Source of the DNA: Aquilaria yunnanensis
Lineage: Eukaryota > Streptophyta > Magnoliopsida > Malvales > Thymelaeaceae
Assembly (NCBI GenBank): GCA_039654915.1
Contig: CM077600.1
Location: 25,590,953-25,654,952 of the forward strand
DNA: 64,000 nt
Direction of reading: 5' to 3'
Numbering within the stretch: position 1 is the stretch's first letter; every line of letters begins with the position of its first letter. Shown one piece after another: positions 1-64,000 of this stretch. The notes beneath the pieces were generated by a model. It was given only the letters and a program-made list of their open reading frames with translations. It was not told the origin of the DNA and ran no database searches. The translations under genes were made by a program, and so were the position numbers.

Positions 1-170
1 TCACACATATATCATTTTAAATCAAATTTTCACAAAACAAAAATATATTTTAAACTAATTAAATTTTTTTTAATAATAATAGTAATATATATTTTTTTTT
101 TAAATTAATTTTTTTTTAATAAAATTTTTTTCAAAATTTTAAAACACCCGGACGAAATTGGGTGTCAACA
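1..170 (-). repeat. 3' LTR, first 170 bases only (cut by window edge)
   Basis: This stretch matches 15720-15889 at 169 of 170 positions with no length change; the one difference is an A/T in a T-rich run near position 91. On the minus strand it begins TGTTGACACCC at position 170, the expected TG start of an LTR, right next to the polypurine tract. The remainder, about 2.56 kb if equal to the other LTR, lies left of the window. Confidence 0.92.
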
Positions 171-186
171 GCTGCCCCCCTTTGCA
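171..186 (-). other. Polypurine tract (plus-strand primer)
   Basis: On the minus strand the sequence GCAAAGGGGGGCAGC directly precedes the LTR start TGTTGACACC. A G-rich purine run abutting the 3' LTR is the plus-strand priming site of LTR retrotransposons, and it fixes the element's orientation as minus. Confidence 0.85.
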
Positions 187-275
187 TGCTTCATGGGACA
201 TGATGTATGCAAAGTCGTTACCAAATTTCGTCCGGCTTAGGTAGGCATTGAGAATGTTCTCGCCGCCCAAACAGT

Positions 276-533
276 AAGGTTTAAGGAAAGGTCCTTAAAA
301 CCTCTAACGATAGGAAAGCTCCTATTGTTGTAAGATGGACTGATTGATTGATTATTTGTTTGAGGTTAAGGAAAGGTCCTTAGAACCTCTAACGATAGGG
401 AAGCTCCTATCGTTGTAAGATGGACTGATGGATTGATTGTTTGTTTTAGGTTAAGGAAATGTCCTTAGAACCTCTAACGATAGAAAAGCTCCTATCGTTG
501 TAAGATGGACTGATTGATTGATTATTTGTTTTC
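276..533. repeat. Three tandem ~87-bp units with two predicted hairpins each
   Basis: Units start near 276, 362 and 449. Each holds two inverted repeats: GAGGTTAAGGA...TCCTTAGAACCTC and AACGATAGG...CCTATCGTT, followed by a GATTGATTGATT spacer. They look like a longer relative of the units in the adjacent array. Confidence 0.8.
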
Positions 534-2880
534 GAGGCAAAGGTTCCATCCTTAAAACCTCGGATTGATTGATTGATCTCGAGGCAAAGGTTCTATCCTT
601 AAAACCTCGGATTGATTGATTGATCTCGAGGCAAAGGTTCCATCCTTAAAACCCCGGATTGATTGATTGATCTCGAGGCAAAGGTTCTATCCTTAAAACC
701 TCGGATTGATTGATTGATCTCGAGGCAAAGGTTCTATCCTTAAAACCTCGGATTGATTGATTGATCTCGAGGCAAAGGTTCCATCCTTAAAACCCCGGAT
801 TGATTGATTGATCTCGAGGCAAAGGTTCTATCCTTAAAACCTCGGATTGATTGATTGATGTCGAGACAAAGGTTCCATCCTTAAAACCTCGAATTGATTG
901 ATTGATGTCGAGGCAAAGGTTCCATCCTTAAAACCTCGGATTGATAATTGATCTCGAGGCAAAGGTTCCATCCTTAAAACCCCGGATTGATTGATCTCGA
1001 GGCAAAGGTTCTATCCTTAAAACCTCGGATTGATTGATTGATCTCGAGGCAAAGGTTCCATCCTTAAAACCCCGGATTGATTGATTGATGTCGAGGCAAA
1101 GGTTCCATCCTTAAAACCTCGGATTGATAATTGATCTCGAGGCAAAGGTTCCATCCTTAAAACCCCGGATTGATTGATTGATCTCGAGGCAAAGGTTCTA
1201 TCCTTAAAACCTCGGATTGATTGATTGATCTCGAGGCAAAGGTTCCATCCTTAAAACCCCGGATTGATTGATTGATGTCGAGGCAAAGGTTCCATCCTTA
1301 AAACCTCGAATTGATTGATTGATGTCGAGGTAAAGGTTCCATCCTTAAAGCCTCGAATTGATTGATTGTTTTCGAGGCAAAGGTTCCATCCTTAAAACCT
1401 TGATGATGAAAATTGATTATTTTCGAGGCAAATGTTCCATCCTTAAAACCCCGATGATGAAAATTGATTGTTTTCGAGGCAAAGGTTCCATCCTTAAAAC
1501 CCCGATGATGAAAATTGATTATTTTTGAGGCAAAAGTTCCATCCTTAAAACCCCGATGTTGAAAATTGATTGTTTTCGAGGCAAAGGTTCCATCCTTAAA
1601 ACCCCGATGATGAAAATTGATTATTTTCGAGGCAAAGGTTCCATCCTTAAAACCCCGATGATGAAAATTGATTATTTTTGAGGCAAAGGTTCCATCCTTA
1701 AAACCCCGATGATGAAAATTGATTGTTTTCGAGGCAAAGGTTCCATCCTTAAAACCCCGATGATGAAAATTGATTCTTTTCGAGGCAAAGGTTCCATCCT
1801 TAAAACCCCGATGATGAAAATTGATTGTTTTCGAGGCAAAGGTTCCATCCTTAAAACCCCGATGATGAAAATTGATTGTTTTCGAGGCAAAGGTTCCATC
1901 CTTAAAACCCCGATGATGAAAATTGATTGTTTTCGAGGCAAAGGTTCCATCCTTAAAACCCCGATGATGAAAATTGATTATTTTCGAGGCAAAGGTTCCA
2001 TCCTTAAAACCCCGATGATGAAAATTGATTATTTTCGAGGCAAAGGTTCCATCCTTAAAACCCCGATGATGAAAATTGATTCTTTTCAAGGCAAAGGTTC
2101 CATCCTTAAAACCCTGATGATGAAAATTGATTATTTTCGAGGCAAAGGTTCCATCCTTACAACCCCGATGAAAATTGATTGTTTTCGAGGCAAAGGTTCC
2201 ATCCTTAAAACCCCGATGATGAAAATTGATTATTTTCGAGGCAAAGGTTCCATCCTTAAAACCCCGATGATGAAAATTGATTGTTTTCGAGGCAAAGGTT
2301 CCATCCTTAAAACCCCGAATTGATGAAAATTGATTGTTTTCGAGGCAAAGGTTCCATCCTTAAAACCCCGATGATGAAAATTGATTCTTTTCAAGGCAAA
2401 GGTTCCATCCTTAAAACCCTGATGATGAAAATTGATTATTTTCGAGGCAAAGGTTCCATCCTTACAACCCCGATGAAAATTGATTGTTTTCGAGGCAAAG
2501 GTTCCATCCTTAAAACCCCGATGATGAAAATTGATTGTTTTCGAGGCAAAGGTTCCATCCTTAAAACCCCGATGATGAAAATTGATTATTTTCGAGGCAA
2601 AGGTTCTATCCTTAAAACCCGATGATGAAAATTGATTGTTTTCGAGGCAAAGGTTCCATCCTTAAAACCCCGATGATGAAAATTGATTATTTTCGAGGCA
2701 AAGGTTCCATCCTTAAAACCCCGATGATGAAAATTGATTGTTTTCGAGGCAAAAGTTCCATCCTTAAAACCCCGATGATGAAAATTGATTATTTTCGAGG
2801 CAAAGGTTCCATCCTTAAAACCCCGATGATGAAAATTGATTTTGAGGCTAAGGAGCTTTCCTTACGACCTCGAGCGAAAT
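534..2880. repeat. Large tandem array, about 47 units of 45-51 bp, each able to form a hairpin
   Basis: I counted about 47 copies of a core reading TCGAGGCAAAGGTTC then CATCCTTAAAACC. In the first part (534-1370) units are about 45-48 bp with GATTGATTGATTGAT spacers; after about 1400 they are mostly exactly 51 bp with a GATGATGAAAATTGATT spacer. In each unit CGAGG can pair with CCTCG (or CCCCG) and AAGG with CCTT. Because 51 is divisible by 3, long open frames appear on both strands, but they are repeat artefacts. Blocks of several units are duplicated: the variant beginning TTCTTTTCAAGG at about 2080 recurs 305 bp later, and a block at about 905 recurs at about 1088. Tandem repeats in this place are typical of Ogre-type elements. 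Confidence 0.92.
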
Positions 2881-3385
2881 TTATATGAAAGCAATTGAAA
2901 TTGGAATAATTTTCTTCGAAAGTGTGAATTTTCATAATAGGCGAGCGCAAAGAATTAGGCTTCGATAAAACGAGTGAATCTTAATGATGACAATAACCCT
3001 GACAAATTATGTAAGGGGAACGGATGTTTGGAATCAATATCCAAGGTTCATCTAATATTTTCTTCAGTAAATATAGATTCCCTTGTGAGATATGTCATCC
3101 AAATAAGGTCAAAGCTTAACTACCCCAAAATGTTATGCCTAGTAGACCTAATAGGATGCGTCTCAAGAGTAATAAAAATTACTCTTTACTCAGCCATTCC
3201 AACCTAAAGGCATTGTCGCATGGTTTTAATATCAGCATGGACGAAACTATCTTATAAAAAGAAATTCCCTGAAAAGAAAAACTGAAACGCGAAAGAAAAT
3301 GCTGATAATAAAACTAAAGGACAAGAAAAACGGATCAGATCGCTTCTTTCTTCCACAATACTTCAACAGGGTGAGTAGAGGACCA
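2881..3385. other. Spacer between LOG-like ORF and repeat array
   Basis: No convincing gene. Short open frames here have no recognisable motif. On the minus strand this would be the 3' untranslated region of the LOG-like ORF. Confidence 0.5.
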
Positions 3386-4015
3386 TTATGGGAGTGAACT
3401 GGTCGGGAAAGACTGTCGTGTCCAGTCTATCTGAATCATTGCTGGATCTGGTTCAGGAACAAAAGCTTGTATTTTATCTAGCAATTCTTCAGCAGTTGTT
3501 GCGGATATTATGATTCGCCGTGCCACTCTTGATATGAAATTCTTCTGCATAGCATAATCCATAAAAGCTATCAGACCTGTAAAGAAATTGTTAACATTCA
3601 AAAGCCCAATGGGTTTCTTATGCAAATTAAGTTGGGCCATGGAAGCAATTTGAAAGACTTCTCCCAATGTGCCAAAACCACCTGGTAGAGCGATAAAAGC
3701 ATCAGCATTTAAAAGCATTTGTAACACACGCTCTTGCAAATTTTTAACCACTAATTCTTCTCCAATCGTGCCCCCAGAAATAAATTTCAGAGGTCCAGGG
3801 ATAATACCCAGAACTTGACTTCCTCCTAGAGATGCTGCTGATGCTACACCTCCCATTAATCCGACACTACCTCCTCCATAAACTAAATGTATTTTTCGCT
3901 CAGCTAATACTCTTCCCAAATGGTTGGCTGCTTTTAAATACTCTTCATCTTTTCCAGGAAAAGCCCCAGAAAATACACAAATACTTCGGGATTTACGAGT
4001 TGGGGTTTTCTCCAT
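3386..4015 (-). CDS. LOG-like cytokinin riboside 5'-monophosphate phosphoribohydrolase, intronless, inside the retrotransposon
   Basis: 209 aa, a normal length for plant LOG proteins, which release active cytokinin bases from their riboside monophosphates in one step. It spans one lysine-decarboxylase-like Rossmann domain: ICVFSGAFPGK at 12-22, GGGSVGLMG at 47-55, the conserved arginine at 96 (QERV), PGGFGTLGE at 111-119 matching the family PGGxGTxxE signature, and KKPIGLLNV at 133-141. The family's usual cysteine after ICVF is serine here. I chose the ATG at 4015 because the N-terminus then matches the family and a TATA box lies at 4045-4056; an in-frame ATG at 4102 would lie upstream of that box. 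Plant LOG genes normally have several introns; this copy has none, which suggests capture of a spliced transcript. The frame is intact. Whether it is expressed or active is not shown. Confidence 0.85.
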   Translation of the reverse strand: MEKTPTRKSRSICVFSGAFPGKDEEYLKAANHLGRVLAERKIHLVYGGGSVGLMGGVASAASLGGSQVLGIIPGPLKFISGGTIGEELVVKNLQERVLQMLLNADAFIALPGGFGTLGEVFQIASMAQLNLHKKPIGLLNVNNFFTGLIAFMDYAMQKNFISRVARRIIISATTAEELLDKIQAFVPEPDPAMIQIDWTRQSFPTSSLP

Positions 4016-4044
4016 TCCTATCCTTACCCTTGTGAGAAAAGAGG

Positions 4045-4056
4045 ATATATTTATAG
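4045..4056 (-). promoter_or_regulatory. TATA box of the LOG-like ORF
   Basis: On the minus strand CTATAAATATAT lies 30-41 nt upstream of the LOG start codon, within a module (TTCATCTCTATAAATA) that is nearly the same upstream of the ORFs starting at 5070 and 5835. The leader would be short. Confidence 0.6.
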
Positions 4057-4108
4057 AGATGAAGAGATAAGGCAATAATTTTATTTTCAAGAATGGATAC
4101 ATTATTGC

Positions 4109-4460
4109 CAGCTATTCACAGTAGTCACGAGTATGACTTTGGTCAGGTATGGGTACACTATCATTAAAAGAGGAGGAAAATTTTCAAAATAGCTGCTAGC
4201 ATGTACAGTAGTCACTACTGTAGCTTACGTCAGGAGTAGGTACGTGATTGTTGGAAGAGAAGGAAAATTTTAAAAAGTGGCAGCTATATACAGTAATCAT
4301 AATTGTATCTCATGTCAGGAGTGGATACATTAGTGGGAGGATAATTTCAAAAGCGACAGCTAGCATGTACAGTAATCGTGACTTTGGTTCACGTTAGGAG
4401 TGAATACATTATTACCAAAAGGGGAGGAAAATTTCAAAAGCGACAGCTAGCACGTACAGT
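4109..4460. repeat. Five tandem ~75-90-bp units upstream of the LOG-like ORF
   Basis: Units start near 4109, 4191, 4281, 4357 and 4444, with shared words CAGCTAGCATGTACAGTA, ATCGTGACT and GGAGGAAAATTTCAAAA. Single related copies lie at about 5211 and 6051, upstream of two of the paralogous ORFs, so the module has been amplified only at the LOG cassette. It sits where promoter or enhancer elements would be; that function is inferred. Confidence 0.75.
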
Positions 4461-4521
4461 AATCGTGACTTTGATCCTCGTCTTCCAATGGCTTTGCGTC
4501 CAGTAATGGCTTTAATGCTTT

Positions 4522-5070
4522 CTATGAATCGGTGATTTGCATCTCATCTAGCTTTCTCACAAACTGGCAAACAGGGTCGTTTAGGGTCAGATTCCCAAGA
4601 CTGTAACGATCTCGTTCTTTTTGGAAAATTATCCATAATCCAACAACCTCAAATTGCACTATTCCGCAAGAATGCGCTTCAAGAACCTCTCGAATATCTT
4701 CTAGAGATTCCTTACGCAAGCCATTCTTAATGAATCTTATTCTATCATTACGATTTCTGGTGATCACTCCTGGAGAACGACATTTATTGCCGCAAATCCA
4801 CCATCCACAATTATGACAAACGCCTAGCCTCTTTGCTCTTCTTTTTTTGGCATAAGCGCTTTTACCAAAGCCGGGCATACGGGGAAAGAACGCTTCTGGA
4901 ACTTCACCAGCTGAACGAACCTTAGCTTCAATTAGCCACCGCACATTATCAGGAATGCATTTGTGCATAAATACTCTGAATCGTTCACATCTAGCTTGAT
5001 AAATCTTTTTAAGAACATTTATTGGGAAGGAAGGAAAATACTTTCGTAGGGCGGAAAGAGAAGACTCCAT
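4522..5070 (-). CDS. Cargo ORF-C: unknown protein with CX2CX4CX3C cluster
   Basis: 182 aa from the ATG at 5070, chosen because the product then aligns without gaps to the two paralogues; an in-frame ATG five codons upstream would give 187 aa. Shared features: LRKYFPSFP near the N-terminus, a basic stretch KKRRAKRL at about 75-82, cysteines at 85, 88, 93 and 97 spaced CX2CX4CX3C, a second element AHSCG at about 132-136, and NDPVCQFVRKLD near the C-terminus. No signal peptide or membrane segment. The cysteine cluster suggests zinc and possibly nucleic acid binding, but I do not recognise the family. The TATA module at 5128-5137 lies upstream. Confidence 0.65.
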   Translation of the reverse strand: MESSLSALRKYFPSFPINVLKKIYQARCERFRVFMHKCIPDNVRWLIEAKVRSAGEVPEAFFPRMPGFGKSAYAKKRRAKRLGVCHNCGWWICGNKCRSPGVITRNRNDRIRFIKNGLRKESLEDIREVLEAHSCGIVQFEVVGLWIIFQKERDRYSLGNLTLNDPVCQFVRKLDEMQITDS

Positions 5071-5127
5071 TGATGAAGGAGGCAAAGAAAGAAATTAGTG
5101 ATTGTAGGAAACGAAAATAACTAACAC

Positions 5128-5137
5128 ATATTTATAG
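5128..5137 (-). promoter_or_regulatory. TATA box of ORF-C
   Basis: CTATAAATAT on the minus strand, preceded by TTTCATCA, the same module as upstream of the LOG-like ORF and ORF-B. It is about 58 nt upstream of the chosen start. Confidence 0.55.
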
Positions 5138-5286
5138 TGATGAAAGGGATAATGCGTTAATTACACTTACAGAAGCAAGTACATTATTGTCAAAAGAAAA
5201 GACAAATGACAGCTTATATGTACAGGAATCATGACCGTGGCTCTCATCTTCCACTGATTTATGTCCAGTAATGGCTTCAATGCCTT

Positions 5287-5835
5287 CTATAAGTCGGGGA
5301 TTTGCTTCCCATCCAGTTTTCTTACAAACTGACAAACAGGATCGTTTAAAGTCACATTCCCAAGACTGTAACGGTTTCGTTCTTTATGGTAAGTCCTCCA
5401 TAAACTGATAATTTCACCTTGCACTTTTCCACAAGAATGCGTTTCAAGAGTCTCTCGGATATCTTCCAGAGATTCCTTACGCAGGCCATTCTTAATGAAT
5501 TTTCTTTTATCTTCACGATTTATGGAGATGTATCCTAAAGAGCGACATTTAGTAATACAATTCCATCGCCCACATTTATAACACACGCCTAGTCTCTTTG
5601 CTCTTCGCCTTTTGGCATAACGGCTTTTACCTAAACCGGGCATGCGGGGCATAAATGCATCTGGAACTTCACCCGCCAGACGGACCTTAGCTTCAATTAT
5701 CCACTGCACATTATCGGGAATGCCTTTGCGTGTAAAAACTCTGATTCTTTCACATCTAGCAAGGTAGATCTTTTTAAGGACTTTTATTGGAAGGGAAGGA
5801 AAGTATTTTCGCAGTGTAGAAAGAGTAGAATCCAT
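5287..5835 (-). CDS. Cargo ORF-B: unknown protein with CX2CX4CX3C cluster
   Basis: 182 aa, no gaps against ORF-A and ORF-C and by eye about two thirds identical. It keeps LRKYFPSLP, RYAKRRRAKRL, VCYKCGRWNCITKCRS (the four-cysteine cluster at 85-97), THSCG and NDPVCQFVRKLDGKQ. The frame is fully open. Function unknown; the cluster suggests metal binding. About 110 bp beyond the stop codon is also shared with the other two copies, so the duplication unit is larger than the ORF. Three intact equal-length copies suggest either recent duplication or selection on the protein; the sequence divergence favours the second. Confidence 0.65.
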   Translation of the reverse strand: MDSTLSTLRKYFPSLPIKVLKKIYLARCERIRVFTRKGIPDNVQWIIEAKVRLAGEVPDAFMPRMPGLGKSRYAKRRRAKRLGVCYKCGRWNCITKCRSLGYISINREDKRKFIKNGLRKESLEDIRETLETHSCGKVQGEIISLWRTYHKERNRYSLGNVTLNDPVCQFVRKLDGKQIPDL

Positions 5836-5954
5836 TGATGAGAGAAGAATTTGAGAGAAGAGAGAAATGAATCAGTTATTGTAGGAGACTGGAATAACCG
5901 ACTTTAGAAGTCACGGGGTATCTTATCCGCTGCTTAATCAGAAGGAAGAACTCG

Positions 5955-5963
5955 CATTTATAG
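5955..5963 (-). promoter_or_regulatory. TATA box of ORF-B
   Basis: CTATAAATG on the minus strand within CCCTTTTCATCACTATAAAT, matching the modules at 5128-5137 and 4045-4056. It lies 120 nt upstream of the start, with about 70 extra bases between. Confidence 0.5.
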
Positions 5964-6124
5964 TGATGAAAAGGGATAGCGTGTTGATTACACTTAGGGG
6001 AGCATGTACATCTGTCAAAAGAAAATGCAAACTTTTTCAAATATAATAAATTGTATGTACAGTAATTGTGACTGTGACTCACATCTTCCACTGGCTTTAC
6101 ATCTAGTAACGGCATTAACGGCTT

Positions 6125-6673
6125 CTATGAGTCGAGGATTTGCTTCCCATCCAGTTTTCTTACAAGCTGGCAAACAGGGTCATTTACAGTCAGATTCCCG
6201 AGACTGTAACGGTTTCGTTCTTCATGAAAAATGCTCCATAAACCAAGAAGTTCACGTTGCACGGATCCACAAGAATGCGTCTCAAGAGTCAATTGGATAT
6301 CATCCAACGAGTCCTTACTCAGGCCATTCTTAATGAATCGTATTTTATCTTCTCGATTATCAAAGATCATCCCTAAAGAACGACATTTAGTATTACAAGT
6401 CCACCGTCCACATTTATGGCAGACTTGTAACCTTTTCACTCTTCGCTTTTTGGCATAAGAGCTTTTGCCTATACCAGGCATGTGAGACACAAATGCCTCT
6501 GGGATTTCACCTGCCAGACGAACCTTGGCTTCGATTAACCACCGCACATCTTCAGGGATTCCTTTGTGCATCAGAACTCTTAATCGTTCACAGCGAACTT
6601 GGTAGATCTTTTTGAGAATGTTCATTGGGAGAAAAGGAAAATATTTTCTTAAGACAGAAAGAGTAAGATCCAT
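6125..6673 (-). CDS. Cargo ORF-A: unknown protein with CX2CX4CX3C cluster
   Basis: 182 aa, first of the three tandem paralogues in the element's direction. Cysteines at 85, 88, 93 and 97 (VCHKCGRWTCNTKC), basic stretch KKRRVKR just before, THSCG at 132-136, and NDPVCQLVRKLDGKQ at the end. The module upstream is the most diverged of the set; a weak AT-rich TATA-like stretch lies near 6800, with no exact match to the shared box. It is not gag, protease or polymerase by any motif I know. It lies where pol would be expected in a complete element. Confidence 0.65.
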   Translation of the reverse strand: MDLTLSVLRKYFPFLPMNILKKIYQVRCERLRVLMHKGIPEDVRWLIEAKVRLAGEIPEAFVSHMPGIGKSSYAKKRRVKRLQVCHKCGRWTCNTKCRSLGMIFDNREDKIRFIKNGLSKDSLDDIQLTLETHSCGSVQRELLGLWSIFHEERNRYSLGNLTVNDPVCQLVRKLDGKQILDS

Positions 6674-6819
6674 TTTCTAGAGGGAAGTAAAAGACAGAAG
6701 AGAGGAAAGAATCAGTTATTATGGGCAACTGAGAGAACCGACTTGAGAGTCACGGAATACTGTATCCGCCGTTTAACCGGAAAAGTGGATCCTACTTTAT
6801 TTTGATGTGAATGATATTT

Positions 6820-7200
6820 CTTATCTTTGATATTCCATCCAGCTGACGTCGATCGAGTCCTTGATTATTGAATCTTTTGTCCGCTTTTGACAAATTTTCA
6901 ACGACAATATTTCTTGATATCTGCCTTATCTTTGACCACAGCTATCTCTTGTCTTGGATGCTACTAAGCTGGCATCAATCCTGTCCTTCCAGGTGTAGCC
7001 TCGATTATTGAATCAATTGCCAGGCTTTTGACAATATTGTCTACTTTATATTTTTTTTTATATCTGCCTTATCCTTGGCTATAGCTATCTCTTATCTTGG
7101 ATACTACTAACTGGCGTCAATCCTATCCTTCCAGGTGTAGCCTCGATTATTGAATCGGTAGCCAAGCTTTTGACAATATTGTCAACTTTATCCTTGAATT
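6820..7200. repeat. Imperfect tandem repeat, ~135-145 bp, about three copies
   Basis: Copies begin near 6820, 6915 and 7060 and share ATATCTGCCTTATC, CTATCTCTT, CTTCCAGGTGTAGCC, GATTATTGAATC and CTTTTGACAATATTGTC. The first copy is shortened. A 60-codon open frame at 7085-7267 (minus) is inside it and is not supported as a gene. Confidence 0.65.
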
Positions 7201-7269
7201 CCTGATGCGGGTTGGTCCCGCATATTAGCTGTGTATCCAGTGATAGATTGGTAAGAGCTGATGACATTG

Positions 7270-8200
7270 AGATCTAAGCTTATACTGCTGTAACTGTGCT
7301 GTGAATGTGATTCCCGTTTGGTCCTTGTTATGTAAAGGCTATGTATGCATGATATGAAATGCATGAATGCAAAGCATGTATAATTGATGGTTCTTTTTTA
7401 TTTTTATTTTATTTTTTTATTTTTTATTTTTGGTGAATCTAGTTCTTCATGTATTTGCTTTACTGGATCTTCTTTATGATTGCCTTCTTGGACTATCATT
7501 GAATCTCTTTATGCTTTCCAGCTTTTGTTCACTGCCTCAAAAGCCCAACTCTTTTCAAAATCCTCTTTCTTTGACTTGTTCTTGAATTTTGGCCTCAATT
7601 TCTTTAAAGTTGGCCCGCCTCATAATTTATATCTATTTCGGGTACTCATCCATTGTCATGGATTTGATACCATCAAAGGCTTTACTTTTAATGTCTGTTT
7701 TGCCCCTTTTCTTGTGGCCGTGTCGACACTTGTTTACCCCCATGTTACAGTCCAAATGATTGCTCTTCCTTAGACTCAGGTTCTGATCCATAAGACTTGC
7801 CCCCTTGTCTATTGAGCTTCTTTCTTGGCAGTACTCTTCTTACGCTTAGTAGAGACTACTTTGCCCCCCTGAATATGGTATTTATGTGGATAAAAGGTAT
7901 CACCTCGCCTTTAACAGAAGGTCGAGCATTTCTAGACCTTTGTGATAGCACTTGATCGTAAATTTCTCTTACAAGAACCACATCTTATTAAAGAAGGACT
8001 CAAGTTATCTCCTCACTTTTAAGTCTACATACATTAATGAATAATGGTTTGGCCTTAAAGAAAAACTTTCATCAATTTGCAAAGCTTGACAAAGTAATTT
8101 ACGGTCTTTCTTTTTAATTAAAATATCCTGCCATTCTTCCCTTTCCAACTCGAAGACATAAACTGTGCAAGGCAATAAGGTAGGAACATGATTCACAATA
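7270..8200. other. Retrotransposon spacer, no gene seen
   Basis: T-rich tracts and short open frames on both strands (7480-7773 plus, 8005-8196 minus) with no motif I recognise. It lies where pol would be in an autonomous element, but no polymerase motif is present. Confidence 0.5.
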
Positions 8201-8530
8201 ATAGCCTTTTAACTGAATGAGGATGATATCGAGAGGTAAATGTTAGGTGTGAGGAAAGTTAAGTTTGAATGTTTTTTTTTTTGTGGCAGTCTTTTAGCTG
8301 AATGAGAATAATATTAAGAGGTAAATATTAGGTCTGAGTAAAGTTAAGTTTGAGTGGTGTGAAAGAAGGGTATTTTAATACTACTCGTGAGCAGTATTAA
8401 ATAAGGTAGAAACAAGTTTCACAATGATAGTCTTTTAGCTGAATGAGGATGATAAGTCTGAGGAAAGTTAAGTTTAAGTGGTTTGAAAGAAGGGTCTTTT
8501 AATACTACTCGTGAGCAAATTTGATTATGA
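8195..8530. repeat. Imperfect tandem repeat, three copies
   Basis: Copies near 8203, 8290 and 8428 share TAGCTGAATGAGGATGATA, GGAAAGTTAAGTTTGA, GAAAGAAGGGT and TTTTAATACTACTCGTGAGCA. Non-coding. Confidence 0.65.
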
Positions 8531-8779
8531 TGAAAAACTCAATAGTGATGACCTCAAACTTGCCACTCTTTCCAGAAAGTTAAACCTCATCTGTTGCCCC
8601 CCAACTATCGTGGTCTTTATGTATGCTTGGCTTGAAAGTTGCTTTTGTGTTCTAAACCGCCTTTGCAGGTTTTCAGTCTAGAATCCATAGCTCACTTTTT
8701 TTCTTTCTTTTTTTTTTTTTTCTAGTTTGAGCCCTTTTCCTCTTTTTTTTTTTTTGTTTTTTTGTGTGAGCTATGGTGA

Positions 8780-9290
8780 TAACATACTTGATAACTCTCT
8801 TGAAGTGAGATGACTCAAGTGGCCTTGCTTGCTCGTGCTTGTTCTCAGTTCTTTTTGGTTTTGAATTTTCCCTTGTTGGCTTTTTGGTGGAAGGGATGAA
8901 CTTTTCCCTTTTCGGAGTTTTTGTTACAGAGAACCGAGATCATAGCCTTCTTGAAATGAGATGATTCAAGTGGCCTTACTTGCTTGTGTTTGCTCTCAGT
9001 CTCTCTTTTTTTGGTTTTGAATTTTCCCTTGTTGGCTTTTTGATGGAAGGGATGAACTTTTTCCCTTTTTTTTTTTTTTTGGAGTTTGTGTTATGGAGAG
9101 CCGAGATCATAGCCTTCTTGAAGTGAGATGACTCAAGTGGCTTTATTTGCTTCTCAGTCTCTTTTTTTTTTGGATTTTTTTCTTGTTTGGATTTTCTCTT
9201 TAATGGCTTTTGATGGAAGGGAGGAACTTCTTTCCTTTGTTGGAATTTGTGTTGTGGAAAACTGAGAATTTTTTTTTGTATTGAGCATTT
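8780..9290. repeat. Imperfect tandem repeat, ~165 bp, three copies
   Basis: Copies near 8790, 8940 and 9105 share CTTCTTGAAGTGAGATGACT, CAAGTGGC, GAATTTTCCCTTGTTGGC and GATGGAAGGGATGAACTT, separated by poly-T runs. Confidence 0.7.
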
Positions 9291-9489
9291 GTGAGAATTG
9301 GGAGGCCACTGAAGTCATTTAATATGAGAGCTAGCTTCTTTGGAAGTTAATCCCGGACTCCTTGCAAGGATGTTGATAACCACTGTGAATTCTTTTTGAG
9401 GGTTGAGGTGCAACATATGAAATCCTTCTTACTAGATTTGGCAGCACTTTCAAGATCATTACTATCAAATTTTCCTTAACTTTTTATTT

Positions 9490-9850
9490 TCACCCACGAG
9501 TAGTATCATTTAGAAAGCAAAGTATGATAGCAATAATGGATAGTATAATGGAAAGGAGTGAGAGATGGATGTAAAAACAGAATTTTTGGTAAGAAGTGAT
9601 AGAATGTGTAGGTGTAATAATTGAATTTTTGGTAAAAATTGGTACAATATGTAGATGTAATAATGGAATTAAAAAGTGGTATAATGTACACGTAACATCT
9701 TTTTGTTAGAGAACAAAAAGAATTACCAGTTGTCAAAAAGTAAAGTGTGATGGCAATAATAGATAGTATAATGGCAAAGAGTGTAAAAATGGAAAGTAGT
9801 AGAATGCACGCATTACATCTTTTTGTTGTACCAGAAAGAATACCAGGTGT
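9490..9850. repeat. Imperfect repeats around ATGGCAATAATAGATAGTATAA
   Basis: Two halves starting near 9515 and 9742 share TGTGATGGCAATAATAGATA, AGTATAATGG and ACATCTTTTTGTT; shorter repeats GAATTTTTGGTAA occur between. No coding potential seen. Confidence 0.5.
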
Positions 9851-10054
9851 CCATCTAACAAAGACTACACCCTAGATTCTGGACTAAATCTAGGAGATTT
9901 TTACTATTAGATTACTTTTGCAAGCTTTCAAAGATACAAGTTTATTCAAAGGATTCCCTGTCATTCGAAAATGTATGCGGACTGTTAGGTCAGATCTGAC
10001 TTGGAGCCCTTCCAAAATCAATGTAATTCCAGCTCAAAATCTTCACTTTCAATT

Positions 10055-11936
10055 ACCAATCACATCGGGCCTAGCAGCTTGACCTCGGTTTTGTTTGATT
10101 TGTAGAGGAATGGCCTTGGGACTTGACGGCTTAAGAGTAGGTTTTGAGATTGGTATAGCATTGACTTCTTGTTCTTTAATGATCACATTCACATCATCAT
10201 AAAAACGATAAGTTGGGATGAGTCTATGAGTCTTTGCAGATTCTTACGGAATTCTGAACATTCTTGGATAGAATGACTCTTACTGTCATGAAAGTTGCAC
10301 CATTCCTCATCTTCAACTTCTTCATGTCCAAAAGAAGGCTTTCCCATGATAATCCCTTCTTTCACAAGGCATGAATATACATGCTTAAGAGGGGTTATGA
10401 TATCATTGACTGACTTTTTCATCAGCCGGTGTTCTTCTATCATATTGACTGGTTTTTCTTGATGAGGCGGCAATGGATTGTGAGTGACGTTCGGTTCATC
10501 GGAAAAGTCCAACCACTTTGATTCGATTAATTGTTGGACTATACGTTTCAATGCTGTGCAATTTTCCAAGCCATTGGAACGCCATCATGATATGGGCAAG
10601 TTATGTTGGGGTCATACCACGTTGGATATGGGGGTCCAAATGGATTTGTAGGAATTGGACGGATAAGTTGACTTTCTATGAGTTTTGGATACAACTCAGT
10701 GTAAGTCATGGGAATTAGTGCAAAAACTTCTTTTGGTCTTCGTGTGGGTACTGGAGGAGTCGGAACAGGTGGCCGTAACTGATTAGGCCTGTTGAGAGGA
10801 TAATTGTTGGGCCTATTGGGAGGATAATCATTAGGCCTATTGGAAGGATAATCATTGGGCATATTGGGAGGATAGTCATTGGGCCTATTGGTAAGATAAT
10901 AATTGGGCCTTTTAGCAGAATAGGATAGGCGAGGACCGGTAGCCACAGTACCTACGAGGGGAATCCCTCTTTCGCGTCCTATTTGTTGTACTTCTTCATC
11001 TTTTGTTCTGGATGGTCCTCCTCTTTTCATAGGATCACTAAAGGACTCAGCAATCTTCCCAGTCCTAATCCCATGCTCGATCCTTTCTCCAGACATGACA
11101 ACATCGGAGAAATTAGTTGCCGAATTACCGATGAGTTTGTCATAATATGGGTATTTCAGTGTCTGGACAAACAAAGTAACCATTTCTTTTTCTGTCATGG
11201 GTGGCTGAACTTGTGCAGCTAAGTCCCTCCACCGTTGGGCATATTCCTTGAAAGTTTCTGGCTTTTTCTTCTCCATGTTTTGGAGAGTTTGGCGATCCGG
11301 AGCCAAGTCCATAACATGTTTATAGTTGCCGATGAAGGCCTGAGCAAGGTCATTCCAAGTTTTGATGTTTCTTGGTCCTTGACTTAGATACCACTGCAAT
11401 GCTGATTTTGTGAGACTTTCCTGAAAAAGTGCAATCCACACCTTTTCATCTTTTGTGAGTGGTTGTAGTCTCCTTAGGAACAGTGTGATGTGAGTGATGG
11501 GATCACTCGTTCCATCGTATTTTACAAAATCCGGTACTTTAAAGTCCGAAGGGATTATGACGTCTGGCACTAAGCAGAGGTCATCCACTGAGAGAGATCC
11601 GAATATATTACCTCCTTCAATGGCTCGCAGTCTCTTCTCTATTGTTTCGAGCTTTTGAGATTCTGCTTCTTCTTTTGGTAATATATTCTTCTCTTCATGT
11701 ACAGTATCTTGTTTCAGGTGAACACTAGCAGACGGTCCTGATTCTTGCAACAGGTTTTCTTGGACTGAGACTCGTTGCGGGGTGAATCCCGGGGGATAAG
11801 TGGGATCTTGTACTTCTTTGATGGGGACTTGAGTTGCTTTCCCTTTGATTAATTCCATCAATTGTCTCATCTGTTCTGACATACTTTCAATCTTGGACTC
11901 CATCTCCATGAGACGTCCTTCGGCTTGTTCTGCCAT
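10055..11936 (-). pseudogene. gag: Ogre/Tat-like gag polyprotein, broken by frameshifts
   Basis: The first frame (11936-10548, 462 aa) starts MAEQAEGRLMEMESK with a coiled-coil-like N-terminus, then the retrotransposon gag domain at about 150-270 with FQESLTKSALQWYL and YAQRWRDLAAQVQPP. A run of RPNDYPPN-type repeats follows (about 345-385). It ends just after CPYHDG, where the first CX2H...GHX4C-like knuckle should continue. The reading picks up in another frame at 10569-10189 (NCTALKRIV, then CNFHDSKSHSIQEC, a second CX2HX4HX4C knuckle), and a third stretch at about 10206-10055 continues in yet another frame. So at least two frameshifts, near 10570 and 10200, break the C-terminal half, while the core gag domain is intact. 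No protease or pol follows. Confidence 0.85.
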
Positions 11937-12009
11937 TAATCTTGTTTGGAGTCGAGTTGAATATCGGTGTTAAGGTCCAATTTTACCTTTTTAAAGGAAT
12001 ATTTATTTT

Positions 12010-12420
12010 ATTAGATTCTATGCGTATATGATTGATGTGATGGATGCATGCAATGAGATTATGTTTTTATCAAAATTTATATGCACGTGATTGATGTAAT
12101 GGAATGCATGCAATGAGATTATTTTTATCAGATTTTATATGCGTGTGATTGATGTAATGGATGCATGCAATATAAAGTGAGATTATGTTTTTATCAGACT
12201 TTATATGCACGTGATTAATGTAATGGAATGCATGCAATGAGATTATTTTTATCAGATTTTATATGCATGTGATTAATGTAATGGAATGCATGCAATGAGA
12301 TTATTTTTATCAGATTTTATATGCGTGTGATTGATGTAATGGAATGCATGCAATGAGATTATTTTTATCATACTTTATATGCACGTGATTAATGTAATGG
12401 AATGCATGCAATGAGTGAGT
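12010..12420. repeat. Seven tandem ~58-64-bp units with a palindromic GCATGC core
   Basis: Each unit carries GATGCATGCAATGAG or GAATGCATGCAATGAGATTA, plus TATATGCACGTGATT. The core TGCATGCA is a perfect palindrome and matches the RY element; CACGTG in several units matches a G-box. They lie in the untranslated leader between the primer site and gag. Regulatory meaning is inferred. Confidence 0.85.
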
Positions 12421-13135
12421 TTGCTTATCCATTATCGTAGAACTTCAAAACTTTTAGTTGTCATTATAAAGACCAAAAAGTTAGCATAATTTGATGCGTG
12501 GTTTTGATGCATGAAGAATAATTGCACAAGAAAGATAAGGTTATTAATAAGTTAAATAGCAATTAACAACTCATGAAGTATTATGGAAAAATGAATTAAA
12601 ACCATAAATATAAGACACGAAGAAAATAAAAGTGTAGAGCAACAACATAGCATAACAAGGACGTGCTTATGGCGTTGGTAAAATGGTAGAAATTCTATGG
12701 TCAGTTCTATGGTTAAGTGAGGAGTTCTATATGCATAAGGTAGCTTATCAAAAAGGCAAGGGATAGTTCCCGAATCCCGTCACTAAATCATAGTGACGGC
12801 CCGATTCCTTACCCTCTAGGGTTAATGTAAGGAATGGATTAATTCGAGTCGTAGCTTTTCGTGGGCCCATGCAGAGACTAACCGTCTCAGAAGGCAATAC
12901 ACTACTTTGCTACTTTGAAACCGGTGAAGGCTTGGAGACCGTGGCCTCACAAGGACAGCAACACCAATTCCGCTTAGAAAGAATCGTGTTTGATTTAAGG
13001 AAGCTCGGGTATAGAGCTTCATATTGTGAATGCATTATGCATGTTTAGAATAAGTAAATGTAACATATAAATCCACATAATAAGCAAAGTAAATCAGAAC
13101 AAATCAACTTTAGGCTCGACTCACTAACGTGTCCT
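12421..13135. other. Retrotransposon leader, non-coding
   Basis: Lies between the primer binding site and gag on the minus strand. A 66-codon open frame (12822-13022, minus) has no family match I recognise. A short inverted repeat, CCGTCACTA near 12777 and TAGTGACGG near 12790, could form a hairpin in the leader RNA. Confidence 0.5.
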
Positions 13136-13152
13136 CCCCAGTGGAGTCGCCA
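13136..13152 (-). other. Primer binding site, tRNA-Arg type
   Basis: On the minus strand TGGCGACTCCACTGGGG lies 3 nt after the end of the 5' LTR. The plus strand reads like the 3' end of a tRNA with CCA. I recall this as the tRNA-Arg primer site typical of Ogre-type elements. Confidence 0.8.
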
Positions 13153-13428
13153 AGCTGTGGCAACGTCGGGTTTTCAGGAGTCGCCACCAATCTGTTTCAC
13201 CTAGGTCGATTGGTCACCTTAAATATTGGTCTGCGAGAGTTCGGGGGTTCGGGAGTACGGTTACGTTAAAACAACTTTGTTAAAACGCCCAAAAATTGGC
13301 ATCTTAGTTGATTTTAATTTTGTTTCGCTTTGCTTTTAAATAAATTTCAGTTAATTTTCAATCTAGAATTTTTAACTGAATTAATCGGATGTGGATTCTT
13401 GGTAATTAATTTGTATAGAATTTTATAC

Positions 13429-13640
13429 TTCCGAACCATGGACTCTGCCGAGTCATTTGGACACGGAAGATTTTTATTCCGAACCATGGACTCTGCCGAG
13501 TCATTTGGACACGGAATTTGGTGAAAATTTTAATCCATATCGTAAAAATATGGATTTTTATCTTTTTATTTAATTTATTTATTTTGAAAGTTTGATATTT
13601 TCCAAACCGTAGATCCTGCTGGATCATCCGGATATGGAAA
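13429..13640. repeat. Three copies of a ~38-bp word inside the LTR
   Basis: Two near-identical copies at about 13429 and 13480 (CGAACCATGGACTCTGCC, then GAGTCATTTGGACACGGAA) and one diverged copy at about 13602. Each contains GACTC...GAGTC as a short inverted repeat. Confidence 0.8.
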
Positions 13641-13754
13641 TTACTTTAATTAATTGTTAGTTATATAATTATTATTTTTATGGAATTTATTATTACTAAT
13701 TTGTAAGTCTTTTGTTTTTAGATTTATTAATAATCTAAAAAAATTATTTTTTAT

Positions 13755-14010
13755 TCTTTACATTTTCTTTTCTTTTCTTTCTTTTCTTTCTTTCTTTTCT
13801 TTCTTTTTGATTTTATCTTTCTTTTAGTTTTATTTTTCCTTTCTTTTCTTTCTTTTCTTTTCTTTTCTTTTTCTTTTCTTTCTTTTCTTTATTTCTTTTC
13901 TTTTTTTATCTTTTCTTTTTCTTTTCTTTCTTTTCTTTCTTTCTTTTCTTTTTTTATGTTTTTCTTATCTTTCTTATCTTTTTCTTATCTTTCTTTTAGT
14001 TTTTTTTAGT
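13755..14010. repeat. Pyrimidine tract (TTTCTTTTC)n
   Basis: About 250 bases almost entirely T and C on the plus strand, built of TTTCT and TTTTC words. On the element's own strand it is a purine tract. Confidence 0.85.
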
Positions 14011-14214
14011 GAAAGTTATTTATTATTTAAATAATTATTCAATTTATAAAAGAAAAATAAAAATAATTGGCTTTTTAAAAAATTATTTTTATTAGGCTTA
14101 AAAAATAATCTTCTTTTAATTTTCATTTATTTATTTAAGTAAGGGTAAAGGTGAATTAAATTAAAAAAAATTATATAAAGGAAAATTAATAATAATAAAG
14201 TGGGGCTTTTTGGC

Positions 14215-14760
14215 CATCCACTTTAAAAATAAATAATAATAAAGGTTAGCAAAGTTAATTAAATTAATTAACAACAATAATAAAAATTAGCCAAGTTTAA
14301 TTAAATTAATTGATTAACAACAATAATAAAAAGTTAGTCAAGTTAATTAAATTAATTGATTAACAACAATAATAAAAAGTTAGTCAAGTTAATTAAATTA
14401 ATTAATTAACAACAATAATAAAAAGTTAGTCAAGTTAATTAAATTAATTAATTAACAACAATAATAAAAAGTTGGTCAAGTTAATTAAATTAATTAATTA
14501 ACAACAATAAAAGTTAGCCAAGTTAATTAAATTAATTAATTAACAACAATAAAAGTTAGCCAAGTTAATTAATTAATTAATTAACAACAATAAAAGTTAG
14601 CCAAGTTAATTAATTAATTAACAAAAATAATAAAAAGTTAGACAAGTTAATTAAATTAATTAACAACAATAATAAAAAGTTAGCCAAGTTAATTAAATTA
14701 ATTAATTAACAACAATAATAAAAAGTTAATTAATTGTTAACAACAATTATAAAAGTTAGT
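14215..14760. repeat. AT-rich tandem repeat, ~40-58 bp, about 11 copies, in the LTR
   Basis: Units contain AACAACAATAATAAAAAG, TTAGCCAAG and TTAATTAAATTAATTAATT. Copy length varies through gain or loss of TTAA words. Confidence 0.85.
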
Positions 14761-15373
14761 AATAATGCAAAAATTAAAAGGTTAGTAACAATAATAATAT
14801 TAAAAGTTAGTTGTTAGTAAGTTAATAACAAAAAAAAAAGGGTTAGTAATAATAACAAATAAGTAAAACAAGTAAAAATTAAAATAGTTAGGAATTAATT
14901 CTGCAAGAACAAAATAAAAGGTTAGTGACCAAAGTGAAAGAAATAAAAAAAATAGAGGACAAAACAAGGGTTGTACCCTTTAGTTTTAATTTTGAATTTT
15001 GCTGGGAACATGAGACAGAGCACACGCGAGGGAGGAGGAGGGAGGAGCAGGCACGGCGCAGGGGAGGAAGAGGAAGGGCAGGGTGGCGCAAGGGAGGAAC
15101 GCAGCGGCGGCGTGGCGGCGGCGCGGACGGAGCGGCGACAGGCGACGGCCGGCGGAGGAAGGAGAAAGAGAGAGAAAACGAGAGGAGAGAGAGAGAGAAC
15201 GCACGGGAAATGGAAGGAAGAAGATGGTCGAACTGTCAAAATAAAAAATTTTGGGATTTTCTGGAGAAAGGAAGGAGAGCCAGGGGCTAAGGCAGTAATT
15301 TTTTCTATTTTTTAAAACGGAGCTCTAAGCTTTCTATGTATTTTTTTCTGTGTTCAGCACAAAATTTGGGGGG

Positions 15374-15382
15374 CTATTTATA
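15374..15382 (-). promoter_or_regulatory. TATA box of the LTR promoter
   Basis: TATAAATAG on the minus strand, about 510 bases inside the 5' LTR, flanked by CCTC and CCCCCC. It implies an RNA start near 15345-15350. Confidence 0.7.
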
Positions 15383-15889
15383 GAGGAAGTTTAGCTGAAC
15401 TGTTGATGGATAAATTAATAAAAAATTTCAAACTTATCTCTTAAATTGGTAAAATGACAATTTTAGTCCTTTACGTCTCTCAGCCTCAGGATAAGTTCCT
15501 GAAGCTTCTGATTTTGACAATTTTGTCGTTTTCTGTCAATTTGAGCCAAAAACGTTGGCAGGCTCAAAATTTTATGTGACAAACTACCAAATGCTCCTGG
15601 AACTTTTAGAATTTGTCAATTTTTTTTCGAAACTTCTCAATTTTGTCATTTTTACCTCAAACTTTTAATTTTTTGTCATTTTTTCATGAAATTTTATTTT
15701 ATTTCAAACATACACATATTCACACATATATCATTTTAAATCAAATTTTCACAAAACAAAAATATATTTTAAACTAATTAAATTTTTTTTAATAATAATA
15801 GTAATATATTTTTTTTTTTTAAATTAATTTTTTTTTAATAAAATTTTTTTCAAAATTTTAAAACACCCGGACGAAATTGGGTGTCAACA

Positions 15890-17197
15890 CATGTGTTGGT
15901 TTTTGAAATGTGAATTTGATATTTTTGTCAAAGCTTGTTTTCCCCTTCTTATGATTTTATTGTATTGAATATCGTCATAGCTCATATAGTAAAATATCTG
16001 AAAATGATGTTTACTAGATGTTTAACTATTTTTATATTATTTATTAATTGTTAGAAATAGTGAAAAATTGAATTGTGATCTCGATCGATTATTTATGACT
16101 CCATTTATTCAAATGTATTCTTTTCATTTCTATAAAATAAAAAAATAAAAATAAGCGAATGAGATTTTAGCCTGGTGGGTAGCATCAAGCTTTATTCATC
16201 ATAGATTATATAAAATACATTCTTTTAAAGTTTACTTATTCATATAGAATCAATATTTTTATTTCAATGCTAATATTTTATCTTCATAACAGTAAATTGA
16301 AACAAATCATAAATAATTAAATAATTATTTTCAATGTTTTTACCACCCAAAATAAAGATAAAAATTAATAAAAAAAAATTCTTTTGTACTTTTTAAAGTA
16401 TAAAATTCTAATCAATGTACAATCCGAGTAAACAGTCATCATATAAAATAAGCACTAAAAAGTTTTCCCAAAAAAAAGAAAAATAGCGAACATGTTACAA
16501 GGCTTTAAGACGTCTTACTCAGAATATGCTAATCATTTTGAGCATAAATATTATTATCTAATTCATAACTTGTAAATTTGTTTATTAGTGTTAGTAGTGT
16601 CCTTGATGGTTTAATTAATCATATATGATGGAATATATGGGACAAAGGGAAACAAAATGAATAACTTAAATAAATAAATGGTACATGACCGGAAAATTGA
16701 AAATAGAAAACGAATGAGATATTAAAGTAAAGCAAAGTCGCTCTTTTTAGTTTTAACAAGTATTAAACAGCAATCTATTTGTTCTTAATTAAAATATAAG
16801 GTAAAAATGATAGCAGGAGTAAAATAATGGTGATAATAGAGAATTGTATAAAAAAATTACTATATTGAATAATTGGTGTACACGTGTCTCAAAATAACTA
16901 CTAGGTCAGGTACCATAAAAAGATCCTTTAAAATGTTCTAAAATGTTTGTAAAAAAAAACAGGTTTCAAAATGGAAATTGTGGTGAAGAATTTACGAGGA
17001 TGGAGGTTTTTTTTTTTCATTTTGTTCTCCACGTTAATGGGTTATTATTATTTTTTTTTGGTAAAAGAAGGAGAAGACAAAAAAGAAGCAAACAAGAGCA
17101 ACTAATGACAACAAGAGAAACGAGAAATTGAATTCTGGGATTCTTCAATGAATTTATCCTTCCCTTCCTAGTACAGTACATGATTTAATATTTGGAA
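15890..17197. other. Intergenic, AT-rich
   Basis: No gene, clear repeat or RNA found. The open frame at 16943-17131 is low complexity and unsupported. Confidence 0.6.
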
Positions 17198-17653
17198 GGA
17201 AAATTTACAAAAACCCCCCTGTGGTTTGGTCTAACCTACACTTTGCCCTTCTATTTTAAAAAACCTACACTTTACCCCTACTTGTTTTACAATGTCCAAC
17301 AAAAACGTCTGAAATCATAATTTAAATTATATGATAATAATATTTCAGTAATTTTAATATTTTTTATATTTTTTTATAACCAATTGACCTTTAAAAAATA
17401 CTGATATGTAATTACAAAGGAGAAAGTACATTTACAGAAAGGAAAAACTGATAGTTTAAAATATCTATTAACTATAAAAAAATATTGAAGAGGTTAAAAT
17501 TATTGAAAGATAATTATCATATAGTTTAAATATAGTTTCAGAAGTTGTTATCAAGCAGTGTAAAAATATAGGGGGTAAAGTATAGGTTTCTCAAAATAGA
17601 GGGGGCAAACTATAGGTTAGAGCATACCTCAGGGAGGTAATTGTAAATTTTCC
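17198..17653. mobile_element. Fold-back MITE-like element
   Basis: The ends are inverted: GGAAAATTTACAAAAACC at the left, GTAAATTTTCC at the right. The similarity extends inward for about 90-100 bp (CTAACCTACACTTTGCCC against GGGGCAAACTATAGGTTAG). The middle is AT-rich and non-coding. I could not find a clear target duplication, so the superfamily is open. Confidence 0.75.
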
Positions 17654-17682
17654 ATCTTAAAAAGTTAGTAATATTTGAAATT

Positions 17683-17694
17683 CAACACGTGTTG
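17683..17694. promoter_or_regulatory. Palindromic G-box CAACACGTGTTG upstream of the H+-ATPase gene
   Basis: A perfect 12-bp palindrome with a CACGTG core, about 860 bp upstream of the start codon and just beyond the MITE. The related genes AHA10 and PH5 are targets of MYB-bHLH-WD40 complexes, and bHLH proteins bind CACGTG. Binding here is inferred. Confidence 0.4.
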
Positions 17695-17769
17695 TCTCTA
17701 CATGAGAGCACGTTCGCGCCATTTAGAAGCCTCATATCTAAACATTTTCACAGCCTAGAGACCGTTAGG

Positions 17770-18552
17770 TTTGAAAGGGGAAATTTCTGCTCTGAAAGGT
17801 AGCTGAAAGGCGAGCCAAGCAACGGCCTTTCTTTTCCTTCTCGCTCGCTCTCAGCCTCTTCTCTAATTCTTCAAGCTTTGTCCCTTTTATTTTTTTTTCC
17901 TTTGACGATCCAATTTCAAAGCTTAGCAAAAATGGGCACAACAAGACTCACAGCATCAGTAGTTGTTCCAACCAACGGTCAGCGTTCCAATTCGGCGCTT
18001 CGATCAACCCTTTTAAAGCTTCTCACTTCACTTCTTTCTCTCAGCTTCTTCCCCCACTTGCACTCTGTGCAAGACCCAAGAAGAAGATTGTCAGCGGAAA
18101 CTATACGGTTTTGGTGCAGTGATCTCGACAAAGTAAGCGTTGACTACGACCCAGATATTGGAGTGCCTCCCAGGTGTTTGCTTTTATGCTGAAGCTGAAA
18201 TTTTTGTATTTGGAATGCGGGTTCTGATTCTGTAGCTGTAGTAATGTGCTGTTTAACGAGAATCATGTTCCATGTCTGAGCTAAGATTAATGAAGTCTAG
18301 TGCAGTGATGCCATTTCTTGTGGAGTAGTTTCGATTTTCTGAATCTTTTTATCAATAGATTTGAATGATAAGAGTGATCTTAGAAGTAGCTTGTTTCTGG
18401 GGGAGTATATTTAGTGGTTTCCGGGCATGTCTGTGTGAGTGGTACTATAAGAGAATTTCCGTTTCTAATGTGGTGAGCAAAGTTCGGATGCAGTGGAGGT
18501 TTTATACTGTTTAATGCTTGATTTTGCGTCTGCAGAATTGGGCATTTAAGAC
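17770..18552 (+). promoter_or_regulatory. Promoter/5' untranslated region of the H+-ATPase gene
   Basis: Pyrimidine-rich sequence at about 17828-17900 resembles a plant transcription start region. An acceptor-like TCTGCAG ends at 18536, 16 bases before the start codon, so an intron in the leader is likely; the donor may be near 18129 (AAAGTAAGC) or 18173 (CAGGTGTTT). Upstream ATGs occur at 17931 and elsewhere, so a short upstream ORF is possible. Confidence 0.45.
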
Positions 18553-21500
18553 ATGGGTGATGATCTAGAGAAACCATTGTTGAATCCTGAGAGCTTCCAT
18601 AGGGAGGGGATTGATCTGGTGAGTTTTCCACGTAATGCTTGAGGGGCACTGCATTTCAGGAATCATATTCCATGGAACTGAATGTGCATCAATTTTTTAT
18701 CTTGAAGGAACGCTTGCCACTAGAGGAGGTATTTGAGCAATTGAGAACATCCAGACAAGGACTAACATCTGAAGATGCTGAAGCTCGATTACAGATCTTT
18801 GGTCCTAACCAGCTTGAAGAGAAACCAGTGAGCATCACTATTTTAGAGATTATAAATCCTTTCATCAGTAATTATTATTTGAAAATGACATGACTTCACT
18901 TTATTAGAAAGCACTTTATTAAGGTAATGTGCCTTAGAAGGATGTACACTCAAGATTCATAGCTATGCACTTGAGCCCTTGAATATAATTGGACTCCATG
19001 GGGCTGCGGGTGAACTTTGGACAACATGTCAAGGAACTGAGAATTAGCATTTGCTTTTAGTGAAATGGCTTAGATGGACTCAAATACATTGGCCTTAGTA
19101 TGTGTTTACCTGCAAAGTTTAACCTCTTGGAGTCACTGTTTGTCATCACTTTGATGCAGGAGAACAAGTTTCTGAAGTTTCTAAGTTTTATGTGGAACCC
19201 ATTATCATGGGTTATGGAAGCTGCAGCAGTCATGGCCATTGTCCTTGCGAATGGTGGAGTGAGTACCTTGTATCTGTCCCCTAGTACTTTGGATACTCAA
19301 ATTCAGCTCTGTTTTCTAAGGCATTTGTCTTTGATGTAATAGCTTGACCTTCCTCCTTTTTTTCCCTTTTTTTTTTTTTTTTTTTGTGGAATGTTCAGGG
19401 CCAGGGTCCTGACTGGCAGGATTTTGTAGGAATCATTTGTCTACTTATTATCAATTCAACAATCAGTTTCATAGAGGAAAATAATGCTGGAAATGCTGCC
19501 GCAGCACTTATGGCTCGCCTAGCTCCAAAAACAAGGGTATGGCTTCTGACTGATTTCTGACATTGGCAACCGCGTTCAGCTCAAGTAAATTACACCTTTG
19601 TAACAGTTTCTCTGCCAAAGAAGGGTTTTTGCATGGAGAACCATGATTGAAGTCGTCTTATATTTGTTGCAACCTCCAGGCACATGATTGTTGAATAATT
19701 CAAGCCTCTCATATATGCAGGTTCTCAGAGATGGACAGTGGCAAGAGAGAGATGCAGCTATTTTGGTGCCAGGAGACATAATTAGCATAAAACTTGGGGA
19801 TATCATCCCTGCAGATGCTCGACTGCTTGAAGGGGACTCGCTAAAGATTGACCAGGTAAATGCATCTTGCCATACCATATGATATTTAGTCATATGTTCA
19901 TTTATCAGCGTAAGACTTTTAATTTCAAGGAATTGCTGCCTGCATATCAATGAGGTCATGTAGAAATGTTTGTTTGCAGTCAGCACTCACTGGAGAATCA
20001 CTTCCTGTCACCAAAAAGACAGGAGATGAAGTTTTTTCTGGTTCAACATGTAAGCATGGTGAGATAGAGGCTGTGGTCATAGCAACTGGAGTAAATTCTT
20101 TCTTTGGAAAAGCAGCTCATTTAGTTGACAGCACAGAGAGTGTTGGACATTTTCAGCAGGTCTCAGGGGTTTCCCTTAAAAAATATGCTGCCTTGATATT
20201 AGTTTTATTGCTAAAACTTTTTTTTTATTAAATGCATTCTAAGTGAACGAAAGATGGACTTTCTTTTTCTTTTCTTTTGCTGTGTAGTGGGGGATGACTG
20301 TGGGTTTTGGTATATTTGGTTTTGGATTCATAATGTAAATGTAGTTGGAGTTCATACGAAAGTTTTTTGAAGATAACGAATTCTTGAATCTTGGTTTCCT
20401 ATTTTCCAAGTAAGTCGCTGAAATTTGTAGGGTGATTTCCGAAGTGAAGTTTCATAATGTGAATGTAGTTGGAGTTCATACAAAAGTTTTTTTGAAGATA
20501 ATGAATTCTTTAATCTTGGTTTCCTATTTTCCAAAATGTGGCTGACATTTGTCGGGGAAATCTGAAGGGAAGTTTAAGTTTGTACTGATTTTTTATAATT
20601 TTATTTTTGAATGGAAAAAAGAAAATTCTTTAAAAAAATGCAGAATACAAATGCCAACTGTGAGTTCATCAAAAGAAACTTCTCTTACAGGTCCTTACGG
20701 CCATTGGAAACTTCTGCATTTGCTCGATAGCTGTAGGAATGGTTCTTGAGATCATTGTCATGTTCCCCATTCAGCACCGCTCATACAGGGATGGAATTAA
20801 CAACCTTCTAGTCCTCTTAATTGGAGGAATACCAATTGCTATGCCAACTGTGTTATCTGTCACCCTGGCCATTGGTTCCCATCGACTATCTCAACAGGTG
20901 AAACTCCAAAGTAATTCAAGATCCATATTGAAATTGTATTCTGCCTTATTTTCAGTCATGAAACTAAAGAAAGAATTGGGTTGCCCGCCAACCAACACAC
21001 ATGAATTTTTTTTGGGTTCTTTCTGGAATTTAGAGGCATCAGCTTGTCAGGACTAATAGATAAAAAAGGAACTATGTTGTTTTACCTTTCACCTTTTTAC
21101 GGGAATAACATATCAAACTGCTTTTTTTTGTTCTGACATCCTGTAAATAAATTGTTCCTTATATTGTTGAAGGGGGCCATTACAAAGAGGATGACAGCAA
21201 TTGAAGAGATGGCAGCAATGGATGTTCTCTGCAGCGATAAAACTGGAACACTTACATTAAATCGCCTCACTGTTGATCGGAACCTTATAGAGGTATCACA
21301 GGATCATATCTCTCCTTTCTCTGGTCGTGTTGGCTACTTGTGTCAATTTCTAGTCGCAGCAACTTGTGGAGTGTGAAGGAAATAAGTGAATAATTAGGTG
21401 TATGAAAACCTGTCGTGTTAGGTATTTTTGCCCACCATTAGTAGTTTACCACTTTTACAGAAATAAAATGGAATACACCCTTTGTCCCAGAAGAATGAAA

Positions 21501-24500
21501 CTTTTCTCATTCTCTCAAACTTTGAGGATGTTGTATCACATCATTCATTTTAGTCTAGCATCTTTCATTTTTTTCCCAAGCTCTGGACCAATGTAAGTAC
21601 TTGCACATATAGCTATATTAAATTGGAACTATATTTATATGATCCCCGACAAGATTTTATTATTACTTCTTTTCAGAAAAAAAAACAAAGGCTATATTAA
21701 AAATATATGTAGGTGCCCTTCATTCTGGACAAAAATTTATAAAAATGCCATTTTTGGGACTGAAGGAGTACTATCTCAAATCAGTCTCAACATCAGTTCT
21801 CATGGTAAGATAATTGAAAGAATGGTGAATGCATGTGAACAGTATTTTGTCTCTTGTTTCATCTTATAGCTTCTAATATATTTAGCCTTTCTTCCAAACT
21901 TCCAAATGCTTTCCAAGCAATCCCAATGACTGGGTTTACTCCTTGCAGGTCTTCAATGAAAATATGGACAAAGACATGGTTGTTCTACTTGCAGCACGAG
22001 CAGCAAGGCTGGACAATCAGGATGCCATCGATGCTGCAATTGTTAATTTGCTTGCTGACCCCAAAGAGGTACCAACAGTACAATTAGATTCAATATACCA
22101 ACACTTAGTTATGCTTTCACTTTCTACATATGGAGTACCCCCTTCCTACTTAACTTGTTTCCTTCTTTCATGTAAGTATGCTTATCATTATACCATCTAC
22201 AGGCCCGTGCAAACATCCAAGAAGTTCATTTTCTTCCATTCAATCCGGTTGATAAACGTACTGCAATTACATATATTGACTCAGATGGTAATTGGCACAG
22301 GGCCAGCAAAGGAGCTCCTGAACAGGTAAAGCTAGTTAATTTTTAAGTTTCAAGGAGCCTATATGTTTGTTCTTGCTAGTGTTTATTCCTAGGAGGTCCT
22401 TTTTGCCCTGAACTGCATAGGATAAACTTTTCCAACTTTTAATATGCTAGCACGTATGTACCTTTATACTTGACAAGTTCTCTTCCTTAATATTGCTGGG
22501 TCTAGATCCTAGGATTATGCCAAGAAAAAGATGAAATTGCTGGTAAGGTGCACTCCATGATCGACAAATTTGCAGAAAGGGGCCTGAGGTCTCTTGGAGT
22601 TGCTTATCAGGTAACTCAATATTTGCTTCTTACTCTGAGTCATACTTGTCTAGATTGGAAAGCTGTTTTATGAAGCCATCATATGTCAAGGTTAATGCAA
22701 TTAAAACTGATAACGATTATAGTTACTTGAGCTCATGCTTAAACTTATCGTTCTTTCAGCAAGTTCCAGAAAAGAGTAAAGATAGTCCAGGAGGTCCTTG
22801 GACATTTTGTGGTTTGTTGGCCTTGTTTGATCCTCCAAGACATGATAGTGCTGAGACCATCCGCAGAGCACTTAACCTTGGAGTATGTGTCAAGATGATT
22901 ACAGGTGTGGATGATTCGGATTCCTGAAATTAAAGAAAAAAAAGATAGCCCTACCTTTTCAAATTTTTAGGAAATTCCCCTTGCACATGCCATTCTGTTG
23001 TGTATGTTTGCTAACTTTGTGTCAAACCTGGTCCTGGTTAAGTGAACAGGGTAGCTTATGGTTAAGGTTTAGCACTGTGACATGAACAGTCTGACCATAC
23101 ATCTCAGGGGTGGGTGATCAGTTAAATATTGTGTTCAGTACCCTGAAAAATTGTAGTACAAATGGTGCACATAAGACATTGTACTTTCATTTTAAGTTTT
23201 TATCTGAACACATTTTGTGGACCATCAGGTAGTTGTCTCATATGATCAACTGGTTCTAGCTATCCTAAAGTTGCTAATGATCCTTTTAATCATGTATTCC
23301 TGGAAATCCTTAAGATTGTATACAAAATTGATATAGGCGATCAGCTGGCAATTGCAAAGGAGACAGGAAGAAGGCTTGGCATGGGAACTAACATGTATCC
23401 TTCGTCCTCGTTGCTGGGCCGTGACAAAGATGAAAATGAAGCACTTCCAGTTGAGGATCTTATAGAAATGGCAGATGGCTTTGCTGGTGTATTTCCTGGT
23501 AACTATCAAGCAATTGATGTTAGTTGCTAGACTTTGTCTTCTGGTTTTCCATTTTTTTATTATTGTGAAAAATCTTGGAACAACTCAGTTCATTATAGTG
23601 AAAGAAGCAAGTAAGCTTCTCATCATTTATATAGAAGAGATGGAGTTTAGTTAGTCTTCAGTCTTGAAAAGTCCCAAAACTTTGGATGAAGCAGTCTTCT
23701 ATAAAGGCTTTTTTATCTTCTTTTACATTGGTTTCAACCAGCTAAAATCCTAAGACTTGATTACTAGACAATGATAGACCATTGGCTGTAATTAGTTCCC
23801 TGAATCTTGTGTGTTGATTTCTTAATATCTGCTGGAATGATTCTCCGTGTCCTGATACTTGCAGAACATAAATATGACATTGTAAAGATACTTCAACAAA
23901 AGAAACATGTGGTCGGAATGACTGGAGATGGTGTGAATGATGCCCCTGCTCTGAAGAAAGCAGACATTGGAATAGCAGTTGCAGATGCCACAGATGCTGC
24001 AAGGAGTGCTGCTGATATAGTCTTGACAGAGCCTGGGTTAAGTGTTATTATCAGTGCTGTCCTAACCAGCAGAGCCATATTCCAGAGAATGAAAAATTAC
24101 ACGGTAGGCTCTCAATGGTCTTACTGATATGTGAACTAATAGCATTAATAAAACTGACTAGCTAAACAAATTCTGCAGATATATGCTGTCTCCATAACTA
24201 TACGTATTGTGGTAAGTGGCAGAGTTGTTTTACAGTTTTTCTTTTAATATGTCTAACCAATTCTCAAGGCACTTAATGCATCATTGTTTCAAATTCTGAT
24301 TCTTGTTATCATTGCAGCTTGGTTTCGTTCTTCTAGCACTGATATGGGAATATGATTTTCCTCCTTTCATGGTTCTGATAATAGCAATACTTAATGACGG
24401 TAATGTTTCAGTGTTTGCAGTATTTATCTTCTTTTCAATCAATCAACTAAGCCTTAATCCCAACTAGTTGGATTTATCTTCTTTTACTTATAATTTATTT

Positions 24501-26136
24501 TAGATTTTTTCTAAAGCAGTAGTTATCAATAATTAAGTTAAAGCTAAATGTGGACATCTCCAAGTGAATCACGTCAATGAAATTATCAAATTCATCACAC
24601 CATCTTCTGAAGCTTGAAAGTCTTCTCTAACCAAGGAATACATGATGGTAGCCTTCACAGTACTGTATAAGTTTTATATTTATGTGGATACATCATTAGA
24701 GCTAGTTACTGTAATGACCAAATACACAACAGTGTCAACAGCGGAAGATAAATAATTCATTCAACACGTATAAAGAAATAGATGATCTATGCACTACCTT
24801 GTAGTTCAATTTTTGACAAAATGGGTACTAAAAGTTGCTTCTTTTTTTTTTTTTCAAAAAAAAAAATCAGGGACCATCATGACCATTTCCCAGGATAGGG
24901 TTAAGCCATCTCCAACACCTGACAGTTGGAAACTTAATGAGATATTTGCAACCGGAATTGTTATTGGGACCTACCTTGCTTTGGTTACTGTCCTGTTCTA
25001 CTGGATAATAACTGATACTGATTTTTTTGAGGTATGAATGAATCTCTGTTCCTTTCCTGTGATCTAGTTTTTAAAGCTTGATGACCATATCGTTTCCTGA
25101 TTACTGATAATATTACAGACACACTTCAACGTGCGCTCTCTATCCAGCAACACTGAGGAAGTCAGCTCAGCCATCTATCTGCAAGTTAGCATTATCAGTC
25201 AGGCTCTCATATTTGTGACACGAAGTCAGAGTTGGTCATATTGTGAGAGACCTGGAGTTCTGTTGATGTGTGCGTTTGTGGTAGCTCAGCTGGTAAACTC
25301 TCTCGTCCTCTCTCATCTCTGGCCACATTAGGAATCAAATTGAGCTTTGCACTGCACAATGGCTGCCGCCCTCTTTATGACACTCCATCTTTTATACTTG
25401 CCACCTTCTTCCCAAAAATCAGGCAGGGTTATATCTGCCACTTACGGATGTGTAAAATGTTTCTTACTGTAGGTTGCTACCTTACTTGCTGTCTACGCAA
25501 ATATTAGCTTTGCTGAAATTAGCGGCATTGGATGGGGGTGGGCCGGCATTATATGGCTATATAGTTTAATTTTCTACATACCACTAGATGTCATCAAATT
25601 CACAGTCCGGTATGCATTGAGCGGAGAAGCCTGGCAACTCATATTTGATCGCAAGGTTAGTGCAGTTATTCTTCATAACAAGTTCATGAATATAACAAGC
25701 AGAGCTTATGCTTCAAGTGGCTTCCTTTTGCTCTCGCAGACTGCCTTTAGTTCCAGGAAAGACTACGGAAAAGATGATCGGGCAGCTCAATGGGCTCTTT
25801 CCCAGAGGAGTCTGCAAGGACTGATGGCTGCAGACATTGGTGAGTTCAGTGGTCGACGATCAAGGTCTTCCTTGATCGCTGAGCAGGCTAGGCGGCGAGC
25901 TGAAATAGCCAGGTATCTTGAAATCTTTTGTTTTTTCTGTTATGGGTGAATTAATTTATCAATGAATCAACTAAGTCTTAACCTCGAACTAGTTGGGATG
26001 GATAGACTAAAACATGAGTGATGAACTGTAACTGTGCAGGCTAGGAGAAGTGCACAACTTAAAAGGGCATGTTGAGTCGGTTTTGCGGCTCAAGAATTTA
26101 GATACGCGTATGATACAATCCGCTCATACGGTCTGA
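18553..26136 (+). CDS. AHA10: P3A-type H+-ATPase, AHA10/PH5-like
   Basis: Proton pump, 953 aa. Coding exons: 18553-18618, 18708-18827, 19160-19258, 19399-19536, 19721-19855, 19980-20159, 20691-20897, 21173-21292, 21949-22068, 22203-22325, 22506-22610, 22760-22904, 23337-23498, 23865-24103, 24179-24211, 24318-24399, 24871-25031, 25119-25292, 25473-25655, 25740-25912, 26040-26136. The exons sum to 954 codons with no stop. Visible: TGES at 190-193 (actuator), CSDKTGT with phospho-acceptor Asp337, [14 protein letters not shown] at 594-601, and multiple membrane helices. The C-terminus ends AHTV rather than the usual YTV 14-3-3 site, which I recall also for Arabidopsis AHA10; the [12 protein letters not shown] start also fits that branch. 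AHA10 and petunia PH5 act at the vacuole in proanthocyanidin loading or acidification; that role is inferred. The gene appears intact. Confidence 0.95.
24430..24475 (+). repeat. SINE-like tail remnant in an intron
   Basis: CAACTAAGCCTTAATCCCAA followed by CTAGTTGG, a word common in plant SINE-like repeats. A related copy is at 25960-25995. Confidence 0.4.
25955..25997 (+). repeat. SINE-like tail remnant in an intron
   Basis: CAACTAAGTCTTAACCTCGA followed by ACTAGTTGGGATGGA, similar to the copy at 24430-24475. Both are short and lie in introns of the same gene. Confidence 0.4.
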
Positions 26137-28500
26137 AGATTGCCTAAAACACAACCCACACCACACAGATCCACTTCTCAATTTTCGACGTCAGTGGTTC
26201 TGCCACCAAAGGATACCTCAAGACATCCTCAGATTATGAGTCCATTTCATCTCCTTTCCTACTGCATTGTATTGAATTTCTCTCTGCTCTTTTTTTCTTC
26301 ACAAAAACTTCATTACATTTATTGGATAATAATATCTATAGATTCTTAATTTCAGATACGTACGTACAGCAAAAACTTTCATCAGACGTTAAAAAAAAAC
26401 ATTATTTGGTCTCTTGGGGGAAAAAACAAAGAAACCATTATTTTGGAAAATCAGGAACAATGACGTAGATAAGGCCACCGACAGGAGAAGCGACAAAAAG
26501 GGGAAGGCGATGGAGAGGAGGACGTGGATGGGAATTGAGAGAGCAAACAAAAGTTGGAATTTGGAAGGTGTCCAAAATTAGATGGTACTCTGTAGCCACA
26601 TGTCATGCCGACTAACCCGTTAAGTGCTCTTCCTTTTCTCTGACTGTGACGGGTAATAGTGCAATGCTCCCAGACCATTAATTACTATTGGCTAAGAAAC
26701 AGAGAAATGGGTGAAAAAAGAAGAGATTAACGTGAAAAGGATCAACAATGATACATGAGTTGAAAAGTTGGAATGTGGAATTAAGGATCAGAATTCTCTT
26801 CTTTTTTTTTTTTTTTTGAGGTGTTAGGTATTTTAACTTTTGATCCTAAAGTTTGTAATTTAATATCGGTATATGTTGAGGGTGTTTGGATCTTTAAGGC
26901 CAGGGAGATTTATTTCGGATTTCTGATTTGAGAGCAAGATGTAGTTTGTATGCTTGATATGTGAATGTTAGGGTGACTTGATCCACGATCTCTTTGAAAC
27001 TGGTATTTTTGTATTCTATTTGTTTTTAATAGTATTTATTTTTACCATTTGAAAAACCATTTTATTACTATTAAAAATTGGTCTTGAAAACTCATTTTAT
27101 AGCAAATCGGTCAAAGGCCTTATAATTCATTGTATATTGGTCTCTAGCTTAGACAAATACAGAAATTTGATTCATAAAGAGAAAAAAACTAATAATTTAA
27201 ATAGTCTAATAAATATTAAAAATTATTTCACGGTTTCAATTTATAAAAAAGTAGTTAACGAACAATTAAAATTAAAATTTAAAAAGTTGATATCAAATAG
27301 TTAGTAATAGTTACTGAGCTCAAACTCTTCAATAACTGTATTTCAATGAATTCAAGTGGTGCAATAATTTTTTGAAAGTTAACGAACTATTTAAACTATC
27401 AATTTTTTGTCTTCACGAATTAGATTTATGTTCTACCTCAACCTTAACTAAAACTATTGACTAAAATGCAACAAATTATAACGGTTTGGGACCAATGTGC
27501 AATGACATAAAGGTTGAGGACTCAATTGTAACATCAGCTAAAGGTTTGGAATGAATGGCTCTTTTGCCCTTGACTATGGCAATTACAAACGCCACGCCAA
27601 CCGCAAAAGCCCATGCACATTCCAAAAGCGCACATTTGCTTACTTTTGGGTTCAATCAAAATGTCATCTTCAAGATATTGGAATGGAATAGCTATCGTAA
27701 ATCTTTATCTTAAGTTAGAATTTGATTGTTGGCAAAAACCACCTGCTATACACACAAAGGAAAGAAAAAAAGGTAGTAAGGTTTGAGGAGGATTTGAGAA
27801 GTGTGTCTCTGAGACCCTTAAATTTATTTTTTGATCAATCAAATACCTCAGACATCTTTAACTACTTATGTCATCATATACATCAAACTAAATTCACTAA
27901 CCTGAACATATCTAACAGCAACAACTGTCCTATTTTATACCGTCAACCTTTAGTCATCGATTGTAGATCATCTTTTTATAAAGAAGCAACCAAATTCAAG
28001 ATTAGAAAAACCTTCAAAGAAGCAAAAGGAAGCAGTGAGAATTGTAGTTAAGGCTCTCCACAACCCCCGGCCCCAGATGGATAGGGTCTTGCCCTTTCGT
28101 AGCCTAAGTCTTGACTCGAGCCATCTCCTTCCACTTATTCGTCAACCTTCATATCTTGTAATGTAATTAATTCTAACTACCAAAAATAAAAAGAGTAAAC
28201 TAAAGGAAGAAGCAGCATGAAGGTGACCATATAACTAGACATGCCCAGGGCGTGTACCGTCCAACCCACAACAAGTATGCATTAATCCTTTTTTTTTTTT
28301 TAACTATTTAATTGAAACCTTTATTTAATTGAAGTCTGGAGATAGGCCCAAATCAAACTATTTCAGGACATCATCAGCAGAACCCATAAAGCAAAACTCA
28401 ACAGTAACCAAAAGCAGCAGAGGACAAAACCATAGATATCCATGTTTTGAAGGTCAAGAGGTGACCCATAACAAACAAATGACAGAGACAGTAATTAGGT
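26137..28500. other. 3' untranslated region and intergenic DNA
   Basis: The H+-ATPase 3' end probably lies within about 26137-26400. The rest has no convincing gene. A degraded inverted-repeat element is at about 27090-27500 (separate entry). Confidence 0.55.
27090..27500. mobile_element. Degraded inverted-repeat element
   Basis: The left part (GGTCAAAGGCCTTATAATTC, AATTTAAATAGTC) matches the reverse of the right part (AACTATTTAAACTATCAA, TATAACGGTTTGGGACC) imperfectly over about 120 bp. AT-rich middle, no open frame, no clear target duplication. Confidence 0.45.
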
Positions 28501-31500
28501 AGCTGATTATAGTTAATGAAGGTTTGTTTACAGGAGTTGAACAAACATCAGATTCTCAGTTTTCCAACCACCTTGTAAAGAAAGATAGCTCCCTTCAGTC
28601 TCTTTCTTCATATATAATCCTCTCCTGCCTTTCTGTTTCAGTAATCTTTCAACTTCAAGGGTTTTAAAGTTCCAGCTAATCTGATGTTCATGTCCTAACC
28701 ATTCTCTTGATTTCTTCAAAGCAATCATAGCTCTCTTGATCACTTTTATTAGTAAAAAATTGCTATTTGGTTTACTCCCAGAAATTAACATTTCGACTCT
28801 TTATTAATTTACAGTCCCTAACTTGTTTCATTTTCAAGCTAAAATGACCATCTCCTAAAAGAGGAGCAAGGATGTTGTTACAGCTGTTTGATTCAGAAAA
28901 AAAAAAAAAGGTTTATTAATTGACATGCAAGCAAGAAGTTATCAACCAAAATTGCTAATTAATTAAGTTATATAATATCAAAGTGTTGCTAGTGTTTTGT
29001 AACTTCTTATCATGTTTTCTGAACTGGCCAATGACTGCAGTCTGCAGGTTACATTTTTTCTTTTGAAGAATGCCCTTAATTAATAACATTAAATTGAAAA
29101 TAGTATCTAAATTAGAAAGTTTTAATTGTGAAAATGATTTATTTCGCTATTAAACTCAGTGTCCAATAACTTTTTGTTCAATTATCAAGATGGCCTAATT
29201 AATTTATGAATTAATTCTGTCAGTAGTTTCAGGGTATAATTCTTTTGAGAAATTTAGACAGAACAAGATGCCCATGGAGGGGAAAATTATAAAAAACGAA
29301 GCAGTAAGCCTTGAAAATTGTGAACTGCAGGTGCGGTCCTTACTTCTCTCTGCCCCATTCAACGCAATACCAAGGGACTGTAATGTATTAGTGGCAGGCA
29401 TGCAAAGATGCAACTGGCCTATCCTATGACTTATATTACTATATTAATTTTTCTTCCTCCATTAACCAAAACAAATAAATAAATGTGAAGAATTTTCCTT
29501 GGTCACCCACCATCAGTTTTTTTTTTTCAAAATAAATTAATAACTCCTGCACCATATAGGATAATAAAACCTGTTATCGGTAAGTCTCAAAGTGAAAAGG
29601 GGGAAAAAACCAGTTATCCTTGAACAAGAAATTTTTACTTTGTAATGTAAGTTTGACTGATCAGCTGATCAAGAGAATGTGCTTTGTATTTCATAATTCT
29701 TATGCCCATTATTAACTGATTCTAATTCGCAGTCCTTTCACTTAACTTTTTCTTTGTTTATTGTATGCGATAGTGACTTGAAAATGATGACTTGTCCAAA
29801 CCCCTTTAAATTCTGATAAAATATACTTTTCATCATAACCATTTTATGTCATAAAATGCAAATCATTTAGCATAATTATATCTATAAATCTAGGAGTGTA
29901 TAAGCTACTGTGGCAAGTTTTTTGGTAGTTGAGTGATTTACTAATTACTAACACTTGAAAAATAATCACTGTTGATTTTGCACTACTTTGTTTTGAGTTC
30001 CCAGAAGCCAGATTTATAAGAATTACAACTTTGTTCCATAATTTCACAAATTTTTCATGAAAGGCCCTTAAAAATGTAGATGATTTGTTGAGTTTGATAA
30101 TGTCTAGTAAACATATTTGTAAAAATTCGATGACTACTTTTTTTTTTTTTTTTGGGATTTAAGCCAATTAAACAAAGTAACTTAATCTAAACAAACTGAC
30201 CCAAAAGCGTGATATAACGAAAAGGTACTTGTATAACCTTATAACTATTTTATAGATAAAAAATATTACTGATTATGAAATAAAAACAAAAATACTATTG
30301 TACCGCAAATTCACCTTATTAACGTATCCAAATCGAAAAACAACCTGCGAGTTGGTCAACTCTGGAGAATAATACCAAAACAGACAATTTGTGTACACTT
30401 GGAAGACAGCTAATATGCTAGCAGATCACCTTTGGACTTTCTACCAAACTTTTTTTTTTTTTTGGCTATTGATCTAAATTTTTTTTGTTCCATTCAGTCA
30501 TGGAATAAGTAAAAAGAAAAAAATTATTTTTTTGTCTCTTATTAGGGATGAAAGTGGATAGGATGTGAGTAGGATAATGCTAAACCTGCATTATATCGAT
30601 CATGTTTAATACTCATTATGTATCCTATTCTCCATAAATCGGTTTTACAATTTTAATATCCATATCTTATCCATTTTAAGACAGGTAGAATAAGAAAAAA
30701 TACACTTACTCACTGCATATTTTTATAATAAAAAATTAATGCTATAATAGAGTATAATAAAAAATTATTAAAATTGATCTTGTAATAATAATAATAATAA
30801 TAATAGAAATTGACTTAGCCATAGATCAATCATAAAGAATTTGTCCAAATCAAATTAGTAAAATGAGCACATAAGCATTGGTACAAGCGTAAAACTTTGT
30901 GAAGAAAAAAAAGCAGAAACCTTCCTCGGAGCTTTGTCCTAGCCATATTGTCTTGGTGTTACAATGATACTTAGTTGTGATTACAAGTAGTTAAGTCAAT
31001 TAAGTTGTTTTGTAAACTATTATATTACCCCTAGCATAAACCTGCATCATACCCACATTCACCAGGTGCATATATATATATATATATATTCACTCCATAT
31101 TTGTTTAATTGTTAAAAAAAAACCTATCTATCAAGTAAGATATAGTAGGATATCTGTCGAGACAAATATCCTTTAACATCCTTTTCTCTCATCTCACCCA
31201 TGATGGTTAAGAAAAATAGCCAATCATCGATGAATATTGAATCTTCAAATGGTCGGAATGCACATTTGGTCTCTTAACTTTGCCTATTCTAATGAGTTAG
31301 TCATTTTATCCTTGACTCAGTGTGAGTCAATCTCTTAACTTTGTAAAAATTAGAGAGTTAATCTAAACTGGATGAAAGGCTAGATGGGGTTAGATGTATT
31401 ACTGATGTGACATGGGGCTTATGTGGACTGTGCTAATCTAGGTTTGGCAAGAAACAGAAGGGACCATTTTGGGACAAAAATGAAGCCACAGAAGAGAACA

Positions 31501-32930
31501 AACAAAAAGAAAAAAAAAAGATAGATAATTGAGATTTTATAATCATGTCGAAGATGGTGACAATAGATCCCGAAGGGATTGATGAAGTTTGTATCTGATG
31601 TGAAACATCTAGTGGATGAGTTCTTAGAGTGGGCCGATTGTGTAAAACCGAAAAGAAAATCTCAAAAATAGGATTTGTGCGACTCTCAACTTTCGAAGAC
31701 CATAACTTTTGTTATAATTGTTATAATGACTATTATAATATGTCAAAGAAAATTTCATGTTCTATATGTGTCACTAGGGCTTTGGCCTTTTTTACCACAT
31801 TTCACAAGCCAAAAATTCATCGTTTTAAGAGGTATTCGAGCCTCCAAAGTTTTTTGTCAATTTTTTCTACATGTTTTCGGTTTTCCTTATTTATTTTGGA
31901 CTATGATTTCTTTGTAGACCTATAAATAGGCCCTCTTACATTATTATTATTATTATTATTCATTCTATCAATAATATTGAAATATTATGGTAACTTTTGC
32001 TATTTCTACAAGTGAATTCTTATTTTTCGTGTTGCTTGATTAATTTTTTGTTTTCGCTGTGTCAGTATGACTTGGAACATGTGGCCTTCACATGAAAGTG
32101 AAAGGGAGCAAGTGTGTGATCCCACTCATTGCCTCAATCTCATCAATTCACCACCACTCGGACATTCTTGCACTTCCTTACATGTAACTTCATTGCAAGA
32201 GTTGCTCTGCAGCCCTTAATAGCTTCACAGGCGTCAATTTCATGGTGAAGATCTGGATTTGTGCTTTTTGCTTTTTACTTCCAGCGTAGTGCCTTTTCCC
32301 CTTATTATCATATAATCTCTGAGACTAATCTTCCCAGTAAACTCCACTCATGATACACCATCGTTGAATATACATTACAATACGCAAGCTCACTCTCAAT
32401 CAAACAAAAAAAAAACCAATTTAACTTTGTGTATGCAGAAAACTAGCTAAGATCTCCATCATACGTCTAGAAATACTCCTAAATGGAAAAAAAAAATCTA
32501 TGTTGAAAAATATAGAGACCGTTATTCTTTTTTGGTGGAATCTGGATACAGCTATTTTCATGGCTGTAGAATATACTATAACTGATGCTTCCAATTACAC
32601 GTTTATTCTAAAATTACTGATTCCTACATAACTTATTAGATTTGTTAAATTCCGGGTAGGAAAATAAGAAAAAAAAAAAAGTAGAGACACGAAAATGACT
32701 TCTGCTTTCGCCGGGATTGCAACTCCATTTCAAAGAAGTTCTAACAACACGTGAACTGTTTTGGTTAGTCTGTCATTTCACGTATCAGTATTTACCTTAC
32801 CTGGTCTCAAAAACAAGTGACAAAAAATAAAAAAATCTGGTCCTACTCTTAATCCAGCTCTAAATTATTCTATAACTCCTCACTCCAATCTTCAAAGCAA
32901 TCTCTCACTGCCATGTCATAATGCTAACAA
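28500..32930. other. Intergenic DNA, no supported gene
   Basis: AT-rich, with short microsatellites: (AAT)n near 30787, (TA)n at 31071-31090, (ATT)n near 31941. A TATAAATAGG box at 31921-31930 followed by a T-rich stretch resembles the promoter region of an LTR, but I could not define LTR ends. No RNA gene recognised. Confidence 0.5.
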
Positions 32931-32935
32931 ATTTG

Positions 32936-32944
32936 TATATAAAT
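32936..32944 (+). promoter_or_regulatory. TATA box of the SRF-like receptor kinase gene
   Basis: TATATAAAT about 190 bp upstream of the start codon at 33131; transcription would begin near 32970. Confidence 0.5.
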
Positions 32945-33130
32945 GTTTTGGTAAAAATATGAGCTTTCCCAGTGGCTTTGGATTCTTACGGCAATTCGTG
33001 CCTGTCAGCTGTACTCGGGTTTGGCTACAAGCGCGTAAATCTCTCTCCCAAAAATAATTCATTCGAATTGAGGGATTGGGTTTTTAGCCAGTGCCATTTC
33101 TGGTTTCTAGGTAGGGACCAGTTCGGGAAG

Positions 33131-36100
33131 ATGATGCGGAATCTAGGAGAGTGGCTAGTGACTCTGCTGCTCACAATCTGCATCCTTGGGTTGGAGCCCA
33201 GATGCTGCAATGGTGACACAGATCAAGGAGATGGTCAGTGCTTTTTCTGTTCTGTTATTTTCCTTTTGGTGCTTCCTCTAAAATTCACGTGCATCTTCTT
33301 TGATCTTTTTGGCAGATCTTGATGCTATTTCCTTCTCTGGGTGTTAGTCTTTCTTCTTGTCTGCTGTCTGTATTTTTAGTTGCTGGTCACTTGGAGTGGA
33401 CTTTTTCTTTTTGCTTTAACCCATTGGCTGATGTTCGCTTTCTTATCTTCTAGTGTTGTCGATTTTGAGTTTTGAGGAAAGATTAATGCTGAGAAGAAGA
33501 AAAATTTGTGAGGTTTTAAGTAGAACACTGGAAAAGCTTCCTTTGCTTGACGTGTCAACCTAGCGCCTATGGATTTGGCTGCTCCATTCTTTTACCTGCA
33601 TCAGTTTGGTAGTGGTTGAAGGACTGAATAATTATTATATAATCACTCAGCAAAGAAAAGGGGCTTGAGCTGAATTTGATATTGTGGAACATGATCATCA
33701 TTCTGCAGTGTCGGCAACTAAAGTTAGCTGAGGTTGTAATTGCAAACGCAAGTCAAACTTAGTAGATGTTTTAATCCCCCATCTAGGGCATCGGGTTGCC
33801 TTTATCTCCTTCCCATTTCTCTTCTTCCAATTTAATGTTGCTCCTTGTGGGCATGATGAAAAATGCTTCATCCGTTGCCAAAAACTCTAAATAGGTTAAT
33901 ACATTTTCTTTCTGGCACACGGAAACAACCAAATGAATTCTACAAAGGTTGCTCCATCCATCACCTTGATCAGGGTTTGGAGGCTATGCCTCTTATGTGG
34001 CAACTAATGCAAGCGACTTGAGTAATTCATGGCCTTACGATTGATCTTTAAAGGAGAAAAACCAAACTTTCTCACCATTCTTTTAAAATCAAACACGATC
34101 ATCATTCTTCTTTCTTTAAATTCTCATGTTTTCTGCTAGACTTGATTTCACAATGCTTTTAACCAAGAGTATGCATTTATATACGAGTGCTCACTCTGTT
34201 GTCTTTATGTGCAGTTTCTGCCCTTGGGGTTCTATACAACAGTTTAAATTCTCCAGGAGAGCTTACACAGTGGGTGTCAAGTGGTGGTGATCCCTGTGGA
34301 CAGTCATGGAAAGGCGTTACTTGCTCTGGCCAACGGGTCACAGCAATGTGATTTTCTTTCACTCCTTTTTACTTTAAGTATATTTCTTTGGATTTGCCCA
34401 AGTGATTCAAACTGCTGATACACAATGTGCACTTCTCTATTGACTACTCCCAGTAAATTATCTGGCCTTGGACTCTCTGGATCACTGGGATACAACCTTG
34501 GAAGTTTAATTGTACTGAAAGAACTGTAAGATAATTTGTCTTCCATGTTAGGGTAGTTTCCTTGGTGTAAATTATTATTATTATTATTATTATTATTGTC
34601 ATCCTAATATCTGAAAAGCATGCAGGGACTTGAGCAATAATAAAATTGCAGGTGACATACCTTTCAGCCTCCCTCCAAATGTGGAGAAATTGTATGTTCC
34701 ACATTTGCCTTTGTTTCTGGTTTTTCTTTTCTGCACCTTCTCCTTCTAGTTACAATTCTGTCTGTCTGCAGAAATCTTGCAAATAATCAACTCAGTGGGA
34801 GTGGCAACCTCCCTTACTCCATAAATCAAATGGCTTCTCTTAAGTACCTGTGAGTTATGCTGTCATTGTGTACCGGTCTCTTCATAAAATGCCTGCCAAG
34901 CCACAAATTAGTAAATACCTGCTCTTGTGGTTTGTAAATGCAGAAATGTTGCTAATAATCAGCTAAAGGGCTCGCTGAATGATATGTTTGGACATCTTTC
35001 ATCCCTCACATATTTGTAAGACAATCTCCTAGCTTCAACAAAGTTTTTTTTTTTTTTAACTTTTCCAGCAATAAAATTTGAAAATGCCATGGTTTACCTT
35101 AAAGACTCAGTAATGGTAATTTTCATTTTTGCTTTCTGCTCTAGGGATGTCTCCTTCAACTCTCTCACTGGTGAGCTTCCTGAGAGTTTCAGCAATCTTT
35201 CTAGTATCGACTCAATGTAAGTGTCCAAAGAAGAATACTTGTTGCAGCCAACATGTAGTCCTTAATCTTTCCTTCTTATACGGTTTGCATATCTGCTTGT
35301 AGGTATTTGCAGAACAACCAATTTACAGGCACTATTGATGCCCTTGCTGACCTGCCTCTTAAAAATCTGTGGGTAGCGAGTGTTCTATCTGGAACATGGC
35401 CAGGATTTCACATTCATTTGATTCTCATGATAACCTGTGATATTGGTCTGTTCTCATACTTGTTTTCATGTCTCACAGGAATGTGGCCCATAATCAATTT
35501 CGTGGCTGGATTCCTGATCCGTTGAAAAATATTAACTTACAGTAAGTATTTGACAGTGTTGTTGACAAATAAATAACAAAAGAATCTCTAAATGATTTTA
35601 TAATCCTCATGACAGAAAAGATGGCAACTCCTGGAGCTCAGGACCTGCACCCCCACCACCACCTGGTACCCCTCCTGCTGGCAGTAACAAGAGAAACCAT
35701 AAATCTGGTTCTAATTCCCCTTCTGGTGATGGTTCTGGAGGCGGCAAAGGCAAATCAGGGATCAGTGGTGGTGCTGTAGCAGGAATAGTCATATCCCTGC
35801 TGATTGTTGGTGCTATAATTGCATTCTTTTTGTGGAAGAGACGCTATGCTTTGCCATCCTTTGATGCGAAGAAATCTGATGCTGAGTTCTCAGCTCTTAC
35901 TGCTTCAAATAATACCAAAGGTAAGGAGCTTATTGGATCTAGGACATCTTACAGTATGTGAATTGCAATAAGATTTGTAAGTGCATTTCCTTTAAACTGC
36001 TTGATAAGGTTCATATTTGAAATGAAGAAAAATTCTGTTTTATTTTCATGCAAAGAACTGGTTATTAGTTATGTTATAAGAGGCTTGTTTATGTTTACTT

Positions 36101-39100
36101 AAGTAGAGTTCATTATATGTTGATTCTTGCTCCAGCCGCTGCATTGGAGTGTTTGTGTGTGTGTGTGTGTGTGTGTGTTAACTTGCCCATGCAAGCAGAT
36201 AAAATGAATATTAATGATGGTTTTGGAATTTCATCTCATAATTTTCTCAAGGTTTCCATAGATTTTTTAAGTGAATATGATTTTTAATGGCTAATGGACC
36301 TTGTGAATTTCTTTCTGCCGATCCAAGTTCCTACATAATTGAGATTGAGATGCAATATGATATGATGATGGTGATGATGATAATGATATAACTTTTGAGC
36401 TAGTAGGCATATTTTTATGTTGAGTAATGCCCTTATATTGGCCATTTGGTCCTTTCTGCTGTTTGTGTTGCTTTAATCCTTCTCTTGATGAAGTTATGTT
36501 TTTCTCATGCCCCCTATTTTACATTGCAGAAGATGAACACATAAGCACTACATCATCGATAGATAAGAAGCATTTTGATGTTGCCCCTGCTTCCATAAAT
36601 CTTCGGCCACCACCTGTTGAACGTCTTAAATCATTTGATGAAGAAGATCTTGCAACCAAGCCTATTGTTGTCAAGAAATCTGTACCACCTCCAACAAATG
36701 TATCATCATATTCAATTGCAGATCTCCAGATTGCCACTGGAAGCTTCAGTGTTGAAAATCTTCTTGGTGAAGGGTCTTTTGGACGTGTATACCGGGCACA
36801 ATTTGTTGACAGCAAGGTTAATTCCGTCGTCCTTCTCAAATGGATAGTTTTCAGTCATTATTATGCAATAGAAAATAGCTCTTTACTCAATATTCTTACG
36901 ATTTCTTAAACTGCTGATGCACCTTTGACATACTTCTTTTGTCTACAATGTTTTCTTTTCCTATAGTGAGGATATTTTCCATAAAAGAGCATTAGTCAAT
37001 TTACTTCTAGCTTTGGTCACAAAAATGTTGCCTTTTTTTTTTGGCAAAATATAATGACTTCAATCCTTATAGAATCTTTGCAATCATTTTCATATTTTTG
37101 GCAATATTGTCTTCTAACTTACAATCACTTTGTTATAGGTTCTTGCCGTGAAGAAAATAGATTCCTCTGCTCTACCTAGTGCAATGTCGGATGATTTTAT
37201 GGAGGTTGTTTCAAACATCTCCCGCATTGATCACACCAATGTGACAAAGCTGATTGGCTATTGCTCAGAGCACGGACAGCACCTACTTGTTTATGAGTAC
37301 CACAAGAATGGGTCACTGCACGACCATATGCATCTATATGATGATGAAAGCAAACCATTGATATGGAATTCTCGTGTCAAGATTGCCTTAGGGACTGCAC
37401 GTGCTTTAGAGTAAGTTGATAATATATTCTGCAAAATAGATGTTTGTTGAATATTGTTTTATCATTTTACCATAGACCAGTATGAAATGGGTGGTGTCCA
37501 ACTGAACCTCCTTCCCCACCCCCCTTACACTAAAGCAGTTATCAAATTGCATAAAATGTATATAGAAAAATAGTTAGCAAATTCAATGATCCAATGCATT
37601 TGGTTTCTTATATATCTGGTCTGCAGAATGCAGGAGCTGTAAATGGTCTGGCGTTAATTGCTTTGATGTAAATAGAAACAAAACGACCAGAAGCCCATGT
37701 CACCTACAAAAAACAGCATTTTCTCTTCCAGTTTGTGTGTGTGGGTTTTTTTATATGCAGCAGTAGTGTATTTATATTATTGAAGGAAACAAGAAGAGCA
37801 AGCCATTTTCGCATCCAGTGTTGTTGGTCACTGTTCTTGCAATGTTTACATGCCATCAGTCTGGTTTACTTAATTATTGTCACTTAATGCTAATAAAGCA
37901 TTCAGTATTCAAAAGATTCTAGTCGAACTAGATTGTGCTAGCATTTGGTATCTTAATTAGGTTGGACCCCAGAATGCTTACAAGGGTCATATGTCAGAAT
38001 GAGGAACGATCAACGGGTCTTCAAGAAGTCCTGGATCTTTAAAATCCTGGTTGTTAGTTTCGTTCTCTTAAAGTTCCCATTACAAGTTCATGAGAGATTT
38101 TTCTTTTTCAGGTATCTGCATGAAGTATGTTCACCATCGATTATTCATAAAAATATCAAGTCAGCCAATATCCTACTGGATTCTGAGCTCAATCCCCATC
38201 TTTCAGATTCGGGCCTTGCAAGCTTCATTCCAAACTCAGATCAGGTAGCCTCCTAGATATTGTCTTCAACTGCATATCAGCATTAGCCAACAGTTTGTAT
38301 GATCAAGATATGAGTTTATCCTGAGTTGAACTTTTCTTGCCATGCCTATGTTTGCTGAAGTTGTACTCTAGTTCTACTCACTTTTGAAGCTGGGTTGCCT
38401 CTTTGCAGTGATTGGCTGCCAGTTCTTGCAACGCATGCAATGTGCTGCATGTTAGTAATTTGCTTCATCAGGAACTGTAGTTATGTTGTTTTATTCTCAC
38501 TTGTTTGTGAGACTCATGGTGCAAGCTGTATGCAAGTCGCTGCATATGATGGCCAAACTTCTATTCTATTCCCTCTCTTTCTATGTAGGAGGGGGTGGGT
38601 TGGTATGATTAAGGGTGCATCAAGGAAATGGAAATTGCAACGTCTAAAAACTATTAAAATAAGACTGGCCTCAGATCCTCAACACTATTCATGCTCTTGT
38701 GCATCGTTTTGTGCTAGTAAACTTACAACTGTCTCTGTGCCTGTCCCTCTGCATTTGCAGGTATTAAATCGTGGTGATGAAAGTTCTGGGTATGTTGCAC
38801 CCGAAGTTGTGCTCTCGGGTCAGTATTCTCTGAAGAGTGATGTTTACAGCTTTGGAGTGGTTATGTTGGAACTTCTTACGGGACGCAAACCCTTCGACAG
38901 GTAGGGAGTCAAGGAAGAGGACACAGTTGTCACTCACAATGTTATTGTTGTTATGGCGTAGAGGGGCATTATTCCTAAGCCAATTTAATACAACTAACAG
39001 TCAATGTTATGTTTCAATCAGTTCCAGGCCAAGATCAGAACAATCACTAGTCCGGTGGGCTACACCTCAGCTCCACGATATCGATGCTTTGGAAAAGATG

Positions 39101-39421
39101 GTTGATCCGACACTGGTAGGACTTTATCCAGTTAAATCTCTCTCCCGGTTTGCAGATGTCATCGCTCTGTGTGTCCAGGTAATCTCCGAACCATAAGTTT
39201 CAAAACACAGCTGAATGTTCTTCAACCATCTACCGCAACTGAGGTTTTCACTTGTTGGCCTTGGACAGCCGGAGCCTGAGTTTCGGCCTCCTATGTCGGA
39301 AGTTGTTGAAGCATTGGTCCGACTGGTGCAGCGAGCTAACATGAGCAAGAGAACAGTCGGGAAAGACCAGGGAGCAAGCCAGCGAGCCGACCACAATCCT
39401 GATGGGCAAGATTACATGTAA
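33131..39421 (+). CDS. STRUBBELIG-receptor-family LRR kinase, SRF6/SRF7-like
   Basis: Membrane receptor-like kinase, 723 aa. Exons: 33131-33233, 34215-34347, 34454-34525, 34626-34691, 34772-34849, 34944-35015, 35145-35216, 35303-35368, 35479-35541, 35616-35920, 36530-36816, 37139-37410, 38112-38244, 38761-38900, 39022-39178, 39269-39421; together 724 codons with no stop. Signal peptide 1-28, N-terminal cap with [10 protein letters not shown], about six leucine-rich repeats (each on its own small exon), a proline-rich stretch at about 252-262, membrane helix at about 293-315, then [15 protein letters not shown] and a kinase domain from about 405. P-loop GEGSFG is present, as is Lys444 in LAVKK, but the catalytic loop reads HKN (Asn544 for Asp) and the DFG motif reads DSG (562-564), so catalysis is doubtful. 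This is typical of the SRF6/7 group as I recall it. Confidence 0.93.
34571..34597. repeat. (ATT)9 microsatellite in an SRF intron
   Basis: Uninterrupted ATT repeats between exons 3 and 4. Confidence 0.95.
36154..36178. repeat. (GT)12 microsatellite in an SRF intron
   Basis: Uninterrupted GT repeats between exons 10 and 11. Confidence 0.95.
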
Positions 39422-39605
39422 ACTCAACCGGAAATGATGGCTTGTCTTGGGGATGAAGTTACTGAGTCTGGGGATTTGTGTGTAAAGTTGAATGGAAGGG
39501 CAAAATGATACTACACATCTGCTCTTATTCTGTCAAATTTAGTCTCAAATCTGCCCTTTCAATGTTGTGTAAATGTAGAAATAGTAGGTGTCCTCCCATT
39601 TTTCC

Positions 39606-39608
<3 letters not shown>

Positions 39609-39637
<29 letters not shown>
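39609..39637. repeat. (TC)14 microsatellite downstream of the SRF gene
   Basis: Uninterrupted TC repeats about 190 bp after the stop codon, probably in or near the 3' untranslated region. Confidence 0.9.
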
Positions 39638-39639
<2 letters not shown>

Positions 39640-40563
39640 TTTTTTTTAATATTTTGCTGTTTTATAAGTGTGTCCGTTTGGTAACGGTGTTCACAAATTT
39701 ATCATTGGATAGGATTTTCAAAGTGGGATGGAGGAAGAGAATTCGAAGCTTTAACATTGTGATAATGATAATAAGCCCTTGATGACAACAGCCATTTCGG
39801 ACGAGATGAGATTGATGTTTAATTTGAAATATCCAATAAGTAGTTGATAGTTTTGCAAATAGTTTTAAATGTGTGTATTATTTTTTGTTTGCTTAAAACT
39901 TTGCTCATCCTTTTTTTATGTGGCTGCCCAACTGTATTAAGTAGAGGTTACATAAAACTAAACAACAAATATAAAAATAACATGTTCTTAAGTAACCAAC
40001 ATAAAACAGTAATACATAAGTCACATAGTTCTTCTATTTTAAGTTACTGCTTTCGCTCTTGTGCTACCTCTAATTTAGGTTGTTGCTTTTGCTTTTATGC
40101 TTTTGCTTCCACTCCTACTTTTAACCGTCTCTTCCGTTCTCATTTTTATAATATTTTTACTTAAATTTAAAAAGTTATGTTTTCTGTTCTCACTTCCATT
40201 CCCACTTGAACGACATTTTGTGTCACTTAGGTCAATACTCAATAAATAGGATTAAAATAAAAAGATCATCCATTTTATTTTCAATTCAAATAACTCATTA
40301 GTTCGTTCTTCTCATTTTAAAAGTAAATGCTATCTGAAACTTTAGGTGAAGGTGTGAAGTAGCAAGGGCTTTGCCCTGCCATATTCACCAACTCAGGTTC
40401 AAGATATGTCAAGCCTTTTCTTTTGAGTATCAAAAAAAAAAAAAGTAAATGTTGTATTACTTATTAATTACTTGAATAATTTTTCTACAAATCTTTTATA
40501 AATGTTTTCATACCCAGCCCAGTAAAAAAAATTTATATTAAAAATATTTTAATAAAATTTTAA

Positions 40564-41312
40564 GGAAAAAATAACAAATAAACCACTAGCGTTTTTGTGC
40601 TGACCCAATTCACCCACTAATGTTTTTTTTTTCCAAATAAACTACTGATATTTCCGAGTCGGCTCAAATCGAGTACTCTTGTAATTTTAACTATTAAGTC
40701 TAACAGAATCTGAGCATAAACTACCAAGTTTAGTTCCTATATTTTATACTTCTGCTCCCAATGCCTATTAAGTTTATTGATTTAACATTTGAACCACCTT
40801 TTTAAGGCTGACATTGATCCTCGGACTCTGTTTATAGGTAGTAATTGAGATCATCCTAAATTTGCTGATAGTGGTTATGATATTCCTCCTCTTACTCTAC
40901 CTCATATTGCACCATAATCTTACGTCAAGTACTAATATGAGCGAAACATCATTCGGGGGTGGCAGTGTGGGGTGGGAGGCATCCCATTTTGGGCAACAAA
41001 GATAATACACTTTGAAGGAGTTAGAAGCAGCAATGAATAGATTGGGCCCAAAAAATGTAATTGTGGAGTTTTGTAATTGGTGAATGTAGCCTATTTGAAC
41101 CAAGTGGAGCTATTTTGTTAATTTTAAAAGGTTAATGATGGAATTTTGTAGTATTTCAAGAGCTGAGTGGCTAAATTGACCTATTTGAATAATGTTAGTG
41201 GTTTATTTGGTTATTTTGAATAATATTAGTGGTTTATTCGTCTGGGACAAAACATTAGTGGCCGATTCAAGCAGGGTCCAAAACGTTGGTGGTTTACTCG
41301 TTAGTTTTTGCA
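40564..41312. mobile_element. Mutator-like transposon with 9-bp target duplication, upstream of KXD1
   Basis: Flanked by AAATTTTAA at 40555-40563 and 41313-41321, a perfect 9-bp duplication typical of Mutator-like elements. Ends are inverted: GGAAAAAATAACAAATAAAC on the left, reverse GCAAAAACTAACGAGTAAAC on the right, with similarity going inward over 100 bp or more. No transposase. It ends 116 bp before the KXD1 start codon. Confidence 0.85.
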
Positions 41313-41428
41313 AATTTTAATTCATACGCTTTAACTGAGTTAACACGAGCTACTCTCCCGAGTCAGAAGCAACCTGTGCTTTGTATTTTAGATTGATGTC
41401 GAGGTCGTCGTTCGCTTGCAGCTGAGAA

Positions 41429-44400
41429 ATGGAGGAAACAAACCTACAAGCAGCTTCGGAGGAGGTATCTCGCGAGTTCAAAACCCTAATAGATGCCCAA
41501 GATTTGGACTCTCTGAAGCAATTGCAGAATGTTATGTATGTTATCTTCCTCATTCTCTTGTTTCATTTTTTTTTTTCTTTTGGTTGCTTTTATTGCTGCT
41601 TCCCTAGAATTGCAAGATGAGATTTGAGAATTCTTTAGCCATTGCATAGCTTGGAACCTGTACTAGGGACAAACAGAATTTTGATTCTAGGCACACCCCA
41701 CTGCTTTGGGGAGAGAGAGACATAGGCAGGGAGAGGAGTGAACTTTTAGCTCCAAGCAATGTAATTTTTACCATACGATCACTTTATTTTATGGATTCAA
41801 AAACTTATTCTGATCTTCTGAGGGAACAAAAGGAGTTTAGCAACCACCTTCTTGGCAATAGTCCCAGTGGCTGGATGGAGAAATATGCCGTTTGCTTATG
41901 ATTAGAAGCATCACAAAGCTTTTAGGAATTGAAAATTGGGATAGAAGAGAAAGTGAATTTATGGTGCATTTATAAGGCACACATATGTAAGCTTAACTCA
42001 GTATGCGGATTAGGTATGTTAGTCTACTAGTTAAAATCATGGAGAGATTATCATAATATTTTCTTTATTTTCAATCCTAAGCTATCAATAAGATGGTCAG
42101 ATAAAGATCTCTTGAAGTGTCTCCCATATTGTGTGGTCATCATTTCTTTTATGGTGGCTAGCAATGAATATCAAATTAACTGTTCCGCATGATTAAGAAC
42201 CTTCATTCTTCAGTCCTTAGAAAGCCTTTCTACTGTTATTGGCTATGGTAGCTATGCTTTAGGATACACTAGAAACCAGCACCGGTAAACCTTTTTTTCC
42301 CCTTTTTTTATTTTTCCATTTTACCGAATTTGGTGTTGTATTGTGTTGTAGCAAAAATTTCTTTCCATCTGCACCGTTGAAACTTGAAACCATTGTCAAC
42401 CCATTTAATCCAGGAAAGAGTTGTATACTTGACACCTCACCATTTTAGGACTGAAGAACACCAAGCAAGTGGTTTATGACCTTTATAGCATTAGAATGGC
42501 TTAGGGCTTAGTTTATGACTCCTGTTTAATTCCCCCATGGTGCTATATGTATTATTAAGCTCTTAGGAATCTAGATCAGGTTAGTTTTACAAAATAATGT
42601 CATCTCGGTAGTTTTCTAGATCTATTAGTAGTTCCAGATGATATCTGAAGAGTATAGTTTTCATTCTTAATTTCATAGATTTGTTGTGTTAGCTTCTATG
42701 TCCCACTGGGCATAGGTTTTTTTGCCCCATTAGGAAAAATAACTTCCAAAGTGCTATATAAGCATGTAATTCATTCAACTATAACAGAACTGAGTATAAT
42801 TTAGAACATTTGGGAGTATTATCCTTTCTTGGATTGTCTGATGCAACTAGGCCTAGCACCAAGCTGTGAGCCTTAGGAACCCTTGGGATGTGATCTATGA
42901 GGTTTTTAGTTTCTTTTCCTTAATGCATCATTTTAGGTCTATTTTTAGTTAGAAGCTGTTCACAAAACCTTAAACCAACAACTTATAAATATTTGACCCC
43001 TTTAAATTGTAATGTTTTAGTCCAACCACTCTACCAATCCTACATCAATGGCTTTTGTGGATTTTTCCACGTTGAAAACTCCCTGATCTCTCTGAAATTT
43101 CTTCTCATTTTGAAAACCCTATTTCTCTTCCCTTCCCAATTTTGCTACCACACAACTGAGTTTCTAGAATATGTAGGCACAGTTGGTGCTTTGTTGTTTA
43201 CTTTCTAAGCAGAGAAACTTGCATTTAGTTAAATCTTTCTGCTAATTAAGTGCTTGTAGCAGATTTATTTTTTCATTGTGAATAAGGTAAAGGAGGTGTT
43301 GTAGACCTTGGGTAAAAAGATGGCATGAACTCTTACTGTCTAACTAAATAGCAAACAAGTTTTCAGTGTTTATCAGATACTAATTTTTGTAAACTCTGAT
43401 TTTTATTCTGTCTTCTAACAAGGATGGAGCTATATATCTATCTACATATTGACATCTGTCTCTTCCTGTCATTTTTATGTTCCTAATGAGTTTCCATTTA
43501 ATTTGGTTTAATATACTGGAAAATACAACTGAGAATCTTGTTTGTCTTACCTTGTTTTGCTGTGGTTTGTACTGGCAACAAGACTTTTTTTTTGCCTCCT
43601 ATCATTAAGATTATCTTGTCCAACATTGCAGTTTGGGGAGGTTACAAGATAGCAATGCTGTCTTAACTCATTTTAACGAGTTTTCAGAGCACTGCTTTGC
43701 TGAAGTTTCTGGTGACTTATTGAGGAACACACGTCTTTTAAGGTCTATGAAGGCTGACCTTGATTACATATTCCAAAAGCTAAGGTATGGTGAGTTCATA
43801 TTAATTGCAGGTTTTGAAAGAGTTAACAATTCACTTTTCAGCCCGTTCTTTCTTGGCATGGCCCCTTTTGTTGTTAAAAGTTCTGCAGTGTATTCTGTTC
43901 GTTGTAATATATGTCATATGAGTGATTTTAATTAAAAGGATCTTCATTAATCCTCTGCTTTTATGACAATTTTTAACTTAATAGTCTCCTTATTCTTAAT
44001 TGTATGCGAGAATTGTGGGTTTCTGTTTCATGTTGCATAATAAGAGTTTCCTCCAACTCAATGTTAACAGATTCATTCTTTTTTTTTTTTCGTAGCAAAT
44101 GTTAAAGGATTCATTTATGCAATGTCTGCAATTCTTAACTGCTTAAACCCCACCTGCATGTTTGTGGGATCATCCTGCGTGGTTCCATATTAAACAGTTT
44201 CTGTTATAGCTCCATCCTGCGTGGTTTAATATTAAGCAGTTTCTGTTACAACATTTGGGATCGGCATCAGCAATTACAATTGAGACCATATTTACATTTT
44301 GCAATATTTGATGACACCTTTTAATCTGCGCAGGGACATAAAGTCGAGAATTACAGCCATCTATCCTGATGCATTTGCCGAAGATTCATCACAGGAGATA

Positions 44401-44436
44401 TTCGACCAAAGGCCGGACCTTGAGGTTCCTCAGTAA
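41429..44436 (+). CDS. KXD1: KxDL-motif protein (KXD1 family)
   Basis: 120 aa from three exons: 41429-41535, 43632-43784 and 44334-44436, with introns of 2096 and 549 bp; the joined frame is exactly 121 codons. The product is a small, mostly helical protein with EFKTLIDAQDLDSLKQLQN in exon 1, LRNTRLLRSMKADLDYIF spanning the KxDL motif (KADL) in exon 2, and a C-terminus DAFAEDSSQEIFDQRP. KXD1 proteins are linked to BLOC-1-related complexes of endosomes and lysosomes in animals and yeast; the plant role is less known. No signal peptide or membrane segment. A Mutator-like element lies directly upstream and may overlap the promoter. Confidence 0.88.
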
Positions 44437-45105
44437 CTCAAGATCAATGAACCAAGCTAGCAACCCATTCATTTTACTTAGGAATGTGAAGCAGCGTTTT
44501 ACACTTCACTTTTAGTGTCCGCTTGCTTTTCTTTGCTTCAATCTTCCCCCTACTAGTTCTTCCCTGTCCAATATCTTGTATTCGTGTATAAGAAAGAACG
44601 AGGAAAGAGTACATGCAGGTTCGTAAATGGCATCTACCACATTTACACCTTACGCACGTCTCCAGTCTCCACTAACTTTGGTCTTTCAGGATTAAAAACT
44701 CAAAAAAATCGTAGACCTACGATTCCTACAAAAGAGCAGGCACACCTCAACCTCACGGACAAGCTTTGCTTCTTCGGTTTGTTCACTCGTTCATTTTAGT
44801 GTTCAAAAGATCGATATGAAAGCCTTACCTACTGAAGAGCAGACACACCTCTCTTTACCTATCGGTTCTGAAGCACCTCAAATTATATGCCTCAATCCAG
44901 TCATAAAATTCATGGAACGGTCTTTCCAATGTCACGTACAAATGAAAAGCAAAGTCCATCCCATGTCTAGTTCAATTAAAGAGGCAGTTAATCCCAACAA
45001 TAAAAGAACAATCGCATTACAAACTGAAATACAAGGATCACATCGTCGTTTTCAAACACTTCCCAGATTTTGTGATTCCAGCATCTTGTTTTCATTCCCA
45101 CAAAT
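44437..45105. other. Shared 3' region between convergent KXD1 and RPT1
   Basis: KXD1 (plus) and RPT1 (minus) end 669 bp apart, so this stretch must hold both 3' untranslated regions. Open frames at 44584-44799 and 44816-45109 have no recognisable motifs. Confidence 0.6.
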
Positions 45106-48100
45106 TTAGTTGTAGACCATATATTTTGGTGTGGCACTAAACTTCTGGTACCCCTTAATAACTTTGTTCACAGCATCTAGAAAGTCCTTTTCCGTAACTG
45201 TCTTCCTCCTGGCTCTGATGGCGTACATCCCTGCTTCCGTACACACACTTCTTATGTCCGCTCCTGCAAATGAATATATAAGTTGCGTTAGAAGTGCGCC
45301 ACAAAATACTTGTGCACAAACAGAAGTCACCCCTGAAAAATCCTTACCAGTAGAGTTTGGACAAAGCCTAGCTAAAAGCTCAAACCGGATGTCCCTCTCA
45401 CAATTCATCGTCCTTGTGTGGATCTTGAATATTTGCGTCCTGCTCTCCAGATCAGGCAAACCAAACTCAACCTTACGGTCCAATCTACCAGGACGTAACA
45501 GTGCAGGATCCAATGTGTCAGGCCTGAAAATCGTTCAATAACAATACTTAAACTAGTTGTCACATATACCCTACAGAACCTAACACCATAATATCGATAA
45601 AACCAATACAGAGGAAGTGTTGAAACCCTAAACGCAAATTTAACCTGTTTGTAGCCATCAGGACTTTAATGTTACCACGAGCATCAAATCCATCAAGCTG
45701 ATTGACAATTTCAAGCATTGTTCGTTGTACTTCATTGTCACCACCCACACCATCATCAAAACGCGCACCTCCAATAGCATCAACTTCATCAAAGAATACA
45801 ATGCATGCTTTCTTTGAACGTGCCATCTAAAAAATATGCCATCAAAATGGCCAGATAAGGAGGCATACCAAGAAGCAAAAAAGAGTGATAAATAGAACCA
45901 CACAGCTAGGAAATTAGCAATTAATACCTGGAAGAGTTCTCGGACCATTCGTGCTCCCTCCCCAACATATTTTTGCACAAGCTCACTCCCAATCACTCTA
46001 ATAAAGCATGCATCAGTTCTATTAGCCACAGCCCGGGCAAGAAGTGTTTTCCCAGTTCCAGGAGGTCCATAACAGAGAACACCTTTGGGAGGATCAATTC
46101 CAAGCTTAACAAATTTCTCAGGGTGAAGCATAGGAAGCTCAACAACCTACAAGCATTAAGCACACTGATGACCTAAAGATTTATGTATCTTCCCACCATT
46201 TAATATCTTTCATTGTAGAGCAACAAGAGAGGTGCACCTGACTAGCCCAAAAATGAAATAAACTAAGGTAGAAGCTATAGCCTATTGAACACACACACAC
46301 ACACACAGAGGTGGCAAAAGACTAGACATACTTCTCTCATCTTCTCAATCTGTTCTTTGCAGCCACCAACATCATTGTAGGTCACATCCGGCTTCTCCTC
46401 AACAGTCATCATGGTCACACTTGGATCAATTTTGGGGGGCAGAGGAATTTGTATTTGATATTTGTTACGGTCCACACTACAACAGAGGAATGATTTTTTA
46501 TTACAGCCTTACCAAAACATACAAACAATAAGAGGGGGAAAACACCACATCATTATAAATTTCAAATATGACGATTCCAAGAAAACAAAACTTACCCAAC
46601 CCGCATGCCTTCTTCAATATCAGTGGGAGAGACCTTGTCACCGAGCCCAACAACAAACTGCAGGTCAAGGAAACAAATGAAATTAATTGAAAATGATAGT
46701 TCAGGGATGCATCTCTGTTAGAGGGAGAAAATCCTTGTCTGCTACTGGTAAAGTATTGAGAAATTAAATACTGAGCAGACAAACTCTTGTTTGAATGTTA
46801 ACCAAAGCTGAACATATCAATAAGAAAGGTCTGGTCACACACCTTGGCTATTTGTTTGACATTAATCACATATTTAGCATCGTCTGTGTTGGGATTGATT
46901 ATCTTTGTGCATCTTGCGACCTGAATGCAATAACAGTCAATATCTATAAAACCTGAATATAAAAGAAATGCACTCCACCAAAAATTCTTAGGGAACGGAA
47001 AAAGAAAAACACCTGAAGGGGTTGCTCCTCCTGCATCATCTGCTTATCTGAGACAAGATCCCACTGGCTTGGTGCAGCTAAACCAGTGTCAGATTCCTTG
47101 ATGCCTATTTCACAGCAGATAGTACAGAAACACATCTTAACAAATTGTGACATAAACTATAACTCGCAGGGAAAAAAAATCAAAAAGAAAAACACAAAAA
47201 ATTGTGACATCAATGATAATGCAACTCAACAGTGCATAGCAAAGAGAGTTCTGCTAACCAACAGAAGGCTTATTTGGTAATAGGTGGTAATACTGTGTAA
47301 CTCAATGGCTGCAGCAGCCAAATGTGAGCTAGTCCTAACATATCATGCACCACATTTCTACAAGGCAATGCAGAATATAAAAGTAAACTATCAAAAGCTA
47401 ATGGCTGAGAACACCTAGCATCCTCTTTCCTAAAACTGCAGTGTAACATATTCTAGATTACAAAGTGTTTGCATCATTAGGTACTCTTTACAAGTCAAAC
47501 AACTCCAAAATGAAACAAAAAGAGATACAGAAAACCAAATAAGAAAAGGGTAACAATAATCATACTCAGTGAGCTCAAACCAAGCTTAGACTAAAAAGAC
47601 ATACCACATAAATCATTCACTTTTTTGGCCATCTCTTTGATTTCTTTCTCCACTTTCTTTATGCTTGTGGAATATGGCCCCAAACCCTGTAGAAACAACA
47701 AAATTGCAAGAGAAATTTTCAATGCTTGCCCAAAATTATTACCATGCGCCTTAATGAGTATTGCATTGGACTAAAGCTAGATGCCATAGCTAAGTAAACA
47801 AACAGTCAGTCGAATAATAGATCGAGATCAAAGAAACCAACCGAACCCACTTGTTTAAAAACATATTTGGTGCAAACCGACCTCGCCTAGTTCTCATCTA
47901 AAATAAATCTAAAACCCCAGGCAGCTTATTGTTCTAACAGAACGAATTTTTCGACAGAAACAGGCTCTTCATCTAATCGAGACAAACAAATCGGAAGCTA
48001 GGGTTTTCGGGCAGACTTACATAGGTCTTGAGGAGAGCGATGTCGTCCTCGTCGAGAGGGCGAGGATTCTTCTCATCCTTGAGCTCCTCTGGTTCTGCCG

Positions 48101-48107
48101 CCGGCAT
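45106..48107 (-). CDS. RPT1: 26S proteasome regulatory subunit 7 (RPT1), AAA-ATPase
   Basis: 426 aa, the usual RPT1 length. Exons in coding order: 48107-48021, 47686-47605, 47104-47013, 46920-46843, 46657-46596, 46476-46332, 46146-45928, 45826-45645, 45523-45348, 45263-45106; total 427 codons with no stop. One of six ATPases of the 19S base ring, which unfold substrates and feed them into the 20S core. N-terminal helical coiled-coil region ([17 protein letters not shown] at about 38-54), OB-like domain, Walker A GPPGTGKT at 209-216, Walker B with [10 protein letters not shown] at 266-275, and the second-region arginines in [10 protein letters not shown]. The C-terminus KYMVYN lacks the HbYX motif, as expected for RPT1. 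A repeat element lies about 140 bp upstream. Confidence 0.97.
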
Positions 48108-48247
48108 GTTGATCGATTAGCTTCTGATCGAAGACTCGTAGATGCGATACTAATTTATTGAAAAATAGCTGCCGCTCCGATTTATATTTTCCCAAAGGTT
48201 TCGTGACCGAGGGGTTGAAGAGTTTATTGAAAAGATTTTAGAATTGG

Positions 48248-48690
48248 CAAAAAAATAACAAATAAGCCATTAATGTTTTCAGTTGGCCTGCTTCGAACTA
48301 CTAATATTGTTTTAAACCAAATAAACCACTGAAGTAACTTGTTGAGTTAGCTCAAATTGGTTAGCGGCAATTCATTGGAATATCGGTTTTTAGCTGAGAT
48401 ATTCCGTTTTTACTAAGCCAAAAACTACAAAATAAACGCCTAAAATTTTTATGTTGACCCAATTAGACCACTTGTATTTATTTTTGGGCCAAATAAACTA
48501 CTAATATTTTTAAATAAGCTAAATTGCCCATTCTTCATTAACTTTAATGCTCTTTTTTCTACATTTTACAACAATCAAGGTTAGTATTTTGTAGATAAAA
48601 TTGGAAATATTAGAGGTTATTTTGTTATTTACAGAGAAAATAAAAAAAATTGTGATTTATTTCATTATTTTTGTCTTTTGTTAAAATATG
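48248..48690. mobile_element. Copy related to the 40564-41312 Mutator-like element, upstream of RPT1
   Basis: Begins GGCAAAAAAATAACAAATAA and contains AAATAAACCACTGAAG, TGACCCAATTAGACCACTT and CCAAATAAACTACTAATATT, all close to words in the 40564-41312 element. The right end has a degraded inverted match. No clear target duplication. It lies about 140 bp before the RPT1 start codon. Confidence 0.6.
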
Positions 48691-48764
48691 AGATATTCTA
48701 TTTAAATGGTTCTCAATGAATTCCTTCACTTACCAAAATGAGCTAAAAGTTATAACACTTAGAG

Positions 48765-49495
48765 CCAATTCAGTTGGATTTAATCTAACTCAAGTTGGGG
48801 GTTTTTCCTGCCCTTTTTACCGATTGGTCCCAGACAATTCTAAGTTCACCTCAATTTTAGCCAAAATCTCAAGTTTGCCATCCTACCCAACTCATCATCT
48901 CTTGCTCTTCAACCATGCCCAACTCGGCCGCCGCCCACCCATCCTTCCCTTGCATCCCGCCCACCACACCAGCATCACCTCCGCACTATTCCTTCATCGA
49001 TTTGCTGCCGGAGACACGTCATTGCACAGCAGAGCATCAGCCCCTCCAATCCTATCTACTTGGTTCTCTTAACAGCCATTTGTCCCTCCCCCTCATAATT
49101 CACTTGATGCCGTCGTAGTTGCGACTCACTACGCCACTCGCATCGTCTGGGATCGCTCATGTGGGACTGAACCTAATTACTGCCAAGTGCTCATCATAAG
49201 CAATGGTGATTGGTAGATCAGGTAGGCCCAGCGGCAAGGAAACTGTGGCTAAGGTGGTCGAGGAGTGTTCGTGGGGCTGGGGTACACAGCAGAAGATGAA
49301 TGATGTGGCGAGCTAGGGGCTTGTGAAGTGGATTGGTCGGAGCAGCATGCAATGGGTAGTTGGTAAATAGGTGGCATTTTTTAAAATAATTTGAAAATAG
49401 GGGTGTCTTCCAAATCAGGTCAAAGTTGACACCCAAGTCAACATGAGAATCTGCATGCTTAAGTTGGATTAAGTTTTGCCAAATTGGCTCTTATA
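48765..49495. mobile_element. Inverted-repeat element of uncertain class
   Basis: The left end AGAGCCAATTCAGTTGGATT and the reversed right end AGAGCCAATTTGGCAAAACT match imperfectly over about 34 bp. The middle is more GC-rich than its surroundings (48900-49330) with proline-rich open frames, and could be captured gene sequence; I do not recognise it. Confidence 0.5.
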
Positions 49496-49499
49496 AAAT

Positions 49500-51608
49500 G
49501 ATTACATCGGGTCACAAAAACTGAGAAATCATTATCCTCGGCCACCATCATTATCCATGGAAGCAACTTCAGCTTTAAGTCTGCCTTCATCTTTCTTGAG
49601 ATCCAATACTATTATTGATGTGAGATGTGATATATCCAGGGATAAAGGGAAATGTTGGATAACGAAGTTTTAAATATTGAATCTAGAGTATAAAGAGAAA
49701 GAATGTTCCATAATTGATCAAACTATTAGTAAATTTCTCACCATGACAATGAAGTTAGCACATTTCGATTATTATAAGCTAAAAGTATCAATTGTATCAA
49801 AGTTCAAAAAGATAATTGGGAGGGGGGGTTTGTAATATTTTCATTGAATTTTAACTGCTAGTTTATTTAATCATTTAAATAATGTTATCATTTTATTTTT
49901 CCCCAAAAAAATATTAGTGTCCGATCCGAGATAATCCAAGAAAAATAATAATTTTTTTATTATTTTTATTTTTAGAGTTCTTGTGGGACCATTGGGTTAC
50001 CCAGTTTGGTCCCTTAATTGGTCTCCAGATTTCAATTGAGCCTAAAGGAGTTATTAGCTACACAATTTGACCCAAAAGGTTTTGTAATGATTTTGATTAT
50101 CTAAAACTTATATAAAGGATATGATCAAACTACCATGATTGCTCAGGTATAAGTTATAACTTGTACATGTGCATTTATTCCCTTTAAGAAACCAGCGGTT
50201 GATTAAGTACATATAGACTGGGGCTCGTTTCAAATTACCCACCTTTTCTTTTGTATGATTCCATGGAGAGACCTTACTCTCTAATTATCATTTCATTTTA
50301 GTTCATAACCTATTAATTATTGTGTTTTAATCCTAAACCAATTAAAAATATTTTATTTTTGCCTCCCACTAGATGAAATTCATTGATTTGAAACAACCTT
50401 TTAATATCAAATTTTCAAATCCTACTTTAAATTATTCAATAAGTGATAATTTAAAGTGTTCATTAACTGTTCAAAAATTATTATACAATTTAAATTTATT
50501 GAAAGATTATTATCAAATAATTTATGTTAATGAAAACAATTGCATTGTGTTACCACATTACTTCCGTTGGATGACCAAAACAAAACGCTTTTAATATGTT
50601 TCCGACAGAAACAAAATGTTCTTTAAAAATCTTGGACCTAAACAGAGCATCCAATATATCAGAGACTTAAACAGAATAGTAATTAAACATAGGGACCATT
50701 CACATAATTTACCCATTGGTTAAAGTATTTTTCTTTTTTAATTAAAGTCTTAAATATTCTTGCAAGCAGCAAAAAATTACTCTTAAAAAAAAAATTTCAT
50801 GCAAGGTGCAACCATTGATGCCAAAAAGAAAATCCAATTGCTCTTCATATTAATCAGACACTAAAACATTATGGTGGTTTGAGTAAGAAGGATGATGCTA
50901 CCATGACTTCACAAAAGTCATTTGTTGCATGAGCTTAGCATAAGTTGCCCCTTAGAAATTGGATCTTAATCATAGCTACCATTTCTCACATTAACTAGTT
51001 TTCACAACCGCTACCTAGGTTTCCAGGTTTGCACTTGAGCTAACTTATAAATTCTCCAGCCATGTTGTCTCCTTTTTGGCCTTTTTTATTACCCAAATCG
51101 GATCTATTCAAACTTGGCCTCCTCTGATATTTTAATCCCTTCTCTTGGTCTTGGCAATCTCTTCAAGTCCCTTAGACAAACTTAGTTTGATTGGCAGGAG
51201 TAAGCTAAGAAAATTGTCTGTGTATTTTGCTCCTTTTTGGTTGCAAGATGATTGCCTTTCTTGCTCTGTGCTTCATCAATGACCCTTCATTCCTCCATCA
51301 ACTTGAGTTTGATACTTCTCAATTGAATTTGGCAACCATCAATTCAAGACACCCACAAAAGGTTGGATCCTGAATTCCAAGTGCTACAAATGTTTCCTAA
51401 CCTATCTCTGCATGGACAGCTCAAGGAGATATTTGTCATGATTCTAGTTGTTGTCCCATGTCGTTTGGGGTTTGTTGCATGCGGCATTGGACACAGACCT
51501 GCTATACAGAAGGTTGAACTGAGGATACAAGAATATCCTAGTGTTGTAGAGGTTGTGGATCGACTCCATCCAGGGCTACCTCCAAGTGCTCGACTATTGT
51601 CTTCAAAG
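49500..51608. other. Intergenic DNA with weak repeat remnants
   Basis: AT-rich. Phrases such as GGTCCCTTAATTGG (about 50010) and ACCATTCACATAATTTACCC (about 50696) resemble element ends, but I could not define borders. 51363-51623 is open on the plus strand but has no motif I recognise. No supported gene. Confidence 0.45.
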
Positions 51609-52640
51609 AAAAATAATGAATAAATCATTAATATTGTGCTATTAATTCGATTCACTTACTAATGTGTTTTAGGTCAAACAAATTATTAATGTTTCTGAGT
51701 TTGCTTAAATTGGTCACTCTCATAATTTTTGTCATTAAATCTAACAGAATCTTAGTGTAAATATCAAGTTTAGTTACCTAAATTTTCTCCTTCTGTTCAC
51801 AGTGCCTTTAAAGTTTATAGTTCTAACATTTTAACCATATTCTCCACTTTATTATATTCCCTTGAGAGCCTTTGTCCGGTACCACCTTCTCCTTCCGCTT
51901 GACAAAAGATCCTTGGCTTTGTGAGTTAGAAACTTGAGTGCCTAAATACGATGGAAACAAAGAAAGGTAAGAAAAAGGCGGCAGCTTGACGAGCTCAACC
52001 TTAATGGGAAAGAGGTTGATAAAAGATTCCAACATGATTTTGGCCTCAGCAAATCGATGAAGAGCGGTACCAATGCTCCCAAGATACTCGACATAAGAAA
52101 CTAGGGCAATTATGAGAGAGTCTTTGGAATCAATTGCTTGCTTGATGAATTACCCCTTTCCTTGGACAATTGAAAGGCTTTTATTTCTTAGCTTTGGAGT
52201 CAGCACCACCCATTTTTCACAAAAATTGATTGGCCATATCACCAAACCAACCTCATTTTTTAGCGCAAAGACAAGTTGGCCAAAACTAAAAACAAAAACC
52301 CCTAGCTTAATTTGATGGAGCAAACAAATCTCAAGTCTGCACAAATTGAGGAATATGAAACATATTCTGCCTAAAGAATGTAATTGGGGAAGATGATTAC
52401 ATAATTGTGTAATTAGAAAAAGGTAACTTATTTGGATTGTTTAAAGCTATTTTGTCAGTTTCTAAAAGATAACGGTGGGGTTTTGTAATATTTCAAGAGT
52501 TAAGTGAGTGACTTGGGTCATTTGAATAAAATTATTTATTTATTCACCTATTTTGAATAATTTTAGTCATTTTTTTTGGGAAAAAAAACATTAATGGCGA
52601 ATTCCATGAAAAAGCATTGTAACCCTAGCATTGTAGAAGT
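51609..52640. mobile_element. Larger relative of the 40564-41312 Mutator-like element, with unidentified insert
   Basis: Shares with 40564-41312 the left-side words TTAAATCTAACAGAATCT and CAAGTTTAGTTACCTA and the right-side words GGTTTTGTAATATTTCAAG, AGAGTTAAGTGAGTGACTT and TATTTTGAATAATTTTAG. The middle (about 51830-52350) differs and contains a minus-strand open stretch with LESFINLFPIKVELVKL, possibly a captured gene fragment that I cannot name. Borders are approximate. Confidence 0.6.
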
Positions 52641-52668
52641 TTCAATTTAAAGTTCAATGAAATCAATT

Positions 52669-53770
52669 GGGTAAATGACACTTATCATCTTTGAATTAAG
52701 ACTCATGTTGCGGATTCATCCTGAAACCACAAAATGTTATTTCTTTCGTCCTCTAACTATGAAATTATTGCACTTAATGTCTTATCGTTAGATCGGGCCA
52801 TTAAAAATTAACTGAATGAGCATTTGGTGGGGGAAAAATGCATAGTTAGTCCTCAAACTAACTAAAATTTTCTATTTAAGTCCTAAACCTTTAAAAATTT
52901 CTAGTTTAGTCCTAAAACATATCCATATTATTTTTTGGGTCACTAGAGCCGTAGAACTTTCCTCCTCCTCCTCGATCTCCAACTTCCGATGGCGATAGTA
53001 GTGGCTACAAGGCAGAGCTAGTAAGGTGGGTTGTTGCTTCTAAGGGTTTCGTGTAGATGAAGAGGGCTTTGAACATCGTGATGCAGATGAAAGCGAAAGG
53101 AGATCCCAATAACGGTTTCATGCAAGATTGGCTGAAATCTTGCAAGGGCAAGTACGGCAACGAGCTAGAGGAACTACAACAGGCCATTGAAGCAATGAAT
53201 GTGAAAGATTTCTCGACTGTGCAGACGAATCTGAGTGCCAGCATCACGTATTTCAATGATTGTAATGACATGTTCAAGGGCGAGATCGGTGATAAGATAC
53301 ATTAGGAATGGGACCTGTTGAAGCAAATCAACGAGAATCTAGCACAAATGATAGACTTGGACAATGTTGTGTGAACATTAGGGTAGATGGGTAACCATTA
53401 GAGTTGGAATGGAACATGGACAACGGCGGCTGGGCAATGACTGGACTCACAAGTTAAGAGCTTGATGGAGACATGGGCGAAGAGCACGAAGTTTGGGTTG
53501 TGAGCGGTGGAGAGCAAAAAATTCAAGGGCAATGCTAGGGTCTAACTAAGGTTTAGGACTCAAAAAGAAAAATTCAATTAACTTTGGGACTAACAATGCA
53601 CTTTTTCCTCACCAAATGCTCATTTTGTTAATTTTTAACGACCCGATTTAACAGCAAGACGTTAAATGCAACAATTTCATAATTAGGGGACAAACGAAAT
53701 AATATTTTGTAGTTTCGGGACGAATCCACAACATGCATCTTAGTTCAAGGACGATAAGTGTCATTTACCC
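52669..53770. mobile_element. Pack-MULE: Mutator-like element carrying a PMEI-like gene fragment
   Basis: Flanked by a perfect 9-bp duplication, AAATCAATT, at 52660-52668 and 53771-53779. Terminal inverted repeats start GGGTAAATGACACTTATC on both ends and extend roughly 190-240 bp with scattered differences. There is no transposase. Between the repeats lies coding-like, GC-richer sequence with a pectin-methylesterase-inhibitor-like frame, so this is a non-autonomous gene-capturing element. Confidence 0.9.
53057..53374 (+). pseudogene. Captured PMEI/invertase-inhibitor-like fragment with an internal stop
   Basis: The frame from 53057 reads as the middle of a plant invertase/pectin methylesterase inhibitor domain: WLKSCKGKYGNELEELQQAI, then FSTVQTNLSASITYFNDCND, which carries the typical cysteine and the alanine/serine helix pattern. 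A TAG at 53303-53305 interrupts it, but the same frame continues with helix-like sequence to a TGA at 53372-53374. The signal peptide and the first cysteine pair of a normal PMEI are missing. It lies within the Pack-MULE and is probably not functional as an inhibitor, though it could be transcribed. Confidence 0.7.
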
Positions 53771-54120
53771 AAATCAATTTCATCCAATTCGTCCAAAACT
53801 TTTAACTGAGCTATCAATTCCCATAACTCAAGCTAGTATCAATAAAACTGCAATGAACTCCTCAATTTCTTTATTTCTTATTTTAGACTCTACAACTAGT
53901 AAACTAGATGGAATATGCTTTCACAATTTTAAAAAATTACAGTTTAATAAGTATTTAGGAAAAAAAATACAAATAAAGAAAAGACGACCACAATTATCTG
54001 AAAAATAATTGCAGTTCAACGATATAATTTAGAAAAAAAAAAGATCAGTGAAAAATAAATTTACCTAATTTGAATTTGGCATTCGTTGTAAAAGGGACCT
54101 GAAAAGAATAATGCTTTCAA

Positions 54121-56681
54121 CTACAAATGATCTCTAAACTTCAAAACATCAATCTCATTCAAACAAAACCTCCTGCATATATCAGCAACAACTTCTTTTC
54201 TGAGACCTTCGTTTTCGTGCCCATCCCCAAGAAGGTCCTCAAGATCCTTTGATGGCTCCAACACCTGCTTGTTGTTTGCATCCAAAGTTAGCGACACAAA
54301 TAGAAAACATACACCATTTCCCATCTGTCTAAACCAAACAACTATCAAAAGTATAATGTTATGACAAGTAATGGCCAATGCTAGGCAAGTGATGTTAAGA
54401 CAAGTTATTTTCCTGGTGATATTTGATATTGGGCAAAGAGTAATAGAACTTTTTCAAATGCCAAACAACAGCCATTTGAACTCCTGTCCCCAATCCCCAT
54501 CCATCTAAAAAAGCAACTTACCCATGGAGAATCTGGTGACTGCTTAGTTTCATGCTTGGAAGCATCACCTTCAGATGTTTTACGCTCTTCACTTTTCAGG
54601 GTGATTGAGTTCTGCACTGGTGAGTAATTAGAGACTAATTGGAGGAGCTTCTCACTTCCCTGCATTACCAACATAATGTATTGAAAAGGTGAGAGATGAG
54701 TTGAAAAATAAAGAAAACACATACCAGGAAATAAAAACTGCACATAATACAGCTAAAATTTAATTTGCTAAAATTATCATTGTTCCTCACTCGGCTAAAG
54801 GACTACATCATCTCACTCTATGAAATAGCTCAAAGTTAGTCATTCGCCATAGCCACAGTTCCTTCTAGCAAGGAAAAATCACAGCAACATATTATTGACA
54901 GGAAAAAAGCTACAAAACAAGGATGATCAGGAGAAAATGAGCACATTTCCATATGCAGATCATCTACAGAACCAAACAGTCAAATGTTTGAATCGGAGTG
55001 TAATACAAACAAATATCTAATCAGAAAAGCAAAGAACAGGTCAACATGGTAAAACATTCACAGTTAAACACATAGAACAACTAAGTATGGTAAATAAATT
55101 GATTGATTATGTGACATAAAGAGTTGAAACTATGATATTTAGCTAGAAACAATTTTATAGCCAAAAACCACAAGCAACTAGTTTTTCCACCACCTTTTTT
55201 TGTTTTAAATACTTGTTTAAAATATTTATCTGAACAGGTTTTTTTCAGCTTCCATTCTTATAGATCAGCAAAATTTTGCAGTTCCCAAGGGCCAAGTACA
55301 TTAAACAGACCTTTAAAGCCCGCCAGTGTGAGTAAGTACGAAATAAGATCCAAAAAAATGGGACGTTGGGCAGAGGTAAAATCTGAACATGAAAGAGGAC
55401 AAGTGAGAACGAAATGCAGTTTAAAGGAAAATGGAATTTGAGACACTATAAAATGTAAAACGACTAAGCAGTTTGAAGGTCATACAAACGCTACATACGT
55501 ACAGAAAATGCAGAAGCCAGTGGAAGCAATGAAACTGATCCATAGAAGTATTTCTTGTGGATAACATTCCCCCTGATGTTCAAAAAGGAGTTATCTTGTG
55601 AAAAGCAAGCAATATTCAGGAAAAAAAATGTCAAGAAAAACTACTCTAGCAACAAATAGCGATGACAAAATAAACAAAAGCAGTCCTCTTATCTCCAGCA
55701 GATCAAACAAGAAATAATATAGGCGGGGGCAAAGCAAATTACCTCATAGCTATATGCCGTAACCTTCGACGCACCAATCGTCCATTTAGACTGTCAAAAA
55801 TGGAAAAATCTGTAACCTCTAAAATGCACATGTGGAACTACAGCACAGGCCAGACATCCATAAGCAGACAATGGAGTGGGGAGAGACAAATCACAGGTAT
55901 TCCATCTAAATGTAGGTGGTCATTTTGATTATGGAAGAGAAGGTTCATAAAAAGAAACATTGAATAAATCTACAGATTCCTGATCACCCAATAGGCAACA
56001 TTATATGATTTGAAGCCTTGCATATATACCTAATATCAAATCCAAAAAAAGAATCCATGACATCAGATACCAAAGTACAGTGATAAAATGTGAATCCAGA
56101 GCTGGAGAAAATCAATTCTATATGTTGAAACACGGTAACAAACCTGGAGGGATATGTAATTTGAATACTAGTAGTGTCCTTGGGTATAGATCTCAACAGA
56201 ATCTCAGAGGGCTTCACCCGAGCCAAAAGCCGCAAGCCCAACCTACAGAAAAAGCGCAACCCAGAACAATTAACACAAAATATCACCTCAAGACTCGACG
56301 CTAACTAAAACCCTTCCGAACGCCTAATCAATACCCATGAAGCTTCTTCTTAAATGTCCCCTCAGGAGCTCTCTCCAAACCAATCCAGGCTCTGTTCATC
56401 TATCAAAACCCGAAAACGATAATCAACAAGGAGGCCAGCGAGGGAAAAAGCCAAAAGCAATTGAAATAGAGACTACGAGAAAAGACCTTGTCAGCGATGA
56501 AATCCGAAACAAGTTCGGCATTGACGGCCAGCGGCTTAGATTCGGAAGAGATCTTTCTCCAGAGCTCTTTCAGCGAGGAAGGGACCTGGGAGGAGGACGA
56601 TTCCGGCGCTGAAGGATCAATCGACCGGCCGAAGCACCAGCTCCTCCCTCTGATCGGGAACACAATCAATCGCGCCCTCAT
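54121..56681 (-). CDS. Mitochondrial K+/H+-exchange-related protein (Mit_KHE1 family)
   Basis: 276 aa from eight exons in coding order: 56681-56487, 56399-56335, 56242-56144, 55790-55743, 55572-55503, 55382-55311, 54659-54522, 54264-54121; exactly 277 codons with no stop. Begins MRARLIVFPIRGRSWCFGRS; the middle reads LGLRLLARVKPSEILLRSIP, SLNGRLVRRRLRHIAMRGN and KKYFYGSVSLLPLASAFS; then the hydrophobic LPLPNVPFFWILFRTYSHWR followed by GSEKLLQLV, which I recall as the hallmark of the family linked to mitochondrial K+/H+ exchange in yeast. The C-terminal third is acidic and variable and ends KFRDHL. Family assignment rests on memory of that motif. A Pack-MULE sits 340 bp past the stop codon. 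Confidence 0.8.
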
Positions 56682-57988
56682 GACTCGAGAAACCAAAAGA
56701 AAGAGAAGATTCTCAACCCGTACGAACTCTAAAATGGTGTGTATGAATCTTTCAGCGAGGTGGACAGTGAAAAGCGAATGGAATGAAGAAATCTGGGTGT
56801 ATATTCGAAAGGCAAAGTCTTGAGTGATGAATCAAGAAAGCGGTGACGTGGAAGTTGAGAGGAGAGAGAGAACGAATCGAAACGAAGATAAAACGAGACG
56901 GATGGAGGTTCGGGGCTTAATTAGGATTTAGGACAAACCGTCTTCTAAGCGGCGGCGGCGCGCCTCTATTTCCAAATTCCAGTCCTACTACAGCTCCTGC
57001 CTGGCTGCCTGCTTTGCCGAATTGGAGTTAAATATCACCAATAGGCTTTCAAATTATACTAAGAGCTTCACATTTGCCTCCAATCTTTGGTGTATGCCAA
57101 AGTTTACAAACGTAATTTTTTTTTGTTGGGTCCCTTCTTGGTTTTGTGTTTGGCAATATTAGCTTTTATATACATCATACATGTCAAATTTTAGAACAAT
57201 TTATGAAAGCCACAAAAAGAAAATGAAAAAAACTTATAAGCTGCATTATTGAGTAACCCTTTTTGAGCTCAATGAGCTCGATTAGAAGTGGGAGGACTCC
57301 GACCCGAAGTACTGGGGAAGGAAAATACTCATTCGTGGGACTTTAAACATGACCAAAGAAACTCAAACTTTCCCGTAGGTTACTACGTTAAAAATATGAC
57401 AGACTGATCATTAACTGTGTAAATAAACTTTTTAAGTACGAAGATTTATCATCAAACACAGATATATAATCGAAAGAAACGTATGCTGGAAAATTCAAAG
57501 CCTCTAGTTTTCACAGTTTCATGTTGACTAGCACGAAAAACCTGCTGCTACTATTTCCAATATTCAATATGAATGTAGGATTCTGATTTTCGATTATCTA
57601 TCTGCAAAAGAGTACGCCAATGTGAAGGATATGTTCTGGAACCAAAATACTAATTCATAAACATGGATGGCTCTTTCCCCACATAATCTTCTACTCTCAA
57701 AACACACGAGTGCAGGCTTCGCCTGTATGTCAAAACGAGTCCACATGGTCGCTCTGCGCTCCTTTTCAACCAGCATACCTTGTCAGTGAAGGAACCCAGT
57801 GGCAAAACAAGGAAACAAGGCCAGGTATGAACCCAGGGTAAGAATGAACATTTAAATTGAATGGCTGTTATCGCACAATACGCATTGGGGCCTGTCAAAA
57901 TCTTCAGCTAAAAGACCATCTCAGCAATGAAAACCATCGCAGAAGCAAAGCTTCAAAACAAAATACTGAAGCATATGTTTCTTCATTC
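56682..57988. other. Promoter of the KHE-related gene and 3' region of the O-fucosyltransferase gene
   Basis: On the minus strand the purine/GC-rich stretch at 56700-56980 is the likely leader and promoter of the KHE-related gene. From about 57550 to 57988 is likely the 3' untranslated region of the upstream gene. The middle is AT-rich with no gene. Confidence 0.5.
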
Positions 57989-60900
57989 CTACTCATCACT
58001 TGCTATGAAGTTTGGTTCCTCGTCCTTGCACAAGTACTCATCACACAATGATGCAGTAGACCAACCTCTACGGAGCCGCAAGATGTCCTCCGTGAAAGTT
58101 GACCCTGAGGCTCCAATGAACACACTGGACAGAGCGCATATTGTTTTATCTAACATAGCTTCCACCTTCAAGATGAAGCACAAGTAAGCAGGCAATGGAT
58201 GGACTCAAGTAAAGAGTAAAAGTGACCATGCAAAGGAAAAATGATGTCTTGAATATGCTGAACAACTGTACCTTGAGTCCTATCATTCCATAAGCCAAGT
58301 ATATCCAATACTTAAATAGTGAGGTTTTTTTTTTTGGGCCCCGGGGGGGGGGGGGGGGGGGGGGGGTGGGTGGGGCGTGGGGGTTTGTGTTAAAAACAGC
58401 AGTAAAAAAATTAAGACCCTCATCTTCTCACGGGAACAAAACTAAGGGCGAAGTAAATTCAGTCTCCCTGATTTTATTATTTTATTTTCACAGCGAGCCA
58501 CTCGCCAAGCAGAGGATTAGAAGAATGTGTCAAAGACCATAATCCAGCTACCATAATCTCACCACTTACCATAGCAAAAGCATTAGACTGAAAAATATGG
58601 AGATGAATTTAACTTTTCACTCAACTAAAGGCCAACAAATATCTTTTGAAGAAAATAGAAAGTATGGTTTCCAATTCCTCACCTGTGAATCTCCCTCAAT
58701 GCCATGCCTGTATAACAGAGCATCCCACTTTTCGGCAGAATTACGAGCTGGTCTTTTAACAAGTGGTACAGTTTTCCCATTCACCATAATCAAAGACTGC
58801 AGCAACCCTGTTTCACTTTCTGCTGCATCAGTAGAAAGATATATAACTGGTGCATTGGCCCTCTCAACCACCTTTGTAATGCAATCAGCAGCTTGCGGAA
58901 TAGGGTAAAAGCAACTAGGTTTTTTAGCATTGCTGGCAAGAACAGGAAAAATAAACAAACAATGAAGCACTGCAAATTAGTTATGAACTTAAGGGAAAAA
59001 AAACACAAGTAAACAACATATCTCACAGCCAACTTGATTATGAACTCTTAAACTCAGACAGAAAGCAATTCAACTTAAAGCTAAAGCTGATAAGTTGGGA
59101 TGATTAAAGCATTACGTCCCACAATTCCCCCCCCCCCCCCGCCCCCCAACCCACTTGCAAGGCAACTGCTGAACAAGTGGACAAAGCACATGCCCTCTCT
59201 TCATAGTGAGCTGAAATTAGTTTTTCGGTTGCTTGGATTCAAACTAGGGATTTCTAAGTCAAACTGTACTAAGATGGCGAACCATACCACCTAAAAGCTT
59301 AAGTTAAAAGGCACGAGCAACTCAAACATTATATGGTATCTCTTGGCATATTCTATGAATTAACTTCTAGTCTCTTCTATATTGCCACACTTTTCTTTCA
59401 TAACAATATGCTCTTGAGAGACATGAAGCACAATCAACCTCTCTACCCTTTCAGGATACATTGCAGACGTCAAAGTGCAGTGTATCCAGGTCAATCAGGA
59501 GTCGGCAGTTAACATTAAGCCGTTCCGCGCTCTTGGCTACTGAGGCATTCTGCCCAGGAAGAAGGGTGGGAGAGAAGAGAAACTGAACTCTGCCTGCCAG
59601 GCAAATAGCTAAACTTTTAGGCAAGTGTTATACAAGGCTACACATTTAGTTCATCGGATTGCACAACTTCGGGGGGGCTGCACAGAAGAGTTGATCGCCT
59701 GATGAGGAAATTTCATGGTATTGTATGGAAACCCAATATTGAGATCTAGGAACACATTATCCTTCCTCCATGTTCATTCTCTCCAACTCGAGCCCTAAGT
59801 TCTATCACTACTGCTTCTTGCTTCCAGGAAACTACACCACTAGCACTGGAAAAAAAAAAAAAAATCAACCATGTCCTATAGTTTACATCAGACATTGCCT
59901 ACGAATACAAATAGTGATCATTTTAACAGCTCAGTTCTAAAGATATTTTACTACAACATCATCAGGTCTATGTTTCACAATAAAGCATCTGGCTCATCAG
60001 CTTCCAATGAATTATTATTTGTTAGACCAGTTCCATTGTTGAAAAACCTTTCAAAGAAAACGTCCCTTCTTTGGCATAAAAAAGTTATCTTAAGTAGAGT
60101 TACCTATTTCAACATGTTAATAAGGAAAAAGGAAGGAAGACATACCAAAACTTCAAGAAGCCATGTCGCCTGAAGTGGAGAGCAACATAGTTCTTCCCCA
60201 AGAATGTCTGCATAAACCTCTCAGCCGTCAATAAAATGAGCCTACTTGGCTCAACCAAAGTTTTGCACTTATGAGCAATGGGACCACCAGGCTGCATTAC
60301 CCACTCTGGCTCTACATCTGCATAGAACACATCCCCAATGGCAATCACATCATCTCCTGAACCAAACTTATCAATCACCTCTTGCACCGTCTTCATACTG
60401 GGTTTCTTAACGTCCTCCTTCCAGGCAGACTCCAATTTTCCCATTGAAATCCCCAGCCCCTTCAGCTTCTTCAAATGATCCTCATCCACATAACAGGGCT
60501 GAGGGTACGAGAAATAGCATATAAATCGATCAATGTGAGCATGATGCTTCTTAGTTTCAGTGAATTCTTCAAAAGTAATGACAACTTTCCTCCCCAAACA
60601 ATCATTAATATGCTCAACATCCAAGACTGTACTATAGTCATAATCAAACTTGGAACTGGGAATAACTAGAACTCTATTCAACACAGCAGCAAAAAACATA
60701 TGCTTTTCTAGACAAATCAAATGATTACTCATCTGTCCCGATAGACAAATCGCGAACAAGTACTTATCCGCTCTCGGCTTCCATTCAATCGTTTTCCTCT
60801 CCGAAAGCTTCTGGTCGACCTTTCTACACAAATCAAAGCCGAAAGCAGGATCGAAAACGCCGCTAGGACTGGTCAATTTCCCCGTCCGGTGAGGCATTAA

Positions 60901-61398
60901 CAAAACTTCTTCGATTTGTTTGCTCAAGTCAATTTGCTTGAGCAAGGAACCCTTGAGATCATCGAATTGAACTATGGAGACATTGTTCTTGGCGAAAGTT
61001 TGATTCCAGAGAGCGAGAAGCGAAGTTCGCTGCTGATTGAGCAAATAAAGAGCGCGCAATTCAGCCTCCTTGGACCGATCAGCGACGGAGTCGGATCGCA
61101 GGGAGGATAAATTACCGGAGAAGAGGCTCTTAATGTCGAAGGAGAAGAAGATCACAACGACGAGGAGCGGGACGAAGATGGCGAAGAGGTAGAGATAGCG
61201 CTTGTTGAAGTTGAGCTTGAAACGGCGGCGGATTTGGGACTCAAGGTCGTCGACTTGGAAGGTGGATCTGGGAGCCGCCAGAGCAGATGTGGGCCGAGTC
61301 GGACTTCCTGGGATTCGCGCTGGGAGATGTTTGGTGTCGTTTTGGTGGATTAAGGTTTGGCGATCGTCGTCGTCGTCGTCGGAGAAATCTCTGTCCAT
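57989..61398 (-). CDS. O-fucosyltransferase family protein (plant GT106-like), type II membrane protein
   Basis: 559 aa from three exons in coding order: 61398-60146, 58932-58683, 58165-57989; introns of 1213 and 517 bp; 560 codons with no stop. N-terminal cytosolic tail with an acidic run (DDDDDD), one membrane helix at about 68-87, then a luminal stem and the O-FucT domain: FAICLSGQMSNHLICLEKHM, RVLVIPSSKFDYDY, a conserved ALHFRRHGFLKF at 406-417 just before the first splice site, then CFYPIPQAADCI and VIYLSTDAAESE; the last exon has ASGSTFTEDILRLRRGW. Plant members transfer sugars, such as fucose or rhamnose, from nucleotide donors in the Golgi. The acceptor here cannot be told. The large first exon and few introns are unlike its neighbours. 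Confidence 0.9.
58343..58366. repeat. G24 homopolymer in intron 2 of the O-fucosyltransferase gene
   Basis: Twenty-four consecutive G on the plus strand, followed by further G blocks (TGGGTGGGGCG). The pre-mRNA of this minus-strand gene would carry C24. Such tracts are prone to length error in sequencing. Confidence 0.9.
59127..59147. repeat. C14-G-C6 tract in intron 1 of the O-fucosyltransferase gene
   Basis: A C-run on the plus strand, so G-rich in the pre-mRNA. Together with the G24 tract it gives complementary C-rich and G-rich runs within one transcript. Confidence 0.9.
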
Positions 61399-61670
61399 TC
61401 GTGAGCCGGAGAGTGGGGAATTCAGTGAGTGGGCGCGCGAATTGGACTGAAAATAGAAATGTGATTGATAATAAGTCGTTCAAAGGTTTTCTGTGGATTC
61501 GCAGAAGTTGCAGGGAGAAAGATATTGACACAGGAAGAAGATCAGTTTTGTTTGTTGGACGGAATGAAACAGAAACGGTCGGTAGCGGAAAAGACCCGTT
61601 AACAGTGGGTCAAAAAATCGTGTGGGTTGGAGCCCCGGAAATTGATCTTCGTTAGGCCTAGTTTGCTTTT
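61399..61670 (-). promoter_or_regulatory. Leader and promoter region of the O-fucosyltransferase gene
   Basis: GC-richer stretch directly upstream of the start codon on the minus strand. No clear TATA box. Confidence 0.4.
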
Positions 61671-64000
61671 GTTCAATGCAGCCCAGTTAACATATTTTTT
61701 TGGTTCTGGGTCGGGTTGTGCATTCTAACCGGTTTCAAAAAGCCCATTCTCTTGGGAATCACAACCACCTGCGGCCCATCCCTTACTCCCAAGCCACCAC
61801 TCCTAATTCCTAAAAGCATATCCGCCTCATCTAGACTCTCACAAATCTAGAGGCATTTACCACTTACAGTCCAACCATCAAGAACGGAGTCAGTAAACTC
61901 TCACCTGCTTTGAGACTGCCAATGGCCAATCACAAAATAATTATTTTACACTATTGACTTGTTGGTTAACGGTGTTAGAAATAAGAGGAAAGGTAAACTT
62001 TTTAATCTGAGGCTAGATGTAATTTCAATTAACTTGAGCGTAATTAGTGTAATAACTCTAAAAATTGAAATCCTTCTTCAACACACATGTGGCCAATATG
62101 AGAAAAACCAACTTTAAAAGCCTTAGCTAGTTGGGCTTACATTAACGGTAAATTATAATGTTTCTAAGCTTCAGATCTTGGGTTTATGTCTGTATTTGGA
62201 CATCTTCAAACTCCGCACCTTAAATCCTTTTGTAAGGACAACATTTGTGTTGTGAGTTTTCTAACTCTAATCCACAAGCGCGCAGGATGTATATAGATAT
62301 GATGAATAAGATATTGTTCCCATAAAGATTGATTTGTATGATTTGTCAATTACCAAGACCATGAGACTCACTTTAGCTAACACAAGCAACAATTAATGAT
62401 TTGCTTACTATGAAAAATAACTAAGTTTGCAACTCTACTTAAATTACTACTAAACAAGAACAACAAACACAATGCAAATTTAGGATTTTCTAGTGAATTA
62501 ATGAAACACACTTCCTATGGTTTTCACTATTTAACTTGGTTAGCTAGTGAATTAATGCTAATAGTTTGGTTTTTCTACTTGTTGGTGAAATTAATTAATT
62601 GGACTCTTACTCTTCAAAGTGAAAGGGTCACTCTCCCAAGTTTATACTAAAATGAACTCCCATCTAAATTACTAATTCAAGAGGGACATTACAAGTTCAA
62701 TTTACCTTCACCTTGTGTCCTAGACTAATTTCCCAACAAGCCCATGACCGCCACAGTCTTCTCCTAATTCTAATTCCTTTTAATCTTTTTCAAGAGTTTA
62801 AAAAAAATCTAAGATGCAATTGGCTAGGGCTCTTAATCAATCAATACAACAATAAGCTCAAGGAGAAGAGTAAACAAGCAATGGAGGAAAACCAAAGTCA
62901 AATAGTCATTAATCTAACCAATATAACCAATTCAAGTAGCTACAACCATAAAAAGTATAGAAAAACTACTCCATAATCAAACTAAACATAAACATGAAAA
63001 TACACAAAATAACATTCATGTCTAACTACAAGGAAAGGGAAAGAAAGAACTAAAGTGGACTAAATAAGCTTGACTCATCAAGTCTTCAAGAAATCCTCAA
63101 TGTTAGTGTCGTGCCCAAAGGCCAATCATGAGATGGTTGTATTTTTGCGCATTAAGTCATGATATTTTATTAAGGCATTAATCCAGCAATTATTTTTGTT
63201 GTTTTGTTTCTGTGTAATGTAATAAACATAATTGTAACCCTAGAATAATTATATTCTCAAATGTCCCTGGTTTAGTATTATTGTGGAGCGGGTTGCAATA
63301 ACACATAACGACTAGCATATGTGAGACTAATATTAGATATATAGTCTACATATGGGTACAAGTTGGAAAAATTATGTACTTGACCGACCTACCATGAGAA
63401 CACTACATGGATCGTTATAAGAGTGTCATAAGTGATTCTCATAGTGATCATGGTATATGTAGTCCTTCGACCTAAGATCATCAAGGTTCCCTACATATGA
63501 GTCACATACTTTGATACTTTTCTTTGTTGCTCGTAACTGAGTGAACTTGAAGGAGGTCATTGAGTATGTCACAAATTATGTGGAGGGATTTATATGATCA
63601 AGATGAGATTTGTCCCTCCTATATAACGGGAGTGATATATTCGGGTCCCTTAATAAAATGAGACTTAGAAAATGCATTGCCATGCTCGAATGAGTTAATA
63701 TACAGTATCAATGTCATTAGTTTAAGTTGGTCTACTCAGTAATAAAAAAACCAAAAATTGGGTTATACGAGAGTGACACATTCCATGTCCCGTGCTTAGT
63801 CTTGCTATCTTGGATAAAGGGACAATGACATATGTCGGTAATGATTATAAGGGTTTAGTTGAATCACCGACAATCTTGTCACTTGGGTAGCAATGATGTG
63901 TTGCTAGACACCATTCATTGCTTATGATCATAAATCGATCATTGCCAACGTGGTAAGAGTCTATTGGGTCGCACACATAGAGCTATTTGGATCATTAAAG
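61671..64000. other. Intergenic DNA, no supported gene
   Basis: AT-rich. From about 63100 base composition is more even (TGTTAGTGTCGTGCCCAAAG onward) and looks like one end of a repeat that runs off the right edge, but I cannot classify it. The open frame at 62713-62976 has no motifs. Confidence 0.45.

Follow-up and report, generated by a model that had tools for sequence, protein, structure and literature searches.

The window analysed here is a 64,000-nucleotide stretch of the Aquilaria yunnanensis genome (contig CM077600.1, positions 25,590,953 to 25,654,952). At its left end lies an LTR retrotransposon of 18,453 bp in total, which reaches from 2,564 bp before the window start to position 15889 and is read on the minus strand. 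Its features are the following.

1-170, minus strand: first part of the 3' LTR (sense TGTTGACACC...), 170 bp that are 99.4% identical to 15720-15889
171-183, minus strand: polypurine tract adjoining the 3' LTR (sense AAAGGGGGGCAGC), read from the sequence and its placement at the LTR edge
526-2841, no strand: tandem array, about 47 units of ~51 bp, separating LOG from the 3' LTR (Tandem Repeats Finder)
3386-4015, minus strand: LOG-family ORF, 209 aa, intronless (Pfam, NCBIfam and structure searches)
4522-5070, minus strand: NABP-like ORF N3, 182 aa; PF05515 27.1 bits (cut-off 23), PF01623 20.8 bits (just below the cut-off of 20.9)
5287-5835, minus strand: NABP-like ORF N2, 182 aa; PF05515 31.5 bits and PF01623 24.3 bits, both above cut-off
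6125-6673, minus strand: NABP-like ORF N1, 182 aa; PF05515 24.6 bits and PF01623 23.5 bits, both above cut-off
10548-11936, minus strand: gag ORF, 462 aa; Retrotrans_gag 46.3 bits
13134-13155, minus strand: probable primer-binding region adjoining the 5' LTR (sense GCTTGGCGACTCCACTGGGGA), read from the sequence and placed from the LTR edge
13156-15889, minus strand: 5' LTR, 2,734 bp (LTR pair comparison)
15890-15894, no strand: right target-site duplication CATGT; the left copy is at genome C8:25588384-25588388

When 3.5 kb were added on the left of the window, the two LTRs were found to be 2,734 bp each and 99.74% identical (7 mismatches, no gap), the remaining 2,564 bp of the 3' LTR being located at genome C8:25588389-25590952. 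The near-identical pair has TG...CA ends and is accompanied by the polypurine tract, and the target-site duplication CATGT flanks both ends of the element. A preliminary description of this DNA had considered both element borders identifiable; this is true of the right border, and the other LTR is cut by the start of the window. Under two assumed substitution rates, the LTR divergence would translate into roughly 0.1-0.2 million years.

The gag ORF is assigned to Ty3/gypsy by its Retrotrans_gag match, the Ty3_capsid profile remaining below its own cut-off (25.8 versus 29.1 bits), and gag-like sequence runs on in another frame (10584-10189) beyond the end of the ORF. None of the ORFs inspected in the window element, those between gag and the first NABP included, resembles pol, and the element was therefore classified as a non-autonomous derivative. 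Searches for tRNAs and Rfam families gave no match.

The LOG ORF starts at 4015, codes down to 3389 and ends with a stop codon at 3388-3386; an in-frame ATG also occurs further upstream, at 4102. Its 209 codons are free of internal stops and encode the GGGSVGLMG motif, the conserved Arg and PGGFGTLGE, in agreement with the PGGxGTxxE signature and the catalytic Arg/Glu pair of LOG proteins. In its 238-aa form the protein matches Pfam Lysine_decarbox with 106 bits (cut-off 27), and NCBIfam TIGR00730 is matched with 149.6 bits (cut-off 96.35). A search of solved structures identified AtLOG3 (2a33, E 9.3e-52), which is also the top PDB match of Foldseek (E 6.0e-21) for the AlphaFold2 model (pLDDT 84.4). 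The intact, intronless LOG ORF of the preliminary description is thereby upheld, as is its position within an LTR retrotransposon in the element's own orientation: it lies on the same strand as gag, and the LTRs and target-site duplication enclose it. That description did not mention the strand, which is minus, the three tandem NABP-like ORFs, the missing pol or the high copy number. TATA-like motifs occur 34, 60 and 121 bp ahead of LOG, N3 and N2, respectively (that of LOG being TATAAAT at 4055-4049); as five such motifs occur on that strand within the first 7000 positions, they were set aside as evidence.

The three tandem 182-aa ORFs upstream of LOG all match Viral_NABP (PF05515) above cut-off, and two of the three match Carla_C4 (PF01623). 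The basic stretch and Cys cluster of these profiles are both present, and the match covers only the middle ~85 residues. A homologue search returned 184 relatives. In an alignment of 28 proteins, composed of the three window ORFs and 25 proteins chosen among the 120 matches listed, PF05515 was detected in 24 and PF01623 in 21, at E <= 0.001. The structural model of N1 is poor (pLDDT 61.7), and its best Foldseek match among viral proteins has an E-value of 0.013, none being at or below 0.001. We take 18 of the first 21 viral entries, all with E > 0.001, to be named flexivirus proteins; 16 of these 18 bear the name of an RNA silencing suppressor or a nucleic-acid-binding protein. In viral contigs, the NABP profile search retrieved no relative, and the LOG profile retrieved 29 distant LOGs with 27-33% identity.

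Outside the element, probable host genes lie at 36427-46131, with a protein kinase match at 38.4-38.9 kb and AAA ATPase matches at 45.1-46.1 kb. A further probable host gene, at 60109-61398, is a 429-aa ORF without a Pfam match, which we take to be fucosyltransferase-like.

Copies in the genome and constraint on the encoded proteins

The 842-Mb genome was searched with LOG, and the best 150 of 3,666 first-look candidates were scored. The identical 209 amino acids, without a stop, are encoded at all 150 of these best-scoring places, a sample outside which decayed copies fall; the window's own copy is also outside it, so that the copies number at least 150. The preliminary description had named a one-off decaying insert, with no other LOG-bearing copy, a dN/dS near 1 and no transcript, as the outcome that would defeat it. 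The first two do not apply: one-off capture is rejected by the identical protein at 150 of 150 places, and amino-acid change is strongly suppressed, as detailed below.

Thirty loci, the first in the LOG-ranked list, were read with 1.5-kb flanks. An NABP is present upstream of LOG in all of them and is open in 29 (a stop occurs in L050). The 30 loci contain 23 LOG haplotypes, and they differ from the window by an average of 7.0% over the 500 bp upstream of LOG and 3.0% over the 400 bp downstream. An assembly artefact was rejected on the basis of the pair's presence in 30 of 30 loci. The same observation applies to the proposal that LOG and NABP are host genes into which a retrotransposon inserted by chance; the LTRs and target-site duplication enclose the pair, which moreover recurs behind an integrase at two other loci (see below). 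We found nothing in support of either version, and their combined probability is negligible.

The LOG sequences of two copies, L036 and L040, carry 22 and 28 synonymous differences from that of the window and not one amino-acid change, compared with about 71 and 90 amino-acid-changing differences expected without selection. The absence of amino-acid change is partly built in, because the list was ranked on LOG identity, but constraint is firm for the L036 and L040 lineages, because the expected 71 and 90 changes are absent. The N3 ORF, on which the ranking was not based, has a pN/pS of 0.237 over 30 open copies (window included, L050 left out), and the pairwise dN/dS values of N1-N3 are 0.32, 0.21 and 0.29.

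Four further copies were examined over 10 kb upstream of LOG. Two of the four contain gag, three contain three NABPs, and a match to the integrase of the relative described below is absent from this interval in all four. Not every NABP is whole in these copies: L063 has one NABP in two frames, L064 has one with a stop, and L062 has a single NABP. Open gag frames longer than that of the window occur in L063 and L065 (533 and 589 aa across the two copies).

Pol-bearing relatives and homologues in other plants

The NABP profile search of genome contigs yielded a single locus, L030, in which a Ty3-type integrase ORF is followed by an NABP in sense; LOG was not found on this 3.3-kb contig. The dN/dS values of N1, N2 and N3 against this NABP are 0.20-0.24. 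The locus (DAIEQH010000041.1, 194-2347) carries a plant-type integrase and NABP and is filed under a bacterial MAG, Candidatus Nomurabacteria, where it is apparently a contamination.

Comparison of the L030 integrase with the A. yunnanensis genome gave 91 scored places, the eight best of which were taken as loci. Although these integrase loci are decayed, an NABP directly follows the integrase, in sense, in seven of the eight, and in two (L068 and L072) a LOG follows the NABP. Neither NABP nor LOG was found beside the integrase of the eighth (L070), and in the other five integrase-NABP loci, to each of which 2.6 kb had been added, the stretch of about 3.2 kb that follows the NABP contains no LOG match. 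Taken together, the three adjoining or overlapping loci L076, L068 and L074 contain, interrupted by stops and frame breaks, gag, RT, RNase H, integrase, NABP and LOG, besides a weakly matching protease. The old pol-bearing LOGs have pN/pS values of 0.34-0.47 relative to the window LOG. The integrase and gag of this lineage appear Athila-like. The lineage thus usually has an NABP after the integrase, and some of its members also have LOG.

Since LOG is seen in decayed pol-bearing loci, some elements already had LOG after pol and NABP when the pol-less family had yet to spread. The preliminary description had held that the window element itself captured the gene; this is unsupported, because two decayed pol-bearing relatives already have the order integrase-NABP-LOG.

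These loci also bear on the idea that LOG is a passenger, a host gene caught once and carried without effect. Captures of genes by transposable elements run to hundreds in maize, rice and sorghum, as reported in the part of the literature consulted (PMC7264820), and the lack of LOG in five of the seven pol-NABP loci would be in keeping with it. It is contradicted by the zero amino-acid versus 22 and 28 synonymous changes of the two copies, by the LOG of two older pol-bearing relatives and by NABP-LOG gene models in two other plants. Recent conversion among the conserved copies might rescue it, but the 23 haplotypes in 30 loci oppose such conversion, and we consider a passenger very improbable. 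The two gene models, P0086 of Rhamnella and P0118 of Gossypium, fuse NABP and LOG sequence, P0118 with only 41 LOG residues.

Among the 120 LOG matches listed, 35 are from Reevesia; among the 120 NABP-like matches listed, seven are from Orobanche gracilis and O. minor, which are parasitic plants. Multi-copy plant LOG gene models, such as those of Reevesia, may be genes of mobile elements, and could then mislead surveys of host cytokinin genes. Seven source-sequence lengths are common to 119 of 120 NABP and 73 of 120 LOG matches listed, which is a hint of linkage only: 8723 and 4511 are the only telling ones, one length joins different sources and one is that of a chromosome.

In a tree of 121 rows, the 116 homologues and the window sequence are split from AtLOG3, AtLOG8 and two bacterial LOGs (support 100/98, with the bootstrap unsettled). 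P0191 branches first in the family, and the window pairs with P0122. The tree is silent on the source host LOG, because its rows were chosen as best matches. A C-terminal LxLxL tail, which we take to be an EAR-like motif, is present in 100 of the 120 best LOG homologues listed (P0122-P0241); the Arabidopsis LOG stretches compared stop short of the C-terminus and are silent on such a tail in host LOGs. Because the window lineage, like the old pol-bearing relatives L074/L075, is without it, the tail forms no part of our explanation.

Catalytic residues and the base pocket

In the structure paper on Corynebacterium LOG, in the part available, Arg99 and Glu122 are described as catalytic, Met96, Lys100 and Glu121 form the adenine site, and Met96, His97, Lys100, Glu125 and Trp129 form the prenyl site (PMC4979012). 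In an alignment with the window protein (CgLOG numbering), R99 and E122 are retained, whereas all six listed adenine and prenyl residues are substituted (M96L, H97Q, K100V, E121G, E125Q and W129M); S19A is a further change. The argument on the pocket is built on this one structure paper and the alignment.

Among 116 of the 120 listed best homologues (P0123, P0124, P0127 and P0184 were left out for length), 112 retain Arg99 and 114 retain Glu122. The pocket positions vary: Trp129 is kept in 113, Glu121 in 110, Met96 in 87 and His97 in 57, Glu125 in only two and Lys100 in only one. The latter is P0191, which keeps both Lys100 and Glu125, as do three Xanthoceras proteins among the four excluded. 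P0191, with its LxLxL tail and its position at the base of the family, possibly represents the state before the pocket change. In the old copies L068 and L072 all six pocket positions already differ and Ser19 is kept; the remodelled pocket is therefore old. L072 has lost the catalytic Arg, as may happen in a decayed copy. Judging from the sequences compared, the remodelled protein is the version conserved among the young copies.

The preliminary description had regarded the protein as an active cytokinin-releasing enzyme. This is doubtful, because every reported adenine and prenyl pocket residue is substituted. A working cytokinin-activating enzyme could raise the level of active cytokinin and with it cell division, favouring the copying and inheritance of the element, and would be consistent with the predicted LOG fold (top PDB match AtLOG3), the retained catalytic Arg and Glu and the strong constraint on the protein. 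It is at odds with the six changed residues and S19, with their presence, S19 apart, in the old L068 and L072, and with the cytokinin-specific NCBIfam model CtkRMPhLog, which gives 98.7 bits against a cut-off of 300, although P0191, with K100 and E125 kept, likewise falls short at 133.4. We therefore consider this role unlikely.

The protein might instead have ceased to be catalytic and be kept for binding a nucleotide or a partner, for example by competing or pairing with host LOG. The loss of the pocket residues in a conserved protein would fit, as would the dimeric nature of LOGs, in which the pocket is formed by both chains, according to the text available of the structure paper (PMC4979012). 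Pure binding would not require the catalytic residues, however; that the window copy has both, with Arg99 present in 112 and Glu122 in 114 of the 116 homologues, therefore speaks against this proposal, which we rate as improbable.

Proposed role and comparison with known systems

The reading we favour, with a probability of about 0.57, is that LOG belongs, as an accessory gene, to a Ty3/gypsy lineage whose members would have NABP, and some of them also LOG, directly after pol. In this plant a derivative would have retained the LTRs, gag, a triplicated NABP and LOG, lost pol and recently spread to at least 150 copies, presumably moved in trans by enzymes of pol-bearing relatives. The LOG protein would have been under strong purifying selection during this movement, which argues that it serves the element. 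As the LOG fold and the catalytic Arg/Glu are kept and the base pocket is remodelled, its likeliest role, if expressed, would be to hydrolyse, in those cells in which the element is active, a nucleotide that is not one of the standard cytokinin ribotides. The NABPs would probably suppress silencing or act as regulators that bind nucleic acids, by analogy with their viral counterparts. Several observations count against this reading: LOG is missing from most of the pol-bearing relatives seen; the LOG identity of the 150 places is partly an effect of the ranking; the old pol-bearing LOGs show pN/pS values of 0.34-0.47 relative to the window, and the LOG of L072 is without the catalytic Arg; and, with respect to the altered pocket, K100 and E125 persist in P0191 and in the three Xanthoceras proteins, which belong to the wider family.

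More tentatively, NABP and LOG may form a host-manipulation cassette that follows the logic of viral accessory genes, with the NABP as a regulator and LOG re-purposed to hydrolyse a nucleotide signal of another kind, such as a defence nucleotide or some other nucleotide with a modified adenine, and selected as an aid to copying or to escape from silencing. This is possible, although we lean against it.

To our knowledge, few of the extra genes carried by plant retrotransposons have been assigned a role. In the present element, one such enzyme is amino-acid-identical between diverged copies, stands beside genes of a protein family known from viruses and has a pocket unlike that of the host's enzyme. 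The role of an accessory gene in plant retroelements thereby becomes testable by means of a small soluble protein. The locus also points to a protein family common to plant RNA viruses and retroelements, one that we take to be known from viruses that counter silencing.

Several known systems resemble the present element in part. Like the carlavirus and flexivirus cysteine-rich/NABP proteins, its NABPs combine a basic stretch with a Cys cluster and match the Pfam profiles above cut-off; unlike them, they are encoded by a retroelement, measure 182 aa, are matched only in the middle ~85 residues and are known from sequence alone. A viral example, p12 of Chrysanthemum virus B, is characterized in the text available as both a suppressor of silencing and an activator of transcription in the nucleus (PMC7588395). 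The fold, phosphate loop and catalytic Arg and Glu of AtLOG3 and AtLOG8 are common to the window LOG, which differs from them in its changed pocket and separate tree branch and is itself intronless and mobile.

As in Retand elements, to the extent that they are covered in the part of PMC11963269 available, the 3' internal region is large and holds tandem repeats as well as additional genes, and some Retand members are non-autonomous. The extra ORFs of Retand, between pol and the 3' LTR, are antisense and mostly TRP28, whereas those here are in sense and comprise NABP and LOG. Gypsy elements of Phalaenopsis likewise carry an additional enzyme of host-like type, AlkB; this AlkB is active in vitro and its kind has also been reported in Betaflexiviridae, according to the relevant part of PMC9289625. 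Both the enzyme and the host differ from those of the present element.

Further counterparts are Gypsy elements in which a LOG-family domain (YgdH) likewise forms an extra domain, so that a LOG domain in plant LTR retrotransposons is already in print (PMC9289625). The part of that work available describes it in Gypsy-type elements of Citrus sinensis, C. clementina and, without the authors' filter, Populus trichocarpa (Alvarado-Marchena et al. 2022), and cites Steinbauerova et al. 2011 for YgdH domains. Its YgdH section mentions neither an NABP partner nor a changed pocket nor constraint, and in the literature searched we found no report of NABP in retrotransposons, of the NABP-LOG pair, of the pair's constraint or of the altered pocket. 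Compared with the YgdH Gypsy elements, the carrier in A. yunnanensis is without pol, bears three NABPs and is present in at least 150 copies with an identical LOG protein.
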